In this document: positions 1 through 64,000 of the stretch, in pieces | Numbering within the stretch: position 1 is the stretch's first letter | How the letters are laid out: each line of letters starts with the position of its first letter | From: Gemmatimonadota bacterium | Lineage (GTDB): Bacteria; Gemmatimonadota; Gemmatimonadetes; Gemmatimonadales; Gemmatimonadaceae | Length of the DNA stretch: 64,000 nucleotides | Direction of reading: 5' to 3' | NCBI GenBank assembly: GCA_028287235.1 | Contig: JAQBQB010000017.1 | Coordinates: forward strand, 62,001 to 126,000 | Translations under genes and position numbers: made by a program | The notes under the pieces: model-generated | Databases searched by the model: none | The model's input: the letters and a program-made list of their open reading frames with translations, nothing else | What the model was told of the DNA's origin: nothing

Positions 1-231
1 GACCATCCCTGCCTCGAGGACCGTCGTCTCGTCGCCGACGGTGAACTCGAATCGGCCGTCGATCACGTAGGTCACCTGTTCGTGCGGATGCGTGTGCATC
101 GGCACGTTGGTTCCGGCGTCGAGGTGCACCTCGCCCACGGTCACGCCGGCAAGGTGGGCGTAGTGTCCGCGTATGGATCCGTCGAGAATGGCGCGTTGCG
201 GGAGCGAAGTGAGTTTCGTGAATGTCGCCAT
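1..231 (-). CDS. Cupin-domain protein, 3' end outside window
   Basis: The minus-strand frame begins with ATG at 231 and stays open to the window edge, so only the first 77 residues are visible. The sequence has the cupin signature: a glycine-rich strand followed by two histidines and a glutamate (M-H-T-H-P-H-E-Q, about residues 45-52) and then a short beta-rich stretch (V-I-D-G-R-F-E-F-T-V-G). Those His/Glu residues are the usual metal ligands of the small single-domain cupins, which act as dioxygenases, isomerases or simple binding proteins; the substrate cannot be told. It lies about 50 bp downstream of the propeller gene on the same strand and may be the last gene of that regulator-led group. 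No signal peptide is seen, so it is probably cytoplasmic. Confidence 0.75.
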   Translation of the reverse strand, partial: MATFTKLTSLPQRAILDGSIRGHYAHLAGVTVGEVHLDAGTNVPMHTHPHEQVTYVIDGRFEFTVGDETTVLEAGMV

Positions 232-280
232 GGTCGAAGCCTCGAGGATTGTAGGACGTCCCGGAGATTTCCCGTCTGTA

Positions 281-913
281 TTAGTTTCGCGGCCGGCGCA
301 CGGCTCGCACCACGCCGCTCTTCCCACCGCCGCAGTAGAATCGATCCTGCCCATCCGACTCGAGTCCCGAGACCTTGACGCCGGCGGGCATCTCCAGCGT
401 TTCGAGAACCGCACCGGTGCCCGGGTCGATTCGCCGAAGCTCGCTGTCGTCGCCCTCCAAGATGCCGTGCCACAGCTCGCCGTCGACCCACGTGACACCC
501 GTGACGAAGCGGTTCGACTCGATCGTGCGAAGAATGGCGCCGGTCTGCGGATCGATCTGATGAATCTTTCGCGCGCGATACTCCCCCACCCAGAGCGTTC
601 CTTCAGCCCACGCCAGTCCCGAGTCGCCGCCGCCGCTGGGTGCGGGAATGGTCGACACCACGCGCCGAGTCGTTGGATCGATCTTCTGAATTCGCGCCTC
701 GGCGATCTGATAGAGGAATTCCCCGTCGAACGCCGTACCGGCGTGTGCCGGCACATCGATCGCGCCAGTCTCCTCGCCCGACGCGGGGTCGAACGCGCGC
801 AGCGAATCTCCGGCGGCGAACCAGACTGACTGACCGTCGTACGTGACGCCGCCTACGTTCGCCTGCGGAAACGGACCGTACTCGCGAATGACTTCGGCAG
901 TGGATTGGCTCAT
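281..913 (-). CDS. Beta-propeller protein of Vgb/glutamine-cyclotransferase type
   Basis: This 210-residue protein is built of about five repeats of the form 'G-x-W-V/F-A ... I-x-x-I-D-P-x-T-G-x-x-x-x-x-I', for example R-K-I-H-Q-I-D-P-Q-T-G and L-R-R-I-D-P-G-T-G. These are typical blades of YncE/Vgb-like propellers. There is no signal peptide, so it is likely cytoplasmic, unlike the exported propeller at 21682. Its start lies 9 bp after the stop of the upstream regulator, which indicates one transcript. Propellers of this size are usually binding scaffolds; the catalytic residues of virginiamycin lyase or glutamine cyclotransferase cannot be assigned by eye. The function is therefore unknown and the fold assignment is fairly secure. 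Confidence 0.75.
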   Translation of the reverse strand: MSQSTAEVIREYGPFPQANVGGVTYDGQSVWFAAGDSLRAFDPASGEETGAIDVPAHAGTAFDGEFLYQIAEARIQKIDPTTRRVVSTIPAPSGGGDSGLAWAEGTLWVGEYRARKIHQIDPQTGAILRTIESNRFVTGVTWVDGELWHGILEGDDSELRRIDPGTGAVLETLEMPAGVKVSGLESDGQDRFYCGGGKSGVVRAVRRPRN

Positions 914-922
914 GACGTGAGC

Positions 923-2143
923 TTACTCGATCGGCAACGCGGACGGGAGTAACAACACTGTCGTGAATCCCGAGATGGGCGGCATGATCCAGCGGCGCGC
1001 CCGACCGCGGCCAAACGGCTGCACCTTGCCTTCCCGGGCGAGCGACTCCAGCGCGCGCTGCAAGGTGCGTTGACTCGCTCCCAGCGCGAGCGCCAGCGCC
1101 GAGGTGGACCACGCCTCGCCGTCGTCGAGCAGCGCGAGCAACGAGGCATGCTCTTCCTCGACGGGCCGCGCCAGCACGAGCACCTCGTCCGCGCGGCATG
1201 GCACGAGCGCGAACCCTCGCTTCGTGGCGCGGATGTCGGCGGTATGGCGCAGGGCGACTCGAAGCCGCCCGATCTCGACCCGCAACCGCGCGCGGTGCGA
1301 GTCATCGGCGTATTTCGCGCCGAACGCGCGTGCGAGCAGCACCTCGCGCGCGACGTCGTCGGGCCATGCTTCGCCGAGCGCGCGCGCGAGGGCGAAGAGC
1401 ACCGGACGCGTCGCGAGCGATGTCGACGCGCCCGACCGCCGAATGGCATTGCGGCACGCATCCACGATCAGCGCCTCCGACGCCAGGACGGCTTCGACCT
1501 CTTCGAGCAGGAGCGGCCGTTCGGTGCCGCCACGAATGACTCGTGCCGCCGGCGTATCCAGAGCGAGCGACGCCCGTTCCACCTCGGCCAGGAGCGACGG
1601 GATTCCGGCGGCCTTCGCCGCGATCGCGGCACGTGCGAGTGCGTCTCGCGCCGCGCGCGTGCGCAGCCGGCGGAGCGCGATGCCGGCGACGACGAGCTCG
1701 AACGCGGCTCTCGACGCAGGCGGAAACGCCGACACGTCGAGGTCGGCGATGGCGCGCTCCGCATCGTCCAGGTGTCCGGTGAGAAGGAGCCGGCGCGCCA
1801 CGAGGTGTCGCGCGTGCGCGGCATTCACGCTGTCGCCGTGTTGCGACAGCGTCGCATGCGCCGCCTCGAGCGCCTCGACAGGCCAGCCGAGGTCGCGCGT
1901 GACCAGCGCGATCTCCGCCTCGGCGACAATGCACCGCGCGCGGGCCATGGCCTCTCGTGGACCGAAGGCTTTCGCCGCGCGCCGCAGAAGCACGCGCGCG
2001 CGTTCGAGATCTCCGAGCTGCGCCATGGCGATCCCGCGCAACGCGAGCGCCGCCGCGTCGTCACGCAGCGCCACACGGTTCAACGCGCCGAACGGATCGC
2101 CCGCCGCGAGCGCGCGAGCGGCAGCGAAGATCATCGAGTCCAT
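923..2143 (-). CDS. HTH regulator with helical-repeat body
   Basis: About 406 residues. The first 270 or so are alanine/arginine-rich helices in TPR-like pairs (A-L-A-L-R-G-I-A-M-A-Q-L-G-D), and the C-terminus carries a winged-helix-like segment around residues 350-390 (W-S-T-S-A-L-A-L-A-L-G-A-S-Q-R-T-L-Q-R-A-L-E-S-L). The reading frame is open from a GTG at 2170, but the ATG at 2143 (M-D-S-M-I-F) was chosen because related Gemmatimonadota proteins, as I recall them, begin there. It is divergent from the DUF899 gene with about 130 bp between starts, and the propeller gene follows 9 bp downstream. It probably regulates its own operon; the inducer is unknown. Confidence 0.7.
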   Translation of the reverse strand: MDSMIFAAARALAAGDPFGALNRVALRDDAAALALRGIAMAQLGDLERARVLLRRAAKAFGPREAMARARCIVAEAEIALVTRDLGWPVEALEAAHATLSQHGDSVNAAHARHLVARRLLLTGHLDDAERAIADLDVSAFPPASRAAFELVVAGIALRRLRTRAARDALARAAIAAKAAGIPSLLAEVERASLALDTPAARVIRGGTERPLLLEEVEAVLASEALIVDACRNAIRRSGASTSLATRPVLFALARALGEAWPDDVAREVLLARAFGAKYADDSHRARLRVEIGRLRVALRHTADIRATKRGFALVPCRADEVLVLARPVEEEHASLLALLDDGEAWSTSALALALGASQRTLQRALESLAREGKVQPFGRGRARRWIMPPISGFTTVLLLPSALPIE

Positions 2144-2272
2144 CGGAACCCCGTCACGCCTGTTACTCACACCCTCGAGTGGCCGGGTCGTAATCTATCG
2201 CCCGTTCACCGGCCGCCCGTCAGGCGCCGGCGCGCCACGCTCACCGACGCATAGAGAATGGAGAGACCAACG

Positions 2273-3073
2273 ATGACGACGACGATGATGGCGGGAACGC
2301 ACGAGGAATGGCTGGCCGCCCGGCTCGAGCTGCTGGAGGCCGAAAAGGAATTGACGCGCCGCGGCGACGAGCTGGCGCGCCAGCGGCAGGCTTTGCCCTG
2401 GGTCCGCGTCGCCAAGGACTACCTGTTCGACACGGACGAAGGAAGAGCCTCGCTGGCCGATCTGTTTCGCGGACGCTCGCAGCTCCTCGTCTACCACTTC
2501 ATGTTCGGACCCGACTACACCGCGGGCTGTCCGTCGTGCTCGAGCATCGCCGACGGCTTCAACGGCATTGCCGTGCATCTCGAGAATCACGACGTGTCGC
2601 TGTACGCGGTCTCGCGCGCTCCGCGCGCCAAGCTGCAGGCCTATAAGGAGCGCATGGGTTGGACATTCCCGTGGGCTTCGTCCTTTGGCGGCGACTTCAA
2701 TGCCGACTTCAGCGTCGCGTTCACGGAGCTCGAACAGCGCAGCGGCGGGATCGAGTACAACTATCGCCGCGAAGCCGCGATGCCCGACGCGGTGATGAAA
2801 CGAACGCTGAAGGAGTGGAAAAAGCTCGGCAGCGAGGCACCCATTGGCCAGATCGCCGCATCCGCCGGCACCGACGTGGCCACGTTCCTGCGCGAGCGGC
2901 CCGGCGTGAGCGCCTTCGCGCTACGCGACGGCGTGGTCCATCACACGTATTCCACGTTCGCGCGCGGGCTCGACGGGCTCTGGGGCATGTACCAGTGGCT
3001 CGACCGCGCCCCGCTGGGCCGCAATGAGCGCGGCGTCTGGTTGCGGCACAGGGACGCGTACGCGGCGCGATGA
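2273..3073 (+). CDS. DUF899 thioredoxin-like protein
   Basis: The protein matches the DUF899 family throughout: an N-terminal helical part (E-E-W-L-A-A-R-L-E-L-L-E-A-E-K-E-L-T-R), then the motif Y-H-F-M-F-G-P and a C-P-S-C pair about 86-89 residues in, then the A-F-T-E-L...Y-N-Y region and a C-terminal H-T-Y-S-T-F-A-R-G motif. DUF899 proteins have a thioredoxin-like fold; their enzymatic role is not established. The C-x-x-C pair could be redox-active. The frame starts at 2258, but an SD-like GGAGAG lies 7 bp before the in-frame ATG at 2273, so that start is preferred. No signal peptide is seen, indicating a cytoplasmic location. It is divergent from the HTH regulator gene. Confidence 0.85.
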   Translation: MTTTMMAGTHEEWLAARLELLEAEKELTRRGDELARQRQALPWVRVAKDYLFDTDEGRASLADLFRGRSQLLVYHFMFGPDYTAGCPSCSSIADGFNGIAVHLENHDVSLYAVSRAPRAKLQAYKERMGWTFPWASSFGGDFNADFSVAFTELEQRSGGIEYNYRREAAMPDAVMKRTLKEWKKLGSEAPIGQIAASAGTDVATFLRERPGVSAFALRDGVVHHTYSTFARGLDGLWGMYQWLDRAPLGRNERGVWLRHRDAYAAR

Positions 3074-3126
3074 TGACAGCGATGATGCTGCCATCAATCG
3101 GCGGGCACCAAGGCTCGTTCGGGTCG

Positions 3127-3477
3127 CTAGGGGACAACCGACACAGCCGCGGCTCCTTGTACACTCGAGTCTGCGGTTGATCGCGCGATGAGCGTGGCGA
3201 TGCCTTTGCCGCGGGCGCGAGCTAGTCCAGCCGCCGCGTCGATGACGACGACCGCCGCGGTGTCGCTGCTCCGCCACGTCCAGCTATTCGGGAGGAAACA
3301 GGCCGCGGCGGCGAATCGCGCTGTATCACCAACATGAATGGTGATGGCGGCCGGGCGCACCTCGACTGTCGTAAGGCAACCTGAGGGCCTCTCGACGAAA
3401 CGGCTCGACGTCGGGGTTTTGGTGTCGCGACAGCCAATCAATATGACGACGACGGCGGCGAATACGCGTCTATTCAC
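3127..3477 (-). CDS. Small lipoprotein with Ig-like (Big_2) domain
   Basis: Starting at the GTG at 3477 gives a short basic N-terminus, a hydrophobic run (V-F-A-A-V-V-V-I-L-I-G-C) and a cysteine, which is a credible lipobox; longer starts (M at 3507 or 3546) add unlikely residues before it. The mature part contains I-T-I-H-V-G-D-T-A-R-F-A-A, W-R-S-S-D-T-A-A-V and A-R-A-R-G-K-G-I-A-T-L-I-A-R-S, the standard Big_2 immunoglobulin-like pattern found in surface proteins. It is about 116 residues long with a single domain. It stands alone between convergent and divergent neighbours. A role as an envelope adhesive or structural module is inference. Confidence 0.6.
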   Translation of the reverse strand: MNRRVFAAVVVILIGCRDTKTPTSSRFVERPSGCLTTVEVRPAAITIHVGDTARFAAAACFLPNSWTWRSSDTAAVVVIDAAAGLARARGKGIATLIARSTADSSVQGAAAVSVVP

Positions 3478-3707
3478 AGAACCATCCGTGTAGGTCTCCA
3501 ACACCATCACGATGGTCACGTTACGCTGCTGACTCGCCCAAAACAACAGCGCGGAAGTCGCTCGTAGCGTGGCGGCGACGGCTAAGCCCCGCGTCGCGCC
3601 GGGGGCCGTTCTACCACACCCTACGGCAACCTCGTTCTACAACTGGCATCAAGAAGCCCATGGCGTTTCGCGCAACATTGCGAGGCACCCGATACGGAGA
3701 CGCCAGA

Positions 3708-5057
3708 ATGAGGAACGCCGCAGTCCCGTTTCTGCTCGCCGCCGCAATGGCTGGGTGCGCCAAATACCAGGAGCACTCGCTCGGTACCGGCTCCACGTTG
3801 CCCGACCGCATTCCCGATCTCGCAATCGACCCGCGGCAGATGCCACTGCCGGAGCTGGCCGTCCACAGATTCGATCCCACAGACGGGCTGGACATCACTG
3901 AAGTCGCGATGCTCGCCGTCGTGAACAATCCGGATCTGAAAGTCGCGCGCGCCGCGGCCGGCGTGTCGCACGCGCAGGCGTTCGCCGCCGGCCTGCTGCC
4001 CGATCCACGATTGGGTGTGAGCGTCGACGTTCCCGATCGTGGCCAGGCGGCGACGACCACGGCGTACAACGTCGGTCTCTCCTACGACATCATCAGCCTG
4101 CTCACCCGCTCGCCGCGCTACGCCGCGGCGCGGCAGGAGGCGCGCAAGACCGACCTCAATCTGCTCTGGCTCGAGTGGCAGGTCGTGTCGCAGAGCCGAA
4201 TGTTGTTTGTCCAGCTCACGCAGCAGCGGCGGCTCATGGACGTGCTGGAGCAGACGCGCACGCTCTTCGCGGACCGCGATCGCCGCACCGAGTTGGCGCT
4301 CGTGCGCGGGTTGCTGACGCTCGACGCGGTGACGCCGCACCTCGTCGCCCTTCAGGACGTGAACCGGCAGATCAACGATGTCGAGCGGTTGATGAGCCAG
4401 AGCCGGCACGACCTGAACGCTCTGCTTGGACTCGGCCCTGAGGTGGCGGTGCCCCTCACCGGCTCCGCCGTGCTGCCGGACTTCGACGAAGCGGCGGTCG
4501 AACGGCTGCTGCCCGACCTGCCGCGGCGCCGCCCGGATCTCATCGCCCTTCAAGCGGGGTATGCCGCCCAGGATCTCCGCTACCGCGCCGCGATTCTCGC
4601 GCAGTTCCCGGCTCTCAGCGTGGGATTCACCCGCAGCCGCGACGCCACCGACGTCCGCCAAGCCGGAATGAGCGTCACGCTGACCGTGCCGTTGCTCAAC
4701 CGCAATCGCGGTGTGATCGCCATCGAGCAGGCGACCCGCGAGCAGCTGCACGCCGAATACGAGCTGCGCTTGAACGCCGCGAACAGCGGTATTCATCGAA
4801 TCCTCGCCGAGCAGGCCATCAACCGGCGGCAGTTGCGCGACATCGACGCTGGCCTCGCCGAGCTGTCGCGTGTCGCCGAGAAAACGAACGCCGCGTTTCG
4901 GAATCACGACATCAACGCGCTGGCATTCGCGAGCCTGCAGGCGTCGCTGCTCGCGAAGCAAATAGAACGGATCAGTCTCGAGCAGGCGATCCTCGATCAA
5001 CAAGTCGCCCTGCAAACACTGATCGGCGGCAATCTGCCGCCGCGGCTTACAGACTGA
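3708..5057 (+). CDS. TolC-family outer-membrane efflux lipoprotein
   Basis: A 449-residue outer-membrane factor. The start at 3708 gives a signal peptide ending in a lipobox (A-A-M-A-G-C), as in CusC/OprM-like channels. The body shows the TolC repeat pattern of long helical hairpins: N-N-P-D-L-K-V-A-R-A near residue 72, L-P-D-P-R-L-G-V-S-V, then a second repeat with R-R-R-P-D-L-I-A-L-Q and F-P-A-L-S-V-G-F. It is the first gene of a three-gene operon; the adaptor starts 7 bp after its stop and the permease overlaps the adaptor. It would form the exit duct of the tripartite pump. The export substrate cannot be told from this subunit. Confidence 0.88.
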   Translation: MRNAAVPFLLAAAMAGCAKYQEHSLGTGSTLPDRIPDLAIDPRQMPLPELAVHRFDPTDGLDITEVAMLAVVNNPDLKVARAAAGVSHAQAFAAGLLPDPRLGVSVDVPDRGQAATTTAYNVGLSYDIISLLTRSPRYAAARQEARKTDLNLLWLEWQVVSQSRMLFVQLTQQRRLMDVLEQTRTLFADRDRRTELALVRGLLTLDAVTPHLVALQDVNRQINDVERLMSQSRHDLNALLGLGPEVAVPLTGSAVLPDFDEAAVERLLPDLPRRRPDLIALQAGYAAQDLRYRAAILAQFPALSVGFTRSRDATDVRQAGMSVTLTVPLLNRNRGVIAIEQATREQLHAEYELRLNAANSGIHRILAEQAINRRQLRDIDAGLAELSRVAEKTNAAFRNHDINALAFASLQASLLAKQIERISLEQAILDQQVALQTLIGGNLPPRLTD

Positions 5058-5064
5058 GAATGCC

Positions 5065-6129
5065 ATGACGAAAAAACGAATGCTCGTGGTCGGCTCCGTT
5101 GCCGCCGTTGTCCTCGTCGTCGGCGGACGGATGGCCTTTCATTCTTCTTCGCCGGCGCAGGCGGGCGCGCCGGCACCTGCCGCGAGCGTGCTCATTACCA
5201 CGGCGCCGCTTCGCCAGCTCGATCTGACCGACCTGCTCGCGGCGTTCGGCGAGGTGACGACGGGACAGGTCGTGGCGGTGAGCTTTCCGCGCGCCGGACA
5301 GGTCTCCCGTCTGCTCGTAATCCCAGGGCAGCGCGTTTCACAGGGCACTCCGCTCGCCACGTTGACCAGCGATCCCACCGCGCGGCTCGCCTACACTCAG
5401 GCGCAGAGCGCCGTCGATTTCGCGCAGGGCGAGTTGCGGCGCGCCGAAGAGCTGTTTTCGCTGCAGCTCGCGACGCAATCGCAAGTGGACGCCGCGCGCA
5501 AGGCCCTCAAGGATGCCGAGTCCATGCTGTCGACGCAGCGTCAGCTGGGCGGCGCCGTCGGCACGGCCACGGTGACCGCGCCGTTCGACGGCGTGGTGAG
5601 CGCGGTGCCCGTCGCCCAAGGCGATCGCATCCAGCCGGGCGCGGTCGTCGTCGAGATCGGACCAACGAACGTCCTGCGAGTCCGGCTCGGCATCGAGCCC
5701 GATGACGCTCATCTGATACGCCTCGGCATGATCGTGGCGCTCGCGCCGATCGACGATAGCACGAAGGCTGTATCGGCGCCGATCACCGAGCAGCAGGGCG
5801 TCGTCGATCCCAAGACACAGCTCGTCGATGCCGTGGCGCTCGTCAGGGGCGCCAACGCTCTCGTGCCAGGCATGCATGTTCGCGCGACGATCAATGTCGG
5901 ACACCACCTGTCCTGGGCGGCGCCGCGCGCGGCGGTCCTGACCGACGCCGGCGGCGCATACGTCTTTCAGGTTTCGGGCGGCAAGGCGCACCGCGTCAAT
6001 GTCGTTCAGGGAATGGAAAGCCAGGGGATGGTCGCAATCAGCGGCAGCCTCGACGCACGCCTGCCGATCGTGGTCGTTGGCAACTACGAGCTGCAGGACG
6101 GTATGCCCGTGCGCCAGGGGGCGGCGTGA
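5065..6129 (+). CDS. RND efflux periplasmic adaptor (membrane fusion protein)
   Basis: 354 residues: an N-terminal membrane anchor (V-G-S-V-A-A-V-V-L-V-V-G-G, residues 9-21), a lipoyl/barrel-sandwich half-motif (V-S-F-P-R-A-G-Q-V-S-R-L-L-V-I-P-G-Q-R-V), a short coiled-coil hairpin (residues about 105-150, A-R-L-A-Y-T-Q-A-Q-S through A-A-R-K-A-L-K-D-A-E), the second lipoyl half (A-P-F-D-G-V-V-S-A-V) and a beta-barrel domain. This is the HlyD/AcrA layout. It links the inner-membrane pump and the outer-membrane duct encoded on either side. Its stop overlaps the permease start by 4 bp (GTGA), implying translational coupling. It has no histidine- or methionine-rich metal-binding extension, which gives no support for a metal-specific pump. 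Confidence 0.9.
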   Translation: MTKKRMLVVGSVAAVVLVVGGRMAFHSSSPAQAGAPAPAASVLITTAPLRQLDLTDLLAAFGEVTTGQVVAVSFPRAGQVSRLLVIPGQRVSQGTPLATLTSDPTARLAYTQAQSAVDFAQGELRRAEELFSLQLATQSQVDAARKALKDAESMLSTQRQLGGAVGTATVTAPFDGVVSAVPVAQGDRIQPGAVVVEIGPTNVLRVRLGIEPDDAHLIRLGMIVALAPIDDSTKAVSAPITEQQGVVDPKTQLVDAVALVRGANALVPGMHVRATINVGHHLSWAAPRAAVLTDAGGAYVFQVSGGKAHRVNVVQGMESQGMVAISGSLDARLPIVVVGNYELQDGMPVRQGAA

Positions 6130-9100
6130 CCGGCACCGGGCTGACTGGCACCAGCCGGTGGGTGCAGGACCACCGGCGGTCCATTCTCTTCCTCATGACG
6201 ATGTTCGCCGCCGCCGGTGTCGTTGCGGCGTTCAATCTGCCGGTCTCGCTCTTCCCCACCGTGTCGTTCCCGCGTGTGGTCGTGTCGCTCGACGCAGGCG
6301 ACCGGCCCGCCGAGCAGATGGAGATGCAGGTGACGCGGCCGGTAGAGAGCGCGGTACGTCAGGTGCCCGGGGTGGTGGACGTTCGGTCCGTCACCAGCCG
6401 CGGCGCCGCCGACGTGTCGATCAACTTCAACTGGGGGCTCGACATGGCGAGCGCCACGCTTCAGGTGAACGCCGCCATCGGGCAGATCGTGTCGCAGCTT
6501 CCGGCGGGCACCGCGATGCGCACGCGCCGCATGGATCCGACGGTCTTCCCGATCATCGCCTACAGCCTGACGTCCACGACCTCCTCGCCCGCGCAGTTGC
6601 GCGACCTGGCGGAGTACCAGATCCGCCCACTCCTTTCGGGGGTCAACGGAGTGGCGCAAGTCCAGGTGCTCGGCGGCGCCATCGAGGAGTATCGCGTCTC
6701 CGTGGATCCCATTCGCCTGGCGGCGTACTCGTTGGGCATCGAGGACGTGGCGAAAGCGCTGAGCGCGGCGAACGTGTACACCGCCGTCGGGCGCATCGAG
6801 GATCGCTACAAGCTCTATTTAGAGATCTCTGATACCCAGATCCGTGGCCTCGACGAGATCCGGCATGCGATCCTGCGCTCCGGCGTCAACGGCATCGTGG
6901 AGCTCGAGGACGTCGCAACCGTCGAGCGATCCACGATGCCGCAATGGACGCGCGTGACGGCCGACGGCAAGGACGCGGTGCTCTTCTCCGTCTATCAGCA
7001 GCCGGGGAGCAACAGCGTGCAGATCGCCGCCGACGTCAAGACGAAGCTCGACGGCTTCGCGCGGCAGCTTCCCGTCGGCGTCAAGCTGGCGAACTGGTAC
7101 GACCAGAGCCAGCTCGTCACCGCCTCGGCGGCCAGCGTTCGTGACGCGATCCTCATCGGCATCGCCCTCGCCGCCATCGTGCTCTTCGTCTTCCTGCGCA
7201 ACTGGAAGATCACGTTGATCGCTATCACCGTCGTGCCGGCGACGCTGGCGAGCACGGTGGTGCTGCTCAGCGTCCTCGGGATGAGCTTCAACATCATGAC
7301 CCTGGGGGGGATGGCCGCCGCGGTGGGACTGATCATCGACGACGCGATCGTCATGATCGAGCACATCGTGCGGCGCCTGCGCGGCGCGACGTCGCACTCC
7401 GGCCAGCAGGTCATGGAGGCGGCGCGCGAGTTCACCCAGCCGCTCGTCGGCTCGAGCGCGTCCACGCTCGTCATCTTCGCGCCGCTCGCGTTCCTGAGCG
7501 GCGTGACCGGCGCGTTCTTCAAGGCGCTGTCGGTGACGATGGCGGCGGGGTTGTTCATCTCCTTCCTGCTCACCTGGCTCGCCGTGCCGATCCTCGCCAA
7601 TCACCTGCTCGGCGAGAAAGACGCGGCGCAAGAGGAGGGTGGGCGGTTCGGTGCGTGGCTCCGCGACCGCTACGGCGCGCTGCTCGGGGCATTGCTGCAC
7701 CGCCCATGGCTGCTGCTGCTCGGCGTCGCGCCGCTGGTGATCGCCGGCTGGTTCGCCTTTCGCGCCGCCGGCTCCGGCTTCATGCCCGCGATGGACGAGG
7801 GCGGATTCATCCTCGACTATCGGAGCCCGCCCGGCACGGCGCTGTCGGAGACGGACCGGCTGCTGCGCCAGGTCGAGGCGATCGTCGCCGCGACGCCCGA
7901 CGTAGACACCTACTCCCGCCGCACCGGCACCGGCCTCGCCGGCGGGCTCACCGAAGCGAATCATGGCGACTTCTTCGTGCGGTTGAAGGCGACGAACCGG
8001 CGGCCCGTGGACGTGGTCATGGAGGCCGTGCGCGCGCGCGTCGAGCGGCAGGTGCCCGGGCTGCAGGTGGAGATGGCGCAGTTGATGGAAGACCTGATCG
8101 GCGATCTCACCGCGGTCCCGCAGCCCGTGGAGATCAAGCTCGTCGCGCTCAACCCGGCGCAGCTTCCCGCCGTGGCGAAGAGCGTCGCCGCTGCGATCGC
8201 CAAAGTCCCTGGCATCGTCTCGGTGCAGAACGGCATCAACCCCGCGGGCGACGCGCTGATGGTCCACGTGGATCGCGTCAAGGCGGCCGTCGAAGGCATG
8301 GACCCCGATGCGATCACCAGGACGCTCGGCGATCTGCTGAGCGGCACGGTGACCACGCAGATCGTTCAGGGCGTGAAGATGGTCGGCGTTCGCGTCTGGA
8401 TTCCGCCATCGCTGCGCGCCACGGTGCCCGACGTCGGCGCGCTACAGTTGCGCGCGCCCGATGGACATCTCTTTCCGTTGCGGCGCGTCGCAACGCTCGA
8501 GGCGGTCGCCGGCCAGCCCGAGATCACGCGCGAGAACCTCACGCAGATCATCGCGGTCACGGCACGCATCAGCGGCCGCGACATGGGCTCCGCCGTCGCC
8601 GACGTCAAGACCGCGCTGTCCAAGCCCGGAGCGATTCCGGCGGGCGTTACGTACCAGTTGGGTGGGCTCTACCAACAGCAGCAGATCGCCTTCCGCGGGC
8701 TGGCGATCGTCTTTGCCGCGGCGGCAGTGCTCATCTTCTTGCTGCTGCTCTTTCTGTACGAGAGCTTCGGCCTCGCGCTCTCGGTCCTCGTCACCGCGCT
8801 GCTGGCCGTGTCGGCGGTGTTCATCGGGCTCTGGCTCACCCACATCGATCTCAACATCTCGGCCATCATGGGCATGACGATGATCATCGGCATCGTCACG
8901 GAGGTGGCGATCTTCTATTTTTCCGAGCATCGAGAGCTTGCCCCGTCGAGCTCCTGGCGCGACGCGCTCATCGGCGCGGGCCAGAACCGCATGCGCCCCA
9001 TCGCGATGACGACGCTCGCCGCCATTCTGACGCTGCTGCCCCTGGCCTTCGCCATCGGTCAGGGATCCCAAATGCAGCAGCCGCTGGCGATCGCGATCAC

Positions 9101-9200
9101 CTCCGGGCTGATCGTGCAGCTCCCGCTCGTGCTCTGCGTGATGCCAGTGCTGTACAATCTGACGCAGAGACGGCGCGCTGTGGCCCCTACGCTCCGCTAG
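6126..9200 (+). CDS. RND-family efflux permease
   Basis: A 1024-residue inner-membrane proton antiporter with the AcrB/CusA layout: TM1 (residues 18-38), a large periplasmic porter loop, TM2-TM6 from about 335, a second loop, and TM8-TM12 at the end. TM4 contains V-G-L-I-I-D-D-A-I-V-M-I-E, with the paired aspartates used in proton relay. The TM10 position that is lysine in AcrB reads G-I-V-T-E-V-A-I-F-Y-F, i.e. glutamate, a feature of the heavy-metal-type or divergent RND branches. The start is a GTG overlapping the adaptor stop. Its stop lies 14 bp inside the 3' end of the convergent TonB-type receptor gene. The substrate is not predictable. Confidence 0.92.
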   Translation: MTGTGLTGTSRWVQDHRRSILFLMTMFAAAGVVAAFNLPVSLFPTVSFPRVVVSLDAGDRPAEQMEMQVTRPVESAVRQVPGVVDVRSVTSRGAADVSINFNWGLDMASATLQVNAAIGQIVSQLPAGTAMRTRRMDPTVFPIIAYSLTSTTSSPAQLRDLAEYQIRPLLSGVNGVAQVQVLGGAIEEYRVSVDPIRLAAYSLGIEDVAKALSAANVYTAVGRIEDRYKLYLEISDTQIRGLDEIRHAILRSGVNGIVELEDVATVERSTMPQWTRVTADGKDAVLFSVYQQPGSNSVQIAADVKTKLDGFARQLPVGVKLANWYDQSQLVTASAASVRDAILIGIALAAIVLFVFLRNWKITLIAITVVPATLASTVVLLSVLGMSFNIMTLGGMAAAVGLIIDDAIVMIEHIVRRLRGATSHSGQQVMEAAREFTQPLVGSSASTLVIFAPLAFLSGVTGAFFKALSVTMAAGLFISFLLTWLAVPILANHLLGEKDAAQEEGGRFGAWLRDRYGALLGALLHRPWLLLLGVAPLVIAGWFAFRAAGSGFMPAMDEGGFILDYRSPPGTALSETDRLLRQVEAIVAATPDVDTYSRRTGTGLAGGLTEANHGDFFVRLKATNRRPVDVVMEAVRARVERQVPGLQVEMAQLMEDLIGDLTAVPQPVEIKLVALNPAQLPAVAKSVAAAIAKVPGIVSVQNGINPAGDALMVHVDRVKAAVEGMDPDAITRTLGDLLSGTVTTQIVQGVKMVGVRVWIPPSLRATVPDVGALQLRAPDGHLFPLRRVATLEAVAGQPEITRENLTQIIAVTARISGRDMGSAVADVKTALSKPGAIPAGVTYQLGGLYQQQQIAFRGLAIVFAAAAVLIFLLLLFLYESFGLALSVLVTALLAVSAVFIGLWLTHIDLNISAIMGMTMIIGIVTEVAIFYFSEHRELAPSSSWRDALIGAGQNRMRPIAMTTLAAILTLLPLAFAIGQGSQMQQPLAIAITSGLIVQLPLVLCVMPVLYNLTQRRRAVAPTLR

Positions 9201-11640
9201 GCTCCAACTCGATCTGATCGCGCCCCTTCTTGCGCGCCCGCCCGAACGTCCACGTGGCACTGAGTTGCAAACCCCTGATCGCGCGCGTGCGGTCGTTGAT
9301 CTGAGTGAATCGCGGATCGAGCGTCGCCGATCGGTCGCGCGTCGTGCTGAACGGGTCGATGACGCGCAGCGTGAGACTCAGGCGGTCGGCGAGCACCTTG
9401 TCGCGGAAGCCGAGGCTCACGCGCGTCCGCGCACCGTTCCACCCCTGCTCCACCGTCGTGCGCCCGACGTACGACACGAGCGCTTGCGCGTCCACCGTCG
9501 GCGACACGCGGAATGCCGCGTTCGTGCGAACGCTCCAGCCGAACGTGCTGGCCGACAACGTCGGGTCGACGTTGCCGGCGTTGCTCCGTTGGTAGTACGC
9601 GCTTCCGCCAACGAAGCCCCTGATCCGGCCACCGCCACCAAGGGCCATGGTGGCATCCGTGCCATACGCGTCGTTCGTGGCGATGTTGGCGTAGGTCCGC
9701 GTCGTGATACCGGCCGAGTCGATCGTGCGCAGGCTTCGCACCGCATCGAGCGAGTGTCGATAGAACGGCGTGATCTGCGCGGTCACGCGATCGCCGCTGC
9801 GCTGAAGCCCCAGCTCGAGGGCGCGGATGTACTCCGGCCGGAGGTAGGGATTGCCCACTGAGATGTTGAGCGCGTCCAGGGCGTGCGGCGTGGGGTCGAG
9901 CAGGTCGGGATCGTCGGGGCGCCGGATCCTGGTCGAGTACGACAGCTTGAGCTGGTGCGTGTCGTCGAGCGCGAACACCACGAGCCCGCTCGGGAACACG
10001 CTGTTGTAGGGGTTGTCGTACCGCTGGCTGCGTGTACGCAGGTCGAACGTGGCGCCCGCGTGCTCGGCGCGAATGCCGCCCTCGAGCTGCAGACGGCCGA
10101 CCTGCGCGTCGAGCACACCGTAGCCGTCGTGCACCAGCTCGTCGTATGAGAAATCGCTTGTCTGCGAGGTGTCCGTGAGCGTCGTCGACCGTACCGCGTC
10201 GAAGTTCTGCACGTCCTGCGTGGTGCGAATGCGCTGCATGTATCCTTTGTAGCCCGCCGTCAGCCGCACGCCGCCCGCCAGCGGCTGCACGTAGTCCATC
10301 TTGAGCGACGTGGTGCTGGAGTGCGTCCACACGGTCCGGGTTTGCTGGAGCGTAGTCGTGGTCGGCGCGCCCGTCGGCCAGAGCGACTGGTCGAGAATGT
10401 CGGTCGGGCCGCCCTCGAAATGTTCCTCGAACCGGAGCTCGCTCGACAGCGTGTGCCCTTTCGCGGCGAAGCCATGCTTGTAGTTCAGCGCGGCCTCGGC
10501 GCTTCCCTCGTGATTGACGTCTTTGGAGTGCCGGTTCGTCAGGTTGGTGAGCGCCAGCGAGGTGTCGAGCGTCCGGTACAGGATGCCGTACGTCTCCCAC
10601 TCGCGACGCTGGCTGTACAATCCGTCGACAGAGAGCTCGTCGTGGTCGCCGGGCTGATAGGTCATGTTTCCCGTGACCGTGTGGACGAGCGGAATCTGCG
10701 TGCGCGTTCCGCTCTCCTGGAGGTAGCTGAGCGGACGCTCATACGAGTTCTGGCGAAAGATCGCGTCGTAGCGCGGACTGTTGTCGCGCAGGAGCGAGTA
10801 GCTGCCAAACGCCGACAGTGGGCCGCGCTGCCATCCGCCGTTCGCCCCGGCGTCGATGTGCCCCGTGGTGCCCGCGCCCAGCGTGACGGCGCCGCTCGTG
10901 CCGGCGTCGGGCTTCTGACGCAGGACGATGTTGATGATGCCGGCGACCCCGTCGGCGTCGTCACGCGCGGAGGGGTTGGGAATGATCTCGACGTGGTCCA
11001 CCGCGTCGGCCGGCAGCTGCGCCAGGAAGTTTCCGAGCTGCGCCGCCTTGAGCGGGCTCGGTCGGCCGTTGATCTGGATCACGACCCCGGTCTCGCCGCG
11101 GAGGCTGACGACGTTGTCGATGTCGACGTCCACCGAGGGGACGTTGCGCAAGACGTCGAGCGCGGTGCCGCCCTTCGTGGTGGGCATGTCGCGCACCACG
11201 TAGCTGGTTCGGTCCGGGGTGGTCTGAACTTCCTGCCGCGTCGCGGTGACCGCCTGGGACTGAAGCTGCAGCGGGTTTGCCGTGAGACCGATCGTGCCGA
11301 CGTCGGCGTCGGGGCGCGCAACCGTGAGCTCCACGATCGGGAGCGTTTTCGGGGCGAAGCCGAGCGCGCGGACGATGACGCGATACCGTCCCGGCCGCAG
11401 CGAGGGCACCCGAATCGCGCCGTCGGCCGTGGTGTTCACATGAGCCGCGGCCACGCCGGTGGCAACGCTCGCAACGTCGACACTGGCGTTATCGATCGGC
11501 GCGCCGGAGGCCGCATCGACGACGCGGCCGCGGATTGCACTGGTTGGGGACGGTGATTGGGCCAGGAGCCCGGCGAACGGCACGAGCAAAGCGAGCAGTG
11601 CGCCGGGGAGTCGGCGCACTTCGGGACGGCGGTTGGGCAT
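9187..11640 (-). CDS. TonB-type outer-membrane receptor with carboxypeptidase-like N-domain
   Basis: 817 residues. A signal peptide (L-L-A-L-L-V-P-F-A-G-L-L-A-Q, cleavage near 27) is followed by a carboxypeptidase-regulatory-like beta-sandwich (I-R-G-R-V-V-D-A-A-S-G-A-P-I ... R-Y-R-V-I-V-R-A-L-G-F), a plug domain (A-L-D-V-L-R-N-V-P-S-V-D-V-D, G-V-V-I-Q-I-N-G-R-P) and a long barrel with the OMP_b-brl_3 signature (R-P-D-D-P-D-L-L-D-P ... V-G-N-P-Y-L-R-P-E-Y). It ends in strand-like sequence with A-T-W-T-F-G-R. It is monocistronic and convergent with the RND operon, overlapping its 3' end by 14 bp. It presumably imports a ligand by TonB energisation, though many members of this barrel family have no known substrate. 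Confidence 0.88.
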   Translation of the reverse strand: MPNRRPEVRRLPGALLALLVPFAGLLAQSPSPTSAIRGRVVDAASGAPIDNASVDVASVATGVAAAHVNTTADGAIRVPSLRPGRYRVIVRALGFAPKTLPIVELTVARPDADVGTIGLTANPLQLQSQAVTATRQEVQTTPDRTSYVVRDMPTTKGGTALDVLRNVPSVDVDIDNVVSLRGETGVVIQINGRPSPLKAAQLGNFLAQLPADAVDHVEIIPNPSARDDADGVAGIINIVLRQKPDAGTSGAVTLGAGTTGHIDAGANGGWQRGPLSAFGSYSLLRDNSPRYDAIFRQNSYERPLSYLQESGTRTQIPLVHTVTGNMTYQPGDHDELSVDGLYSQRREWETYGILYRTLDTSLALTNLTNRHSKDVNHEGSAEAALNYKHGFAAKGHTLSSELRFEEHFEGGPTDILDQSLWPTGAPTTTTLQQTRTVWTHSSTTSLKMDYVQPLAGGVRLTAGYKGYMQRIRTTQDVQNFDAVRSTTLTDTSQTSDFSYDELVHDGYGVLDAQVGRLQLEGGIRAEHAGATFDLRTRSQRYDNPYNSVFPSGLVVFALDDTHQLKLSYSTRIRRPDDPDLLDPTPHALDALNISVGNPYLRPEYIRALELGLQRSGDRVTAQITPFYRHSLDAVRSLRTIDSAGITTRTYANIATNDAYGTDATMALGGGGRIRGFVGGSAYYQRSNAGNVDPTLSASTFGWSVRTNAAFRVSPTVDAQALVSYVGRTTVEQGWNGARTRVSLGFRDKVLADRLSLTLRVIDPFSTTRDRSATLDPRFTQINDRTRAIRGLQLSATWTFGRARKKGRDQIELEPSGA

Positions 11641-11741
11641 GAAGATCAGAAAGTGGGAATCGCACGAGCACTGCTACCGGCCCGGTGTACCATAGCGAGC
11701 GTACCTTGCAGCAACCTGACAGCTAAGCCGACTTGGGGACC

Positions 11742-12488
11742 TCAGACCAACAGCCCGCCCCCATCCACCACCAGCACGTGCCCCGTCGCGTACCGCTCCC
11801 GCATCAAGAACATGTACGCCTCCGCGATGTCCTCCGCCTCACCAGCGCGCCCGACCGGTAGCGCCGCGCCGACATTCCGAAACATCGCGTCGCGCTCCCC
11901 GTCGCTCATCTCGCGCCAGAGTGGCGTACGCACGACGCCCGGACACACGGCATTCACGCGTACGGGCGCGAGCTCCATCGCCATGGCGCGCGTGAGCCCT
12001 TCGATCGCGTTGCAGATCATCGCGCCGAGTGCCCAGCCTCGCTGTGGGCGCTGCCCGGCAATGCCGGTCGTGAGCACCACCGACCCGCCGCGCGCGATGT
12101 GTGGCGCCGCATACTTGACGGCCGCGAGGGCGCCCCAGAGGCGCACGTCGAAATAATCGCGTGCCTTCGCGAGGTCGGTCGATGCGAGCTCGCCGAGCCG
12201 GATCGCTTCGCCGGCGGTGTAGATGAGATGATCGAAGTCGCCCGTTGACTCGAAGAAACCGCGGACCTCCGCCTCGTTGGCGAGGTTGACGACGTGACCG
12301 TCGACGCTGGCGTGCGAGCCCAGTGACTCCAGCTCGCGCAGTGCCGCGTCGACGCTCGCCTGTCGGCTCGACGCGACGACGACGTTCGCGCCGTCGGTCG
12401 CTGCCGCCTTCGCCGCCGCGAGGCCGAGACCGGACGTGCCGCCCAGTACGACGACGCGCTTCCCTTCGAGTGATCCGTATGCTGACAT
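11742..12488 (-). CDS. SDR-family protein lacking the catalytic Tyr/Lys
   Basis: 248 residues from the ATG at 12488, which is preceded by GGAGG at good spacing; upstream in-frame starts lack such a site. The Rossmann nucleotide-binding motif G-G-T-S-G-L-G (residues 16-22) and the downstream N-A-V-C-P-G-V-V-R-T motif are intact. The active-site region reads T-T-G-I-A-G...W-A-L-G-A-M-I-C-N-A-I-E-G-L-T-R, so the classical Ser, Tyr and Lys (Y-x-x-x-K) are all replaced when aligned on E-G-L-T-R-A. It could be a non-oxidoreductase sensor or use a different mechanism. It is divergent from the LysR gene, 111 bp apart, and is the probable target of that regulator. Confidence 0.85.
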   Translation of the reverse strand: MSAYGSLEGKRVVVLGGTSGLGLAAAKAAATDGANVVVASSRQASVDAALRELESLGSHASVDGHVVNLANEAEVRGFFESTGDFDHLIYTAGEAIRLGELASTDLAKARDYFDVRLWGALAAVKYAAPHIARGGSVVLTTGIAGQRPQRGWALGAMICNAIEGLTRAMAMELAPVRVNAVCPGVVRTPLWREMSDGERDAMFRNVGAALPVGRAGEAEDIAEAYMFLMRERYATGHVLVVDGGGLLV

Positions 12489-12599
12489 GTGTGCCTCCAT
12501 GTGGTTTCTTGCGGGATGACGACTCGGGAGAAACGTCGCCCATTTCGCGCGAGCGATGCAGCGCATATCTATCACTCTCAGCATGACTGGCAGGCATGG

Positions 12600-13547
12600 A
12601 TGACTTCAGGCATCGACGACCCATTCGTCACGGGGCTTCGCGTCTTCGTCGTCGTCGTCGAGACGAAGAGCTTCACGCGCGCGGCGGCGGGGCTGGGCAT
12701 GACGCAGTCGGGGGTGAGCCGTGCGATTGCCCGGCTGGAACAGCGCGTCGGCGCACGACTGTTCTTTCGCACGTCCCGGGCGATTTCGCTGAGCGACGAG
12801 GGGCGCCGGCTCTATGCGTCCGTCGCGCCACTGCTCGAGCGGCTCGAACTGGTGACGGCCGAGGCGGTCGGCGGATCGGCCTCGGTTCGCGGCACGGTGC
12901 GCGTCAACGTCGACTCGGCGGTGGGACAGTTCATCGTCGCGCCGCGGCTGCGGGAGTTTCTCAGGACGTACCCGGAGATCGGCGTCGAGCTCGAAGTGCG
13001 CGATCGTCTGGCGGATTTCGCGGCGGAAGGCTATGACGTCGCCGTGCGCTTCGGCGAGCTCGATGACAGTTCTCTCGTGTGCCGGCGGCTGCTCGAGACC
13101 CGCGTGCTCACCTGCGCGTCGCCCGCGTACCTCGAACGCGAGGGAGTGCCGCGGCAAGCGCGGGATCTCGAGAAGCACGAGCAGATTCACTTTCGGAATC
13201 CGCAAACGGGACGGCCGTTCGCATGGGAGCTACGCCGCGAGCGTGTCGTCGATGGGAAGCACCGGGTCGAGACATATGCGGTGCTGGCGCGTGCGCGGCT
13301 CGTCGTCAACGACGTTGCGACGCTCCTCGCGGCGTGCGAGGCGGGATGCGGGATCGGACAAGCGCTCGAATGCTATGTACAGCCGTATCTGGATGCGGGA
13401 CGGCTCGTCCAGGTACTTCCGTCGTGGTCGGACGAACGTTTTCCGGTGTACCTCTATCATTATGGAGCGGAGCTGATGCCCGCGCGCGTGCGAGCGTTCA
13501 TCGACTTCGTGATCGCGAGCGTGGCGGTTCCACGTTCTGCCCGGTGA
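12600..13547 (+). CDS. LysR-family transcriptional regulator
   Basis: 315 residues from the ATG at 12600; the frame is open further upstream but that part overlaps the control region and is not protein-like. The winged HTH occupies residues about 9-67 (F-V-V-V-V-E-T-K-S-F-T-R-A-A-A-G-L-G-M-T, then Q-S-G-V-S-R-A-I-A-R-L-E-Q-R-V-G-A-R-L-F-F-R). The rest is the periplasmic-binding-protein-like effector domain. The R-D-R-L-A-D-F-A-A-E-G-Y-D-V-A-V-R-F-G motif is typical of the CrgA/DsdC-like branch that governs divergent SDR or quinone-reductase genes. The divergent SDR gene 111 bp away is its likely target. The effector is unknown. Confidence 0.88.
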   Translation: MTSGIDDPFVTGLRVFVVVVETKSFTRAAAGLGMTQSGVSRAIARLEQRVGARLFFRTSRAISLSDEGRRLYASVAPLLERLELVTAEAVGGSASVRGTVRVNVDSAVGQFIVAPRLREFLRTYPEIGVELEVRDRLADFAAEGYDVAVRFGELDDSSLVCRRLLETRVLTCASPAYLEREGVPRQARDLEKHEQIHFRNPQTGRPFAWELRRERVVDGKHRVETYAVLARARLVVNDVATLLAACEAGCGIGQALECYVQPYLDAGRLVQVLPSWSDERFPVYLYHYGAELMPARVRAFIDFVIASVAVPRSAR

Positions 13548-13701
13548 CGACGCGCCGTTTGGCTACTATGTGGGCACGTCGCGCAGTACATCCAGCGCGA
13601 ATCGTACGGCACCACCGCGACGCTGGCGGTGCGTTACCGCCTCTGACGGCGCGGCCGCAGCCAGGCGCGATCCATCACTAAAATCGCTCGTGCCGTGATT
13701 A

Positions 13702-14235
13702 CTAGCGAAGAACGCCGCCGCCCGCGACGCGATACTCGCTCTGCACCAATCCACTCGCGTACGATCTGGTCGCCACGTGCTCGAACAGGATGTCCCCGTC
13801 CACTGCGCCGAACAGCGGAATCCCGCTTCCGAGCACGACCGGTATGCGCGTGATCGTCAGGCGCTGGATGAGTCTCGCGGCGAGAAACCGCTGCACGGTG
13901 ATTCCCCCGTCGACGTAGAGGTGGCGAAACCCGCGTTCGCTCAGCCGCGCAATCACCTCGAGCGGAGTGCCCCCCATGAACTGGCAGTCCGCACCCGCGG
14001 GAGCCTTGAACCGCTGTGGCGTGGACGTGAGAACCACCACGGGCTTGGCAAACGCCCACTCGCCGAAGGTCAGTACGGTTTCGAACGTGTTCCGGCCCAT
14101 GACGATCGCGTCGATCGTCGCGATGAACTCCTCATAACCGTGAGGCTCGCCGTCTGCAGGCAGCCAGTCCAACCCGCCGTCGGCTCGAGCGATGAAGCCG
14201 TCGAGGCTCGTAGCACAGAAAACGGACGCGAGCAT
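13702..14235 (-). CDS. Dihydrofolate-reductase-like (RibD C-terminal type) protein
   Basis: 177 residues with the DHFR/RibD-C fold signature: an N-terminal strand V-F-C-A-T-S-L-D-G-F-I-A, then D-A-I-V-M-G-R-N-T-F-E-T-V, K-P-V-V-V-L-T-S, G-G-T-P-L-E-V-I-A-R-L and H-L-Y-V-D-G-G-I-T-V-Q. These are the NADPH-binding and substrate-loop motifs of the YyaP/YwjB group, small stand-alone reductases of undetermined substrate. It is unlikely to be a housekeeping DHFR, because the G-R-x-T-[WY]-E motif is replaced by G-R-N-T-F-E and it lacks the usual folate-binding D/E-W pair. It is a monocistronic gene between a LysR gene and a small membrane protein gene. Confidence 0.85.
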   Translation of the reverse strand: MLASVFCATSLDGFIARADGGLDWLPADGEPHGYEEFIATIDAIVMGRNTFETVLTFGEWAFAKPVVVLTSTPQRFKAPAGADCQFMGGTPLEVIARLSERGFRHLYVDGGITVQRFLAARLIQRLTITRIPVVLGSGIPLFGAVDGDILFEHVATRSYASGLVQSEYRVAGGGVLR

Positions 14236-14374
14236 GATCTTGCCTCTTCAGGTTGCGATCCGTTCAAAGCTACGCGTGACCCAACACACCTGATCGCCCG
14301 GCTGGACTTGACAGAAAGTCCTTTGAAACACAGAGTACTTCACCTGCGATCGAATCATCGCTTCAACCACTCCC

Positions 14375-14779
14375 ATGACTGTCGTCCGTCTTCGACGTGT
14401 TGCGACTAGGGATGTCATACTCGCCGCCCTTGCGTATGTCGTCGTGGGTCTGGTATTCGCCGCAGTCGCCAATGGCGCGCCGTCGACTCGACTCCGCGCA
14501 ATGTGGAGATTCTCCGCGTGGGCGATCAGCGGCGGAGTGTTCCTGTGGCACATTGGCCACATCCGTGATCGGACGCCGCAGAAGCCGGTAACGACGGCGT
14601 TCCGAACCGCAATCTCCGTCGCTCTTGCGGGATTCGCGTTAGCCGTCGTCGCGAGCCTCCACTCTCGTTCGCCCAACTCGGCGCTCGTCGTATGGCCGCT
14701 GATGCTCGGTATACCCGCCTTCACGGTGGCGCTCGCGATCGCAGCTTTACTTGCCCGTCGGCGGATTGGCAATCGATGA
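14375..14779 (+). CDS. Small four-helix membrane protein, unknown
   Basis: 134 residues with about four hydrophobic segments: residues 14-33 (V-I-L-A-A-L-A-Y-V-V-V-G), 44-59 (W-R-F-S-A-W-A-I-S-G-G-V-F-L-W-H), 78-94 (I-S-V-A-L-A-G-F-A-L-A-V-V) and 105-127 (V-V-W-P-L-M-L-G-I-P-A-F). A basic H-I-R-D-R-T-P-Q-K-P loop lies in the middle. I do not recognise the family. It starts 139 bp after, and divergent from, the DHFR-like gene, and nothing follows on its strand for 500 bp, so it is probably a single-gene transcript. It is most likely an integral inner-membrane protein of unknown function. Confidence 0.6.
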   Translation: MTVVRLRRVATRDVILAALAYVVVGLVFAAVANGAPSTRLRAMWRFSAWAISGGVFLWHIGHIRDRTPQKPVTTAFRTAISVALAGFALAVVASLHSRSPNSALVVWPLMLGIPAFTVALAIAALLARRRIGNR

Positions 14780-15286
14780 CCGGAATACCGTGGAGCTGCT
14801 ACGTGCGTCGCCGTTAGCGAGCTTCGCGGCTTTCGTCCGAGCCGCTGCGCTGTTCGCACGACCTGAAATGATTCGGCTCCTCATCCAGGTTGCACTGAAG
14901 ACAACCCGCTATGCCAAAGTGTGATCCGGAAATTCACGTCTCGATCCTCGCTCCTCGCTCCTCGACCCTCGATCCTGGACTCGCTATCGACGTCGAGATA
15001 CCCGCGTTGGCGCTACGCTATGCCCGAATCTCGTACCTCGACGCTGACGCACATGGCGCTTCGCTTCGACAGTACTACCACCACGCTTCGAGTACTCGGT
15101 GGCCGGCGCGGATCATCGGCGAACGACCAGGCGGGGCATCGCAACCGAGATATTCATTCGACAGGATGGGCGCTGGGTGAACCCGTTCTGGTACTTGCAG
15201 TAAACCGTCTCACGCCCCTACCCTCGCCCCTGAGGCCTCGACCGCCTGGCGGAATGCCGCGCACCACCCGCAGGTTAGGTGCACCC
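14780..15286 (+). other. Intergenic region upstream of the ECF sigma gene
   Basis: No convincing gene is seen in these roughly 500 bases. The open frames are short and of unlikely composition. The stretch 14938-14976 is a low-complexity tract of CTCG-plus-pyrimidine units (ctcgctcctcgctcctcg), probably replication slippage. The promoter of the sigma/FecR/SusCD operon must lie here, but no consensus -35/-10 pair is obvious. Confidence 0.5.
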
Positions 15287-15889
15287 ATGCCCAACCTCGG
15301 TCCGAACCTCAGCGACGACGACGCCGCCGCAGGCCACACAGGCCCGGAGGCGGACTTCGCTCTGTACTCGGAGATTCGCGGCGGCAGCACAACCGCGTTC
15401 GAGCGGCTGTTTCGTGAGTACCATCCCGGCTTGTGCTCGTTCGCCGTCAGGATGATCGGCCGCGACGACGTCGCCGAGGATCTCGTGCAGGAAGTGTTTC
15501 TCTTCATCTGGCGGCACCGCGAGTCCTGGGACGTTCGAACCTCGGTGCGTCAGTACCTCTACTCGGCGCTCAGACACGGCGCACTGCGGTATCTGCGTCA
15601 CGAGCGCGTCGTGCGCCGCCACATTCCCGAGACGATCGCGCTGTTCGACCGTGCACCGAAACCGGCCGACGCTCAGCTCGTCCGCGCGGAGACGATCGCT
15701 CTGGTGCGAGCGGCCATCGCGCGGCTGCCGGAGCGGTGCCGCCTCGTGTACACCCTGCATCGGGAAAACGGGCTGACGTACGCGGAAGTCGCCGAGGTGA
15801 TGGAGATTTCGCCAAAGACCGTGGACGTACAGATGGGCCGCGCACTCAAGGCGCTGCGCCGCGCCCTCGGTTCGTACTACTCCGGGTAA
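15287..15889 (+). CDS. ECF sigma factor (FecI/RpoE type)
   Basis: 200 residues from the ATG at 15287; a longer upstream frame exists but is not protein-like. Region 2 covers residues about 30-95 (F-E-R-L-F-R-E-Y-H-P-G-L, D-D-V-A-E-D-L-V-Q-E-V-F-L-F-I-W-R), and region 4 covers about 135-190 (L-P-E-R-C-R-L-V-Y-T-L-H-R-E-N-G-L-T-Y-A, then V-A-E-V-M-E-I-S-P-K-T-V-D-V-Q). It heads the order sigma, FecR, SusC, SusD, the standard arrangement in which substrate binding at the TonB-linked receptor signals through FecR to release the sigma factor. Its target promoter is probably that of the downstream SusCD pair. Confidence 0.9.
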   Translation: MPNLGPNLSDDDAAAGHTGPEADFALYSEIRGGSTTAFERLFREYHPGLCSFAVRMIGRDDVAEDLVQEVFLFIWRHRESWDVRTSVRQYLYSALRHGALRYLRHERVVRRHIPETIALFDRAPKPADAQLVRAETIALVRAAIARLPERCRLVYTLHRENGLTYAEVAEVMEISPKTVDVQMGRALKALRRALGSYYSG

Positions 15890-15973
15890 GCCCTCGGAAT
15901 TTTCGGAAAGTTGCTGTAGGGGTATTGGCCGACTCGGGTCCCGTAGAGGTATGCACCCTCTGCTGCGGCTCCC

Positions 15974-17047
15974 GTGATCGACGATCCCCGCTGGAGCCAA
16001 CTCTCCCGCTATTTCGCCCGTGAGTGCACGCCCGCTGAAGCGCTGGCCATCGAAGCATGGCTGGCCGAGGACGACAACCGCGCGCGCGAGGCCGCGCGGC
16101 TGCGTGAGATCTGGGCGATGAGCGCCATACCCGAACGCCCGGCGCGAACCGATGACGCCTGGCAGCGTCTGTCGGCGCGCATGCACGTCTCCGAACGAAT
16201 GCCGCCGGTCGCGCTGCATCAGACGGCGGAGCACGTGGCCAAGCCGCACTTTCGCTGGCGGCAGAGCGAGTCGCGCTCGCGCCGCGTCGCGCTGGCCGCC
16301 GCCTCGCTCGTGTTGTTCGCTGTCGGCGCCGTCACGGCGGTCGCCACGCAGCGACGCCAGCTCAGCCAATTCTGGCGCACCGAAATTCGGGAGCCCGTGG
16401 CCGAACAGGACCGTGAATTCCGCACGGCGCGCGGCCAGCGCGCGGTGGTCGTGCTCGGCGACGGCTCCCGCGTCGAGCTGGGCGCGGAGAGTTTCATGCG
16501 CGTTCGTCCGTTCAATACCGGGCCGCGGCGCATCGTCCTCTCGGGCCAGGCAGTGTTCGACGTGGTGCACGATTCACTACGTCCATTCACCGTGCACGCC
16601 GCCAACGCGATCACCGAGGATCTGGGCACGCGGTTTTCGGTTCGGGCATACCCGGGTGACAAGCAGGTCCAGGTGCTCGTGACGTCCGGCAAGGTCGCGT
16701 TGCGCGCGGTTGGCGCGCCGGCCACGTCGGGCACGGTGCTCGGACCGGCGGATCTCGGCGTCCTCGACTCCACCGGACGCAGCACGGTGAAAAACGGCGT
16801 CGACTCCGGACGGTTTCTCGCCTGGACGCAGGATCGCCTCGTGTTCGACGACGCGCCGCTCGACGACGTCCTTCCGGAGATCGGCCGCTGGTTCGACGTC
16901 ACCATCCAACTCGAGAATCCGCGAGTCGGACGCCGGCGGATCACGCTCAACGTTCCCGCCCGCTCGCTGTCCGCCGTGCTAGGGGCGGCAACCGTTCCGC
17001 TCGGCCTTCACTTCACCACCACCGATCGCGTCGTCGTGATTCGATAG
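15974..17047 (+). CDS. FecR-family anti-sigma/signal transducer
   Basis: 357 residues with a GTG start 84 bp after the sigma gene. The N-terminal cytoplasmic sigma-binding part (residues 1-100) contains E-A-L-A-I-E-A-W-L-A-E-D-D-N-R-A-R-E-A-A, typical of FecR N-domains. One transmembrane helix lies at about 104-124, followed by the periplasmic FecR domain (R-T-A-R-G-Q-R-A-V-V-V-L-G-D-G-S-R-V-E-L, then F-D-V-V-H-D, F-T-V-H-A, L-G-T-R-F-S-V-R) and a C-terminal STN-like DUF4974 domain (L-V-F-D-D-A-P-L-D-D-V-L-P-E-I-G-R-W-F). It would hold the sigma factor inactive until the SusC receptor signals. The SusC gene begins 24 bp downstream. Confidence 0.9.
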   Translation: MIDDPRWSQLSRYFARECTPAEALAIEAWLAEDDNRAREAARLREIWAMSAIPERPARTDDAWQRLSARMHVSERMPPVALHQTAEHVAKPHFRWRQSESRSRRVALAAASLVLFAVGAVTAVATQRRQLSQFWRTEIREPVAEQDREFRTARGQRAVVVLGDGSRVELGAESFMRVRPFNTGPRRIVLSGQAVFDVVHDSLRPFTVHAANAITEDLGTRFSVRAYPGDKQVQVLVTSGKVALRAVGAPATSGTVLGPADLGVLDSTGRSTVKNGVDSGRFLAWTQDRLVFDDAPLDDVLPEIGRWFDVTIQLENPRVGRRRITLNVPARSLSAVLGAATVPLGLHFTTTDRVVVIR

Positions 17048-17071
17048 CCGTCTTTCCCTCCGGAGTAGCTC

Positions 17072-20000
17072 ATGCTCACTCGATCGATCCGTCTTTCCCA
17101 TTGCGTTCACCTGCTCGCGCTGCTCTATCTCGCGGGCAGTGTGCCGGGAGCGCTCCGCGCGCAGGATCCACCGACGCCGATGAAGGTGATGGCGTCGAGC
17201 AAAGGCCCGCAGTACCTGCCGCTCGAGAGCGTGCGAGCGGGCGTCGTTCGAATGCCGGCGGCGCTCACGCGGCGCGTCACCGTTGCGCTGGACAAGGTGC
17301 CGCTGCAGCGCGTGCTCATGGAGATCGCGACCCAGGCGGGGCTCGGCCTCTCCTACGGTGAGGATCTGGTGCGCGCCGCGCCCATGGTGTCGGTGAACAT
17401 CGCGGGGAAATCCGCCGCCGATGCGCTGGCGTCCGCGGTCGCGGGCACGAGCTGGGCGGTTCTCGTCACAGCTAACGGTCAGGTGTCCGTTGGACCGGCC
17501 GGCGCTCCGCTCGTGGGAATGATCGCAGGCCAGGTGACGGACCGTGAGAGCGGCCAGGGATTGGAGGCCGCGCAAGTGACGGTCGAGGGCACGCAGCTCG
17601 GACAGGCGACTGCCACCGGAGGCCGGTTCACGATCGCCAACGTGCCGGTCGGACCGCATCGGGTGAGCGTCCGCCGGATCGGCTACGAGGCGCAGACCGT
17701 GTCGGTGATGGTCACCGACGGCGCGACGCAGACGATCAACGTCGCGCTCGGCCACAGCGCGGTCTCGTTGTCGGAAGTCGTCGTCACGGCCGCCGGCACG
17801 GAGCGCGCGCGCGAAGTCGGCAACAGCATCTCGATCGTCGATCTCTCGAAGGAGCGTGCGCCCATCGCGAACACGCAGGAGCTGCTGGCGGGCCGCGTGA
17901 GCGGTGTGACGGTGCTCGCGAACTCGGGCCAGGCGGGAGCCGGCGGCTCGATCCGCCTGCGCGGCGTCAACAGCATCAGCCAGGGCAACTCACCGATCAT
18001 TTATGTGGATGGAGTTCGCATCTCTAACGCACATACTCCCGTGAGCGTCGGTGGCCACGGCGACATCTCTCCGATCAACGACATCGACATGACCGACGTC
18101 GATCGGATCGAAGTCGTGAAGGGCCCGGCGGCAACGACGCTCTACGGCACCGAAGCATCCGGCGGCGTGATTCAGATCTTCACGAAGCGCGGGCACACCG
18201 GCGGCGCGCAGGCCACGTTCGACGTCAGCGCGGGCGTCAACAACATGGGCCACATCGGCGTGGCGTCGGACAGCACGGGCATGTTCGTCAACCAGTGCAG
18301 CGGTATCAACACGCTCGGCGACGGCACGCGCTTTCAGGACGCCACGTGTCCGTCGAGCGGCTCGTGGCTGCGGAATGGTCCGATCACGCGTTACGCGCTC
18401 GGTGTGCGCGGCTCGACCGAGGCGAACGACTACTTCCTCTCCGGCAACTTCAACGACGAGCACTCGGTGCTCCAGGTGGGTGAGAACAAGTCGGGCGGAG
18501 TTCGCGGCAACATCAACGTGCGCGCGACGCCCAAGCTCACGCTCACGCTGAACTCGTCGTTCGTGAAGCGCGACGTGCGCTGGTACCCCGACGGATTGAG
18601 CAGCAACGCGTTCCTCCTCAACGTGTCGCGCGGCTCGGGCTCGTTCTTCAAGGGCGCCGGCTGTACCGATGCGACCGCCGTGTGCGTCTTGGACGACAGC
18701 ATCTTCACCGTCACCAATACCACGACGACGAATCACTTCATCACCGGCGGCACGGCCACGTTCACGCCGAGCGAGCCGCTGTCCGTCCGTCTGTCGGCGG
18801 GCTACGACTACGACGTCGCCGACGTCACCGACATCACACCGTTCGGCCATCTGCGCGTTCCGCTCGGCTCGATCGCCGAAACGAAGTGGGACCGCGCGCT
18901 CATCACCTTCGACGTCGCCGCCAGCTTCAGGCATGCACTCGGCTTCCTCACGACGAACACCGCGGTCGGCGCTCAAACGTTCGATAGCCGGCTCAACTCC
19001 ACGGACCTGTCGGCGAGCAACTTCTCCGCGCCCGGCGTGCCGACGCTCACCTCCGGCGCGCTCAGGAACATCGTCAACGTGACGGAGCAGCGCGTCATCA
19101 ACGCCGGAATGTTCGGCCAGGAGATGATCGGCTGGCGCGACAGGTTGTTCCTCACCGGCGGCGTTCGCGTCGACGGCAACAGCGCCTTCGGAACGGGCTT
19201 CGGGTTGCAGACGTACCCCAAGCTGAGCGCATCATACGTGTTGTCCGACGAAAGCTTCTGGTCGCCGCGGTTCGTCGAGACGCTCAAGCTCCGCGCCGCC
19301 GTCGGCGAATCGGGGAAAGCGCCGGGCGCATTCGACGCCGTGCGCACGTGGGATCCGGTCGCCGCCGAGAACGGGCAGTCCGCATTCGAGCCGTCGCAGG
19401 TCGGGAATGCGTCGCTCGGGCCGGAGCGTACCCGCGAGACCGAAGCCGGCTTCGACGCGAGCGCGCTCCACGGGCTGTTGACGATCTCCTTCTCGTACTA
19501 CTCGTCCCGCACGAGCGGTGCCCTCGTTCCGGTGACGCTGCCGCCATCGTTGGGTTTCGGCGCGCGGCAGCTCGAGAATATCGGCGTGCTCCAGAATCAC
19601 GGCAGCGAGCTGTCGGTGAACGCGCAGCTTCTGTCGCGGCGCAACATCGATCTCAGCGCCGGCCTGCAGTACACCAGGGTGAACAGCGAAGCCGGCGACC
19701 TCGGCGGCCAGACGATCACCGTCGATGCCAATTCCCTCTCGTTCGTGCAGCAAGGGTTGCCCGCGCCGAGCTACATCGGCGACCAGATCACGAATCCCGA
19801 TGCGATCGCCGATCCCGTGGTGGCGCACAACATGTTTCTCGGCGGCACCTTCCCCACGAGCATCATCAGTCCACGCGCCACGCTTCGTCTCTGGAACCGC
19901 GTGTCGCTCGATGCCCTCGGCGAATTTCAACGCGGCGGTCACCTGCTGAACGCGATCGGGTTCGCGAACGAGGGGCTCTTCGCCTGGCAACCGTGTTTCG

Positions 20001-20365
20001 CGGTCCAGACGAAGTTGCGTTCATTCACCGCCGGCAACACGGCGGCGTTGAACGACGTCACCGCGCTCGACCGCGGCCGCTGCGCCATTGCCTCGTCGGT
20101 GCGGAGCGCCGGCTTCTGGGTGGAGAAGAATGATTTCTTCAAGCTTCGCAGCGTGTCGGTCACCGCGGATCTTCCGAACCGGCTGCTCGGGTCGTCCAAG
20201 GCTACCTCGATCACGCTGAGCGGGCGCAACCTGTACAAGAGCACCCCGTACACGGGCACCGATCCCGAGTCGGCCGACCAAGGCGTGAACACGTTCTCTC
20301 GACGTGACTACTACATCTTCCCGGCGCCGCGCACGTTCCTGATCACCGTTCACACGAGTTTCTGA
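17072..20365 (+). CDS. SusC/RagA TonB-linked outer-membrane protein
   Basis: 1097 residues. In order: a signal peptide (to about residue 30, A-L-R-A-Q), an STN secretin/TonB short N-domain (V-A-L-D-K-V-P-L-Q-R-V-L-M-E-I-A, about 70-130) as expected for signalling receptors, a carboxypeptidase-like domain (I-A-G-Q-V-T-D-R-E-S-G-Q-G-L-E), a plug (L-A-G-R-V-S-G-V-T-V-L, S-I-R-L-R-G-V-N-S-I-S, P-I-I-Y-V-D-G-V-R) and a long barrel ending in aromatic-rich strands (F-P-A-P-R-T-F-L-I-T-V-H-T-S-F). The plug carries the SusC hallmark R-G-x-N-S. It pairs with the SusD lipoprotein whose gene starts 3 bp later, and the STN domain fits signalling to the upstream FecR. The substrate may be a glycan or peptide and cannot be specified. 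Confidence 0.93.
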   Translation: MLTRSIRLSHCVHLLALLYLAGSVPGALRAQDPPTPMKVMASSKGPQYLPLESVRAGVVRMPAALTRRVTVALDKVPLQRVLMEIATQAGLGLSYGEDLVRAAPMVSVNIAGKSAADALASAVAGTSWAVLVTANGQVSVGPAGAPLVGMIAGQVTDRESGQGLEAAQVTVEGTQLGQATATGGRFTIANVPVGPHRVSVRRIGYEAQTVSVMVTDGATQTINVALGHSAVSLSEVVVTAAGTERAREVGNSISIVDLSKERAPIANTQELLAGRVSGVTVLANSGQAGAGGSIRLRGVNSISQGNSPIIYVDGVRISNAHTPVSVGGHGDISPINDIDMTDVDRIEVVKGPAATTLYGTEASGGVIQIFTKRGHTGGAQATFDVSAGVNNMGHIGVASDSTGMFVNQCSGINTLGDGTRFQDATCPSSGSWLRNGPITRYALGVRGSTEANDYFLSGNFNDEHSVLQVGENKSGGVRGNINVRATPKLTLTLNSSFVKRDVRWYPDGLSSNAFLLNVSRGSGSFFKGAGCTDATAVCVLDDSIFTVTNTTTTNHFITGGTATFTPSEPLSVRLSAGYDYDVADVTDITPFGHLRVPLGSIAETKWDRALITFDVAASFRHALGFLTTNTAVGAQTFDSRLNSTDLSASNFSAPGVPTLTSGALRNIVNVTEQRVINAGMFGQEMIGWRDRLFLTGGVRVDGNSAFGTGFGLQTYPKLSASYVLSDESFWSPRFVETLKLRAAVGESGKAPGAFDAVRTWDPVAAENGQSAFEPSQVGNASLGPERTRETEAGFDASALHGLLTISFSYYSSRTSGALVPVTLPPSLGFGARQLENIGVLQNHGSELSVNAQLLSRRNIDLSAGLQYTRVNSEAGDLGGQTITVDANSLSFVQQGLPAPSYIGDQITNPDAIADPVVAHNMFLGGTFPTSIISPRATLRLWNRVSLDALGEFQRGGHLLNAIGFANEGLFAWQPCFAVQTKLRSFTAGNTAALNDVTALDRGRCAIASSVRSAGFWVEKNDFFKLRSVSVTADLPNRLLGSSKATSITLSGRNLYKSTPYTGTDPESADQGVNTFSRRDYYIFPAPRTFLITVHTSF

Positions 20366-20367
20366 TC

Positions 20368-21555
20368 ATGACTCCTACTACTCGTGCGGGTGCGCTCGCT
20401 ACGCTCGCGCTTCTCGCGGCATGCGATCTCAAGGTGACCAATCCCGGTCCGATCGCCGACGATCAATTGAACAACGTCACGGCCGTTCCCGCGCTGGTCA
20501 ACGGCATGTCGGGCGATCTATCGTTCGCCCTGGGACGCTACCTCGACCGTGGCGCGCTCGCGTCGGGCGAGCTGTCGGAGGCCGGTCTGTTCATTCCGGA
20601 GACGCACTACTTCCAGGGCTCCTTCGTTCCGCAGGATGTGAACGCGGACTGGGGCAACATGCAGACGGCGCGCTGGACCGCGGAATCCGGACTCGTTCGC
20701 ATGAAGCAGGTGCTCGGTGCGGCCTTCGAGACCAACGTCAACACCCCCCGCGCGTACCTGTACGGCGGGTTTGCGAATCGCCTGCTCGGCGAGAACGTGT
20801 GCGTCGCCGTCATCGACGGCGGAGCGGCGCAGAGCGACAGCGTCTACTTCCAGCGCGCCGAGAGCCTGTTCACGCGCGCACTCGCCCTCGCGACGACGGC
20901 GAACAACACGAACGTCGCGACTGCCGCGCTTGGCGGACGCGCGAGCGTTCGGGCATGGCAGGGAAACTGGACCGGCGCCGTGGCCGATGCCGCGCTGGTC
21001 CCCGTGGCGTTCGTGTTCAATGCCATCTATTCGACGAACACGGCGCGCGAGAACCTCGACCTCGCGACCCAAACGATCACGCGAAGTGAATCCAGTGTGT
21101 TCGGAACCGTCTACGCCCTCAACAACAAAGAGCCGCGCGCCACGTGGGACACGGTTCGGACCGGCACCGCGGTGACGAAGGGAGCCAACGGCACGCCGGT
21201 GTTCCGACAAACCAAGTACAAGACGCTCGCCGCGCCAGTCGCTCTGACGAAGGGAACGGAGATGTTGCTGCTCCGCGCCGAAGCGGCGCTGCGCAACAAC
21301 GACTTCGCCGGTGCCATGACGCTCATCAACCAGGAGCGCGCGACGTACGGGTTGGCCGCGCTCACGGCGACGTCGACCGCGGCGGCGCGCACCATCCTGC
21401 AGTCGGAGCGCGGCCTGGTTCTGTGGCTCGAGGGACGGCGGCTCTGGGATCTGCGCCGCTGGCTTGCGGAGGGAACGAACACCTTCCTGGCGACCCGGGA
21501 CAAATGCTTGCCGCCGAGCGCCGACGAGCAGGCGTCGAACGCGAACCTGCGGTAG
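20368..21555 (+). CDS. SusD/RagB-family nutrient-binding lipoprotein
   Basis: 395 residues with a lipoprotein signal (L-A-L-L-A-A-C, Cys19) followed by D-L-K-V-T-N-P-G-P-I, the usual SusD start 'C-x-L-x-V-x-N-P'. The TPR-like helices and the conserved C-terminal motif appear: L-L-L-R-A-E-A-A-L-R-N-N-D-F-A-G-A-M-T-L-I-N and then S-E-R-G-L-V-L-W-L-E-G-R-R-L-W-D-L-R-R-W. The protein sits at the cell surface as the lid of the SusC transporter. It is shorter than Bacteroidota SusDs (usually over 480), as is common for this phylum's RagB-like members. The gene starts 3 bp after susC, so the two are translated from one message. Confidence 0.92.
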   Translation: MTPTTRAGALATLALLAACDLKVTNPGPIADDQLNNVTAVPALVNGMSGDLSFALGRYLDRGALASGELSEAGLFIPETHYFQGSFVPQDVNADWGNMQTARWTAESGLVRMKQVLGAAFETNVNTPRAYLYGGFANRLLGENVCVAVIDGGAAQSDSVYFQRAESLFTRALALATTANNTNVATAALGGRASVRAWQGNWTGAVADAALVPVAFVFNAIYSTNTARENLDLATQTITRSESSVFGTVYALNNKEPRATWDTVRTGTAVTKGANGTPVFRQTKYKTLAAPVALTKGTEMLLLRAEAALRNNDFAGAMTLINQERATYGLAALTATSTAAARTILQSERGLVLWLEGRRLWDLRRWLAEGTNTFLATRDKCLPPSADEQASNANLR

Positions 21556-21681
21556 TGGCGTCGCTGCGACAGGTGACGCCGGACCTGGGCATCGCTGGAT
21601 ATGGACACGCACAGCCGCGCGTGTCATGTTGCGCGGACACGATTCATTGATGGTACCTACGTCCGGCTCACGAGGCTGCTC

Positions 21682-22827
21682 ATGCGCATCGCCGTTGCTT
21701 CACCCCTACTCGCCGCAGCCCTGGCCGCGACTTCGTCTGGTGTTCACGCCCAACAGCCCACGAGCGCTGCACCCTACAAGGTGCTCATGCGGGCCCGGGT
21801 CGGCGGCGAAGGCGGCACCGACTACATCAACGCATCGACAGACGGCCGCCTCTACATCACCCGCAACGCCGTTCGCGCCATACCGGCAACCGACAGCTCT
21901 CCGGCGAGAGACGCCATCCCCGGCCGCGTTACCGTCTTCGATCTAAAAACACTCAAGCCGCTTGGCGAGATCATGAACGGCGGTGGCAACGGCGCCGTCG
22001 TCGATCCGAAAACAGGACACGGCTTCGCGAGCAGCCATCCGGACGTCTCGATGTTCGACAGCCGATCGATGCAGATGATCAAGACGATCGATCCGAACGC
22101 CGACAATCCGGCGGCGAGCCCCAAGTTCAGCGCGGACGGCATCTACTTCGATCCCTCGGACGGTCGCGTGTACATCGGTAGTCATCCGACCAAAGATCTT
22201 CTGGTCATCGACTCGCGCGACGGCAAGACCCTCGGCAAGATCGAGCTGGGAGGCGTTCCGGAACAGACCGTCTCGAACGGCAGAGGAACTCTTTACGCGA
22301 TATTGCAGGATTCAGCCGGAAGCGTGGCCGTCATCGATCAGCAGGCGATGAAGACCACGGCGCACTATCCATTGGGCGACATCGGCCGCTGCAACGGACT
22401 CGCGATCGATGCAAAGAACAACATTCTCTTTGCCGCGTGCGCGCAAAGTAGAACGCCGGGTCAGGCCCCGTCGCCCGTCATGGTCATCCTGAGCGCGAAG
22501 GACGGCAAGATCCTGACGACCCTTCCGCTCGCCGGATCATCCGACGGGGCCGTGTTCAATCCACAGACCATGGAGGCGTTCAGCTCACACGGCAACGGCA
22601 CCCTGACGGTGGTGAAAGAGACCAGTCCAACCACCTTCGAGGTCGAACAGAACCTGGACACGATGAACGGCGCCCGCACGCTGGCGCTGGAGCCGAGCAC
22701 GGGACGCATCTTCGTGATGAGCGTCGAACGCGGTGCAGCACCTCCACCGCCGAGTGGTGGCGGACGAGGTGGCCAGGCGCCGGCCATTCCAGGCTCCTTC
22801 ACCATCGTGATGGTCGGTAGACAGTAG
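21682..22827 (+). CDS. Exported YncE-like beta-propeller protein
   Basis: 381 residues from the ATG at 21682, which directly precedes a signal peptide (A-V-A-S-P-L-L-A-A-A-L-A-A, cleavage after V-H-A-Q); the frame is open upstream but that part is not signal-like. The mature protein consists of repeats such as G-R-V-T-V-F-D-L-K-T-L-K-P, V-D-P-K-T-G-H-G-F-A-S, F-D-P-S-D-G-R-V-Y-I-G, L-V-I-D-S-R-D-G-K-T and F-N-P-Q-T-M-E-A-F-S-S, the NHL/YncE seven-bladed pattern. A proline/glycine-rich linker (P-P-P-P-S-G-G-G) lies near the end. It is 126 bp downstream of susD and could be co-transcribed. The function is unknown and the location periplasmic. Confidence 0.85.
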   Translation: MRIAVASPLLAAALAATSSGVHAQQPTSAAPYKVLMRARVGGEGGTDYINASTDGRLYITRNAVRAIPATDSSPARDAIPGRVTVFDLKTLKPLGEIMNGGGNGAVVDPKTGHGFASSHPDVSMFDSRSMQMIKTIDPNADNPAASPKFSADGIYFDPSDGRVYIGSHPTKDLLVIDSRDGKTLGKIELGGVPEQTVSNGRGTLYAILQDSAGSVAVIDQQAMKTTAHYPLGDIGRCNGLAIDAKNNILFAACAQSRTPGQAPSPVMVILSAKDGKILTTLPLAGSSDGAVFNPQTMEAFSSHGNGTLTVVKETSPTTFEVEQNLDTMNGARTLALEPSTGRIFVMSVERGAAPPPPSGGGRGGQAPAIPGSFTIVMVGRQ

Positions 22828-22858
22828 GACTCGATGCCGCAGCGCCCGCTGAGATCAC

Positions 22859-23260
22859 TCAGCGACCATCACCGCCGCGCCGCGAGGATCCGATCGTCGG
22901 CGGGAGGTTTGGCGCAAAATCGCACGGCACCGTGGCGCGCGCCACGGTGCAGGCGCGTGCCTGGGGAAGCGTCGCGTCAATGCTGCTGAAGCCGACGGAA
23001 GCGCTCGGCAATTCGACGTGGCGCCAGTCCCAGCTTTTGTCGACGGCCCCGAGAATACGAAATTTGCCCCCATGATAGGCGACAACCCAGCGGCGAAACC
23101 GGATCCACTCCGCTCGCGTTGCCGCGCGCGACACGTCGCCGTCGCCGACGAGCAGATCGATGGCTCGGCCGTAGCATCGCTGGAGTCGGAGATATAGAGC
23201 AGCAACGGCTGCTCCACTCCATACACGCGTCGCAGCAATGGCCTAGTGGTCAAGATAGTT
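22859..23260 (-). pseudogene. Frameshifted remnant of an unidentified secreted or peptidase-like gene
   Basis: The 560-bp gap before padR carries minus-strand coding-like sequence split between two frames. One frame (about 23245-23180) reads V-Y-G-V-E-Q-P-L-L-L-Y-I-S-D-S-S-D; the other (about 23170-22859) reads Y-G-R-A-I-D-L-L-V-G-D-G-D-V-S-R, then R-W-V-V-A-Y-H-G-G-K-F-R-I-L-G-A and S-W-D-W-R-H-V-E-L-P-S. Joining them needs one frameshift near 23175. The segment resembles small metal-dependent hydrolase modules (D-x-x-x-x-x-G-D, W-D-W-x-H-V-E), but I cannot name the family. It has no credible start or signal peptide, so it is called a decayed gene. The alternative is chance open frame in GC-rich DNA. 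Confidence 0.4.
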
Positions 23261-23335
23261 TCGGCCCTCGGCTGGGCGGCCCAAGGCTCCTTCGCCAAGC
23301 CCCTGGCGATATCGCAGGCCCGGAAATCTCTCTCC

Positions 23336-23382
23336 TTGACAGCTTAGGAGAGTGGATCATATACTCCTGAGCAACTTAGGAG
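23336..23382 (+). promoter_or_regulatory. Sigma-70-like promoter with PadR operator half-sites
   Basis: TTGACA at 23336-23341 and TATACT at 23360-23365 are separated by 18 bp, a near-consensus promoter for padR. Three copies of an octamer overlie it: CTTAGGAG at 23343-23350, CTCCTGAG (inverted, 7/8) at 23364-23371 and CTTAGGAG again at 23375-23382, the last also serving as ribosome-binding site 6 bp before the ATG. The arrangement suggests PadR autorepression by covering the promoter and the SD region. Operator assignment is inference; the motif and spacing are seen directly. Confidence 0.75.
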
Positions 23383-23388
23383 AGGCCC

Positions 23389-23730
23389 ATGGCTGAACAG
23401 GCGCAGCTACTGCCCGGCACGCTCGACTTGCTGATCCTCAAGGCGGTGTCTCTCGGGGCGCTGCACGGCTACGGCGTGCTGCTCCGCATCGAACAGATCT
23501 CACGCGGCGCGCTGACGATCGAACAGGGCGCGGTCTATCCGGGGCTCTTCCGGCTCGTCCGCCAAGGACTGCTCAAGGCGACGTGGGGCACGTCCGACAA
23601 CAATCGCCGCGCCAAGTTCTACGAGCTGACCGCCGCCGGCCGCAAGCGGTTGCAGGAAGAGACGGACGGCTGGAATCGCCTCACGGCCGCGATCGGGTTC
23701 GTCCTCACCGCGCAGCCGGAGGGTGCATGA
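23389..23730 (+). CDS. PadR-family transcriptional repressor
   Basis: 113 residues matching the short PadR type: L-L-P-G-T-L-D-L-L-I-L-K-A-V-S (residues 7-21), G-A-L-H-G-Y-G-V-L-L-R-I-E-Q, G-A-V-Y-P-G-L-F-R-L-V-R-Q-G-L (the recognition and wing region) and the C-terminal A-K-F-Y-E-L-T-A-A-G-R-K-R-L. It is the winged-helix core without a long dimerisation tail. Its stop overlaps the ADOP permease start (ATGA at 23727-23730), so the two are translationally coupled. The PadR/ADOP pairing is widespread in Acidobacteriota and Gemmatimonadota. It likely represses its own promoter at 23336-23382. Confidence 0.93.
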   Translation: MAEQAQLLPGTLDLLILKAVSLGALHGYGVLLRIEQISRGALTIEQGAVYPGLFRLVRQGLLKATWGTSDNNRRAKFYELTAAGRKRLQEETDGWNRLTAAIGFVLTAQPEGA

Positions 23731-26384
23731 GAGTTCTTGCATACCTGCGCTCGCTCGCGAGCCGCTTCGTGCATCGCGACCAGCTCGAGGACGAGATGGC
23801 CGAGGAACTGCGCGCGCATCTCGAGCTGCGCGCCGACGATCTCGCGCGCTCCGGAATGACCCGCGCCGCCGCCGAACGACAGGCGCGCGTCGAGTTCGGC
23901 GGGCAGTCGCGATTCAAGGACGAAGCGCGTGACATGGTCGCCGGCCGCGTGATCGAGATGATCGCGCGCGACGCAGGGCTCGCCGTCCGCCGGCTTCGCA
24001 AGTCGCCGAGCTTCGCGATCGCCGCGATCGTGACGCTGGCGATGGCGATCGGCGCAAACGCCGTGGTGTTCAGCGCGGTCAACGGCCTCATTCTTCGGCC
24101 GCTCGATCTCCCGAATGAGCAATCGCTCTACGTGGTCGAGCGCACGGCCGACAAGTCGTCCTCGGAGTCGTATCCCAATTACGTCGACCTCCGCGATCGC
24201 ACGCGGAGCTTCGAGACGCTCGCCGGCTTCAGCCCCGATCAACTTTGGATCACGTCGGGCGACAGGCAGTCACGCGTCTGGGCATACCAGGTCACGGGCA
24301 ACTACTTCGACGCGCTCGGGGTTCAACCGTACCTCGGCCGGCTTTTTCACGCGGCGGACGATCAGGGCATCAACAGCGCGCCGTACGTGGTGCTCAGCTA
24401 TCCGTACTGGAGAACGCACTTCGACGGCAACACGGGAGTCGTTGGCCGCACGGTGCGCATCAACAAGCAGCCGTATACGATCATCGGCGTGGCACCCGAA
24501 GGATTTCGCGGCACGATCTTGTTTTTGTCGCCGGACCTGTTCGTGCCGCTCGTGAATCAGCCGCAGTTGGATGCGACGAGCCTGCTGACCCGTCGCGCAC
24601 AACGTCTCTTCCCCGTCGTCGGCCATCTCAAGCCCGGTGTGACGCCGACGCAAGCGATCGCCGAGCTCGACGCGCTCGGTGAATGGCTCGAAAAAACATA
24701 TCCCGGAGACAACGAGAAGCTTCGCTTCACGCTCGGGCCGCCGGGTCTGAACGGCGATGCGCTGGCCGCTCCGATGAAGGCGTTCCTGGGCGGACTGATG
24801 CTGCTCGCGGCGATGATTCTCGTTGCCGCGTGCACGAATCTCGGAAGCCTGTTCGCCGCGCGGGCCGCCGAGCGTTCGCGCGAAGTGGCGCTGCAACTCG
24901 CGCTTGGCGCGAGTCGCATCCGCATTGTCCGGCAATTGCTGTCGGAGGCGGTGGTGATCGCATTGATCGGCGGCGCGGTTGGGCTGTGGGGGAGCGTGAT
25001 GCTGCTGCGGTGGCTGAGCGCCTGGCATCCATTCCCGCAGTTTCCTGTCAACATGCCCGTGGCGGCCGACGCGCGCGTGTATCTGGTCGCACTTGCGCTG
25101 AGCATCGCGAGCGGTCTCCTCTTTGGCGCCGTTCCGCTTCGTCAGGTGCTGCGGACCGACCCGTATGCCATCATCAAAGCAGGCGCGCCGGCGGGCGCGC
25201 CACGCCGGTTGACCGCGCGCGACCTGCTGCTGGTTGCGCAGATCGCCGTGTGCGCGCTGCTCGTGACGTCGTCGATGGTCGCGCTGCGCGGACTCGCGCG
25301 CTCGATGCGCGCGGACTTCGGATTCGATCCGCGCAATGTGACCCTCGTCGAGACGGATCTCGCTATGGGCGGCTTTCGCGCCGCCGACGTGCCGGCGATG
25401 CAACGACGCATGATCGACGCGCTGCAGACGATCCCCGGGGCCGAGGCCGTCGCGCTGATCGGCGCGGCGCCGCCGACGCTGTTCGTGTCGAACCGCTCGA
25501 AGGTGTTCGATGAGACGACGATGGATCTCAAGCCGGCATCCGCGGCCGCCAACGCGGCGATGTACAGTGTGTCGCCCGACTATTTTCATGCGGCGCGCAC
25601 GCCGGTCGTGTCCGGCCGGCCGTTCACGTGGCACGACGACGCGTCCGCGCCGCGCGTCGCGATCGTGAATCAGGTCTTCGCGCGCCGGGTGTTCGGCTCT
25701 CCAACCGGCGCCGTCGGGCGCTTCTACAAGATGCCCGACGGTGCGCGCGTCCAGGTCGTCGGCCTCGTGGGCGATGGCAAGAACTCGCTCAACCTCGCGG
25801 ACGAGCCTCAACCCGCGATGTTCTTTCCACTTCTTCAATCACCGTATAGTGATACCTGGCTCGTGATTCGCTCCGAGCGTGATCTGTCGCAGCTTTCCAC
25901 GGCAATCCGGGCGAAGCTTCACGAGCTGGATCCCGAGCTGCCCTCGTTCATCGAGACCTGGACGACCGCCATGCAGGCTGCGCTCTTCGCGCCACGGATG
26001 GCGAGCCTCACGCTCGGTGTCCTCGGCGCGATGGGTGCCATCCTGTCCGTCACCGGCATCTTCGGCATGGCGGCCTACTCGCTCACCAGGCGGCTGAGGG
26101 AGCTCGGCATTCGCGTTGCGCTCGGTGCGCCCCACGAGGAGATTCTTCGCGCCGCGCTCGGCCGGCCCTTCAAAGTTCTCTTATTCGGATCGGCGGCCGG
26201 ACTCGTCCTGGGTGTGCTGGCGAGCCGCGTGCTGAGCTTCATCGTCTACCAGGCGACACCGCGGGATCCGATCGTGCTCGCCGGCGTCGTGCTCGCGATG
26301 TTCGTCGTCGGGCTCACGGCGACATGGATTCCGGCGCGCCGCGCGCTGCTGGTCGATCCGCTGATTCTGTTGCGCGACGAGTAG
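23727..26384 (+). CDS. ADOP-family MacB-like permease, PadR-linked form
   Basis: 885 residues from the ATG overlapping the padR stop. The N-terminal 80 residues form the ADOP-specific helical segment (E-D-E-M-A-E-E-L-R-A-H-L-E-L-R-A-D-D-L), absent from the second ADOP gene in this window. Then come a duplicated MacB-PCD/FtsX architecture: TM1 (G-A-N-A-V-V-F-S-A-V-N), a periplasmic domain (P-Y-T-I-I-G-V-A-P-E-G-F-R-G), three TM helices about 350-450, a second TM and periplasmic domain, and three C-terminal helices ending in P-A-R-R-A-L-L-V-D-P. These permeases have no ATPase gene beside them (orphan) and their substrate is unknown. A small membrane protein gene follows 45 bp downstream. Confidence 0.92.
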   Translation: MRVLAYLRSLASRFVHRDQLEDEMAEELRAHLELRADDLARSGMTRAAAERQARVEFGGQSRFKDEARDMVAGRVIEMIARDAGLAVRRLRKSPSFAIAAIVTLAMAIGANAVVFSAVNGLILRPLDLPNEQSLYVVERTADKSSSESYPNYVDLRDRTRSFETLAGFSPDQLWITSGDRQSRVWAYQVTGNYFDALGVQPYLGRLFHAADDQGINSAPYVVLSYPYWRTHFDGNTGVVGRTVRINKQPYTIIGVAPEGFRGTILFLSPDLFVPLVNQPQLDATSLLTRRAQRLFPVVGHLKPGVTPTQAIAELDALGEWLEKTYPGDNEKLRFTLGPPGLNGDALAAPMKAFLGGLMLLAAMILVAACTNLGSLFAARAAERSREVALQLALGASRIRIVRQLLSEAVVIALIGGAVGLWGSVMLLRWLSAWHPFPQFPVNMPVAADARVYLVALALSIASGLLFGAVPLRQVLRTDPYAIIKAGAPAGAPRRLTARDLLLVAQIAVCALLVTSSMVALRGLARSMRADFGFDPRNVTLVETDLAMGGFRAADVPAMQRRMIDALQTIPGAEAVALIGAAPPTLFVSNRSKVFDETTMDLKPASAAANAAMYSVSPDYFHAARTPVVSGRPFTWHDDASAPRVAIVNQVFARRVFGSPTGAVGRFYKMPDGARVQVVGLVGDGKNSLNLADEPQPAMFFPLLQSPYSDTWLVIRSERDLSQLSTAIRAKLHELDPELPSFIETWTTAMQAALFAPRMASLTLGVLGAMGAILSVTGIFGMAAYSLTRRLRELGIRVALGAPHEEILRAALGRPFKVLLFGSAAGLVLGVLASRVLSFIVYQATPRDPIVLAGVVLAMFVVGLTATWIPARRALLVDPLILLRDE

Positions 26385-26429
26385 CGGACCGACCGATAAC
26401 ACCACAGGACTCCCACGGAGCGCCCCCGA

Positions 26430-26807
26430 ATGAAGCAGAGCGATCTCTTGAGTGTGACCTCGGTACTCGCCGTGTTTCTGCTTGCGCTGCACATCTCCCA
26501 AGACATCGTCTTCGGCTTCGATCGCGGGGGGCTGAATCAGCTCGTCGGCGTCGCGATCCTGCTCGTCTTGGTGTGTGGCGCGGTGCTGCTGCGAGAGCGG
26601 CGATCGGGTCAGGTGATCATGCTCCTCGGCGGCGTGATAGCCGTCGCCATGCTGCCCCTGCACATGCGGAATGGCCTGCGTCCGGAGTTTCTCGAGAAGA
26701 GTGGCGCCCTGGTGTTCGTCTGGACGCTCTACGTCCTCGGAGTGACCGGCGCGTTCTCGGTTATCCTGGCAATTCAGGCGTTGCGGGGTCGGCGGGTCGT
26801 TCCGTGA
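26430..26807 (+). CDS. Four-helix membrane protein downstream of ADOP
   Basis: 125 residues with four predicted helices: residues 7-25 (L-S-V-T-S-V-L-A-V-F-L-L-A-L-H), 38-55 (V-G-V-A-I-L-L-V-L-V-C-G-A-V-L-L), 60-80 (Q-V-I-M-L-L-G-G-V-I-A-V-A-M-L-P-L) and 93-118 (G-A-L-V-F-V-W-T-L-Y-V-L-G-V-T-G). Small basic loops separate them (R-E-R-R-S-G). I do not recognise the family beyond 'small integral membrane protein'. It starts 45 bp after the ADOP permease stop on the same strand and is probably part of the padR transcript. Convergent with the LytTR operon, it ends 17 bp from it. Confidence 0.65.
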   Translation: MKQSDLLSVTSVLAVFLLALHISQDIVFGFDRGGLNQLVGVAILLVLVCGAVLLRERRSGQVIMLLGGVIAVAMLPLHMRNGLRPEFLEKSGALVFVWTLYVLGVTGAFSVILAIQALRGRRVVP

Positions 26808-26823
26808 CGAAGCTGCGGGTGCA

Positions 26824-27612
26824 TCAGCGACCGTTTCGGACAAGCTCTCTGAGTGCCGCGTGGTAGTGGCGGCTGGAAATGATGTTCGTGCCACGATGCA
26901 GTTGGATGACGAACGCGGTGCGGTCGTAGCGTTCGAGTGTCGCGATCGCTTGCAGATTGACAATGGCGGAGCGCCGCACGCGGATGAACGTCCCGTGTGC
27001 TCCAATTTGCTGCTCCACCCGGTCCATCGTCGTGCGCATCACGTACGAGCGGCCTCCGCGGTGGACCCGAACGTAGTTGCCGTCGCTTTCGAACCATTCG
27101 ACCTGCCCGATGTCGACGAACGCAATTCGGTCGCCGTCCTTGACGACAAACCGCTCCGGCCGCGATACCGGGCCTTCGGCTCGGGGCGTGACCTGATCCG
27201 CGAGCAATCCTTCGAGGCGATCGGCGAGCGAGGCATCTCGCTGAAGCGATAACAGCGAGAGCATCGACCCAGCCCGATCGAGCGACTCACGAAGCCGCTG
27301 TGGGTCGACCGGCTTGAGGACGTAGTCGAGGGCATGCACTTCGAACGCCTTGAGGGCATGTCGATTGAACGCCGTGACAAAGATGACGAAGGGCATCAGA
27401 TCGACGCCGATCGCCTCGATGATCTCGAATGCGGTCGCGCGGCCGAGCTGCACGTCGAGCAGTACGACATCCGGCCGTTGTTCGACGACCGCGGCGATCG
27501 CCTCATCGCGCGTCGCGCACTCTCCCACGCATGTCACGCCGGGAATTTGTGACAGCTGTCGCCGCAAACCTCGCCGAGCGACCGGCTCGTCGTCGACGAT
27601 GAGGACGTTCAT
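26824..27612 (-). CDS. LytTR-family response regulator
   Basis: 262 residues. The receiver domain (1-120) has the acidic pocket D-D-E (residues 7-9), phosphoacceptor D53 in V-V-L-L-D-V-Q-L-G, and T-A-F-N and K-P switch residues. A linker is followed by the LytTR DNA-binding domain (about 155-258: R-F-V-V-K-D-G-D-R-I-A-F-V-D-I, W-F-E-S-D-G-N-Y-V-R-V-H, F-I-R-V-R-R-S-A-I-V-N-L). Its start overlaps the stop of the histidine-kinase gene by 4 bp, so the pair is coupled. It is probably phosphorylated by that kinase and binds paired direct repeats; a matching repeat lies upstream of the kinase gene at 28745-28779. Confidence 0.93.
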   Translation of the reverse strand: MNVLIVDDEPVARRGLRRQLSQIPGVTCVGECATRDEAIAAVVEQRPDVVLLDVQLGRATAFEIIEAIGVDLMPFVIFVTAFNRHALKAFEVHALDYVLKPVDPQRLRESLDRAGSMLSLLSLQRDASLADRLEGLLADQVTPRAEGPVSRPERFVVKDGDRIAFVDIGQVEWFESDGNYVRVHRGGRSYVMRTTMDRVEQQIGAHGTFIRVRRSAIVNLQAIATLERYDRTAFVIQLHRGTNIISSRHYHAALRELVRNGR

Positions 27613-28706
27613 CGCGCTGCTGCCCGAAACGGAATCGTGATATCGACGCAGGTGCCTGCTGGGCCGCCGCTTGACGTGAGTGTTCGGAGTTGCACCGCGG
27701 CGCTTGCACCATACAGATGACGCAAGCGTGCCCGCGTGTTTCCCAATCCCACTCGCTCGTGGAGGTTGGCCGCCTCAGTGACGCCAGGTCCGTGGTCGAC
27801 GATGCTGATTTCCAACGTGCCGGCGCTGCGGCTCGCGCTCAATTCAATGGTCGTCGGTCTGCCGTCCGACCGCCCGTGCTCGATCGCATTTTCCAATAGG
27901 GGCTGCAGGAGAAACACAGGGACATGGGCCGCCGCCGCGTCGGGGGCTATGGTCAGACGCACGACCAACTGGCTGCCAAAACGACCCCGCTGAATCTCGA
28001 GGTAGTCGTTGACGAACGAGAGCTCCTGGTGCAGCGGCACCTCCTGCGCAACTTCGTCGAGCGTCCGCCGGAGTAACGCCGACAGACGGAGCATCATCTG
28101 TTGTGCCTTCTCGATGTCCTCCGCCATCAGCACGGAGATGGCGTTGAGTGTATTGAAAAGAAAGTGCGGTCGAAGTTGCGACCGCAGCGCATCGAGCTTC
28201 GAGCGCGCCAATTCCCCTTCGAGCGCCGCCGCGCTCACGCGCTCGGCATCGTACAGCGCGCGAAAGCGCAGCGCCGCGTACACCATGACGACGACGGCAT
28301 AGAAGAACATTCCGGTGAAGATGCCCCACACGAACGGCGTGAGGCTCGCGTTACGCCGCACGGCATCGTGAATGTCGATCCCCCCACGCGCATACAGTAT
28401 GATCACGCGTACACAGCGCGTGATCGCGCATTGCACCGCCGAGAGGAAGACCGCGGCGGCCGCGTGGGCGAGGACGGTCCGGTAGGCGGGCTTGAGGTCG
28501 AGCGGCCACCGGCGGACGACAGCCAGGACAGCCGGGGTGAGACCGGCCCACGCCGACCAAAATAGAAAGACGACTTCGACGTCGTTGATGACGTCTACCG
28601 GCTTGCCGCTCGCCAGGTCGGTGAGAACCTCCTGGGTCACGAAAAACGTTCCGACGACGAGCGCCAGCGCCACGACGCGAGAAACTCGCATGCCATCCGG
28701 TCTCAT
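27609..28706 (-). CDS. LytS/YpdA-like sensor histidine kinase
   Basis: 365 residues from the ATG at 28706 (an alternative ATG at 28691 is equally possible; neither has a strong SD). Four hydrophobic segments in the first 150 residues (V-V-A-L-A-L-V-V-G-T-F-F-V-T and others) form the membrane sensor. The His_kinase domain contains L-R-P-H-F-L-F-N-T-L-N-A, with the phosphorylated histidine, then the HATPase domain (L-L-E-N-A-I-E-H-G, D-H-G-P-G-V, G-L-G-N-T-R-A-R-L). This is the family that partners LytTR regulators. Stop and start codons overlap with the regulator gene. There is no extracytoplasmic sensor domain of size, so the stimulus may be in the membrane. Confidence 0.9.
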   Translation of the reverse strand: MRPDGMRVSRVVALALVVGTFFVTQEVLTDLASGKPVDVINDVEVVFLFWSAWAGLTPAVLAVVRRWPLDLKPAYRTVLAHAAAAVFLSAVQCAITRCVRVIILYARGGIDIHDAVRRNASLTPFVWGIFTGMFFYAVVVMVYAALRFRALYDAERVSAAALEGELARSKLDALRSQLRPHFLFNTLNAISVLMAEDIEKAQQMMLRLSALLRRTLDEVAQEVPLHQELSFVNDYLEIQRGRFGSQLVVRLTIAPDAAAAHVPVFLLQPLLENAIEHGRSDGRPTTIELSASRSAGTLEISIVDHGPGVTEAANLHERVGLGNTRARLRHLYGASAAVQLRTLTSSGGPAGTCVDITIPFRAAAR

Positions 28707-28744
28707 ACCGGCAATGCTAACCGTGAATGGAGCGCTCCGACAGA

Positions 28745-28779
28745 CGCAGGAAATCACACGATCGGCGCAGGAAATCACA
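28745..28779 (-). promoter_or_regulatory. Direct-repeat LytTR box upstream of the kinase operon
   Basis: The 14-mer CGCAGGAAATCACA occurs at 28745-28758 and again at 28766-28779 (TGTGATTTCCTGCG on the coding strand), a 21-bp period. LytTR regulators bind pairs of short direct repeats spaced about two helical turns. The pair lies about 40 bp upstream of the kinase start codon, so it probably mediates autoregulation by the encoded regulator. Confidence 0.6.
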
Positions 28780-28865
28780 GCGGCGCAGCCAACGGGCCGC
28801 GGCGCATGGACGGTCGAGGGCGCGTTCTCCTAACATGCATGCATGCCTCTCGATGAGAATGCGCA

Positions 28866-30362
28866 ATGACATCCCTCGCGACGTGCGGTCGACGACTTGA
28901 TCCAGGATTCGCGGTATTCGTGGCTCTGGCGGTGGCGACGAGTGCGGGCGCACAACGTGTCGATTCACTGAGCGCGGAGGCGCGCAAGTATCTGCGCGTG
29001 ACAACGCCCCGGATTATTTTGGCCCACGTCCGCGTCATCGACGGCACGGGTGCGGCGGCGGTCGAGGACCAGAACATCACTGTCGACGGCGGGAAAATTA
29101 TGGCCATCTCGCCAGGCGCCGACGCGGCCGGCGGCGAAGGGACCACCGTGTTCGACTTGCGCGGCCATTCGGTGATGCCCGGCATCGTTGGCATGCACGA
29201 CCACATTGCGTACATCGCGCAGCCCAATCTCGCGGCCGACGCCAGCTTCGAGGCACCGCCGCATTGGGTCGAGATGAGCTTCTCGGCGCCACGATTGTAT
29301 CTCGCGAATGGCGTCACGACCCTGCGCACGGTCGGCAGCATCGAGCCATACACCGACATCAAGGTCAAGCGCGCAATAGAAGCAGGCGTCATGCCCGGCC
29401 CGCACATGGATGTCACCGGCCCGTTTCTCGAAGGGCCAAACCCACTGGCGCTCCCGATGCCGGAGCTCTCCGGCCCCGAGGACGCGCGGCAAACTGTCGC
29501 GTTCTGGGCAGATCGCGGGGTGACGTCGTTCAAGGCATACCAGGACATCACGCGCGAAGAGCTGCGCGCCGCGGTTGCCGAAGCGCACCAACGCGGCCTC
29601 AAGGTGACGGGTCATTTGTGCTCCGTCACCTACGACGAGGCGGTGGAGATCGGTATCGACAATCTGGAACATGGATTTTCCGCCAACACCGCCCTGGATC
29701 CTGGGAAGCAACCTGATACCTGCAGCGCCAGCGGCGGGAATTACACGCTGGAGCACATGAGCGGCGCCGAGGCGGATCGGCTGATCGCAAACCTCGTTCG
29801 GCATCACGTCGCGATCACGTCGACGCTGCCCGGTCGCGCGGCCACGGTCGCTCGCGAATCGTCGGTCGATCATGGGCCGGCGGCGCGGGATGGTGAGCTC
29901 GAGGCAATGTCTCCACAGGCGCGCGACGCATACGTCGTGTGGCGCAATCGACCGATTCCGCCGGAGAGCAAGGCTGCACTCTTGCTCCGAAAGGATATGG
30001 ACTTGCAACGCGCATTCGTCGCGGCGGGCGGCCTGCTCATCGCCGGACCGGATCCCGTGGGTTTGAGCGGATTGGTTCCGGGCTTCGCCGATCAGCGCGA
30101 GATCGAGTTGCTCGTGGATGCCGGCTTCTCGCCAGTCGAGGCGATTCGGATCGCGACGCTGAATGGCGCGATCTTCCTCGGGCGGCAGACTCAGATTGGA
30201 TCGATCGCGCCAGGAAAAAACGCCGACCTGGTGGTGGTGCGCGGAAATCCGGCCGAGCGAATCCGGGATATTGAGAATGTCGAGATCGTCTTCAAGGACG
30301 GTGCGGCCTACGACACGAAGAAGCTCCTTGCGTCAGTAAAAGGGCGGTACGGGCAGTACTGA
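28866..30362 (+). CDS. Exported metal-dependent amidohydrolase
   Basis: 498 residues. A signal peptide (F-A-V-F-V-A-L-A-V-A-T-S-A-G-A-Q) is followed by the composite amidohydrolase barrel: V-I-D-G-T-G, metal site I in G-M-H-D-H-I, the bridging lysine in T-S-F-K-A-Y, histidines in V-T-G-H-L-C and N-L-E-H-G-F, and an aspartate in A-G-P-D-P-V-G. The C-terminal strand motif G-S-I-A-P-G-K-N-A-D-L-V-V-V-R-G-N-P closes the second beta-sandwich. This is the imidazolonepropionase/prolidase-like group of secreted amidohydrolases; substrates include dipeptides and heterocycles and are not predictable here. It stands alone, divergent from the LytTR operon. Confidence 0.9.
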   Translation: MTSLATCGRRLDPGFAVFVALAVATSAGAQRVDSLSAEARKYLRVTTPRIILAHVRVIDGTGAAAVEDQNITVDGGKIMAISPGADAAGGEGTTVFDLRGHSVMPGIVGMHDHIAYIAQPNLAADASFEAPPHWVEMSFSAPRLYLANGVTTLRTVGSIEPYTDIKVKRAIEAGVMPGPHMDVTGPFLEGPNPLALPMPELSGPEDARQTVAFWADRGVTSFKAYQDITREELRAAVAEAHQRGLKVTGHLCSVTYDEAVEIGIDNLEHGFSANTALDPGKQPDTCSASGGNYTLEHMSGAEADRLIANLVRHHVAITSTLPGRAATVARESSVDHGPAARDGELEAMSPQARDAYVVWRNRPIPPESKAALLLRKDMDLQRAFVAAGGLLIAGPDPVGLSGLVPGFADQREIELLVDAGFSPVEAIRIATLNGAIFLGRQTQIGSIAPGKNADLVVVRGNPAERIRDIENVEIVFKDGAAYDTKKLLASVKGRYGQY

Positions 30363-30468
30363 GCCGGTCTCGGCGAATGTGAAAGCGGTCGGCGGTCGTA
30401 GCGCGCGCTCCGGCGTCCTGCTTCCGCCGCGCCGCGAGAGCGGCTGCTGCTCTCGGGAGTCGTCGGTA

Positions 30469-30915
30469 TCAAGCGGTTGCGTCGCCGCTGACCCGCCTCG
30501 AGGCGATATACCAAAACGCCCAGCCAGTGGCCGCACCCGCCGCGGGACCGACACCTGGGAAGAAATCCCACGTCCCCCGCGGATCGAGTGCATGCATATA
30601 GAGTGGAAAGAGAAGGCCGCCACTCGCCAAGCCGACGAGCGTAAGGGCCCACCAGGAAAATGCTTCAGCATCCCGCAGCACCGCCCCGATCGGCCAGAGC
30701 ACGAGAAGCGTCGCTCCATAGGAAAGCGGCGATCCGAACACCAATAACAGGCCGGCCAGGAACACGACTCCAACAACGGGGTTGACGCCATCTGGCGCGG
30801 CGCGGGTAGTCACGAACGCGCGCACGGCGGAGCCGAGCAGCACAGCCAACGGAGCGGCTAGCGGCGCAAGGAGAATCGCTCTACCGAACCGCGGCGGTCC
30901 GCGGTCGTCAGCCAT
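30469..30915 (-). CDS. Small membrane protein, unknown
   Basis: 148 residues with four hydrophobic segments: about 13-30 (A-I-L-L-A-P-L-A-A-P-L-A-V-L-L), 47-60 (V-V-G-V-V-F-L-A-G-L-L-L-V), 65-80 (Y-G-A-T-L-L-V-L-W-P-I) and 90-106 (W-A-L-T-L-V-G-L-A-S-G-G), then a possible fifth near residue 130. The N-terminus is D/R-rich and short. The family is not recognised. It is convergent with the amidohydrolase, 106 bp from its stop. A decayed gene fragment overlaps its start on the same strand. It is probably an inner-membrane protein. Confidence 0.6.
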   Translation of the reverse strand: MADDRGPPRFGRAILLAPLAAPLAVLLGSAVRAFVTTRAAPDGVNPVVGVVFLAGLLLVFGSPLSYGATLLVLWPIGAVLRDAEAFSWWALTLVGLASGGLLFPLYMHALDPRGTWDFFPGVGPAAGAATGWAFWYIASRRVSGDATA

Positions 30916-31278
30916 GGGAAACCTCGTTGCGCATCATCAATATCAATGCCGCATCTGATAGATCTTGCGGGCCTCCGCATTCGTTTTCCCATTCGTCGCG
31001 TCGTAGCGGACGATTCGCCGGCTTGCCGCATCGGTGTGGCGGTCTCGAACCGATCCGAGCGCAAGCTACATGGATAGTGACTTCAATGTTCTCGGAAGCG
31101 CTGATGTTGCGCACTTGCATCAAGTATCGCGGACGCAGGTTTAGCCGATGGCCGTCAGTGTTGGTCGGAACATGCGTAACGTAGGATGCTATCACCGTGT
31201 AGTTCGTTACCGGGCTGCCGACAATTGGAGCTATCGCATTCGTGATCTGGTAGCCACCGGAGAGGACGGCTTCGCCCG
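30908..31278 (-). pseudogene. 5'-truncated remnant of a secreted repeat protein
   Basis: A minus-strand frame, opened just after an in-frame TGA near 31279, reads R-P-G-E-A-V-L-S-G-G-Y-Q-I-T-N, then V-G-S-P-V-T-N-Y-T-V-I-A-S-Y-V and V-R-N-I-S-A-S-E-N-I-E-V-T-I-H-V-A-C-A. The pattern '(C)P-x-G-E-x-x-L-S-G-G-Y ... V-x-V-x-N-x-S ... V-x-V-x-x-C-A' is that of exported bacterial proteins with repeated C-x-x-G-x-x-x-x-G-G-G units. No start codon or signal peptide precedes it, and the tail runs into unrelated arginine-rich sequence overlapping the next gene, so it appears to be a decayed fragment. Confidence 0.4.
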
Positions 31279-31321
31279 GCCGTCATCGCGGACGCGGCAC
31301 GCTGATCCGTCGTGCTGTTTC

Positions 31322-31356
31322 AGCAATATCATAGTGCTAAACCTGCATTTGACGCA
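31322..31356 (+). promoter_or_regulatory. Copy A of a 35-bp dyad-containing element, presumed LysR site
   Basis: The element consists of GCAATATCATAGTGC (a 7-1-7 dyad with one mismatch) followed after 6 bp by TGCATTTGACGCA, ending 87 bp before the ADOP start at 31444. It matches copy B at 35985-36019 on the minus strand at 29 of 35 positions in the same order and spacing. Copy B lies between a LysR gene and its divergent neighbour, so this copy probably brings the ADOP gene under that LysR protein. Confidence 0.6.
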
Positions 31357-31443
31357 TCACGGTTCTGCAAATACCCATTCGTCCATGCGAGGTGGCAATC
31401 GCCGGTTGCCACCAGGCCGGTGCCTCATCGGATGGAGGAGGGT

Positions 31444-33921
31444 ATGGACGGTCTCCTGCAGGACGTGCGCTATGCGCTGCGGACGCTGAGGAAGAGCCCC
31501 GCGTTCGTGACGATTACCGTGCTGACACTCGCTCTCGGGATCGGGGCGAATCTCGCGATCTTTGCCGTCGTGAATGCCGTGCTGCTGCAATCGCTGCCCT
31601 TCCGCGAACCCGCGTCGCTCGTGCGCGTGTTCGATGATCTGGGCCGTGCGGGAGCCAAGAATGTCGGGATGTCGGTCCCCGAACTGTACGATTTGACCCA
31701 ACGCTCCGGAGTATTCGAACAGGTCAGCGCAATTTTCCCTTCGAGCGGGGCCTTGTCCGGCGACGACAGGGTGGAACGGATCCTGTTGATCGGGACGAGC
31801 CCGAACTACTTCGAGCTGCTCGGAGCGACGCCGGCACTCGGACGGACGTACACGCAGTCCGAATGGGTGCCGGGCTTCCTGGAGGGTGTCGTCATCAGCG
31901 ACGGTCTCTGGAAGCGCCAATTCGGATCGGATCCGCATATCATCGGGCGCGGGGTTCGCGTGGATGAAGACCCGTACACGATCATCGGTGTCATGCCACC
32001 CGACTTTCGTCACCCGGCCAATACGGAGTTTGGCGAGATCGAGATGTGGACGGCAGCCGGCTTCACCGGCGATCCCTGGCCGTCGCCGCCGCAGCGCGGC
32101 GCGCGGTCTTTGCCTGGAGCGCTAGGTCGCTTGAAACCGGGAATCACGCTCGAGCAGGCACAGCGGCGACTCGATGCGCTGGCGATTTCGTTGCAGCAGT
32201 CTTACCCCAATGAGTATCCCAAACAGCTGGGTTGGTCTCTTCGGCTCGAGCCCGCCCAATCTAGCTTGACGGGCAATGTGCGCCCGACGCTCGTGATCCT
32301 GCTCGCCGCCGTGAGTTTCGTGCTCCTGATCGTATGCGTCAACGTGGCCAGCTTGCTGATCGCGCGGGCGTCGGCACGGATGCGTGAGTTCGCGATTCGC
32401 CAGGCGTTGGGCGCGTCACGCAGCCAACTCGTTCGGCAGGTTCTGATCGAGAGCGTGCTCATATCGCTCGCCGGCGGCGCGGCTGCCCTCGCGGTGCTCC
32501 TGGTCGCGCAAAAATCGCTTCTCGCCCTCATGCCCGCGGACGTGCCTCGACTCGCCGAGGTACATGCGGATTCGCGCATGGTGGCGTTCGCGCTCGTGCT
32601 GTCGCTCGCGACCGGAGTGTTGGTTGGATTGATGCCGGCATTCCACGCATCGGCGATCGATCCCAATCGCGACTTGCGGGACGGCGGACGCACCGGTGGT
32701 GGACAGAGCCTGCGCCAAAACCGATCGCGCGCCACGCTGGTCGTGCTGGAGGTCGCCTTGTCGGCGGTGTTGTTGATCGGCGCCGGATTGCTCGTCCGCA
32801 GTTTCTCGGCCGCGCTGAGTCAGAATCCCGGTCTCGATCCCGAGAAGCTCGTCGCCGGTCAGATCTGGGTGCCCGTTCCGAACAATCCCAAGGCCAATCA
32901 ATACCTGACGCCGGCGCAGCGCGCCGGGCTTGCCCGAGAACTGCTCGCACGGCTCGAGCTGATCCCCGGCATGGAGCAAACGGCGATCGGCACGTACACC
33001 GCTGTCCCGCTCTTGGGGCTTGTGAACAATCCGCTCGCGTTTTCATTGCCTGACGAGCTTTCGACGCACGAAAATGATCACGCCGCGGAGTTCGCAGCCG
33101 TGAGCGCAGAGTATTTCGACGTGCTCAGGACGCCGCTGAAAAAGGGGCGCGTCTTCACCAATCACGACGCGGATTCTAGCGCGCGGGTCGTGGTGGTCAA
33201 CGAAGCGTTCGTTCGCAGATTTTCACCACAACGAGACGCGGTTGGCCAACGGTTGCGGTTTGTCTGGAGGGGTCAGCCGCAAGAAGCCCAAATCATCGGC
33301 GTGGTTGGGGACGTGCGAAATGATGGGCTGGACATGGCAGCGCCACCGCGCGTGTACCAATCCATTCTTCAATATCCCGGCATTCGACTCGCCGTGTTTC
33401 TGCGCACGCGTTCCGACGTTGACCTGAAGACGACCAAGGAAGCGCTTACGGCGACAGTACACCGCATCAATCCAGAACTTCCGGTTTTCGACGTCAGGAC
33501 CATGGCCGACCTGATGTCGGCTTCGATGGCGCGGCGCCAGTTCTCACTCCGTTTGATGTCGGTCTTTGCAGTGTCGGCGCTCCTGCTCGCCGCGCTGGGG
33601 ATTTATGGTGTGATGGCCTTCGTTGTCGGCCAGCGCGCGCAAGAATTCGGCATTCGGATGGCCTTGGGTGCGAGGCCTCGGAACATCTTGAGCCTCGCGT
33701 TCCGCCCCGGTCTCATTCTCACGGCCACAGGAACCATTGTCGGGCTGGGTGCGTCGATCGTCGTGACGCGGCTGATGTCGAGCCTTCTGTTCGGTGTGTC
33801 GGCGAGCGACCCGATGACGTTCGCGGTTGTGCCGGTGTTGCTGGGAATCGTCACGATAGCCGCCTGTTTCATTCCCGCGAGACGCGCCACGCGCGTCTCT
33901 CCGATGGAGGCGCTCAAGTAG
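31444..33921 (+). CDS. ADOP-family MacB-like permease, short form
   Basis: 825 residues from the ATG at 31444, preceded by GGAGGAG; the frame is open upstream without protein-like sequence. It starts directly at L-L-Q-D-V-R-Y-A-L-R-T-L-R-K-S-P-A-F, the usual first membrane-proximal helix, and lacks the N-terminal ADOP helical segment found in the PadR-linked gene at 23727. Two MacB-PCD/FtsX units follow (G-I-G-A-N-L-A-I-F-A-V-V-N; P-Y-T-I-I-G-V-M-P-P-D-F; A-L-G-A-S-R-S-Q-L-V-R-Q; second unit L-E-V-A-L-S-A-V-L-L-I-G-A-G), ending with I-P-A-R-R-A-T-R-V-S-P-M-E-A-L. No ATPase gene is adjacent. The upstream 35-bp dyad element suggests LysR control. Confidence 0.92.
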   Translation: MDGLLQDVRYALRTLRKSPAFVTITVLTLALGIGANLAIFAVVNAVLLQSLPFREPASLVRVFDDLGRAGAKNVGMSVPELYDLTQRSGVFEQVSAIFPSSGALSGDDRVERILLIGTSPNYFELLGATPALGRTYTQSEWVPGFLEGVVISDGLWKRQFGSDPHIIGRGVRVDEDPYTIIGVMPPDFRHPANTEFGEIEMWTAAGFTGDPWPSPPQRGARSLPGALGRLKPGITLEQAQRRLDALAISLQQSYPNEYPKQLGWSLRLEPAQSSLTGNVRPTLVILLAAVSFVLLIVCVNVASLLIARASARMREFAIRQALGASRSQLVRQVLIESVLISLAGGAAALAVLLVAQKSLLALMPADVPRLAEVHADSRMVAFALVLSLATGVLVGLMPAFHASAIDPNRDLRDGGRTGGGQSLRQNRSRATLVVLEVALSAVLLIGAGLLVRSFSAALSQNPGLDPEKLVAGQIWVPVPNNPKANQYLTPAQRAGLARELLARLELIPGMEQTAIGTYTAVPLLGLVNNPLAFSLPDELSTHENDHAAEFAAVSAEYFDVLRTPLKKGRVFTNHDADSSARVVVVNEAFVRRFSPQRDAVGQRLRFVWRGQPQEAQIIGVVGDVRNDGLDMAAPPRVYQSILQYPGIRLAVFLRTRSDVDLKTTKEALTATVHRINPELPVFDVRTMADLMSASMARRQFSLRLMSVFAVSALLLAALGIYGVMAFVVGQRAQEFGIRMALGARPRNILSLAFRPGLILTATGTIVGLGASIVVTRLMSSLLFGVSASDPMTFAVVPVLLGIVTIAACFIPARRATRVSPMEALK

Positions 33922-33983
33922 GCAACATCTGATGACGGTACCGTCATTCCACGACCACCACCCTCTCACCAAACATCTACGAT

Positions 33984-34361
33984 ATGCCGCTCGAGCCCAT
34001 TACCTCCGACCGTCTGGCGAAGCCCGTCGGTCCGTTTTCACCAGCTGTTCGCGATGGCGATCGCGTGTATACGAGCGGTCAGGTCGCACAGGACCCGGCC
34101 ACGGGAAAGCTGATCGAGGGCAGCGTGGCCGCTCAAACGGAGCAGATCTTTCACAACCTCAAAGTGATTTTGGAGGCGGCGGACAAATCGCTCGCCGACG
34201 TGGTGAAAGTGAATGTCTATCTCGTGGACATACAGCGATTCACCGAAATGAATGAGGTGTATGCCAGGCACTTTGTCGCTCCGTATCCGGCTCGCACCAC
34301 CGTCGCCGTCGCCGCGCTGCCGCTGGGCGCGGAAGTAGAAATCGAGATGATCGCCAGCTAA
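33984..34361 (+). CDS. RidA-family enamine/imine deaminase
   Basis: 125 residues matching RidA (YjgF/YER057c/UK114): K-P-V-G-P-F-S-P-A-V near residue 12, Y-T-S-G-Q-V-A, Q-T-E-Q-I-F-H-N-L-K-V-I-L-E-A-A, V-V-K-V-N-V-Y-L, F-T-E-M-N-E-V-Y, the arginine of the active site in P-A-R-T-T-V-A-V-A and the closing glutamate in V-E-I-E-M-I-A. The catalytic arginine (about position 107) is present, as required for hydrolysing reactive 2-aminoacrylate-type enamines. It is cytoplasmic and probably trimeric. Monocistronic; its stop codon overlaps that of the convergent NTF2-like gene inside a hairpin. Confidence 0.92.
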   Translation: MPLEPITSDRLAKPVGPFSPAVRDGDRVYTSGQVAQDPATGKLIEGSVAAQTEQIFHNLKVILEAADKSLADVVKVNVYLVDIQRFTEMNEVYARHFVAPYPARTTVAVAALPLGAEVEIEMIAS

Positions 34362-34370
34362 TTGGCGATC
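34349..34370. terminator. Hairpin spanning two convergent stop codons
   Basis: GATCGCCA at 34349-34356 and TGGCGATC at 34363-34370 form a perfect 8-bp stem with a 6-base loop. The RidA stop (TAA, 34359-34361) and the convergent NTF2-like stop (TAG, 34358-34360 on the minus strand) both fall in or beside the loop. No U-tract follows on either strand, so it may be an RNA-end stabiliser or factor-assisted bidirectional terminator. Confidence 0.45.
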
Positions 34371-34843
34371 GCCCTGCAGCCTTCCGTCCGGCTCGTAGCC
34401 GCTATCTGAAAGACCTTCCAACCGTCCGGCCCCTTTCGAAGCAGGAACACGTTGGTCCCACAGCGATCGATCTTGGTCTCGCCACCGCGCGTCAGAGTGA
34501 AGTACGCCCAGAGAGAGGCCAGCTGATCGTCGATCTGCACCTTGGGCGTTTCGATCCGTTCGTCGTTGCCGGGGCCGGTGCCCTTGCCTGTGCGCTCGAT
34601 GACAGCGTCGATCGTCGACGGAACGCCCAGACCGGTGGGCCCGCCAACGGGCACCAGTGTCGCGCCGGCTACGACCGTAGCGCGCACGAGCGCGGTGTCG
34701 CGGGTGCGAATCCCGTCGAGAAATTTCGTGACAACAGCGACAATCGCGCGTTCGTCACTCTGAGCGTGGGCGGGAGCGGCGGTGAGCAGCGAGGCGATCG
34801 CCACGGCGGCAAGTGCGGTCGAACGGCTGATGAGCGAGTTCAT
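34358..34843 (-). CDS. Exported NTF2/SnoaL-like protein
   Basis: 161 residues from the ATG at 34843, which overlaps the DinB stop; the longer upstream frame is not protein-like. A signal peptide ends at A-P-A-H-A-Q. The mature part has the NTF2/DUF4440 pattern: E-R-A-I-V-A-V-V-T-K-F-L-D-G-I-R-T-R-D, L-V-P-V-G, Q-I-D-D-Q-L-A-S-L-W-A-Y-F-T-L-T, and G-W-K-V-F-Q-I-A-A-T-S-R near the end. Such small alpha+beta barrels bind hydrophobic or nucleotide-like ligands; no catalytic residues can be assigned. It is the second gene of a DinB/NTF2 pair, both exported, and convergent with ridA. Confidence 0.78.
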   Translation of the reverse strand: MNSLISRSTALAAVAIASLLTAAPAHAQSDERAIVAVVTKFLDGIRTRDTALVRATVVAGATLVPVGGPTGLGVPSTIDAVIERTGKGTGPGNDERIETPKVQIDDQLASLWAYFTLTRGGETKIDRCGTNVFLLRKGPDGWKVFQIAATSRTEGCRAIAN

Positions 34844-35412
34844 GAGGACTTCGGCAGCGCCGACGGCGGGAGCATGCCGTTCAGGCGCATGTAGTTCGCG
34901 ATCTGACTGTAGTGATCGGCGAGATCGAGCGCGTGGAGGAGCACCATGTTGACGCGCGTCGACTTCCTCTCGGCGCCGCCGGAGGTAAACGAAATCGCGT
35001 CGGGGAGTGTCGCATCGGTGACCTGTTCGATGGCCTGGTCGCAGAATGCAAACGAGGCCTTGAGCTTCGACACGAGTTCCGCCTTTGGCCACGTCGCCTT
35101 GATCGAGTCGGGCGTCGACGTATCCTTGGCGTCGATCGTCGGCTTCATCGCGCCGAAGTTGCTGCAGAAGAGATAGCTGTCGCTCGCGACATGCTGCGCG
35201 ATGTAACCGAACGTCAGCTGCGCGGGCGTCGGCTTGTAGCCGAACTTCGACTCAGGAATTGAATCGAACGCCTGCGCGATGTTGCGATGGAAGGTCGCGA
35301 TGCGGGTCTTGAATGCCGCCATGATCGGGTTGGCCTGCGGCGTCGCGGGCTGCTGAGCGGCGAGCGCGACTGGAAGGGCCAGGCCCGCTATGGCAATACG
35401 AAGTGACTTCAT
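34840..35412 (-). CDS. Exported DinB-superfamily protein
   Basis: 190 residues with a cleavable signal peptide (L-R-I-A-I-A-G-L-A-L-P-V-A-L-A-A-Q). The four-helix DinB/YfiT fold is indicated by I-P-E-S-K-F-G-Y-K-P-T-P-A-Q-L-T-F-G, H-V-A-S-D-S-Y-L (first metal-type histidine), and H-A-L-D-L-A-D-H-Y-S-Q-I-A-N-Y-M-R-L-N-G-M (a pair of histidines). The three histidines match the metal site of bacillithiol or mycothiol transferase-like DinB proteins. Secreted DinB proteins are common in this phylum; the reaction is unknown. The stop overlaps the NTF2-like start, so the two genes form one operon. Confidence 0.85.
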   Translation of the reverse strand: MKSLRIAIAGLALPVALAAQQPATPQANPIMAAFKTRIATFHRNIAQAFDSIPESKFGYKPTPAQLTFGYIAQHVASDSYLFCSNFGAMKPTIDAKDTSTPDSIKATWPKAELVSKLKASFAFCDQAIEQVTDATLPDAISFTSGGAERKSTRVNMVLLHALDLADHYSQIANYMRLNGMLPPSALPKSS

Positions 35413-35460
35413 ACGGTCTCCGATGAGAGTGGTAGCGTGGGCGAGCAGTCCGGTCCTATT

Positions 35461-35943
35461 TCACGGCTTGAGCCAGAGCAACAATACCGGACAAGTGGAG
35501 AACCCACGCCGGTATTTCACGGGAGCACTGGCCGCCTGGCAATACTCGACGCCGAGCAAATCGCGCGGCCGGATGCCGTCGAACACCTGGATGGAGTGGA
35601 GACCGTTCACATAGACGTCCACGCCGCATTTTCCATTCGGCGGTGACGGCCGCGCACCGCTACTGCTCTCGAAGCCCAGCAAGTGTTCGCGAAGCACCTC
35701 TTCGAGCGACAGGTTGCCGTTGGCACTCAACACGTCGGCGGTGATGAACCGGCCGGCCGGGTAGTGCACGCGGCGGTAGTCGAACTCCGACTGGCTGTTA
35801 GCATCTGCTGAACCTTGCAGTCTCGCGTTTTCACGGCCGCCCGACCGGGCTACCGACGATGCGGAAACCGGCTCGACGTGGGGTGCGCCGCGCACGCACG
35901 CGGCAGCGAGCGCAGACAGTACGGCCAGGGACGTCTTTCGCAT
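35461..35943 (-). CDS. Lipoprotein with isolated TonB-plug-like domain
   Basis: 160 residues. A lipobox (A-L-A-A-A-C, Cys16) is followed by a low-complexity linker and then E-E-V-L-R-E-H-L-L-G-F, C-G-V-D-V-Y-V-N-G and I-R-P-R-D-L-L-G-V-E-Y-C, with a final C-P-V-L-L-L-W-L-K. This is the core of a TonB-receptor plug ('V-Y-V-D-G ... I-x-x-I-E-V-Y ... C-G-V-I-x-I-W-T-K') without any barrel. Such stand-alone plug lipoproteins occur in Gemmatimonadota and have no assigned role. It is divergent from the LysR gene at 36043, and the dyad element at 35985-36019 lies 42 bp before its start. Confidence 0.65.
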   Translation of the reverse strand: MRKTSLAVLSALAAACVRGAPHVEPVSASSVARSGGRENARLQGSADANSQSEFDYRRVHYPAGRFITADVLSANGNLSLEEVLREHLLGFESSSGARPSPPNGKCGVDVYVNGLHSIQVFDGIRPRDLLGVEYCQAASAPVKYRRGFSTCPVLLLWLKP

Positions 35944-35984
35944 GAGCCACCTCCATCAACGAATGCTTAGGGCTGACTCGCACT

Positions 35985-36019
35985 TGCGTCAAATGCAATC
36001 TTTGCAATATCATATTGCT
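35985..36019 (-). promoter_or_regulatory. Copy B of the 35-bp dyad-containing element in the LysR intergenic region
   Basis: Read on the minus strand it is GCAATATGATATTGC (a perfect 7-1-7 palindrome, 36004-36018) followed after 6 bp by TGCATTTGACGCA (35985-35997). It sits in the 99-bp region between the plug lipoprotein (start 35943) and the LysR gene (start 36043), the normal place for a LysR autoregulation and activation site. The same element precedes the ADOP gene at 31444. Confidence 0.65.
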
Positions 36020-36042
36020 CGACCAGCAACTGGGAGTTTGTC

Positions 36043-36951
36043 ATGCTCGATGAGATGCGAACGTTCGTGGTTCTGGCCGAGTCAGGTTCGTTGCAGCGGG
36101 CGGCCGAACGGTTGTTCCTGACGCCGTCGGCGGTCACTCGGCAGATCCAGCGCCTCGAAGCGGCATTGAAGACGCCCCTGCTCGATCGTCGCGTGAAACC
36201 GGGGCGGATTACCCGTGAAGGCCGTGCGGTGCTCGACCGCGGGCGACAGATGCTGCGCATCATGGACGATCTCAAGGCGAGCGGAGCGAAGGACGCCGAG
36301 CCAACCGGACTTTTTCGCGTCGGTTTGTCGCACGCGCTCGCCCAACCGAGCCTCGTCGCGTCGATCCAGCGCTTGACGAGTCGCTTCCCCCGGCTTCAAC
36401 CGGTGCTGAGCACCCATCTCAGGCAACAGCTCATGGAGCAGTTGCGCACCGGCGAGCTCGATGTGGCACTGGCGTTCCTCTCGACTGCCGACACGACGCC
36501 CGCCGATGTGGCCGGCAGCGTGTTGGCGACAGAACGTCTGGTATTGGTCAAGGCGAGAGAACCGCAACCTCGCCCACGGCGCAGCAGTAAGTCGAAAGTT
36601 CGCGATCTCGACGCACGCTGGGTGCTCAACCCGCCGGGATGCTTTATTCGAGCCTCACTCGAGGCGAGGTTGCGCGAGCTCGGCTCTCCGTTCGAAGTCG
36701 CCGCCGCGATCAACAATATCGACATGCAATTGTCTCTTGTGGCGAGCGGCATCGGCCTCGGGCTTATCCCCGGGCGATTTCTCGCCTCGCATCCGAAGCG
36801 CCGGCGGCTGGAGCGAATCACGCGGTCCGGCATCAGCATCGAGGCGTCGATCGTGTTCATGCAAGCCGACCATTTGGGTCGGCTCGAACCTGCGGCGGCC
36901 TTTCTCCAAAATGAGTTTCGAGACCATTTCGCCGAGCGCGAGGAGCGTTGA
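36043..36951 (+). CDS. LysR-family transcriptional regulator
   Basis: 302 residues with a winged HTH at 1-60 (L-D-E-M-R-T-F-V-V-L-A-E-S-G-S-L-Q-R-A-A, then E-R-L-F-L-T-P-S-A-V-T-R-Q-I-Q-R-L-E-A-A) and an effector-binding domain to the end (T-G-L-F-R-V-G-L-S-H-A-L, G-E-L-D-V-A-L-A-F-L). It is divergent from the plug lipoprotein gene. The palindrome in the intergenic region and its near copy upstream of the ADOP gene at 31444 suggest a small regulon of envelope genes. An ADOP fragment lies downstream on the minus strand. The effector is unknown. Confidence 0.9.
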   Translation: MLDEMRTFVVLAESGSLQRAAERLFLTPSAVTRQIQRLEAALKTPLLDRRVKPGRITREGRAVLDRGRQMLRIMDDLKASGAKDAEPTGLFRVGLSHALAQPSLVASIQRLTSRFPRLQPVLSTHLRQQLMEQLRTGELDVALAFLSTADTTPADVAGSVLATERLVLVKAREPQPRPRRSSKSKVRDLDARWVLNPPGCFIRASLEARLRELGSPFEVAAAINNIDMQLSLVASGIGLGLIPGRFLASHPKRRRLERITRSGISIEASIVFMQADHLGRLEPAAAFLQNEFRDHFAEREER

Positions 36952-37077
36952 TCGCGACGAGCTCACCGGGCTGCCGACGGGGATCATCGCCTGCGATGCG
37001 TTCCCGTCAGAGGCGCAGTTCCATGAAGACCGCACTCGAGCGATACCTGTCGATCGTGTCGCGTGGCTGATACTGCG

Positions 37078-37482
37078 TCATGCTGTTCTTGGCATACGGA
37101 GCAGCACGTTGAAATAATTCGGTTGCATGAACTCGAGATCGGAGTATGGATCGATCGCGTGCTGTGCCTGAGACTCACTTTCGGCAGATACCCAACCGCT
37201 GATTCCGGCGTTGGTGAAAGGAGTGTTGATCCCCGCCGAGGCACTCGTCACGTTCGGCAGCGCCGCGACGCGCGCAGCGAGACGGTCCATGAGATCGTTG
37301 AGGGCGGTCGCGGTATAGTTGGCATCCCGAGGCACCCGCACTTCGATAGCAGTTAGACGGTCGGGATCGAAGCCGAGGTTGTCGTGTTGCAGCCGATCGA
37401 GGGTGCGCGTGAGAAGTGACGCGCTCGCGGCCACCACGACAGCCAGCGCGACCTGCGCGCGGGGCGCCGTCTTGCTCGACAC
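37078..37482 (-). pseudogene. ADOP permease fragment
   Basis: The frame reads A-L-A-V-V-V-A-A-S-A-S-L-L-T-R-T-L-D-R-L-Q, then G-F-D-P-D-R-L-T-A-I-E-V-R-V-P and A-A-L-P-N-V-T-S-A-S-A-G, ending in Y-F-N-V-L-L-R-M. This matches the start of the second periplasmic domain of ADOP permeases ('L-x-V-x-x-A-L-A-x-V-L-L ... G-F-D-P-x-x-L'). Nothing resembling the flanking transmembrane halves is found on either side, and the frame ends early, so it is a remnant of about 130 residues. The BTAD gene begins beyond it on the opposite strand. Confidence 0.7.
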
Positions 37483-37568
37483 TTGCTCCGCCCCGTATGT
37501 TGACGCATGGTCGCCTCCCCGCTGTCGGCGTCAACGCATCTCTGCGGTTCCAACGGGCGACCGTCGCC

Positions 37569-39593
37569 GTGATCCGGCTACGGTTGCTAGGTTCCGTCGA
37601 CCTCGTCGGACGCGACGGCCAGCCGCTCGAGACGGCGCTGCGCCGCTCGAAGGTCGTCACAGTCCTGGCCTACCTCGCGGCAGCGCGTCCGCGCGGCTTT
37701 CACCGGCGCGACAAGATCGCCGCGCTGTTCTGGCCTGGGCTCGACGCGGAACGGGCGCGCGCCGCCTTGCGCGTAACGCTCACCCGGCTGCGCAACGACC
37801 TTGGCGACGACGTGATTCTCACGCGGTCGGCCGACGAGATCGCCACTGATCCGTTGCGCCTTTGGTGCGACGTCGCTGCCCTCGACGAGGCAATCCGCGA
37901 CGGCCGAGCGCTGGAGGCGGCGACACATTTCCGCGGTGATTTTCTGGACGGCGTTCACGTCAAGGGAACCTCCGACGAGCTGGAACATTGGATCGATGCC
38001 GAACGCACCTACGTGCGCAGCGAGCTGCTCGGCGCATTGCTCGCTGAGTCGGAGCGCGCCGAGCGCCGCGGAGATCGCGTCGCGACGACGACCGCGTTGC
38101 GCCGGGCGGTGGAGATCGCACCCAGCAACGAGCCTGCGAACCGGCGCTTGATCGTATCACTCGCCGCGGCGGGCGATCACGGTGGCGCGCTCCACGCGTA
38201 CGAGGTGCTCACACGCCGACTCGCGCGCGACTTCCAGGCGGCGCCGTCTGCGGAAACACAGCTCGTCGTGCGCGACTTGCGAACGATCGCAACGTTCGTC
38301 GACGAGGACGACATCGACTCGCGCGCAACACATGCAACACCTGCAACACCGGCGGCGCCGTCATCGGTGCCGGCGCCGCAGCGCCCCGCACGAACGTCGG
38401 ATGCGCCGGCATCGGTCAACCGGCGTCACGGATTTCGCCGAGTGGCGGGCGTAACGGTCGCCGCTGGTATTGTCGTGAGCGGCGCCATGGTCGTGCACGC
38501 GCGAAGCACGTTGTCTGCGTCCCCCTCATCCCCCTCCGCCGTCGCGGCGCATTGGTTCGGTGTGATACCAGCCGGCCCGAATCCCATGGGACGACTCGGC
38601 GGCCGTTCCATTCTGGATTCGACGCGTGAAGGAATCGTGCTGTTTGGCGGCGCGCTCTACAGCGGCGAGGCCAAGACGAGCCAACTGACCAATGACCTGT
38701 GGCGACTTCGCGGATTGCGCGCCGGTGAGAGCGCGCGATGGGTGCGGCTAGCGCCGACCGGTGACGCGCCGCCGCCGCGCTGGCTCTTTGGCATGACGTA
38801 CGACGCCGCGCACGATCGCGCGATCATTCACGGCGGCTCGCGCGGCTTCACGTCGCCCTGCGCGAACGACACGTGGGTGCTCGATCACGCCTCGGGCGTG
38901 GGCGCGGCGCCCGCGTGGAAGCACGTTGCAACGGCCGGCCAGTTGCCGCCGCCGCGCGCCGACATTCGGCTGGTGTACGCCGCCGCCGCGCGGCGCGCGA
39001 TCTTCGTGGGAGGTCACGACTGCGTCAACGAGTATACGCGCGACGTCTGGGTCTTGGCGTTCGACGACAGCACGCTGCACTCCGGGCGTTGGTTGATGCT
39101 CAACCCCGACACGAGCGCCGGCAGTCCGCCACACCGTGCGTCGTACTCCGCGGCGTATGATGCGGCGGCGAACCGTCTGTTCGTGTTCGGTGGCAACGCC
39201 TCAGGAAAGGTCTCGAGCGAGTTCTGGGTTCTCGATCACGCCAACGGTCTCGGCGGTCAGCCGTCGTGGCGTCCGTATCGCTGCGACCGCACTCCGCCGG
39301 CTCTGGTCAACACCGCTGCCGCATTCGACTCGGTAACGCATACCTGGGTGCTGTTCGGCGGTAGCGATTCGAGCGGCTACGAACGGCGCGACGTGTGGCG
39401 CGTGACCAATCTCGATCGCCGCAACGCCTGCCGCTGGGAGACGGTCGCGACGTCGGAGCCGACGCCGAACGCCCGCGGCGACGCGAGTGCATTCGTGGAC
39501 ACGAGAACCAACGGGTTCGTCCTGCAGGGCGGCAGGTACCAGGACACAGGATTCAGCGATGCGTGGGTGTTGAGCGGCGTGTTCCGGCGCTGA
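37569..39593 (+). CDS. BTAD-domain regulator fused to an extracytoplasmic kelch propeller
   Basis: 674 residues from the GTG at 37569 (I-R-L-R-L-L-G-S-V-D-L is the usual first strand; upstream codons look non-coding). An OmpR/PhoB-like winged HTH (about 1-90: R-R-S-K-V-V-T-V-L-A-Y-L-A-A-A) is followed by the bacterial transcriptional activation domain (helices to about residue 240: R-F-X-type pairs, A-G-D-H-G-G-A-L-H-A-Y-E). A Thr/Ala/Pro-rich linker and one membrane helix (V-T-V-A-A-G-I-V-V-S-G-A-M-V-V, about 297-311) separate it from kelch repeats (G-I-V-L-F-G-G, R-L-F-V-F-G-G-N, W-V-L-F-G-G-S-D). DNA-binding and ligand-sensing halves thus sit on opposite sides of the membrane, suggesting a one-component transmembrane regulator. 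Confidence 0.82.
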   Translation: MIRLRLLGSVDLVGRDGQPLETALRRSKVVTVLAYLAAARPRGFHRRDKIAALFWPGLDAERARAALRVTLTRLRNDLGDDVILTRSADEIATDPLRLWCDVAALDEAIRDGRALEAATHFRGDFLDGVHVKGTSDELEHWIDAERTYVRSELLGALLAESERAERRGDRVATTTALRRAVEIAPSNEPANRRLIVSLAAAGDHGGALHAYEVLTRRLARDFQAAPSAETQLVVRDLRTIATFVDEDDIDSRATHATPATPAAPSSVPAPQRPARTSDAPASVNRRHGFRRVAGVTVAAGIVVSGAMVVHARSTLSASPSSPSAVAAHWFGVIPAGPNPMGRLGGRSILDSTREGIVLFGGALYSGEAKTSQLTNDLWRLRGLRAGESARWVRLAPTGDAPPPRWLFGMTYDAAHDRAIIHGGSRGFTSPCANDTWVLDHASGVGAAPAWKHVATAGQLPPPRADIRLVYAAAARRAIFVGGHDCVNEYTRDVWVLAFDDSTLHSGRWLMLNPDTSAGSPPHRASYSAAYDAAANRLFVFGGNASGKVSSEFWVLDHANGLGGQPSWRPYRCDRTPPALVNTAAAFDSVTHTWVLFGGSDSSGYERRDVWRVTNLDRRNACRWETVATSEPTPNARGDASAFVDTRTNGFVLQGGRYQDTGFSDAWVLSGVFRR

Positions 39594-39605
39594 TCGCTGC
39601 CGGGC

Positions 39606-40085
39606 TCAGGTCTCGGTGATGACGAGCTGGCCCGGTTTTCCATCCCCGGACGTGCAGGAGCTCACACTGTACGCTGCGAATCCAGCGCTCGACCAAAAGA
39701 CTCCCCCGCCCGACTGTCCTGGCGCGAGCGTGACGTAGGGCGTGGGAGTGCCGGAACCGTACGAGAATACCGTGACCGATACCGTGGAGTTGTTCGTCCA
39801 GTAGACCGGCTGGTTTCGATGGACCGAGAGCGGGTTGGGCGAGAACAAAAAGCAGCCGGTGATCGAAATTTGTTGCGGTGCGCCGCCGTTGAGCGGCGTC
39901 ACGGTATTTGTCTGTACACCGGGCCCGATGGTAATCGTATCGGGCAGCCAGCCGCACCCGACCGACAGCGCCCGTTGACCGGCCGGACACGCCGTCGGGG
40001 TATCGTGCGGCTGTGTGGAGTCAGTCGGGCACCCAAGACAGGCGAGCATGACGAGCGCGAAAGCGACGAGAGTTGGTGTGCGCAT
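39606..40085 (-). CDS. Cupredoxin-like lipoprotein, unknown
   Basis: 159 residues with a lipobox (M-L-A-C-L-G-C, Cys19). After a cysteine-containing linker the protein has strand-like sequence with V-Y-W-T-N-N-S-T-V-S-V-T-V-F, T-L-A-P-G-Q-S-G-G-G-V-F-W-S and G-F-A-A-Y-S-V-S-S-C-T-S-G-D-G-K-P-G-Q-L-V-I-T. This follows the plastocyanin-type order 'W-x-N ... G-x-x-x-x-x-F ... Y-x-C ... G-x-I-x-V' but lacks the histidine copper ligands, so any copper binding is doubtful. It is convergent with the BTAD-kelch gene, with 12 bp between stops. Its function is unknown. Confidence 0.55.
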   Translation of the reverse strand: MRTPTLVAFALVMLACLGCPTDSTQPHDTPTACPAGQRALSVGCGWLPDTITIGPGVQTNTVTPLNGGAPQQISITGCFLFSPNPLSVHRNQPVYWTNNSTVSVTVFSYGSGTPTPYVTLAPGQSGGGVFWSSAGFAAYSVSSCTSGDGKPGQLVITET

Positions 40086-40352
40086 GTGTTCCTTTGGCTA
40101 GGTGGTGCGCACGATGGTACACGGCGTGTGTTCACCAGCCAGCGCATCGGGCGTATCTTGGGCGTTACACGGGCAGTCTGATGCCCCCGGTGCCCAAGGC
40201 GCGCTTCTGCATTGCGACCCCTACGAAGCCGAAGCAGTTGATCGATACAGTAGGTGCGCGGCTGCTACAGTCACTGCTCTTCGAGGGCAAAGAAATTGTA
40301 AGACGACGGCTTTGGGGCCCGTACGGATCAATAAAGGCCGGGCAACGAGGTA
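40086..40352. other. Intergenic gap without recognised gene
   Basis: These 267 bases lie upstream of the 39606 lipoprotein gene and downstream of the truncated receptor. They contain only short unconvincing frames. The lipoprotein promoter is expected near 40090-40150, but no strong consensus is visible. Confidence 0.4.
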
Positions 40353-41135
40353 CTACGGTAACGCCGCCAGCGGCGACCGAAACATGGACGACAGACCGGC
40401 GTCCTTGATCTGCTCAATTGAAAGAATGCCTTGCAACTGTGGCACTGTCTTCGACCGTTCACGCTGCTCGGCGGTCAGCGCAGCGATGGCCAGACGTGCC
40501 TGTCCAAGATACGCGCGGTAGCTTGCTATGCCGGCCGCGTGGCAGCGCTGACGCACGTCCTCGCCGTGATAATCGCCATGACGCGATTCGAGATACCGCG
40601 CGATGCTGGTGACGATTGAGTCGCGCGTCACCGCGAACTTCTGCGCGATCCCCTTGATGGTGTCGACCTGCCCGGTGCTGAGCTTGAGACTGTCCTTCAC
40701 GAGCAGCAGTTGATCGATCGGATTGAAGCCGCGGGCAATGCGCGCCTTGATTTGTGGGAACGTGAGCTGCGAGGTACCGTCTGCGGGCCGGAGGCGCAGC
40801 AGCGCGTCGAGGAACTGCGTCTCTCGGTCGGGACCTACTTCGATACGCGCGTCCAGCGTGAGCATGAAGGGCGAGCGGAACGTGTTGCGGAACTGCGCGG
40901 AGCTGCCGAAGAGCGGGTTCACCGTGTACTTGAAGCGACTCGTGGTGGGATCGAAGCCGCGCACGGTGAGCAGCGTGGGATCGGCGAAGGCAAATTGTCC
41001 CCAGCCGTGCAGCCGGTTCGAGCCGTGCAGCGTCTGATCCAATCCGCTCAGGACATTGTTGACGAGGAGCTGCACGGAGCCGCGGTCACCGAGGCCCAAG
41101 CGGTAGCCCTCGGGCGAGATGGGCAGGTTGAGCAT
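40353..41135 (-). pseudogene. C-terminal remnant of a TonB-type receptor
   Basis: The 260-residue frame begins abruptly at L-N-L-P-I-S-P-E-G-Y-R-L-G-L-G-D-R and continues through barrel-like sequence (T-L-L-T-V-R-G-F-D-P-T-T-S-R-F-K-Y-T-V-N, then F-R-S-P-F-M-L-T-L-D-A-R-I) into a helical tail with L-T-A-E-Q-R-E-R-S. It matches the last barrel strands and extra C-terminal helices seen in Gemmatimonadota SusC-like receptors. There is no signal peptide, plug or carboxypeptidase domain; the missing 5' part is replaced by IS3-type sequence beginning about 140 bp upstream, so a transposition or deletion event truncated the gene. Confidence 0.75.
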
Positions 41136-41277
41136 GGGCCTGGACGGCTCCTAAGGAGTGAGCAAGCTCGCGAACGCGAGACGCACATTCGTCGTTCTTG
41201 CCGATCATTCGATACTCTGGAAATGGTCCGTGTGTCCGCAGTCCGTCTGGATGGAGTGGCGCGCGGCCATGCAACCT

Positions 41278-41612
41278 CACCGGATCGGCATTTGTCTCGC
41301 GGGCGCTCGACATCTGGGCGTACAGGCATGGGACTCGGCTCGTGTTCATTCGGCCGGGCACGCCAGTCGAGCACGCGTACATCGAAAGCTTCCACAGCCG
41401 CTTCCGCGACGAGTGCCTTTTGGCCCAACTGATTTCTCGACATTCCCGACGCGCGCTTCCAGATTGAGCAGTTCTGTCGGGACGACAACAAGGCCCGACC
41501 CCACTCCAGCCTCGGGAACCGCCCGGACACAGTCGCAACCTACCGCGACCATCCGCAAACTGGGGACGAGCAGCTCACGCGTTTTGAGCAACGGAACTCG
41601 GCGGCCAATTGA
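41278..41612 (+). pseudogene. IS3-family transposase (OrfB) C-terminal fragment, frameshifted
   Basis: One frame reads S-A-F-V-S-R-A-L-D-I-W-A-Y, F-I-R-P-G-T-P-V-E-H-A-Y-I-E-S-F and R-F-R-D-E-C-L, the region around the last catalytic glutamate of IS3-group transposases. It runs out about 41465; the next frame continues with D-I-P-D-A-R-F-Q-I-E-Q and A-R-P-H-S-S-L-G, ending at the TGA at 41610-41612. A single frameshift near 41430 joins them. Only about a third of OrfB remains and no OrfA or terminal repeat is found. The fragment borders the truncated TonB receptor, so it probably marks that disruption. Confidence 0.8.
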
Positions 41613-41739
41613 CAATGGAACATGCGGCGTAGGCCGATCGCTCGGCGGTATGGCCGCCTCCGCCGAATGGCTGGGCGACGGTCAGCAGCGGTCCGCGATT
41701 CCAAACCAGACAACTACGAGCGGTGCAAGATGTTGCCGC

Positions 41740-43071
41740 TCATTCGTCGAGTGGATTGCCGAATTCGTCGTATTGGAACTGTCCCCCGCGCTGCTCGTCG
41801 CGGACGAGCAGTCCACCCAAGATATCGATGGTATCGCGGATCACCGCCCACAGCGGGAGCATCGGCAGCACCGCAGTGAAGCTCGGTGGTCCCGTCAAGA
41901 CCGACGTCATCACCTGCCGTCCCGCGCGCCACGTGATCTCCCATCGGTCCATGGGCTGGCGCTGGACGTGAACCTCGCACCACGAGTCCCAGCTTCGGTC
42001 TTCCTTGACGGCGAACGAGTTGATCGTTGCGGCGGTCAAGAACCGCTCGTCGTTTGCGATCATCCCCTCCAAATACAGCGTCGTCGCATTGAACTGAATG
42101 TCCGAATACCCAAATGTTACGTCCGCCGGATCATGACCTTCGAACGTCATGATGCCGGTCTCGCCATCGAAGGTGAGCTCGGCCGAGGTCCACTCGAACG
42201 GCAGATCAGCGAGAATGGCTCGTCCGCTTGCGCCGAACTCGGCGGCGAGGTCGGACGACTCCAAAGTGACGTCGACCCGGTCGATTCGGTCATTGTCCGC
42301 CGTGCCACCGACCACGCTGTCCGTGATCATCGACGCATGGACAAGGGCAAACGGCCACGTCTCCGACGTGAGCTCGAACGGGACACGGCCGAAGGTCAGC
42401 GTGCCTTGCATCACACCAGCGACCCGTCCCGTGTCGACGTCGATCGAACCTACGACGTAGAGATCGTGGTTCGACGCGCCCACGACGCCGAGAGCGGCGT
42501 CTGGCTTCGATCGAGCCGTCGTCGAGGAGACCGTCAGATCGATCGCCGCCACGCAAAATGAGTCCGCGGTCGGGCGAACGACCACGGACAATGTGTCGAT
42601 TCCCGGATCTTCGATCGAAGCGACGACCTCTGCCAACTGTTCAAACGGATCGATCCCGATCTCGTGGAAGAAGCTGGTTGTCCAATGGATGAACAACTCG
42701 TATCGCCGAAGCACCATGGGCGGCCCGCCGACGAAGCTGAGACCGCATCGAAGGAACTCGTCGCCCCATCGCACGGTTACCGCGAGGCGCGGGTCGTGGC
42801 CGAAGACGTCGATGCTGAGCACGACCTCCGTCACCCGTTCACCTGCCATTTCACTAGGCGCATGCGAGAACGCCTGATGCTCGTCGATTTTGAACAGGGG
42901 GTGTCCGAGCGCATTCCACAGAGACGGAAACGGCTTGAGATTCCATCGCCCGGTTCCGTCGTCGCCAACGACTGGGACGGCCCACTGGTTCCCGCTGCTG
43001 GTGCAAAGCGCAACCAGCGACCCCCCTGTCTGGGAACTGGCGGCCATCGCGAGTTCGTCCCAGAAAGGCAT
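41740..43071 (-). CDS. Unknown 443-residue protein, last gene of the DUF2235 operon
   Basis: The protein begins M-P-F-W-D-E-L-A-M-A-A-S-S and is rich in beta-strand-like sequence: V-T-E-V-V-L-S-I-D-V-F-G, P-R-L-A-V-T-V-R-W-G-D-E-F-L, V-Y-C-type positions absent, and repeated 'x-V-D-V-T-L-E-S', 'A-E-L-T-F-D-G-E-T-G-I-M-T-F'. It lacks a signal peptide or membrane helix. I do not recognise any family. It starts 21 bp after the EEP gene stop on the same strand, so it closes the five-gene operon. A long plus-strand frame overlaps it but has shadow-like composition. It could be a secreted toxin partner, an immunity or carrier protein; nothing in the sequence decides this. Confidence 0.65.
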   Translation of the reverse strand: MPFWDELAMAASSQTGGSLVALCTSSGNQWAVPVVGDDGTGRWNLKPFPSLWNALGHPLFKIDEHQAFSHAPSEMAGERVTEVVLSIDVFGHDPRLAVTVRWGDEFLRCGLSFVGGPPMVLRRYELFIHWTTSFFHEIGIDPFEQLAEVVASIEDPGIDTLSVVVRPTADSFCVAAIDLTVSSTTARSKPDAALGVVGASNHDLYVVGSIDVDTGRVAGVMQGTLTFGRVPFELTSETWPFALVHASMITDSVVGGTADNDRIDRVDVTLESSDLAAEFGASGRAILADLPFEWTSAELTFDGETGIMTFEGHDPADVTFGYSDIQFNATTLYLEGMIANDERFLTAATINSFAVKEDRSWDSWCEVHVQRQPMDRWEITWRAGRQVMTSVLTGPPSFTAVLPMLPLWAVIRDTIDILGGLLVRDEQRGGQFQYDEFGNPLDE

Positions 43072-43092
43072 TAGGGTACGCTCACGCGACGT

Positions 43093-44106
43093 TCATGTGA
43101 CGGTAGTGGCGAGCTTGACGGGCAAGTGGTCCGAGAGACAGACCCAATGCACCTCGTGAGCATCCTCGATCGTGGCGATCCGTTCCGTTGGACCGAAGAG
43201 TGGGACCGGTGCCCATACCCGATGACGCAACGCACGGTAACGCACACGCGCCGGCGTCAGCTCATACGCGTTTGCTCGCTTTGCCCAGTTATTGAACACG
43301 AGCCGCCCTGTTGACTCGAGATAACCGCCGCGCAACGCGGCGATGCCATCGACGACGGAGCCTACTGCGGCGGAGATCTGACCGGCAGCGCTCTTGACGA
43401 AAAAATTGTCGTACACCGAGGAACGGCATTCCACTGTCGTTGTCCAGGTGGGATCGAAGGCCTGACTCAAGCTCGTCGCGGTCGCGATCTTGTGTGCGAA
43501 CCCGAGGCCCACCAGCGGCTGGAACGATCTCGCGCCGCGGTAGGTTCGGCTGTTGATCGGATGATCGTTGAAGTCTCCCATCACGACGACGTTCGCTTTG
43601 TTCCTCACTTCGGTGATCGCCGCCAACTTCTGATTCGACTCGGCAATGTCAACTGACGTAAACGTCGCATGGAAAGAGACAAATGTGATTTGGCGACCGC
43701 CGACGGTGAATTCTCCGAGGTAGGGATAGCGCGATGGGCGCCGTCCGGTGTGCTGGCGCGGAAATCCGACCGTTTTGCCGGTCGCCGCGTCGATGTTGTC
43801 GGCAAACTTGAACCCAGTAGCATTGGTGATCTTGGCGGTCTTCCACATGAACACGTAATTCTCTGGCTTATTGCTCGTCGGCGCGCTCGGAACGCTCGAA
43901 TGCTTATCCCAACCGGCGCCCAGCTTCTTAGTGATCCGCTTGCCGAGTTCCGCGCCCTTGTCCGACTTCGTCTCGAGGATCGACACCAGATCGATGTTCT
44001 CCTGGCGGATGATCTTGGCTACCAACTCGATGAAATCGTCGTCCGCCACCTGGTCGGCGCCAAGGTCACGAATGTTCCATGAGAGAACGTTAAAATTCGT
44101 CGGCAT
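43093..44106 (-). CDS. Endonuclease/exonuclease/phosphatase-family protein
   Basis: 337 residues with the DNase I/EEP fold motifs in order: S-W-N-I-R-D (residues 9-14), the metal glutamate in S-I-L-E-T-K, F-V-S-F-H-A-T, G-D-F-N-D-H (acid pair) and the closing histidine in L-S-D-H-L-P. All main catalytic residues of the family (Asn, Glu, His, Asp-x-Asn, Asp-His) are present, so it should be an active metal-dependent phosphodiesterase. Family members cut DNA, sphingomyelin or inositol phosphates, and the substrate cannot be told. There is no signal peptide. It lies 16 bp after the peptidoglycan-binding-like gene and 21 bp before the unknown 443-residue gene. Confidence 0.88.
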   Translation of the reverse strand: MPTNFNVLSWNIRDLGADQVADDDFIELVAKIIRQENIDLVSILETKSDKGAELGKRITKKLGAGWDKHSSVPSAPTSNKPENYVFMWKTAKITNATGFKFADNIDAATGKTVGFPRQHTGRRPSRYPYLGEFTVGGRQITFVSFHATFTSVDIAESNQKLAAITEVRNKANVVVMGDFNDHPINSRTYRGARSFQPLVGLGFAHKIATATSLSQAFDPTWTTTVECRSSVYDNFFVKSAAGQISAAVGSVVDGIAALRGGYLESTGRLVFNNWAKRANAYELTPARVRYRALRHRVWAPVPLFGPTERIATIEDAHEVHWVCLSDHLPVKLATTVT

Positions 44107-44122
44107 GAATCAAAGGAAGACG

Positions 44123-44674
44123 TTATGTAACGTGGATGCGCTTCACCGCCGCGCGTAGGTCCTCATCGATCGTTCCGGTCTCCGGGAGGCCCCACCGCCG
44201 TTGAAAGCGGCGAATGTGTACGCTCTCTACATCGCCGCTGGGCGGAACGCCTGCGCCGAGGTTTCGCAGCCGGATCGCCAGGCCGTCGTCGGTCTCCACG
44301 GCAGGGAGCGAGCGAATGCGCAGGCGGTAGATTTCTGGGTGAGGAAACTCGTCAAACCAGACCTTCAGCGTCACCTCGTCGCCGTCGGCGGCTGAAAACG
44401 TCACCGTCCCTTCGTCATCGGTGTACCGATCCTTGACGCGACGTCGTCCGTTCACGTGGACCTCATAGCGAACGTGAACGTACGGCCCGCCGCGGCCGAC
44501 GAGAGTGAGGCGGACTTCGCGTGGTGGGTGTGGTATGGCGAGCGGGCAGCGCTGAACGGCGGAAGCCGGGGTATCCGAGGGATCAGCATCCACGGCTGCG
44601 TCTTCTGCACTGCGGAGTGTATCGGCCGCGGATGCTGGGCCGGCGGCGAGGGCAGGCCCAGCGGCGTCACCCAT
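44123..44674 (-). CDS. Protein with C-terminal peptidoglycan-binding-like domain
   Basis: 183 residues. The first 45 are low-complexity Ala/Pro/Asp; the middle (about 50-120) is a small beta-sandwich-like domain (V-R-L-T-L-V-G-R-G-G-P-Y-V-H-V-R-Y-E-V and V-T-F-S-A-A-D-G-D-E-V-T-L-K-V-W-F); the end is a PG_binding_1-like helical repeat (I-R-L-R-N-L-G-A-G, V-H-I-R-R-F-Q-R-R-W-G-L-P, T-G-T-I-D). No clear signal peptide. The start ATG overlaps the stop of the preceding gene by 8 bp (ATGGGTGA). Such modules often occur next to T6SS or contractile-injection cargo genes, which fits the DUF2235 hydrolase upstream in the operon. Confidence 0.7.
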   Translation of the reverse strand: MGDAAGPALAAGPASAADTLRSAEDAAVDADPSDTPASAVQRCPLAIPHPPREVRLTLVGRGGPYVHVRYEVHVNGRRRVKDRYTDDEGTVTFSAADGDEVTLKVWFDEFPHPEIYRLRIRSLPAVETDDGLAIRLRNLGAGVPPSGDVESVHIRRFQRRWGLPETGTIDEDLRAAVKRIHVT

Positions 44675-45053
44675 GAGCGCTGTCGCGCGACATGAAATAA
44701 ATCAGCCGCTGCGTTGCGGACGCAAGACGCGCTTCAGGGTCTCCACGACGAGTGTCAGCCAACCAATCCTGAATCCACGCGTACTTCTCGCGCCCTAGAA
44801 ATCCAGGGCCGAGCCCGCCCCAGAGATTCGCCAGCCGGAGGTGACCTTGTGAACTTTGAATGCCTAGTCGCCCGGCGTCGTTGATCAAAGCGAGGCAGGC
44901 CGCGCGTAAAGCCACTGGCTCGAGCTCAGCGACTCGCGCGGGAAAATGCGTCGACAGGTGTAATGCCAGTGTTTCCGCGAGTTGGTCTCGCAGGCCGTTC
45001 TCAAGGTGAAGCAATTGCTCATCGCGGAGGACGAGCGCCGGGCGATTTGCCAT
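44667..45053 (-). CDS. Small helical protein of unknown family in the DUF2235 operon
   Basis: 128 residues, mostly alpha-helical by composition: L-V-L-R-D-E-Q-L-L-H-L-E-N-G-L-R-D, L-R-A-A-C-L-A-L-I-N-D-A-G-R-L-G and W-I-Q-D-W-L-A-D-T-R. No signal peptide or membrane helix. I do not recognise the family. It lies between the DUF2235 gene (122 bp upstream) and the peptidoglycan-binding-like gene (8-bp overlap). Short proteins in this position next to Tle1-type effectors are often chaperones, adaptors or immunity proteins, but immunity lipoproteins carry a signal and this one does not. The role is inference only. Confidence 0.6.
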   Translation of the reverse strand: MANRPALVLRDEQLLHLENGLRDQLAETLALHLSTHFPARVAELEPVALRAACLALINDAGRLGIQSSQGHLRLANLWGGLGPGFLGREKYAWIQDWLADTRRGDPEARLASATQRLIYFMSRDSAHG

Positions 45054-45175
45054 ACGACACGGAAATTGTCACAATGCGATTCGGTTTGCTAGCGGACCAC
45101 CAGCCGCAGGGTCGAATCGTCTCCACGTATCTCGCAATGTGTAGATCGGCGCTCAGCAGCGCCAGCACCCATGCC

Positions 45176-46249
45176 TCAACAGACCGACCGACTCGCCGCC
45201 AGCTTGGTAGCGTACGGCGTGACCGCCGGATTCTTCGCCAGGTAGTCAGCGAGATTGACCGGGGCGTACCCCGCGCTGGCGAGTCCACGACGGTCAATTG
45301 AAGACTGATGCGGCGCCTCGTCCGATCCATGCGCTCCGATCGCTCGCGTGATCGGCCCCATGACGCGATACATCGTCGACATGGAATCGTGAAGCGTTCC
45401 ATTGAAGCAAGGTCTAAAGTAGCTCAGATACTTCGTGTCGAACGCCAGTCCAATGGCCTCAGCTTGTTCCACCATCCAGTGGAGCGCCTGATTCGCCAGC
45501 CCGTCCGGACTTTCGCTCCCGCCGACGTCGGAATGAACTCCGGCGAACCAAGCCTGTTGCAGCTTCCCTGTCCATCCGGATGGCCGATCCCAGACGCTGG
45601 GGGCAAACGGCTTTCGCCGCTCATCGATCGCCAGGGCCTGACACGCATTTTGGATGTGATCGTTCAGAGCAATGTCGTGATAGGCGTACTTGTTTCGCTT
45701 GAAGATCTGGCCAAGTACGCCCGGTGGGCCCAAAGCGCCGACCGTGTCCCACACGCCGATGAATGTGATCGGGGGGCACGCCCGGACCTCGTACTCGAGA
45801 TGCGCTAGCGATTTCGCCCACTCTGGAGATCCCGGCCGCTTCCCTTCCCGGTAGCACGCATAGAGCTCGGGCACCAGGTAATCATCGCCTTTGTGAATCA
45901 AGCCCACTGCGTTCATGAAGCCGGCCAGAGTCCGGACCGTGAACGCACCCCGGCTGAAGCCAAAGAAATACAACTCGTCGCCGTCTTCGTAGTTGTAGAC
46001 GATCGAGCGATAGAGGTCACGAACGTTGTTTTCTATCCCATCACCGAATGCACCACCGGAGTACTTGTCCATCCCGCTGCCCGTGCCGACCCCTTCGTGA
46101 TAGAACACGACCTGATCGATTCCGGCGGCACGCGTCAACACTGCACGTGCCACCTTTGTCACATTGGTCGGCCGCCGAGTGTTCGTTCGCGGATCTACTT
46201 TGTCGCGAATGTTCCAGGTGCCGTCGGCACACACAACGATTCTCTTCAT
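45176..46249 (-). CDS. DUF2235 (Tle1-like) alpha/beta-hydrolase
   Basis: 357 residues from the ATG at 46249 (the frame opens slightly upstream, but R-I-V-V-C-A-D-G-T-W-N is the usual family start). The hydrolase core has G-F-S-R-G-A with nucleophile S99, then W-D-T-V-G with Asp168 and W-F-A-G-V-H-S-D-V-G-G-S with His239, the Ser-Asp-His triad of DUF2235/Tle1 phospholipases. Family members degrade phospholipids or other esters and serve as T6SS antibacterial effectors. The protein is short, without the C-terminal membrane-targeting extension of some Tle1 proteins. No VgrG, Hcp or PAAR gene is nearby. It is the first gene of the five-gene operon, divergent from the 46450 gene. Confidence 0.9.
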   Translation of the reverse strand: MKRIVVCADGTWNIRDKVDPRTNTRRPTNVTKVARAVLTRAAGIDQVVFYHEGVGTGSGMDKYSGGAFGDGIENNVRDLYRSIVYNYEDGDELYFFGFSRGAFTVRTLAGFMNAVGLIHKGDDYLVPELYACYREGKRPGSPEWAKSLAHLEYEVRACPPITFIGVWDTVGALGPPGVLGQIFKRNKYAYHDIALNDHIQNACQALAIDERRKPFAPSVWDRPSGWTGKLQQAWFAGVHSDVGGSESPDGLANQALHWMVEQAEAIGLAFDTKYLSYFRPCFNGTLHDSMSTMYRVMGPITRAIGAHGSDEAPHQSSIDRRGLASAGYAPVNLADYLAKNPAVTPYATKLAASRSVC

Positions 46250-46449
46250 CCTGACGTCCATGCGCGTGGGTTTCGCCGCCACTCGTCAAGGCGCGGCCAG
46301 AGCCGATCCTACTACGCCGGCACCGCGGCGGCAAGCCGCCCCGATCATTCTTTGTTCATTAACGGTTTCTTATCTTTTCTACGGTTTCTCCCCTCGCGCA
46401 ATGAGCAAGGGTGCCGCAGCTTGGACGGGTTCACCCCCTTGGAGATTTC
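46250..46449. other. Divergent control region of the DUF2235 operon
   Basis: 200 bases separate the DUF2235 start and the exported-protein gene. An AT-richer stretch near 46350-46390 (tcattaacggtttcttatc) stands out from its surroundings and probably holds promoter elements, but no clear -35/-10 pair can be assigned to either direction. Confidence 0.35.
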
Positions 46450-47175
46450 ATGCGTAGTCTGATGGCTGGTTTACTCGTCGCCGCAGCTGCGACTTTCGTG
46501 TCCGACCCGAGGATCAGGACCGGGCATCGGCAAGACGGTCGTGCATACGTTGCCGGCATGACCAAAGTCCCGACTCCTACCGAGGGCGATGCCGCCACCT
46601 GCGATCCCGCGGGCCAGGGCGCATTGAAAAGCCCCGGCGTCTTCGCGAGAGTCGACACCGGCACCGATCTTCTCAAGAACCGCATCGATGAAGGTGCCTA
46701 CCAACCGGTGACGGTAGCGCAGCTCCTATCGCTTCCGTGGCAAGGAGTACCGACGCGCCGCTACAACTGGGCGGCGAACGACACGGCCATGGTCGCAACG
46801 TACGAATCGGCGCCCGTCGCACTGGAGGGCTACATCGTCGCCATCAAGGAGGAAGGCAAGGAGGCGACCAACTGCGGGCTCGATGTACCTGAGTGGCACG
46901 ACTGGCATATGTGGGTCGTGGCCACGGAGGTCGAGGCACACAATAAAGACAAGACCCGCGCGATCGTTATCGAAGTGACTCCTCGCGTCCGTGCCATGGC
47001 GACCGATCCAACCACGTGGAGCAAGACACAGATTGCCAGCTGGGCGAGAGAGGGACAACGCATGCGAGTCAGCGGCTGGTTGCTATTCGACCCCGACCAT
47101 CCACCCGAAGTCGGGAAGTCACGTGGCACGACATGGGAGGTGCATCCCGTGATGAAACTCGAGCCGGCGCGGTGA
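46450..47175 (+). CDS. Exported OB-fold-like protein, unknown
   Basis: 241 residues from the ATG at 46450, preceded by GGAG at good spacing and followed by a short signal-like segment (M-A-G-L-L-V-A-A-A-A-T-F). The C-terminal half contains V-A-L-E-G-Y-I-V-A-I-K-E, W-H-M-W-V-V-A-T, A-I-V-I-E-V-T-P-R-V and M-R-V-S-G-W-L-L-F-D-P-D-H-P and W-E-V-H-P-V-M-K-L-E. This pattern recurs in exported proteins of unknown function and resembles an OB fold. The N-terminal part carries a conserved C-x10-15-G-x-x-x-K region without known motif. It is divergent from the DUF2235 gene and may or may not belong to the same unit. Confidence 0.6.
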   Translation: MRSLMAGLLVAAAATFVSDPRIRTGHRQDGRAYVAGMTKVPTPTEGDAATCDPAGQGALKSPGVFARVDTGTDLLKNRIDEGAYQPVTVAQLLSLPWQGVPTRRYNWAANDTAMVATYESAPVALEGYIVAIKEEGKEATNCGLDVPEWHDWHMWVVATEVEAHNKDKTRAIVIEVTPRVRAMATDPTTWSKTQIASWAREGQRMRVSGWLLFDPDHPPEVGKSRGTTWEVHPVMKLEPAR

Positions 47176-47290
47176 TCAGTTGGCGAAGCGTCGAAACACA
47201 TTAGAAACCGCTAATGATTCGGGCTCTTGTATCTATTACAGTCGAATCGTATTGTAGCTTCTTCACGACCGCCAAACTCCGAGCTCCGCC

Positions 47291-47767
47291 TTGTTGCCAC
47301 TCTTTCTTACTGGCCTTGGAATCGGCTGGATCGCCGGCCTATCGGTTTCGCCTGTTGCCGCTTCGATACTGGCGGCGCTCATGGCGTCGGCCTCCGCCGT
47401 CGTAGCCGCGGTAGGTGGCCTTAAGAAGGCTGGTGAGGCCCGCATCGACCCGTGGCCGTTCGCCTGCTTGGTAGTTGGCTTGGCCATCGGTGCTCCCGGG
47501 GGCGTGGCCATGCGCTCGTACGGCCTCTTAGGACCGAATGTCCTTGCGACCGCCGACTCGGTGCACCAGCGGTCCCGGACTGCAGTCGGGTTGAATTCGA
47601 CATCCGGCACAGACGATTGCAAGACCCTGGCGAGCGTGCAGCGGAAGGACCTTCAATTTGAATTCCAGAAGGCCCATAACGAAGCGCTCAGTATCATCGG
47701 CCATCACGTTCCCGACTCGCTCGCCCTCGATTCGATTCGTATCGCCTTATGCCGATCCCGCCCCTAG
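47291..47767 (+). CDS. Small bitopic membrane protein, unknown
   Basis: 158 residues from a TTG start at 47291 (a second TTG lies 3 bp later). Two hydrophobic segments, about 3-30 (L-F-L-T-G-L-G-I-G-W-I-A-G-L) and 57-80 (F-A-C-L-V-V-G-L-A-I-G-A-P-G), are followed by an extracytoplasmic or cytoplasmic tail with a D-D-C-K-T-L motif and a helix (F-Q-K-A-H-N-E-A-L-S-I-I-G-H-H-V-P). The family is not recognised. It overlaps the protease gene start by 19 bp, and the protease in turn overlaps a lipoprotein gene by 11 bp, so these are coupled. Confidence 0.5.
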   Translation: MLPLFLTGLGIGWIAGLSVSPVAASILAALMASASAVVAAVGGLKKAGEARIDPWPFACLVVGLAIGAPGGVAMRSYGLLGPNVLATADSVHQRSRTAVGLNSTSGTDDCKTLASVQRKDLQFEFQKAHNEALSIIGHHVPDSLALDSIRIALCRSRP

Positions 47768-49092
47768 CCGCTCTGCGCCGCGCCGCGTTGGCTCTTCTCA
47801 CCGCTGCGGCGGCGGCCCCCCTTCCGGCGCAACGGACCGGCAATCCCTTGCTCGATACGCTTCCTGTGTTCGCGATCGAGATGTTCCATTGCCGTCACGG
47901 AGCCGATCGCCGGCAAACGGGTATCGTCGTTGAAGGTGTCGATGGGCTGGTCACTGCCCTGCACGGCGTCGTTGGATGTGAGATCCTCGCGCATAATGAC
48001 GTGTCTCAGACCGTCTGGCGGGATCTGACGATACGTCGGGTCGATGTCGCGAGTGACATCGCAGTTTTGACGTCCGCCAGGATGCTCGAGGACATAGCGG
48101 CGAAAAGAACTCGGTCTCAGCGGCGGTTGCCGCCGGGCGCCGTTCCGGCGCAATTGCTCGTTGTCGGACTGACGCGAACCGCGAGATCCCCCACCGTCTT
48201 TCGTCTTGGCTTGGACGCAACCCAAAAAACGATTCGCGGGTTCATCGTCGGCGGTCCGGGACTCGACCTCCTCGTGCGCCGGAACAGCCCGTCGGTCGAC
48301 CACCGGGTGGTCACGCTAACCGGGCCGCTACAGCCCGGGCTCTCCGGGGCGCCGGTGGTCGATGAGTCTGGTCATGTTGTCGCGATTGGCGACGGTGGGT
48401 CGCTGCTCGGTGAGCAAATCGGCTGGTCTATCCCTATCGATGACATGCACCCTGCAGATGTCGCTGCCGCGTCGGCCGAGCTTCAACGCCTGTCGAGCGG
48501 AAGCTTCGATGGGCTTTTCGCTGTCGAACCAAGTCAGGTCCATTACGACGCACTCGGCGCAGCGCTCCGTATTGCAGCAGGTGGTGGAAACGATCAAGAT
48601 GGCGTCGAACTGAGGCTGGCGGCGCCACGGAATTTCTCCCGGGCACGGCTTCAGGGAGAGATTCTATTTAGCGCTCAAATGCATCGGTTCACACAAATCG
48701 TCCCGACGTTGCCAGGCTTGGAGCCGGTCGCAACGGACCGACACCCCACCGATGTGATGGCGGGTATCGGCGTAGCGTTGTACGCTGGGGCACTACCCAC
48801 CGGCAGTGTCGATCCCTACCTGCGCTTCGCCGCGGCCAGAAATGTCAGCGGACTACCCGGCATTGACGCCGAGGTCGTATTGGGCGGGGACATGCGTCTG
48901 GAACACGGTCCACCGTTCTTTCTCGAAGTCGGCGTCAGGAAATCTCGCCTCTTCGATACAGCGATCGCCTTCAATAAGTATGGAGACGCCGGTTCAACCA
49001 CCGTCTCCAGTCGAGGTACCGGCTTTCGAGCAGCCCTCGGTATTCGGCTAACGATGAAACAGGTCTTCGCAGGGCAGAATCATGAGCCGTAA
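47749..49092 (+). CDS. Exported trypsin-like serine protease with C-terminal barrel-like domain
   Basis: 447 residues. A signal peptide (L-A-L-L-T-A-A-A-A-A-P-L-P-A-Q) precedes a chymotrypsin-like domain with the triad H in T-A-L-H-G-V-V-G, D in A-S-D-I-A-V-L-T and S in P-G-L-S-G-A-P-V-V (order H-D-S, as in HtrA/trypsin). The last 180 residues are beta-strand-like and end in G-F-R-A-A-L-G-I-R-L-T, similar to small outer-membrane barrels with a strand every 10-12 residues (G-I-G-V-A-L-Y-A, Y-L-R-F-A-A-A-R, E-V-V-L-G-G-D). A protease carried on an outer-membrane barrel would be an unusual fusion. It overlaps the flanking genes. Confidence 0.8.
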   Translation: MPIPPLAALRRAALALLTAAAAAPLPAQRTGNPLLDTLPVFAIEMFHCRHGADRRQTGIVVEGVDGLVTALHGVVGCEILAHNDVSQTVWRDLTIRRVDVASDIAVLTSARMLEDIAAKRTRSQRRLPPGAVPAQLLVVGLTRTARSPTVFRLGLDATQKTIRGFIVGGPGLDLLVRRNSPSVDHRVVTLTGPLQPGLSGAPVVDESGHVVAIGDGGSLLGEQIGWSIPIDDMHPADVAAASAELQRLSSGSFDGLFAVEPSQVHYDALGAALRIAAGGGNDQDGVELRLAAPRNFSRARLQGEILFSAQMHRFTQIVPTLPGLEPVATDRHPTDVMAGIGVALYAGALPTGSVDPYLRFAAARNVSGLPGIDAEVVLGGDMRLEHGPPFFLEVGVRKSRLFDTAIAFNKYGDAGSTTVSSRGTGFRAALGIRLTMKQVFAGQNHEP

Positions 49093-49618
49093 CCTTCGCA
49101 GCGGCTGGAAACTCCTAATTGCGATGGTTTTGATTCTCGCAACGGCCCTGTCGTGCGGAGCCGGTGCGGGCCCTCCACCAGTAGCCCCCGGCGACAGCGT
49201 CTTCCACAATCCGCTTTTCGCGGGCGCTTCGCTCATCACCGTCGGAAATCCCAAGGCGAACTGCCACACGACGGCAACGCCCACGTTCACGTGGCAGGCT
49301 ACCGGCGAAAGAATGGTGTTCGCAGGTCTGTTCAGGTCAAATATTTCTGAGTCCGACGGCCGCATTGTGAACACGATCGACAACATCTGGGCATGGCACT
49401 CTGGACTCGGGCGGGCGCGCGAGGGGAACGTCAATTTCGCCGACGGCGTCACGGTAGCGAATGACAGCCTGATTCTCGACAAACCGCCTGTACCGCTCGA
49501 GCAAGGGCGTTCCTACACGTGGGCCGTGTGGGCGTGGAATGCCGACGGGTCCAAGATTGTCGCTTCGAGCGAAGAGGTGTTCTTCACGGTGGACACAACC
49601 GCGGCGGTTTGTCGCTAG
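49082..49618 (+). CDS. Lipoprotein with Ig/FN3-like domain
   Basis: 178 residues starting 11 bp inside the protease gene. The N-terminus is a lipoprotein signal (L-I-A-M-V-L-I-L-A-T-A-L-S-C, cysteine near residue 25). The mature part is a single beta-sandwich-like domain: P-T-F-T-W-Q-A-T-G, V-F-A-G-L-F-R-S, L-E-Q-G-R-S-Y-T-W-A-V-W-A-W-N-A-D-G-S and E-E-V-F-F-T-V-D, which is FN3-type. Two conserved cysteines occur, one in A-N-C-H-T-T and one at the very end. Its position suggests it is the substrate, anchor or partner of the protease. The specific role is unknown. Confidence 0.6.
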   Translation: MSRNLRSGWKLLIAMVLILATALSCGAGAGPPPVAPGDSVFHNPLFAGASLITVGNPKANCHTTATPTFTWQATGERMVFAGLFRSNISESDGRIVNTIDNIWAWHSGLGRAREGNVNFADGVTVANDSLILDKPPVPLEQGRSYTWAVWAWNADGSKIVASSEEVFFTVDTTAAVCR

Positions 49619-49709
49619 TCAAGGCGGGTAAGCTCCCCCGTCAAGTTCACAGTTTAAGAATAGACGCCGGGAGTGCATGACGTTGGTCCCAAAGGCGAAC
49701 AGTTCATTG

Positions 49710-50537
49710 CTAGAACGAGTCCGCGTTTTCGGTCCGTCGTTCCTGACATGCTTGGATGAACTCGGCGGGGGTCAGGTCCCCGAGCGAGCCGTGTGGACGC
49801 ACCTCGTTGTAGTCCCGCCGCCACGCTTCAATCGTCGCCCGGGCGTGCTCGATCGACAGGAATTGATGCACGTTCAAGCACGCGTCGCGCAAGCGCCCGT
49901 TGAACGACTCGATGTACCCGTTGTCCGTGGGTTTGCCCAGCCGTGTGAAGTCGAGCTACACCCCTCGGTAGAACGCCCAGGCTTCCAGCGCCTTCGACAT
50001 GAACTCGGTGCCGTGATCGACGGTGATTGACACGGGCAATCCGGCGAGCACGAGCAACCGTTCCAACGCGGCCACGACGCTTTTTCCCGTGAGCGAGAAC
50101 CCCACCTCTAGCATGGGACTCGCGCGACTCCACTGATCGACCATCGAGAGCACGCGAAAGCGGCGGCCGTCGAACAACTGATCATGCACTAAATCCATAC
50201 TCCACCGCTGGGCCGGCCCCGTTGGCACTGGCGCCGGCCCGCGATGGAGCGCCATGTGCTTCCGCCGCCGCACCCGCATGCGCACCTGCAGGCCTTCGAG
50301 CCGGTACAGCCGCCGCACGCGCTTCTTGTTCACCCGCCAGCCTTCGCGCCGTAAGAGAATGTGAAGGCGATTATACCCGAACCGCGGCCGCGCCATCGCG
50401 AGCTCGCGGATACGTCGCCGCAACACCCGCTGGTCGTCCGCCGTGCTCCGGTGATACCACGACGTGCGCGACACCCCGCCAGCCGACACGCACGAGCGAC
50501 GGCAATCCGGAAGGTCTCCCGCATCCAGCTCGCTCAC
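49710..50537 (-). pseudogene. IS3 OrfB transposase with in-frame stop
   Basis: Residues 1-193 (50537-49959) contain the HTH_21 region (R-P-R-F-G-Y-N-R-L-H-I-L-L-R-R-E-G-W) and the integrase core with the first Asp in W-S-M-D-L-V-H-D and second in T-V-D-H-G-T-E-F. At 49956-49958 a TAG replaces the codon before L-D-F-T-R-L-G-K-P. The frame then continues with N-G-Y-I-E-S-F-N-G (third catalytic residue, Glu), R-D-A-C-L-N-V-H-Q-F and V-R-P-H-G-S-L-G to the natural stop. Removing the amber codon restores a full OrfB. The element is probably inactive. Confidence 0.88.
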
Positions 50538-50556
50538 GCTCGCTGGCGTGTCGGCG

Positions 50557-50762
50557 TTACCGGATTTTTCGGACGGTCTCCGTGAGGATATGCTTATCGA
50601 GCGTCAAATCCGCAACGAGGCAGTTGAGACGATTGTTCTCATCCTCGAGTTGCCGCAGGCGTCGGAGCTCGCTCACGCCCGGATGGGCGAACTTCGTTTT
50701 CCACACGTAGAGCGTGGCCTCGCTCACGTCGAGCCGGCGTCGGAAGTGGTTGAATCAGCGGA
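50557..50762 (-). pseudogene. IS3 OrfA C-terminal fragment
   Basis: The frame reads F-R-R-R-L-D-V-S-E-A-T-L-Y-V-W-K-T-K-F, then E-L-R-R-L-R-Q-L-E-D-E-N-N-R-L and L-V-A-D-L-T-L-D-K-H-I-L-T-E-T-V, the HTH_Tnp_1 C-terminus and leucine zipper of IS3-type OrfA, ending in TAA at 50557-50559. The N-terminal HTH part upstream of 50762 is lost. OrfB begins 20 bp downstream in another frame. Confidence 0.8.
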
Positions 50763-50811
50763 GCGCAGGACACAAGGAGGAGCCGTTCAAGCTTAGCGTC
50801 AACCAAGGTAC

Positions 50812-50841
50812 CAAAAAGAGGCGCAAGCAATTGCCTGCGCC
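50812..50841 (-). terminator. Rho-independent terminator for the 50936 lipoprotein gene
   Basis: On the minus strand, GGCGCAGGCAA pairs with TTGCTTGCGCC (10 of 11 positions; stem 50820-50841) and is followed directly by TCTTTTTGG, a U-tract. It lies about 95 bp after the stop of the minus-strand lipoprotein gene and is the natural end of that operon. Confidence 0.75.
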
Positions 50842-50935
50842 CCTCCGTTCCCGTTTCCCCTTTGTCAAGTCACCATGGGGGCAAGTTGGTTTCAACCGAA
50901 CAATCAGCAACGCCGCCGACACGATGCGGCGGCGC

Positions 50936-51553
50936 CTACTCAATGATGAGCAACGGAACGGTTCGGACCACTGTCCAGACACCGTTGGCTTTTGCCAGTA
51001 CGTACTCCGAAATCAGCGTATTGAATCCGAAGCGACTTATCATGGTTTCGTAGACGCGCACCGTAACCTTCTCGGTAGAGTCTCGATGTGTGCGCGGCGC
51101 AAGAGTAAGAGAATCTCCTCCCCTTGCGACGTCGCCAGTCCGAGGTCGACCCATGACAACAATCAACTGAGCGAGTTGTGGGCAACCCCTATGGGTTGAG
51201 TCTGGAGAAAAGGGGCTGCCCGTGCTGCCGCAGTGATGCTGTGCTGAATCGCCGGCGATTCTTACGGCGATATTCGATGACGCAGTGAGCCGCTGGGGCC
51301 CGGCTGCGCTATGCATGTCGAGGTTCGACGGTGCAGCCGCCCCGCCAGCTGCGTCAAGTTCCGCGGGCAGCGACTCAGGATCAATCCGAACCGACACCCG
51401 AGCTGTCTTCGTCACGGCTCGCGATATCGCCGACCGTATCATCGAATCACGCGGCTCCGGCGCCGTCGTGATCTGTCCAGCGCATCCCGATGCGGTCGCA
51501 CTGAGCAACAAAACAGACGTTAGAAGTGCAGGGACGTACCAGCGAGTGAACAT
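50936..51553 (-). CDS. Lipoprotein of unknown function
   Basis: 205 residues from the ATG at 51553; the longer frame upstream is the anti-sense of unlikely sequence. The signal is lipoprotein-type (V-P-A-L-L-T-S-V-L-L-L-S-A-T-A-S-G-C, Cys about 22). The mature part has R-V-S-V-R-I-D-P-E-S-L-P-A-E-L, a short cysteine/histidine-rich patch (Q-H-H-C-G-S and H-R-G-C) and a C-terminal strand region (K-V-T-V-R-V-Y-E-T-M, Y-V-L-A-K-A-N-G-V-W-T-V). The family is not recognised. It begins 7 bp after the metalloprotease-like lipoprotein gene and ends before a rho-independent terminator. Both products are probably exported to the same envelope compartment. Confidence 0.6.
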   Translation of the reverse strand: MFTRWYVPALLTSVLLLSATASGCAGQITTAPEPRDSMIRSAISRAVTKTARVSVRIDPESLPAELDAAGGAAAPSNLDMHSAAGPQRLTASSNIAVRIAGDSAQHHCGSTGSPFSPDSTHRGCPQLAQLIVVMGRPRTGDVARGGDSLTLAPRTHRDSTEKVTVRVYETMISRFGFNTLISEYVLAKANGVWTVVRTVPLLIIE

Positions 51554-51560
51554 TATGACC

Positions 51561-52415
51561 TCAAATTCCGCTGCAAGTTTCCGAGTGTGGTGTGCTAAAG
51601 GTCGCCTGATCTGTATGCCAACCGCCGCTGGCGGATTTCTGCCCCATAAGATGATCGGCCTCGTGAGCGAGAATCTGCTGAAGATCACGACTGACAGGCT
51701 CAGGTGGCGAGGCGGTCGCGTGGAACGAGTTGAATGCCTCGTCCGTCCAGAATGATTTGATTGCAATCCACGAGTTGACGCCGGTGCTGCCGCCACCCGG
51801 TGGCGCGGCGCCGCTAAACTGTGCGATGGAGCTGGGATAAATATGGATGTCGCCGCGAGCCGCTACAGCCGCTAACGTGCTTGCTAGCGTCGAGCAATAA
51901 CCACCTAGACCTTGCATTGCGCTAATCGCGTTGTTGATTCGTGTATTCTGAAGGCCAGTGGGTGCTGCTCCCCCACACCATGCCTTCGCGCCAGAATCGC
52001 TCTGCGCAACACCGCAGTCGGGTCTGGCCGTCATTGACGATACGTCCACTTCGCCAACCGAAGGGTAGTTGAACGCGGGGTTAGTGAATGGCGTCGGGAA
52101 CCCGGTCTCGTAGAACATGCATTCATCCACATTGTCTTGGCAGAATTGCTCCATGCCCACGCTCAGCAGTGAGTCATAGTAGAGCCCACTCGCATCGTAG
52201 CAACTGTAGTCGATCCCGCCGTTTTCAGGTGCAGGCCCTTCGCACTGGTAGAATTGGTACATTATCATGCGACTGGCGGGCCCGGCCGGTGCGCGCGCCT
52301 GTGGATTCAGCGGGTTCGATTGATCCCCACATGCGGAGAGCATTGAGCCGGCCAACACAAGAACTATAACGATGTTCGAACGCAGAGAGCGTCGCAGTCC
52401 TTCCGTTTTGTTCAC
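51561..52415 (-). CDS. Cysteine-rich lipoprotein with HExxH-like metal motif
   Basis: 284 residues from the GTG at 52415, preceded by a GGAGAGG ribosome site; the longer frame upstream has no SD. A lipoprotein signal (I-V-I-V-L-V-L-A-G-S-M-L-S-A-C, Cys near 28) leads into a domain with several cysteines (Q-C-E, Y-S-C-Y, F-C-Q-D-N-V-D-E-C, C-G-V-A, W-C-G-G, Y-C-S-T), then H-E-A-D-H-L-M-G near residue 258, a zincin-type HExxH, and a final E-T-C. The metal motif is followed by only about 25 residues, so the third ligand is unknown and activity is not certain. It is co-transcribed with the 50936 lipoprotein gene. Confidence 0.7.
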   Translation of the reverse strand: MNKTEGLRRSLRSNIVIVLVLAGSMLSACGDQSNPLNPQARAPAGPASRMIMYQFYQCEGPAPENGGIDYSCYDASGLYYDSLLSVGMEQFCQDNVDECMFYETGFPTPFTNPAFNYPSVGEVDVSSMTARPDCGVAQSDSGAKAWCGGAAPTGLQNTRINNAISAMQGLGGYCSTLASTLAAVAARGDIHIYPSSIAQFSGAAPPGGGSTGVNSWIAIKSFWTDEAFNSFHATASPPEPVSRDLQQILAHEADHLMGQKSASGGWHTDQATFSTPHSETCSGI

Positions 52416-52557
52416 GTTTCCTCTCCTGAAGGGGACATCGCGGCGCCTCGAGGGTGGGTGAGGTTGCTGAGGGCCGGAACGCGGTTGCGATCGCTTCACG
52501 GCGATTGGACTCGCGTTCGATTCAGGAACGTAGACGCTGCTTTGGTTGGCTCCGATG

Positions 52558-52592
52558 CGCGTTTTCGGCCACCTTTCGCGTATTCCGGCCAC
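52558..52592 (-). repeat. Tandem near-identical repeats, possible transposon end
   Basis: On the minus strand GTGGCCGGAATACGCG (52577-52592) and GTGGCCGAAAACGCG (52558-52572) lie in tandem about 20 bp apart, in the 310-bp gap upstream of the metalloprotease-like lipoprotein gene. Multiple terminal repeats of this kind mark IS21-type ends, but no transposase gene is attached, so this may be a relic. Other parts of the 52416-52726 gap hold no gene. Confidence 0.35.
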
Positions 52593-52726
52593 GAGCTTTT
52601 TCTTGTTTGGGGCGTTTGAATTAGCGATGTGGAGCGTTGTGCGAGCGGTGGTACTTCAGTGACGGCGCTTTACGTCTCCCTGACAGCGAGCACTTCAGCA
52701 GGGACACTCCGACCCGTTCGCTTTGC

Positions 52727-53527
52727 TCAACCGCGGTCACAAACGTGATGCACGGCGCTCTCAAGCACTTCGTTCTCGGACATGCGACGAAAGTCGTGCA
52801 GTGTTCGGCCTGTGACACGGCGCACATCGTCCCCAAGCTTCCGCGCCGACGGCACGCCGACCATCGCAGCGACCGCATCGCCGTTTCGTAGTGAATCGCG
52901 AAGCAGGGGTAACGAGCGGGCAACGCGTGACGCCGTCAGCAATCGACTCAGCGACACCAAGCCCGAATCAGCAAACCACCGATCACATGAGCGCCTCGGA
53001 ATTGCGCCCGCATCGCAAATCGCTCCAGAGCTAGCGTAGTACTGCGGCCTTCGCAAAGCGTCGACAAGGACGTTGGCGAACTGCACTGGCATTAGGTCGA
53101 TGTTGGCTCGAAGTCGCCCGATCAGCCGTTCTATCACGCGATCGGACGGCATGGCATCAATTACGGCTCTCAATGCCGCTCGAGAATCATCAAATCGGTA
53201 GAGAACGGCGTGAGTAATCCCCGACCGCGCGAAGTCGAGCGTGGCTCGTACTGAGGCCGCATCCGTCGTTGTGTAAGTCAAGACACGACTTGCGCTCACC
53301 ATTGCGAGCAGTCGTGAGGCTGTTCGCTCATCGTGTTGCACCATGTGGTATGGCTCGATCACCACGACGTCGGCAACGGACAGTGTCGACCAAATGAATG
53401 CGGCGACTGGTGACTCGCTCATGAGCGTATAGTCGTCGCCGATGACAGACTCAAGCCGCCGCGTAAGTGTCGGCGAGCAAACGACTATTAGGCGCATTCT
53501 GGACGTCAGTGGTGCTCGGCGTTTCAT
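52727..53527 (-). CDS. AraC-type HTH protein with receiver-like N-domain
   Basis: 266 residues from M at 53527 (a second Met at 53497 is equally possible). The N-terminal 130 residues resemble a response-regulator-like fold (L-I-V-V-C-S-P-T-L-T-R-R-L-E, D-V-V-V-I-E-P-Y, L-A-M-V-S-A-S-R-V-L-T-Y-T) but lack the acidic phosphorylation pocket. The C-terminal third has an AraC-like double HTH: S-R-V-A-R-S-L-P-L-L-R-D-S-L-R-N-G, then A-A-M-V-G-V-P-S-A-R-K-L-G-D-D-V-R-R-V-T-G-R-T-L-H-D-F-R-R. This combination is common in Gemmatimonadota. It stands alone between IS-related sequence and a large gap, and its targets are unknown. Confidence 0.7.
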   Translation of the reverse strand: MKRRAPLTSRMRLIVVCSPTLTRRLESVIGDDYTLMSESPVAAFIWSTLSVADVVVIEPYHMVQHDERTASRLLAMVSASRVLTYTTTDAASVRATLDFARSGITHAVLYRFDDSRAALRAVIDAMPSDRVIERLIGRLRANIDLMPVQFANVLVDALRRPQYYASSGAICDAGAIPRRSCDRWFADSGLVSLSRLLTASRVARSLPLLRDSLRNGDAVAAMVGVPSARKLGDDVRRVTGRTLHDFRRMSENEVLESAVHHVCDRG

Positions 53528-54294
53528 GTGTCGGGTTACCGAGGTCGGCTGAATCATTCTCGGCCACGTCGCCTCACACGCGCCCACTTGCCTCAAACGC
53601 AATCCCGTGCAAGGGATCCGAATATCAGGCTAGCCTCATCGCCTGAGCCAAGTCCTGCGCCGACTGCCCATCATCTGCGGGCCGTCGCCGTGTACGACCG
53701 GTTCATGCTCAGGCTGCAACGCATAATACCGGCACATCGCGCAACAGACGTTGGGCGTTTCTCTCACGATAGCCCAGCGGCCCGAACGATCGGGCCTTAA
53801 GAGGCATACCGGACTGCAGCGAGTGAAGGCAACGACATTCGCTGATCACTGGCGCTCCAGACTTCCATGCCTCAGCGGGATTACCTCCTGCCGTAGCGAA
53901 TGGAGGCGTTCACTCCGATGATGCTGTGGCCCGTTAAGGCCTCTCGTTGTTAGCGCAGTGGTTAGCCATGCAACGTTTATTCCCAACAATTAGGATATTG
54001 ATCAATTAGAGACATCTAATCTTTCAACCGTCTGCCGCCTTTTCGGGGGCTAAAGGCGACGTTCTTGGCCGACGTACGACGCACCTTTTGCGACAATGCC
54101 GCGCTGATCGGCGTCCCTATTGCGGATAGTGGGCGGCTGAGCCGTTCGTCATGAGTCGTGCTCGCGCGCTTCAACCAACGGTCGCTCGCGCCTCGTACGA
54201 CATATATGACTTTGCCCGAACGATCGCTGGAGGGTAGACTTCGTGAGCGATGGGCTGGCCGACGGGCGGAAGTCCCGCACCCTCACCCTCGTTG
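53528..54294. other. Gene-poor 767-bp gap with an AT-rich palindrome
   Basis: No credible gene is seen between the AraC-type gene and the intact IS3 element. The stretch 53960-54030 is clearly AT-rich. Within it ATTAGA-GACA-TCTAAT (54005-54020) is a perfect 6-4-6 inverted repeat, perhaps an orphan operator. The rest contains only short, unlikely frames. Confidence 0.45.
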
Positions 54295-54392
54295 GGCGGT
54301 TCCCCCCGGAAGTGGGAGGGGGCGGACTTGCGGAAAGCGCGCGCTGATGGTCTGATCACGGCGTCCCAAAATGGGCGCGGAGGAGCGATCCG

Positions 54393-54659
54393 ATGCGGAC
54401 GAGCAAGTTCAGCGAGGAGCAGATCGTCACGGCGTTACGGCACGCGGAAGCCGGCACCGCCGTCGTGGACATCTGCCGGACGATGGAGATCACCGAGACC
54501 ACGTTCTACCGCTGGAAGAAGAAGTATTACGGCTTGGGCGTGAGCGAGCTCCGCGAGCTGAAGCAGCTGCGGGACGAGAATCGCAAACTCAAAGGCTTGG
54601 TCGCCGATCTCACGCTCGACAAGCAGATCTTGCGGGAGACTCTCACAACAAAAATCTGA
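54393..54659 (+). CDS. IS3 OrfA (transposase DNA-binding subunit)
   Basis: 88 residues: F-S-E-E-Q-I-V-T-A-L-R-H-A-E-A-G-T and I-T-E-T-T-F-Y-R-W-K-K-K-Y-Y (HTH_Tnp_1), followed by a leucine-zipper helix (L-R-E-L-K-Q-L-R-D-E-N-R-K-L). It ends in L-T-T-K-I and a TGA at 54657-54659. The A-tract AAAAA at 54650-54654 precedes the stop and allows -1 slippage into OrfB. Confidence 0.92.
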   Translation: MRTSKFSEEQIVTALRHAEAGTAVVDICRTMEITETTFYRWKKKYYGLGVSELRELKQLRDENRKLKGLVADLTLDKQILRETLTTKI

Positions 54660-55516
54660 GGCCGGCGGCGAAACGGGCGTGGGTGCAGTGGGTCGTGGAG
54701 ACGTACCAGGTGTCCGGACGCCGTGCGATGCGCGCGACAGGCGTGGCGTCCTCCACGATGCATGACCAGCACCGCCGGCCTTCTCAGAACGCGTTGCGAG
54801 CGCGGCTACGCGAGCTCGCGGCGGCGCGGGTGAGCTATGGCTACCTGCGCCTCCACGTGCTGCTCCGGCGCGAAGGCTGGCGCGTCAACCACAAGCGCGT
54901 GTATCGGCTGTACCGCGAGGAAGGACTGGCCCTGCAGCGTCGGCGGCCGAAGCGGCGGCGCAGTGCGATGCCGCGCTCCCCACGTACGATCACAACGCGG
55001 CCGAACGAACGCTGGGCGATGGACTTCATGCAGGACGGGCTGGCGGACGGCCGTACGGTGCGCGTATTCACGCTCATCGATGCCCACACGCGCGAGTGCT
55101 TGGCGCTCGAGGCCGCCCCGCAGTTTCGGGGGGCGGACGTCGCCGCGATCCTCAGCAGGGTGATCGCGGAACGCGGAGCGCCACAGATCATTCAGTGCGA
55201 CCAAGGCACCGAGTTCACGTCGATCGCGCTGGACCAGTGGGCGTACTGGAACAAGGTGCATCTAGACTTCAGCCGCCGCGGCACGCCGGGGGACAACGCG
55301 GTCTGCGAAGCTTTCAACGGGAGCGTTCGACGTGAGTGCCTATCGCCAGCCTACTTTCTGAGCGACGTTGACGCCCAGGGCGTGTTAGAGAACTGGAAGC
55401 TCGATTACAACAACCATCGGCCCCACAGCAGTTTGCAGGACCTCTCGCCGGCTCATTTCCGAGCCCGGGAGTTGAACCCCGAGGCTGTTAGCGAACGCTC
55501 AAAGCAACCCGCCTAG
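54650..55516 (+). CDS. IS3 OrfB (DDE transposase)
   Basis: The -1 frame continues from the OrfA A-tract as K-N-L-R-P-A-A-K-R-A-W and gives about 289 residues. It contains the HTH_21 region (V-S-Y-G-Y-L-R-L-H-V-L-L-R-R-E-G-W-R), the catalytic residues D (W-A-M-D-F-M-Q-D-G), D (Q-C-D-Q-G-T-E-F) and E (A-V-C-E-A-F-N-G), then N-H-R-P-H-S-S-L-Q-D-L. The frame is unbroken, and OrfAB fusion by programmed frameshift is normal in IS3 elements. No independent start codon with a ribosome site was found, supporting the frameshift mode. Confidence 0.9.
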   Translation, partial: KNLRPAAKRAWVQWVVETYQVSGRRAMRATGVASSTMHDQHRRPSQNALRARLRELAAARVSYGYLRLHVLLRREGWRVNHKRVYRLYREEGLALQRRRPKRRRSAMPRSPRTITTRPNERWAMDFMQDGLADGRTVRVFTLIDAHTRECLALEAAPQFRGADVAAILSRVIAERGAPQIIQCDQGTEFTSIALDQWAYWNKVHLDFSRRGTPGDNAVCEAFNGSVRRECLSPAYFLSDVDAQGVLENWKLDYNNHRPHSSLQDLSPAHFRARELNPEAVSERSKQPA

Positions 55517-55676
55517 TGCTCCAGCTTTGGGGGGAACCGCCGCCCTGGAGCAACGGTGCAGCCTAGTCGTCATGCAGGGGCGTCGCGTCCGGAGACCGAT
55601 AATATTAAAACTCTTTAACATTCGACAGTTGAGGCGCTCGGCTGTACCTTAGTCGTCGACCCACTAGGGAGATCGT

Positions 55677-56024
55677 ATGCGACGACTTCTGCTCATCGCT
55701 GCTTTGGCGATCGGCGTTCCGCTTACCGTTCACGCTCAATCGTCTACGCCGCCGGCCGAATCCGTTCACGGTTACACGAAGAAGAACGGAACGACTGTCG
55801 CCCCACACAGACGATCGATTGCGGACGGGACGAAGCTGAACAACTTCAGCGCAAAAGGGAACGTGAACCCGTACACCGGCAAGAAGGGCACGAAGAGCGT
55901 CTCGCCCTCAGCCCGCGGTCCGCGTATCTCGAGCCGGTCCGCAGCTCCCAAGGGTTCGCATGCGCCGCGGTCCTCGTCACGGTCGTCTGCCTCGCACTCG
56001 CCCGGACACTCGCGCAGGAAGTAG
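55677..56024 (+). CDS. Small secreted basic protein
   Basis: 115 residues with a signal peptide (L-L-L-I-A-A-L-A-I-G-V-P-L-T-V-H-A-Q). The mature part has V-H-G-Y-T-K-K-N-G-T-T-V-A-P-H-R-R-S and then N-V-N-P-Y-T-G-K-K-G-T-K-S, a pattern recurring in small bacterial and phage proteins ('G-Y-x-R-K-D-G-T-x-V-x-P-H-x-R-T ... N-x-N-P-Y-T-G-K'), ending in a Ser/Arg-rich basic tail. Its function is not known; a DNA- or wall-binding role is possible. The ribosome site AGGGAG lies 8 bp before the ATG. The gene stands alone beyond the IS3 element and opens the defence-like region. Confidence 0.75.
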   Translation: MRRLLLIAALAIGVPLTVHAQSSTPPAESVHGYTKKNGTTVAPHRRSIADGTKLNNFSAKGNVNPYTGKKGTKSVSPSARGPRISSRSAAPKGSHAPRSSSRSSASHSPGHSRRK

Positions 56025-56198
56025 CTGCAGACGATCAGCACGCAGCCACGTCGATGGTTTATTCGTGGGACCCAGTTCATATATGCGCGGCCGATCGTCG
56101 TACCCCCCTCGGCCTCCGAAAGCGATTCGCGAGCTCATCGAGGAGTGGTGGGAGATGAAGAAGGGTCCTGCGCAAATGTGAATGCTACCAACGCGAAG

Positions 56199-56741
56199 AT
56201 GACCGAGAGTCGATGCCCGTTGTGTCGGAACGCCGCGACGCGAGTAAAACCGCCCGACGAGCTGAATCATGTCGATATCGATTGCCGCCGTTGCGGTGCG
56301 TATCGGATCGGGCGAACGAGCGAAGCGCGCATGCTCCAATCGGGAACTGAGGAGATTCGCGCCGTGGCTTGCCGCCAGATTGCCGATGCAAATGCTCGCG
56401 GCCGGATCTTGAACCTCGTCAACGCCACGATGTTTCGCGACGAGGCGGGACGCCTCGCACGACTCGGTGTGTGTCCGGTTTGTGGAACGGCCGGCGGGTC
56501 GGCAACGGCCCTTCCGAATGGCGCCGACATCAACGACGTGATCTGTGCGAGATGCGGCGAGTATCGCGTAACTGGGCAGGAGCGACTCGATCTAGCAGAG
56601 CTGAGTCGCGGGCACCGCACGAAGCTCAGCGCGGAGCTGCGAACCGCGGCGGACGCCGGGGCACCGCGGTTGCTCGCCTTCGGATTCTCCCGGCGAATTA
56701 TCGAGAGTGGCTGGCGGATTGCGCCCGCGCGTGACGCGTAA
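56199..56741 (+). CDS. Zinc-ribbon protein, unknown
   Basis: 180 residues from the ATG at 56199. It carries C-P-L-C near the start, C-R-R-C at about residue 30, and then C-P-V-C and C-A-R-C around 92 and 120, i.e. two zinc-ribbon pairs (C-x2-C...C-x2-C). The spacing resembles rubredoxin-type knuckles rather than HNH motifs, and no catalytic histidine cluster is present. The remainder is helical (L-D-L-A-E-L-S-R-G-H-R-T). I cannot assign a family. The gene partly overlaps the next gene at 56707 (35 bp), which also encodes several zinc knuckles, so the two likely act together. Confidence 0.65.
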   Translation: MTESRCPLCRNAATRVKPPDELNHVDIDCRRCGAYRIGRTSEARMLQSGTEEIRAVACRQIADANARGRILNLVNATMFRDEAGRLARLGVCPVCGTAGGSATALPNGADINDVICARCGEYRVTGQERLDLAELSRGHRTKLSAELRTAADAGAPRLLAFGFSRRIIESGWRIAPARDA

Positions 56742-57405
56742 GAAATCTGTGGCCGAGCCCCGCCGCCGCGGTGCGCCCCCGGCCCTTGACGGCTTCGCCA
56801 TTGCGCTCCGGCGGCCGACGTCGAAGCCAGTCAGTCTCGCGGTATATCTCGCAGCCCTGCGATCGCATCGGCTCAACGACTTTGCTGGACTTGTGCGTCG
56901 GTGTCCCGGCTGCAAAAAGGCGTCGAACCTCCGCATTCGGTTTCGTCGACCTGACGACGGCAGGTTCGCGGTCGGTTGTCCGCGATGCATCTCCAAGGTG
57001 CGCCCATGTGCGCGATGCAACCAGCCGAGAGCGATTGATTCATTTGACATTAGCCCGAGCGCCAGACTGGGATTCAAACTCGAGTCCTACTGCAATCCGT
57101 GCCGGCGGGCGCGCGGAATGGCGTACTACATCACGACGCGCGACAAACCGCGCGAAGTACCGAAGCGGATCAAATGCCGTCGCTGTGAACGGGTGAGGCC
57201 AGCCGGAGAATTCGTCGGATACGACGGCCGCTATACGCCTGGTAACGCCCGCCTCTGCAATCAGTGCAAGCAGGAAGACGAACGAGCACGGTATGCAACT
57301 CCTGGCGGCAAAGCGATTCGCCAGGCCGTCAATCGTCGGTCGTATCGCCGACGCCGAGGGCTCAAGGCCGTTCCTGAGCAGGCGCCCCGGGGCCGAGCGC
57401 GATGA
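56707..57405 (+). CDS. Multi-zinc-knuckle protein, unknown
   Basis: 232 residues, GTG start at 56707 (an alternative GTG a little downstream is possible). Three C-x2-C pairs appear in order: C-P-G-C and C-P-R-C, then C-A-R-C and C-N-P-C, then C-R-R-C and C-N-Q-C, each pair separated by 20-40 residues, with a basic C-terminal tail (R-R-S-Y-R-R-R-R-G). The pattern 'C-x2-C ... F ... L-G ... C-x2-C' is like the zinc-binding leaders of recombination endonuclease VII and HNH proteins, but no nuclease core follows. It overlaps both neighbours, and its stop overlaps the 57402 start (ATGA), so the three genes are coupled. Confidence 0.65.
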   Translation: MAGGLRPRVTRKKSVAEPRRRGAPPALDGFAIALRRPTSKPVSLAVYLAALRSHRLNDFAGLVRRCPGCKKASNLRIRFRRPDDGRFAVGCPRCISKVRPCARCNQPRAIDSFDISPSARLGFKLESYCNPCRRARGMAYYITTRDKPREVPKRIKCRRCERVRPAGEFVGYDGRYTPGNARLCNQCKQEDERARYATPGGKAIRQAVNRRSYRRRRGLKAVPEQAPRGRAR

Positions 57406-58049
57406 ACACGGTCGCGCATCTAAAGAGCGACATTCTCGTCACGGCACTAGTAACGCTGATTTCCGGACTGGGCGGCGCTTTGCTCGGCGCCCGAGCCGTT
57501 TGGCGTACGCAGACGCGAGCACTCCGTCTGAGCGAGCAATCGATCGCCAACGCGCTACTGCAGGATCTCCGCCGGATTGAATCGATGCTCCCCCAGGTGG
57601 GTCCGCACGGTCATATCGCTCTACATCACATTTCCGACGCTCACGCGTATCCATCGATCCACGAATGGGTCAAGCCACTCATCACCGATTTGGCGTCGCG
57701 CGACGCGAGCGTTGTCGGCGGCTTCATGGCCCTGGAGCCGATGCTCGAGGAAAACCGGACGTTGGGAAATGCAGCATGGAGCGCAGACGTCGATCTCGCG
57801 CGCCTGACCGGAGAGATGGTGGACCGTCAAGCGCAGCGCGACGACCCGAATAAAGTCTCAGCGCGGAAGCAGGTCGAATTCCGCATGGCCGAAGTGGAGG
57901 AGCTTCTCGAAGCCTCTCGTCGTCAGCAGGCCGAATCGGCTAGCGTTTACCGCGCCCAACACGCAAAGCTGCTTCACCATCTGGGGGAACTCCGCGATCA
58001 TCTTCACATCATCACGACCGCGTCGATTCCCCAATCACTTTATTGGTAG
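57402..58049 (+). CDS. Single-pass membrane protein with coiled coil, unknown
   Basis: 215 residues whose start overlaps the preceding stop (ATGA). One membrane helix lies near residues 10-30 (I-L-V-T-A-L-V-T-L-I-S-G-L-G-G-A-L-L-G). The remainder is helical and partly coiled-coil: L-L-Q-D-L-R-R-I-E-S-M-L, and V-E-F-R-M-A-E-V-E-E-L-L-E-A-S-R-R-Q-Q-A. It has no known catalytic motif. The topology suggests a membrane-anchored adaptor or sensor. The upstream zinc-ribbon genes and the downstream SEC-C gene make a defence-island context plausible, but the function is unknown. Confidence 0.6.
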   Translation: MNTVAHLKSDILVTALVTLISGLGGALLGARAVWRTQTRALRLSEQSIANALLQDLRRIESMLPQVGPHGHIALHHISDAHAYPSIHEWVKPLITDLASRDASVVGGFMALEPMLEENRTLGNAAWSADVDLARLTGEMVDRQAQRDDPNKVSARKQVEFRMAEVEELLEASRRQQAESASVYRAQHAKLLHHLGELRDHLHIITTASIPQSLYW

Positions 58050-58130
58050 CAGATGGCCTCGGCCAACGTCGTTGCCCCGTGCGGCAGAGGGACATTCGGA
58101 ATGATTCTACGTGGCCGGAAAGCGTAACTC

Positions 58131-58796
58131 GTGACGCCCCCCAGGGCGGTGCTCACACGGTTGCCCTCAGAGGTTACCCTCGAAGTGCGTCAGGCTTGCG
58201 CACGGCTCGGCCTTGTTGATGAACCGCGCTTCGTCGATATCCGGCCCGATCCATCAGCGGTCATCAACAAATGCATCTTCAACGTGCTGGCCGCCGTCTC
58301 GGCAGGTCGCGGCAGCCTCGTTCTGGGATGGAAGACCCATGTTTGGCCACGGGTCCTCGTCGAATTCGTGGGCCATGCGGTGCTCGCCGTCGATGACGTG
58401 CTCATGTGCATCACGCCGGATCGATACGGTGAGACGATGGTGCTTTTCGTACCCGATGCGCGCATTGCGTTCGATCCGAACGATTCGACGGCCAGGATGC
58501 CCTCGCAACTTGTCGCCTGCAGTGATCATGAGGATATCGCGGCATTCATCCGCACCCGGCAGGAAATGGACGCTATCCGCAAGGCGTACCCGCCCGGAGC
58601 TGGCGACCTACTCTTGACCGGGGCAGAAGCAGAACGCTTTCGGAAGCTGGAACGCGCCCAGCGGCGTGCGCTTCGTGACATATCGCTTCGCACGCTCGAT
58701 CACAACGCGCCTTGTGTCTGCGGCCGCGCTAAGGCGTTCAAGAAGTGCTGTCGCCCGGGGATGCTCAGGGAGAGAGACGCTAAACGAACGACATAG
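58131..58796 (+). CDS. SEC-C motif protein, unknown
   Basis: 221 residues from a GTG at 58131. The C-terminus has the SEC-C zinc motif C-V-C-G-R-A-K-A-F-K-K-C-C (residues about 199-211), the pattern found on SecA and on many stand-alone proteins and on some toxin/defence genes. The first 160 residues form an unrecognised domain (V-L-G-W-K-T-H-V-W-P-R-V-L-V-E-F-V-G-H-A-V-L) with mixed alpha/beta composition. No signal peptide. It lies 81 bp after the membrane-adaptor gene and before a 319-bp gap preceding the TIR gene. A nucleic-acid or chaperone role is inference. Confidence 0.65.
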   Translation: MTPPRAVLTRLPSEVTLEVRQACARLGLVDEPRFVDIRPDPSAVINKCIFNVLAAVSAGRGSLVLGWKTHVWPRVLVEFVGHAVLAVDDVLMCITPDRYGETMVLFVPDARIAFDPNDSTARMPSQLVACSDHEDIAAFIRTRQEMDAIRKAYPPGAGDLLLTGAEAERFRKLERAQRRALRDISLRTLDHNAPCVCGRAKAFKKCCRPGMLRERDAKRTT

Positions 58797-59115
58797 CCTG
58801 ATAGCATCGGTTACAGCGCGGATCGACCGGGTCACTCTCCGACGCCAGCACGCCGAATAGTCGAGACGTCTACTCGGCGCGGGGCGCGACACTGGGATCC
58901 ACTCGCGCGGCGTGCCGGCATCGCGATCATCGTTAACCCGCACAACGCCAGCACGCTTACAGCTCCGAATAGCGACTCTCAAACCTCTCTGGCGAAATTA
59001 GATTGCTCATGCCCATCATCGTTTTGTTGAGACCTGCGGGGCTTCTGAAATAGGTGCGCGGGCGATCTGAGACAGGCCGGATCACGGTTGCGACATGCAT
59101 CTCATCATTCAATCT
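58797..59115. other. Gap upstream of the TIR gene without recognised gene
   Basis: These 319 bases contain no convincing reading frame; a minus-strand frame at 58957-59370 overlaps the TIR gene and is a shadow. The promoter for the TIR gene should lie here, but no consensus pair stands out. Confidence 0.4.
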
Positions 59116-59940
59116 ATGGCACGCCTTTTTATCAGTCACGCAAGTGAAGACAAAGCCGCGGTCGCAGAGCCGGTGTATCGGAAGCTGCTGCAGCTGGGTC
59201 ATGAAGCTTGGCTCGACAGGTTTGAGTTGACTCTCGGGGACACGCTGTCCCGCGAGATCGACAAGGGGTTGTCCGCGTGCGACTTCGGTGTTGTCATTCT
59301 GAGCCCTCGCTTCTTTGCCAAGTCGTGGCCTCGCGTAGAGCTGGACGCCCTTGTCGCTAGAGAGGCTCAAGAAGGACAGAAGCGCATCTTACCGGTGTGG
59401 CACGATGTTGTGACCGAAGATGTGGCCAGGTATTCGCCGATCCTCGCAACCAAGCTTGGTATTTCGACGTCGCACGGAATCGAAGCCGTCGTTGACGCTA
59501 TCGAACGCGCACTCAGGCATGGCCGCCCGATTGGCGAATCGTTCCAACCGGAAGCAAGACTCCGGCGGGCCAGCCACATCACAGTGAGGTCGCCGTCGCT
59601 GCAGGTGGGTGACCGTGGACCAGCAGGCCTCCTTTATCGAGCTGAAACGACGTTCGTCAACGCGGGATCACGAGCAGCGGTGTTGAGCTTTCAGCTGCGA
59701 TTCCAGCTGGACGCAACGGACATTCGTGCGTGGGTTGCGATTCCGGAAGGTCCAATGCACGAAAATGAAAGGATCCGAGTGGAAGCAGAGGGCTTCGCCA
59801 CTCGAGAGCTCATCTTTCACTTTACCGACACGACGTCATATGGTGGTCGCGAGTCAATTCGTCGACGCGACGCTCGCCTCTGGATTACCGACCACGTGAG
59901 CGGGTCGCAGTCGCTCGTTACGGTACCAACGGGCTTGTAA
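59116..59940 (+). CDS. TIR-domain protein with C-terminal beta domain
   Basis: 274 residues from the ATG at 59116 (an upstream Met at 59095 adds seven unlikely residues). The TIR domain (1-140) shows L-F-I-S-H-A-S-E-D-K, W-L-D-R-F-E-L-T-L-G, V-V-I-L-S-P-R-F-F and K-S-W-P-R-V-E-L, with Glu75 in the position of the catalytic glutamate of NAD-cleaving bacterial TIR proteins. The C-terminal 130 residues are beta-sandwich-like (R-A-E-T-T-F-V-N-A-G-S-R-A-A-V-L-S-F) and unassigned, perhaps a ligand sensor. Such stand-alone TIRs act as phage-defence effectors by NAD depletion. It is convergent with the dCTP deaminase operon, 22 bp from its stop. Confidence 0.9.
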   Translation: MARLFISHASEDKAAVAEPVYRKLLQLGHEAWLDRFELTLGDTLSREIDKGLSACDFGVVILSPRFFAKSWPRVELDALVAREAQEGQKRILPVWHDVVTEDVARYSPILATKLGISTSHGIEAVVDAIERALRHGRPIGESFQPEARLRRASHITVRSPSLQVGDRGPAGLLYRAETTFVNAGSRAAVLSFQLRFQLDATDIRAWVAIPEGPMHENERIRVEAEGFATRELIFHFTDTTSYGGRESIRRRDARLWITDHVSGSQSLVTVPTGL

Positions 59941-59962
59941 CGCGTCAGTCGGCCCACCACAA

Positions 59963-60625
59963 TCAGAAAGTCTCCGTCACGCCATCTTCGATGGAGCCGC
60001 CTTTGCTCAACGCCGCCGCGCGCGTATCGAGCACCACGTCAGCGTGAACGGGCCGCCTGTGACCCATGAGGAAGGAGCCTTTCACAGGCTCAAGTGCGGC
60101 TGACGAGAGTTGCTGGAGACTAAGTTGGCAGACTGTCACTCCGGGTTTCAGCGTGATGGGATGCTCGCCGATGTTCGCCAATTCGAGTGTGAGGCAACCG
60201 ACGAAATTCGGATGCACTAGCGTCGCCGTCGCGACGTTCAAGCCCCGTCGACCCCATTTCGATTTTCCGGTGACTGTGCCGGATAAGTCGGCGGGCATAC
60301 CGAGCCATTCAAGCGTCACTGCCATCACAAAATTTCCCGGATGGAGAAAAAAACATCCACCGAACGGCACGTACACCGTCTTCCCAGGACGTTCGCCCGG
60401 ACTGCGCGGTCCCGGCTCGTCGAGCTCATAGGCTGCCCGAGTATGCAACCGCGGAATTTCGAACCATGTTCCGAGCCGCAAATCAACAGCGCATCCTTGA
60501 ATTGCACCGCCGTCGTCAGACGAGTTCGGCCGGCGGAGCGGCTCAATTACGAGGCGCTGGCAATTGGTCCCGTCCTCGTGTTGTCCGTCGAGGCGTGCGC
60601 GGATCCCACGATCGCTGAGCATCAT
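59963..60625 (-). CDS. dcd: dCTP deaminase-family protein
   Basis: 220 residues aligning along the whole of Dcd: L-S-D-R-G-I near the start, V-D-L-R-L-G, F-F-L-H-P-G-N-F-V-M-A-V-T-L-E, the active loop G-K-S-K-W-G-R-R-G-L with the conserved Arg, and H-P-N-F-V-G-C-L-T-L-E-L-A-N with the catalytic glutamate. It is therefore probably an active nucleotide deaminase that converts dCTP to dUTP. Standalone or operon-borne Dcd proteins are known phage-defence factors that exhaust the dCTP pool. Here it is the last gene of an operon headed by an XRE repressor and its start overlaps the peptidase stop by 4 bp. A housekeeping role in thymidylate synthesis is the alternative. Confidence 0.88.
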   Translation of the reverse strand: MMLSDRGIRARLDGQHEDGTNCQRLVIEPLRRPNSSDDGGAIQGCAVDLRLGTWFEIPRLHTRAAYELDEPGPRSPGERPGKTVYVPFGGCFFLHPGNFVMAVTLEWLGMPADLSGTVTGKSKWGRRGLNVATATLVHPNFVGCLTLELANIGEHPITLKPGVTVCQLSLQQLSSAALEPVKGSFLMGHRRPVHADVVLDTRAAALSKGGSIEDGVTETF

Positions 60626-61845
60626 GGCGCGGCGTCGATGAAGTGCCAGTAGTCTTGTCCTTGCACCGACTTCAGAACGAGGTCGTTGATCAATCGTCCG
60701 CGTTCGTTACGCAAATATGGGGTTGATGCCCACAGCTGATCGTTCGTCCAGAGGTCCCAGCCCGCGCACATGATCTCTGGCAGGCTGGATGAAGCCGGCG
60801 CGGGAGTAATCCGCTCGAGTGACAGTTTCGCTTCTACTCGGCCGACGGTACCGGGGACGGTGAGGCCTCGGTTCGAAGCATAGGATGCGACTGCGTCGAT
60901 CAATTGCGGGAGCAGGTCGGACACCGTCGCCGACATTAGCTCCGGAAATAGGTCCCCTGGCGGGGATGCACGAAACCTCTGGGAAAAGGCCGCCGGGGCC
61001 GCGGTGCCGAACACCGGCGCCGCGACTTCGAGAATTTCGGCGCGGCGACGCGCGGTCGGATACGAGAATGTCTTGTCCGCGGCTAAGCCGGGCGCCAGTA
61101 GGTGGGCGAAGGCGTGACAATAACTCTCTCCGAACACGAACAAACCGAAAAGATCGCAGAAAATCTCTTCGCACTGTGCACGTACGAAGCCGCCAAGCTG
61201 CGCCCGCGCGGAGATTGCTCTCTGATCCTGGCGGAGCTCCGCTTCGTCAGTGAGTCCGAGCGCGGCGCTCACCTCTTTCCACCGCCCACGCATCTGGTTG
61301 AAAATCCCAGCTTCGATCGCCCGCGCAAACCGCTTCGCGAGCTGCTGACGGACCCAAACGGGATGACCAAACTCGTGTCCCGCGATGGGGATGAGCAGGG
61401 CGTTGTCAGCTTCCGACGCCGGCAAGCCAAGCAGAATGAAATTCGGGATACCACCCATCGACGGATGGGTGTACGGAGAAAATTCCCATTCGCTAGAAAT
61501 GATCAAGCGGACATCGGAGTCGATCGCGAGCTGCGCCAAACGCTTCAGCGGGCCGTGCACCTCGAACGGATTGCTGGGGTGCCGCGCGCGATGCAGAAAG
61601 CCGATGTGCGGCAGAAAATGGAACAGACTCAGGAGGATGAGCTCGCAGTGGTTCTCGACGACCGCCGCATCCGTCGCGTTCACATTGAACGCGTGCAACT
61701 GGCTGCGATGTTCCTGGAAGTGTTCAGCTATCGCCGCGAGGGCATCGGCCGTGTCAGCTTGGAGCAACGACCCACGTCGTACCGCGTCGATTCGATCGAT
61801 CACGCGATCGACCTTTTCGAGCATGGATGCGACGAGCGGCGTCAC
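60622..61845 (-). CDS. HEFGH-motif zinc metallopeptidase, unknown
   Basis: About 407 residues from a GTG at 61845, 4 bp after the upstream stop; a Met at 61824 is an alternative, and no strong SD decides. The motif A-G-H-E-F-G-H-P-V-W is at about residues 155-164, a gluzincin-type HExxH, followed about 70 residues later by E-E-I-F-C-D-L-F-G, which supplies a plausible third ligand. No signal peptide. The surrounding helical domain does not match the short ImmA/IrrE fold exactly, but the partnership with an XRE repressor resembles ImmR/ImmA pairs, in which the peptidase cleaves the repressor. It is coupled to the dCTP deaminase gene by a 4-bp overlap. Confidence 0.8.
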   Translation of the reverse strand: MTPLVASMLEKVDRVIDRIDAVRRGSLLQADTADALAAIAEHFQEHRSQLHAFNVNATDAAVVENHCELILLSLFHFLPHIGFLHRARHPSNPFEVHGPLKRLAQLAIDSDVRLIISSEWEFSPYTHPSMGGIPNFILLGLPASEADNALLIPIAGHEFGHPVWVRQQLAKRFARAIEAGIFNQMRGRWKEVSAALGLTDEAELRQDQRAISARAQLGGFVRAQCEEIFCDLFGLFVFGESYCHAFAHLLAPGLAADKTFSYPTARRRAEILEVAAPVFGTAAPAAFSQRFRASPPGDLFPELMSATVSDLLPQLIDAVASYASNRGLTVPGTVGRVEAKLSLERITPAPASSSLPEIMCAGWDLWTNDQLWASTPYLRNERGRLINDLVLKSVQGQDYWHFIDAAP

Positions 61846-61849
61846 GCGA

Positions 61850-62374
61850 CTACCCGACCTGCCGCAGATAGCCCAACAGCGCGGCAGATCGTGGAGAGCG
61901 TGCGGCGATCGAGAGCCCGATCGAAAAATCACGAAGCTCGATAAGCTTCGGCTTGCCAAGGCTCGCCAGCACCGACGCGTCTCCCATTGATGCGGCGACG
62001 AAATCATGCGCAGCGGCCTGTCCGCGCTCACCCGGATCATCCGAACCGTGTCCGGTCAGTGTTGGCAGCCGCGATAACAGCTCTGTCGTCTCCGGGTCGG
62101 CAAGCTTCGCCTGATCAGGCGTGCTAACGTCAACCGATTGGCCCAGCCCCGACGCAAGGACAGCACCGAGCTGGCGGATGGGGCGGAGGTCGATGGCGCG
62201 ATCGTGAATCCCGCCGTCGAGCGCAATTGCCGCCCGAGATGCGAGTAACGACAGTTCGGTTCGGCCAAGGAGCCCCGGCGGGAGCGCTTCGCGGTCTGTC
62301 TGCTCTGCGTGTTGCCGTCGGCTGGTATCCGCACCTTCAGCCAGCACTGCTCGAGGATGTTCTTGCATCGTCAC
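61850..62374 (-). CDS. Unknown 174-residue protein in the XRE operon
   Basis: The start overlaps the XRE stop by 4 bp, and the peptidase start follows its stop by 4 bp, so it is translated as part of a coupled operon. The sequence is hydrophilic with charged N-terminus and helical parts (E-L-S-L-L-A-S-R-A-A-I-A-L, A-A-H-D-F-V-A-A-S-M-G, F-S-I-G-L-S-I-A-A-R-S-P-R-S). There is no signal peptide, membrane helix, metal motif or family I recognise. Its conserved place between a repressor and a peptidase suggests that it is a partner or substrate of one of them. Confidence 0.65.
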   Translation of the reverse strand: MTMQEHPRAVLAEGADTSRRQHAEQTDREALPPGLLGRTELSLLASRAAIALDGGIHDRAIDLRPIRQLGAVLASGLGQSVDVSTPDQAKLADPETTELLSRLPTLTGHGSDDPGERGQAAAHDFVAASMGDASVLASLGKPKLIELRDFSIGLSIAARSPRSAALLGYLRQVG

Positions 62375-62727
62375 GGGGTCCTGGTTTTGTCGTCGATGGA
62401 ATCATCGGTCCGCGTCGACCGCAGGTAGCCAACAAATCGCCGGACTTGTTCGAGCTCGAGTTCGGACAAGTCGTTCATCTCGCCGAGGGAGTTGGACGCC
62501 ACGGTAATCGGCTCTGCGCTCCGATAGCCAGAAAGCTCCATTAAGAGGGAGTACGAAACGCCATACAGAGACGCGAGCTTTTCCAGGAGATTCGGTGACG
62601 GCCGCTGAACCGTGCCCGATTCGAGAAGACTGAGATGCCCGTTTGAAATGCCAGTCTCACGTTCCACATCGCGCAGAGACAGGCCCAAACGGGCACGCGA
62701 GTCCTTCATTAGTTGTCCGAGTGTCAT
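62371..62727 (-). CDS. XRE-family HTH repressor
   Basis: 118 residues from the ATG at 62727 (the frame opens at 62763, but M-T-L-G-Q-L-M-K-D is the natural start). The Cro/CI-type HTH covers residues 4-62 (L-S-L-R-D-V-E-R-E-T-G-I-S-N-G-H, then L-S-L-L-E-S-G and L-E-K-L-A-S-L-Y-G-V). A short helical tail (L-E-Q-V-R-R-F-V-G-Y-L) may form dimers or bind the peptidase. Its stop overlaps the next gene by 4 bp. Its own promoter and the divergent ubiquitin-like operon promoter both lie in the 187-bp region covered by the palindromes at 62778-62878, so it probably represses both. Confidence 0.92.
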   Translation of the reverse strand: MTLGQLMKDSRARLGLSLRDVERETGISNGHLSLLESGTVQRPSPNLLEKLASLYGVSYSLLMELSGYRSAEPITVASNSLGEMNDLSELELEQVRRFVGYLRSTRTDDSIDDKTRTP

Positions 62728-62762
62728 GCCATCTCCTGCGTGAGTGCTCGATCTACACAGCA

Positions 62763-62791
62763 AAGATATCTGGAAATGCTCGTTCTGTCAA
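62763..62791 (-). promoter_or_regulatory. Promoter of the XRE-peptidase-dcd operon
   Basis: On the minus strand TTGACA (62786-62791) and TATCTT (62763-62768) are separated by 17 bp, a strong sigma-70-type match. The -35 hexamer lies inside the degenerate operator at 62778-62793, which implies autorepression by the XRE protein. Confidence 0.75.
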
Positions 62792-62793
62792 GC
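62778..62793. promoter_or_regulatory. Degenerate XRE operator O3
   Basis: GCTCGT-TCTG-TCAAGC matches the palindrome at 62841 at 10 of 12 arm positions. It overlaps the -35 region of the XRE promoter. Its centre is 63 bp, i.e. three times 21 bp, from the centre of O1, so all three sites would face the same side of the helix. Confidence 0.55.
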
Positions 62794-62840
62794 GCGTAAG
62801 TGCCTGTACAGTAACAGAATCCAAGATTGAAGAATATTAT

Positions 62841-62856
62841 GCTTGACCATTCAAGC
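62841..62856. promoter_or_regulatory. XRE operator O1
   Basis: GCTTGA-CCAT-TCAAGC is a perfect 6-4-6 palindrome. It overlies the -35 hexamer TTGACC (62843-62848) of the divergent ubiquitin-like operon. Its form matches a Cro/CI-type operator. Confidence 0.75.
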
Positions 62857-62871
62857 GCTATGCTTTATCAT
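62843..62871 (+). promoter_or_regulatory. Promoter of the ubiquitin-like operon
   Basis: TTGACC (62843-62848) and TATCAT (62866-62871) are spaced by 17 bp and lie 44 bp before the ubiquitin-like gene start at 62915. Both hexamers are inside palindromic operators, so repression by promoter occlusion is expected. Confidence 0.7.
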
Positions 62872-62878
62872 TAAAGCA
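62861..62878. promoter_or_regulatory. XRE operator O2
   Basis: TGCTTTA-TCAT-TAAAGCA is a perfect 7-4-7 palindrome, centred 21 bp from O1 and overlapping the -10 hexamer TATCAT (62866-62871). O1 and O2 share the core G-C-T-T-x-A-N4-T-x-A-A-G-C and so appear to be recognised by the same dimeric repressor. Confidence 0.75.
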
Positions 62879-62914
62879 CGAAAGTAAGACGGAAATACCA
62901 TCGCTGAGGTCAAC

Positions 62915-63301
62915 ATGAAGAGCCCTACTGATAGTTCACAGCAACTCGCTTCAAACGGGGATGTTCGCACACCTGGCACATCCGTCACGCCCGGTGATGA
63001 GCCGGTTGACGTCGAAGAGTTCGCGACTAGGGGTCATCCTGTCCCCAAGGCGACGCGATATCGGATTCGCGTTGATCGAAGTGTGTACATCGTCAACGGG
63101 CCGAACATCACAGGCCGCGAAGTCCTCGAAGTGTCGAACCACGTGCCGGTAGAGCACTGGCGCCTCGACGAACGCTTCCGTGGAGGCGCGACCAAGAAGG
63201 TCGAGCTGAACGAGGTCGTGGACCTGACGACCGCTGGCCTCGAGCGATTCATGACGCTTCCGCTCGACCAAACCGAGGGAGCGCGCCCGACGGGCGCATG
63301 A
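62915..63301 (+). CDS. Ubiquitin-like protein of the multiubiquitin family
   Basis: 128 residues. After a disordered N-terminal 45 residues there is one ubiquitin-like beta-grasp domain: Y-R-I-R-V-D-R-S-V-Y-I-V, then P-N-I-T-G-R-E-V-L-E-V, V-P-V-E-H-W-R-L-D-E-R-F, and a closing strand V-E-L-N-E-V-V-D-L-T-T-A-G-L-E-R-F-M-T. The 'I-T-G-R-E-V-L' and 'V-D-L-T-x-x-G-x-E-R-F' motifs are those of bacterial multiubiquitin-domain proteins in predicted ubiquitin-like conjugation operons. Only one domain is present. The C-terminus ends T-G-A, not Gly-Gly, so maturation by removal of the last residue may be needed. It is the first gene of the operon containing an E2-like and a JAB/E1-like product. Confidence 0.82.
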   Translation: MKSPTDSSQQLASNGDVRTPGTSVTPGDEPVDVEEFATRGHPVPKATRYRIRVDRSVYIVNGPNITGREVLEVSNHVPVEHWRLDERFRGGATKKVELNEVVDLTTAGLERFMTLPLDQTEGARPTGA

Positions 63302-63305
63302 TCCC

Positions 63306-63722
63306 ATGTCAACATCGACGAGTGCCGCTTTGCGGAGGCAATTTGCGCTGCCGGAAGACGACGTCGATGCGCTCGACGCCTGGGGCCTGGTGTGGGAGAC
63401 GGCAGTGATCGATGGCGTGCAGTGGTTGTTCCTCACCGACTTTCCGGTGCCCGACGGGTTCAACGTATCGCGTGTGACACTTGCCGTGCGGATCATACCT
63501 GGCTATCCGGCGGCAGCTCTCGACATGCTATACGTTCTGCCGGCGATCGTCCGTGCCGACGGCAAAGCCATCCCCGCATTGACGCTCACTTCGATTGAGG
63601 GACGAACCTTTCAACAATGGTCGAGACACTACACGGCCGAACACCCCTGGCGCCCCGACGTGGACAATGTCAGCAGCCATCTGCGCGCCGGTGAGGAGTG
63701 GTTTAGGAAGGCGCTGCGATGA
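63306..63722 (+). CDS. Prokaryotic E2-like (family E) protein lacking cysteine
   Basis: 138 residues beginning 5 bp after the ubiquitin-like gene. The E2-like fold is indicated by the order F-L-T-D-F-P-V-P-D-G, V-T-L-A-V-R-I-I-P-G-Y-P-A-A-A-L-D-M, L-P-A-I-V-R-A-D-G-K and the closing F-Q-Q-W-S-R-H-Y...W-R-P-D-V-D-N-V-S-S-H-L, which is the pattern of the Prok-E2_E family found in these operons. No cysteine occurs anywhere in the protein, so a thioester with ubiquitin cannot form by the usual route; the conserved histidine in W-S-R-H may have a different role. Its stop overlaps the next start (ATGA at 63719-63722). Confidence 0.8.
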   Translation: MSTSTSAALRRQFALPEDDVDALDAWGLVWETAVIDGVQWLFLTDFPVPDGFNVSRVTLAVRIIPGYPAAALDMLYVLPAIVRADGKAIPALTLTSIEGRTFQQWSRHYTAEHPWRPDVDNVSSHLRAGEEWFRKALR

Positions 63723-64000
63723 TCGCCACATCGAACCGCGAGTCGCTGCGGAGCCGTGTTCGCCTTCGTATGACCGAAGCTCAACATGCGACCGTATACC
63801 AGCATCTCTTTCCCGGAGACGGCTACGAAGCAGTGGCGGTGCTCGTCTGTGGCCGAGGAGGTACGCCCGGCGACGAAGTCCTGCTTGTGCACACCGTCGT
63901 ACCGATTCCGCACGACGAGTGTGCCGAACGCACTCCGGTCCGGGTCACCTGGTCGACCGATCGACTGAGGCGCTTGCTCGAAGGTGCCGCGAAGCATGCT
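63719..64000 (+). CDS. Presumed JAB/ThiF (E1-like) protein, 3' end outside window
   Basis: The first 94 residues are visible and the frame is open to the window end. The start ATG overlaps the E2-like stop. The sequence L-R-M-T-E-A-Q-H-A-T-V-Y-Q-H-L-F-P-G-D-G-Y-E-A-V-A-V resembles the N-terminus of the JAB-domain proteins that are fused to, or partner with, ThiF-type E1 enzymes in these operons; E-A-V-A-V-L-V-C-G-R supplies a possible JAB glutamate. Later H-x-H...D and ThiF motifs would lie outside the window, so the assignment is inference from position and the N-terminal pattern. It would activate or remove the ubiquitin-like protein. Confidence 0.6.
   Translation, partial: MIATSNRESLRSRVRLRMTEAQHATVYQHLFPGDGYEAVAVLVCGRGGTPGDEVLLVHTVVPIPHDECAERTPVRVTWSTDRLRRLLEGAAKHA

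What the first reader, a model, noticed from the sequence alone, without database searches (positions are those of the whole stretch)
59963..64000. Divergent ubiquitin-like and dCTP-deaminase/peptidase operons under one repressor
Two arms share a 187-bp control region. One arm, XRE - unknown - HEFGH peptidase - dCTP deaminase, has overlapping or near-abutting genes. The other is a ubiquitin-like protein, a prokaryotic E2-like protein and a presumed JAB/E1 gene. Both promoters lie in or near palindromes of the same form. Bacterial ubiquitin-like conjugation genes and dCTP deaminase defence genes are each known, but I do not know of a locus joining them with an XRE/HExxH switch. The peptidase could cleave the XRE repressor, as ImmA cleaves ImmR, and release both arms on infection.
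Basis: partly seen in the sequence, partly recalled or inferred. Interest (0 to 1): 0.9.

Follow-up and report, generated by a model that had tools for sequence, protein, structure and literature searches.

The report
Ubiquitin-like and deaminase operons sharing repressor
A bacterium carries two probable anti-virus gene sets back to back, one that tags proteins with a ubiquitin-like label and one built from an unnamed protease and a specialised nucleotide deaminase, both apparently held off by one repressor; the pairing recurs in other bacteria and the second set looks like an undescribed, mobile defence module.

Summary
Extending past the window edge confirms the right arm: multiubiquitin, cysteine-less E2 (Prok-E2_E), fused JAB-E1 and DUF6527, i.e. 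a known type-6e/"Bub" operon. The left arm is XRE, a small helical protein, a HExxH peptidase and a dCTP-deaminase-fold protein. The last three form a conserved trio: peptidase and Dcd adjacent in 27 of 29 loci found by a peptidase scan, across many phyla, on plasmids, in prophages and beside defence genes. Peptidase and small protein match no Pfam, NCBIfam, PADLOC or PHROG family. The linkage is not unique: three Caulobacterales loci carry the same divergent layout, and a Solirubrobacterales locus a variant.

One-repressor control is well supported. Three copies of GCTTGA-N4-TCAAGC sit on the two promoters; the same site precedes related XREs elsewhere and is absent from sister Bub operons without XRE.

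That the peptidase cleaves XRE is weakly supported: it is not ImmA/CapP-like, is tied to Dcd rather than XRE, and in Caulobacterales a true M78 peptidase follows XRE as well. Here that M78 is missing, so local substitution cannot be excluded. I read it as a two-output immune locus: a Bub operon plus an undescribed small-protease-Dcd module under one CapH-like repressor. No function was tested.

The parts
59963..60625 (-). dcd: accessory dCTP-deaminase-fold protein, 220 aa, third gene of the trio
   Evidence: PF22769 5e-27, TIGR02274 6e-28 just over cut-off; S122, R126, A134, E148 catalytic positions kept, Asp of ordinary Dcd replaced by His138; the genome has a separate ordinary Dcd and a dUTPase
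60622..61824 (-). pep: HExxH metallopeptidase, 400 aa from ATG 61824 (GTG 61845 possible); overlaps dcd by 4 nt
   Evidence: no family in Pfam, NCBIfam, PADLOC, PHROGs; 23-member alignment A2; AF2 model pLDDT 90.6
61363..61377 (-). HEFGH zinc/catalytic motif (H150, E151, H154)
   Evidence: invariant in 23 of 23 relatives
61153..61167 (-). E220-x3-D224, probable third zinc ligand motif
   Evidence: invariant in 23 of 23; HExxH + ExxxD layout is gluzincin-like (inference)
61850..62374 (-). small helical protein, 174 aa, first gene of the trio
   Evidence: same family upstream of pep in 26 of 29 loci (HMM; alignment A4); all-helical model, pLDDT 78
62371..62727 (-). XRE repressor, CapH-like
   Evidence: HTH_31 2e-12, PADLOC capH 1.6e-8; 34-47% identical to XREs next to M78 genes at Bub operons
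62728..62914 (.). shared divergent control region, 187 bp
62778..62793 (.). operator 1, GCTCGTTCTGTCAAGC (10/12), overlaps the left-arm -35
62841..62856 (.). operator 2, GCTTGACCATTCAAGC (12/12), overlaps the right-arm -35
62862..62877 (.). operator 3, GCTTTATCATTAAAGC (10/12), overlaps the right-arm -10
62763..62791 (-). left-arm promoter TTGACA-17-TATCTT
62843..62871 (+). right-arm promoter TTGACC-17-TATCAT
62915..63301 (+). ubiquitin-like protein (Multi_ubiq, one domain)
   Evidence: PF14452 1e-8
63306..63722 (+). E2-like protein (Prok-E2_E), contains no cysteine
   Evidence: PF14462 6e-31; sequence
63719..64000 (+). JAB-E1 fusion, 5' part; whole gene is L002:5720-7174 (484 aa), followed by DUF6527 at L002:7171-7557
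   Evidence: Prok-JAB 1e-6, ThiF 1e-33, DUF6527 1e-19

Best explanation
It is a two-output immune locus. A CapH-like XRE repressor sits on three copies of one operator in the divergent promoter region and holds down two modules. One is a Bub (type 6e) operon that attaches a ubiquitin-like protein to targets. The other is a self-contained trio of small helical protein, zincin peptidase and Dcd-fold deaminase. On a stress or infection signal the repressor is lifted and both arms are made. In the trio the deaminase is most likely the effector, draining or altering the deoxycytidine nucleotide pool, and the small protein and peptidase gate it after translation, with the peptidase cutting the small protein or the Dcd tail. 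Shown: gene content, conservation of the trio, operator-like sites on both promoters, recurrence of the pairing. Inferred: repression by XRE, the trigger, the gating, deaminase activity and anti-phage function.
For: Trio: a peptidase-profile scan of 84,980 species gave 29 loci; Dcd directly downstream in 27 and the small protein upstream in 26. The exceptions are contig ends (L044 for Dcd, L064 for the small protein), a haloarchaeal locus without either (L066), and L067 without the small protein. Mobility and defence setting: Rhizobium plasmids with subtilase, trypsin and AAA genes; viral contigs L078-L080 beside genes that read as terminase, portal and tail genes (by eye); type I/III restriction genes, TIR-WD40, caspases, PLD-helicase. 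Active-site residues: Dcd S/R/A in 22 of 23 and E in 23 of 23; peptidase HExxH and ExxxD in 23 of 23. Accessory, not housekeeping: ordinary Dcd and dUTPase elsewhere in the genome. Pairing: L052, L055, L059 have DUF6527-E1-E2-Ub divergent from XRE-M78-small-pep-dcd; L067 a variant. One control: operator sites; the two-site pattern with one mismatch occurs nowhere else in 5.73 Mb; the same site at 11/12 before XRE in L035 and L037 and at 10/12 in L052 and L059; below 10/12 at sister Bub operons L027 and L028, which lack XRE.
Against: No experiment. The operator is not significant at L055 (P 0.07-0.10) or L057 (P above 0.5). The trio usually has no XRE. No free-standing M78 was found in this genome, so the derepression step lacks its usual enzyme. 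The Dcd has His where ordinary enzymes have an acid, so its substrate may differ. About half of the trio loci show no defence gene nearby.
Confidence: 0.5

Rival explanations
1. One reading: the HEFGH peptidase cleaves the XRE repressor, as ImmA/CapP does, and so releases both arms.
For: It is the only HExxH peptidase at this locus. The M78 gene that follows XRE in L035, L037, L052, L055, L059 and L067 is missing here. The only M78 elsewhere in the genome is a self-contained XRE-M78 fusion. L057 likewise has XRE with the trio and no M78.
Against: The peptidase family shares only the HExxH box with M78 (hhalign 12%). It is coupled to Dcd in loci that have no XRE. In three Caulobacterales loci XRE has both M78 and the trio, so the peptidase is not needed for cleavage there.
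Confidence: 0.2
2. Independent neighbours: XRE controls only its own arm and the Bub operon happens to lie next to it.
For: Many loci carry only one arm. The window's E1 is closest to L027 and L028, which lack XRE and trio.
Against: Two of three operators lie on the Bub promoter, one of them the perfect copy. The same divergent layout and site recur in L052 and L059, and XRE-M78 lies divergent to Bub-type operons in L035 and L037 with the site upstream of XRE. In 12 trio genomes, 3 of 4 Prok-E2_E genes lie beside the trio.
Confidence: 0.1
3. The trio is a toxin-antitoxin unit in the narrow sense: the small protein is an antitoxin of the Dcd and the peptidase destroys it, with no link in function to the Bub arm.
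For: Fixed order small-pep-dcd with overlapping genes, stand-alone occurrence, presence in prophages and plasmids. AvcID shows that a deaminase toxin with a labile antitoxin gives phage defence (PMC10511110).
Against: No toxicity data. The small protein is the fastest-evolving member (22% mean column identity), which does not discriminate. Shared operators argue for joint control with Bub here.
Confidence: 0.2
4. Ordinary metabolism: an extra dCTP deaminase for dUMP supply next to an unrelated peptidase.
For: The Dcd active site is largely intact.
Against: The genome already has Dcd and dUTPase; the peptidase and Dcd travel together across phyla and on mobile DNA.
Confidence: 0.04

Closest known systems
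Bub (bacterial ubiquitination-like) operons; type 6e of Iyer et al. 2006 (PMC1779556)
   Same: Right arm: Ub-like, cysteine-less E2/RWD, JAB+E1 fusion, zinc-binding DUF6527; sits next to a DNA-binding regulator as many Bub operons do (PMC13373217: 219 of 544 have CapW or CapH+CapP)
   Different: The regulator operon carries a peptidase-Dcd trio instead of CapP; PMC13373217 mentions no deaminase
CapH+CapP regulators of immune operons (cited in PMC13373217, PMC10904395)
   Same: XRE repressor of the CapH type, divergent from the immune operon, with operators on both promoters
   Different: No M78/CapP gene at this locus; an unrelated HExxH peptidase is present
CapK+CapS between a restriction system and a Bub/CBASS operon (PMC13373217)
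   Same: One regulator placed between two immune modules; 88 of 443 cases there are read as coordination
   Different: Different regulators; the second module there is a known restriction system
AvcID deoxycytidylate deaminase toxin-antitoxin (PMC10511110)
   Same: Deaminase-based depletion of dC nucleotides is the mechanism proposed here by analogy
   Different: AvcD is not of the Dcd/dUTPase fold (own knowledge) and is controlled by an RNA; here the enzyme is PF22769 and its partners are proteins
Ordinary Dcd (PDB 2j4h, 2qxx)
   Same: Fold and catalytic Ser/Arg/Ala/Glu
   Different: His replaces the acid of the Dcd/dUTPase active site in 21 of 23; a different C-terminal tail

Membership tests
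Bub / type 6e operon | Multiubiquitin-type Ub-like gene | tested here: met
   PF14452 35.5 bits, cut-off 24.5
Bub / type 6e operon | E2/RWD-like protein without catalytic Cys (Prok-E2_E) | tested here: met
   PF14462 107 bits; no Cys in the sequence
Bub / type 6e operon | JAB + E1 (ThiF) fusion | tested here: met
   L002:5720-7174
Bub / type 6e operon | Zn protein C-x3-C-x(35-38)-H-x2-C | tested here: met
   DUF6527 1e-19; motif present with a spacer of 34 by eye, one short of the published 35-38
Bub / type 6e operon | conjugates the Ub-like protein to targets | not testable with these tools
   needs biochemistry
CapH+CapP (ImmR/ImmA type) regulator | XRE repressor of the CapH type | tested here: met
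   PADLOC capH 1.6e-8; related to XREs paired with M78
CapH+CapP (ImmR/ImmA type) regulator | adjacent M78 peptidase | tested here: not met
   no M78 at the locus; only one M78 in the genome, an XRE-M78 fusion
CapH+CapP (ImmR/ImmA type) regulator | operators over the regulated promoters | tested here: met
   binding itself untested
Peptidase_M78 (ImmA/IrrE/CapP) | sequence profile PF06114 for the HEFGH peptidase | tested here: not met
   no hit for the window protein at E<=1 nor for 23 relatives at E<=0.1; hhalign 12% over 12 columns
Zincin (gluzincin-like) metallopeptidase | HExxH plus downstream Glu ligand | tested here: met
   H150, E151, H154, E220, D224 invariant in 23 of 23; metal binding untested
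Zincin (gluzincin-like) metallopeptidase | fold match to solved zincins | tested here: inconclusive
   no Foldseek hit at E<=0.001; ZMPSTE24/Ste24 head the VIA list at Z about 6, rmsd about 10 A, inside the noise
dCTP deaminase (Dcd) | fold and catalytic S/R/A/E | tested here: met
dCTP deaminase (Dcd) | acid at the active-site Asp position | tested here: not met
   His in 21 of 23 against Asp in 2j4h and 2qxx
dCTP deaminase (Dcd) | deaminates dCTP | not testable with these tools
   needs an assay
Catalogued anti-phage system (PADLOC) | profile hit for the trio proteins | tested here: not met
   none for Dcd, peptidase or small protein

The most novel reading that the evidence does not exclude
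The small protein-zincin-Dcd trio is an undescribed, widespread, mobile anti-phage system: a protease-gated nucleotide-pool effector with a rewired Dcd active site that works alone in many phyla and has repeatedly been wired to protein-modifying or proteolytic immune modules (Bub, subtilase-trypsin-AAA, caspases), here with its peptidase replacing CapP so that one cleavage event switches on both ubiquitin-like tagging and nucleotide depletion.
Probability: 0.3. Interest if true: 0.85.

Novelty: new variant of a known kind. Interest (0 to 1): 0.62.

Why it matters
Bub operons have no demonstrated protective role yet (PMC13373217). A locus that puts one under the same repressor as a probable nucleotide-attacking module gives a testable setting for what Bub does and when. 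Separately, the trio is a conserved three-gene family with an unnamed peptidase, an unnamed helical partner and a Dcd with a consistent active-site change. If it is a defence system, it adds the Dcd/dUTPase fold to the enzymes used to starve phages of nucleotides, with protein-level gating by a protease.

Tried and rejected
Peptidase as ImmA/CapP homologue: rejected by profile and hhalign. Peptidase or small protein as members of any Pfam, NCBIfam, PADLOC or PHROG family: none. Fold matches: Foldseek against PDB and BFVD gave nothing at E<=0.001; VIA-align puts ZMPSTE24/Ste24 first but inside the noise range. One origin of the four Bub-paired trios: holding window, L052, L055 and L059 as one clade is rejected (p 2e-5) but adding L056 and L057 is not (p 0.12), and the window row is long-branched, so independent pairing is likely but not proven. 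Peptidase relatives in the window's own family with the single sequence: only the window in 179 genomes. Caulobacterales-order sample: one strong and two weak hits in 348 genomes, so the trio is rare. Operator at L057: not above chance. Papers on a peptidase-dCTP deaminase pair: none found. Gong 2025, Ye 2026 and Lau 2022 were not held, so their supplements may list such neighbours. First script failed on a file name.
Full report
What was checked. The window ends inside the right arm, so I took the rest of the contig (G000:C20, locus L002). The cut gene is a 484-aa fusion of Prok-JAB and ThiF, and a DUF6527 gene overlaps its end. With Multi_ubiq and Prok-E2_E upstream, this is operon type 6e of Iyer et al. 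2006 (PMC1779556), whose E2-like member lacks cysteine, as does the one here, and which carries a small zinc-motif protein. I equate it with the operons now called Bub (PMC13373217); that equation rests on gene content, since the papers that define Bub were not held.

Left arm. XRE (62371-62727), a 174-aa protein (61850-62374), a peptidase with HEFGH (60622-61824) and a Dcd-fold protein (59963-60625) overlap or nearly abut. The peptidase and the small protein match nothing in Pfam, NCBIfam, PADLOC or PHROGs. Dcd matches PF22769 and TIGR02274. The genome has two further members of that superfamily, an ordinary Dcd and a dUTPase, so this copy is accessory.

The trio. Plasmids gave a first relative: Rhizobium phaseoli plasmids carry small protein, peptidase, dcd, then subtilase, trypsin-like and AAA genes. 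A profile of the peptidase was used for the single scan of 84,980 species: 29 loci from Alphaproteobacteria, Gammaproteobacteria, Thermodesulfobacteriota, Verrucomicrobiota, Planctomycetota, Kiritimatiellota, Hydrogenedentota, Actinomycetota and a haloarchaeon. With profiles, dcd lies directly downstream in 27 and the small protein upstream in 26. The gaps are contig ends (L044 for dcd, L064 for the small protein), a haloarchaeal locus without either (L066), and L067 without the small protein. Three viral contigs carry the trio or parts of it among genes that read as terminase, portal and tail genes (by eye, not by profile). Other neighbours include restriction genes (L048, L054, L061), TIR-WD40 (L049), caspases (L057), subtilase (L056) and a PLD-helicase (L065) (L061 by eye). 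About half of the loci stand alone among housekeeping genes.

Active sites. In 23 aligned peptidases HExxH, ExxxD and two further residues (R261, K385) are invariant. In 23 Dcds the catalytic Ser, Arg and Ala are kept in 22 and the Glu in 23. One change is systematic: the Asp of ordinary Dcd (IDPGW in 2j4h, IDPGF in 2qxx) is His in 21 of 23. From own knowledge this residue contacts the sugar in Dcd and dUTPase, so substrate choice may differ. That is inference. The peptidase model is confident (pLDDT 90.6) but has no clear solved relative. The small protein is helical.

Is the pairing more than chance? L052, L055 and L059 (Caulobacterales) have the complete Bub operon divergent from XRE-M78-(small RHH-like gene)-small-pep-dcd. 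L067 (Solirubrobacterales) has pep-dcd next to E1, with XRE-M78 beyond. Of 12 genomes of trio loci tested for Prok-E2_E, four have one, and in three it lies beside the trio. Those three loci were known beforehand, so this shows tightness of linkage, not an unbiased rate. In a 298-genome sample of the window's own phylum 17 genomes had Prok-E2_E; among those I could inspect, only the window has the trio, while several have XRE + M78 instead. The E1 tree puts the window with L027 and L028 (no XRE, no trio), and that clade beside the Caulobacterales trio loci (100/99). The peptidase+Dcd tree rejects a clade of the four Bub-paired trios (p 2e-5) because L057 (no Bub) nests among them; adding L056 and L057 is not rejected (p 0.12). 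So the modules have been separated and joined at least once, possibly more.

Shared control. The two sigma-70-like promoters are confirmed. The palindromes share one form, GCTTGA-N4-TCAAGC. Three copies lie in the 187 bp: over the left -35, the right -35 and the right -10. Elsewhere in the 64 kb only two sites reach 10/12. Dinucleotide shuffles never reach the three-site sum in 2,000. In the whole genome the pattern built from the two strong sites, with one mismatch allowed, occurs only there; the reversed control pattern gives two chance hits. Since the pattern was built on these sites, the independent evidence is elsewhere: 11/12 sites before XRE in L035 and L037, 10/12 in L052 and L059, fewer in L055, none above chance in L057, and none at 10/12 or better at sister Bub operons L027 and L028, which lack XRE. 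XRE binding is therefore likely but not shown.

Mechanism. In relatives the XRE is followed by an M78 peptidase, the CapH+CapP arrangement in which ssDNA-activated CapP cuts CapH (PMC13373217, PMC10904395). Here M78 is absent, and the only other M78 of the genome is an XRE-M78 fusion. The trio's peptidase could have taken over (rival 1), but its family is bound to Dcd, not to XRE, and is unrelated to M78 beyond HExxH. I therefore place its conserved role inside the trio, as gate of the Dcd effector together with the small protein, and leave the XRE trigger open. Depletion of dC nucleotides as a defence has a precedent in AvcID (PMC10511110), with an enzyme of another fold (own knowledge).

Novelty. 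Bub operons and CapH-type control are known, and one regulator between two immune modules has been noted for CapK+CapS (PMC13373217). New as far as the held libraries show: the small-peptidase-Dcd family itself, its pairing with Bub, and a CapH-like repressor serving both. I rate the locus a new variant of a known kind; the trio could deserve more once tested.

Noticed in passing
window 59095-59940 (+): TIR-domain protein (TIR_2 1e-21; PADLOC PDC-S66 1e-45 over the TIR part) convergent with dcd, 22 bp away; likely another defence gene of the same island.
   Followed up: partly
window about 50000-64000: Third-position GC of called genes falls to about 0.62-0.77 from mostly 0.71-0.91 to the left, and an IS3-type transposase (rve) lies at 49956-50537; looks like an acquired island.
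   Followed up: partly
window 45176-46282 (-) and 43093-44106 (-): Tle1-like phospholipase domain (5e-77) and an Exo_endo_phos protein at the left of the island.
   Followed up: no
L052 9092-9442, L055, L056, L057, L059: A 110-116-aa gene (ribbon-helix-helix-like by eye, no Pfam hit) sits just upstream of the trio in five alphaproteobacterial loci and is absent from the window.
   Followed up: partly
L024, L031, L033, L035, L036, L037: Bub-type operons in the window's own phylum often have an adjacent XRE + M78 pair (CapH/CapP-like), several with quite different E1 lineages.
   Followed up: partly
L022, L023, L066: Haloarchaeal plasmid/genome loci carry a distant peptidase relative without dcd, beside UvrD-helicase, PD-(D/E)XK nuclease and other unknown genes.
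   Followed up: no
L057 10749-12941 and 15211-17439: Trio flanked by two caspase-domain proteins and a subtilase-like gene; L056 and the Rhizobium loci also have subtilases, so the trio keeps company with protease modules.
   Followed up: no
L081 1204-2313 (-): The genome's only M78 is fused to an XRE domain and lies next to a TIR-like gene.
   Followed up: no
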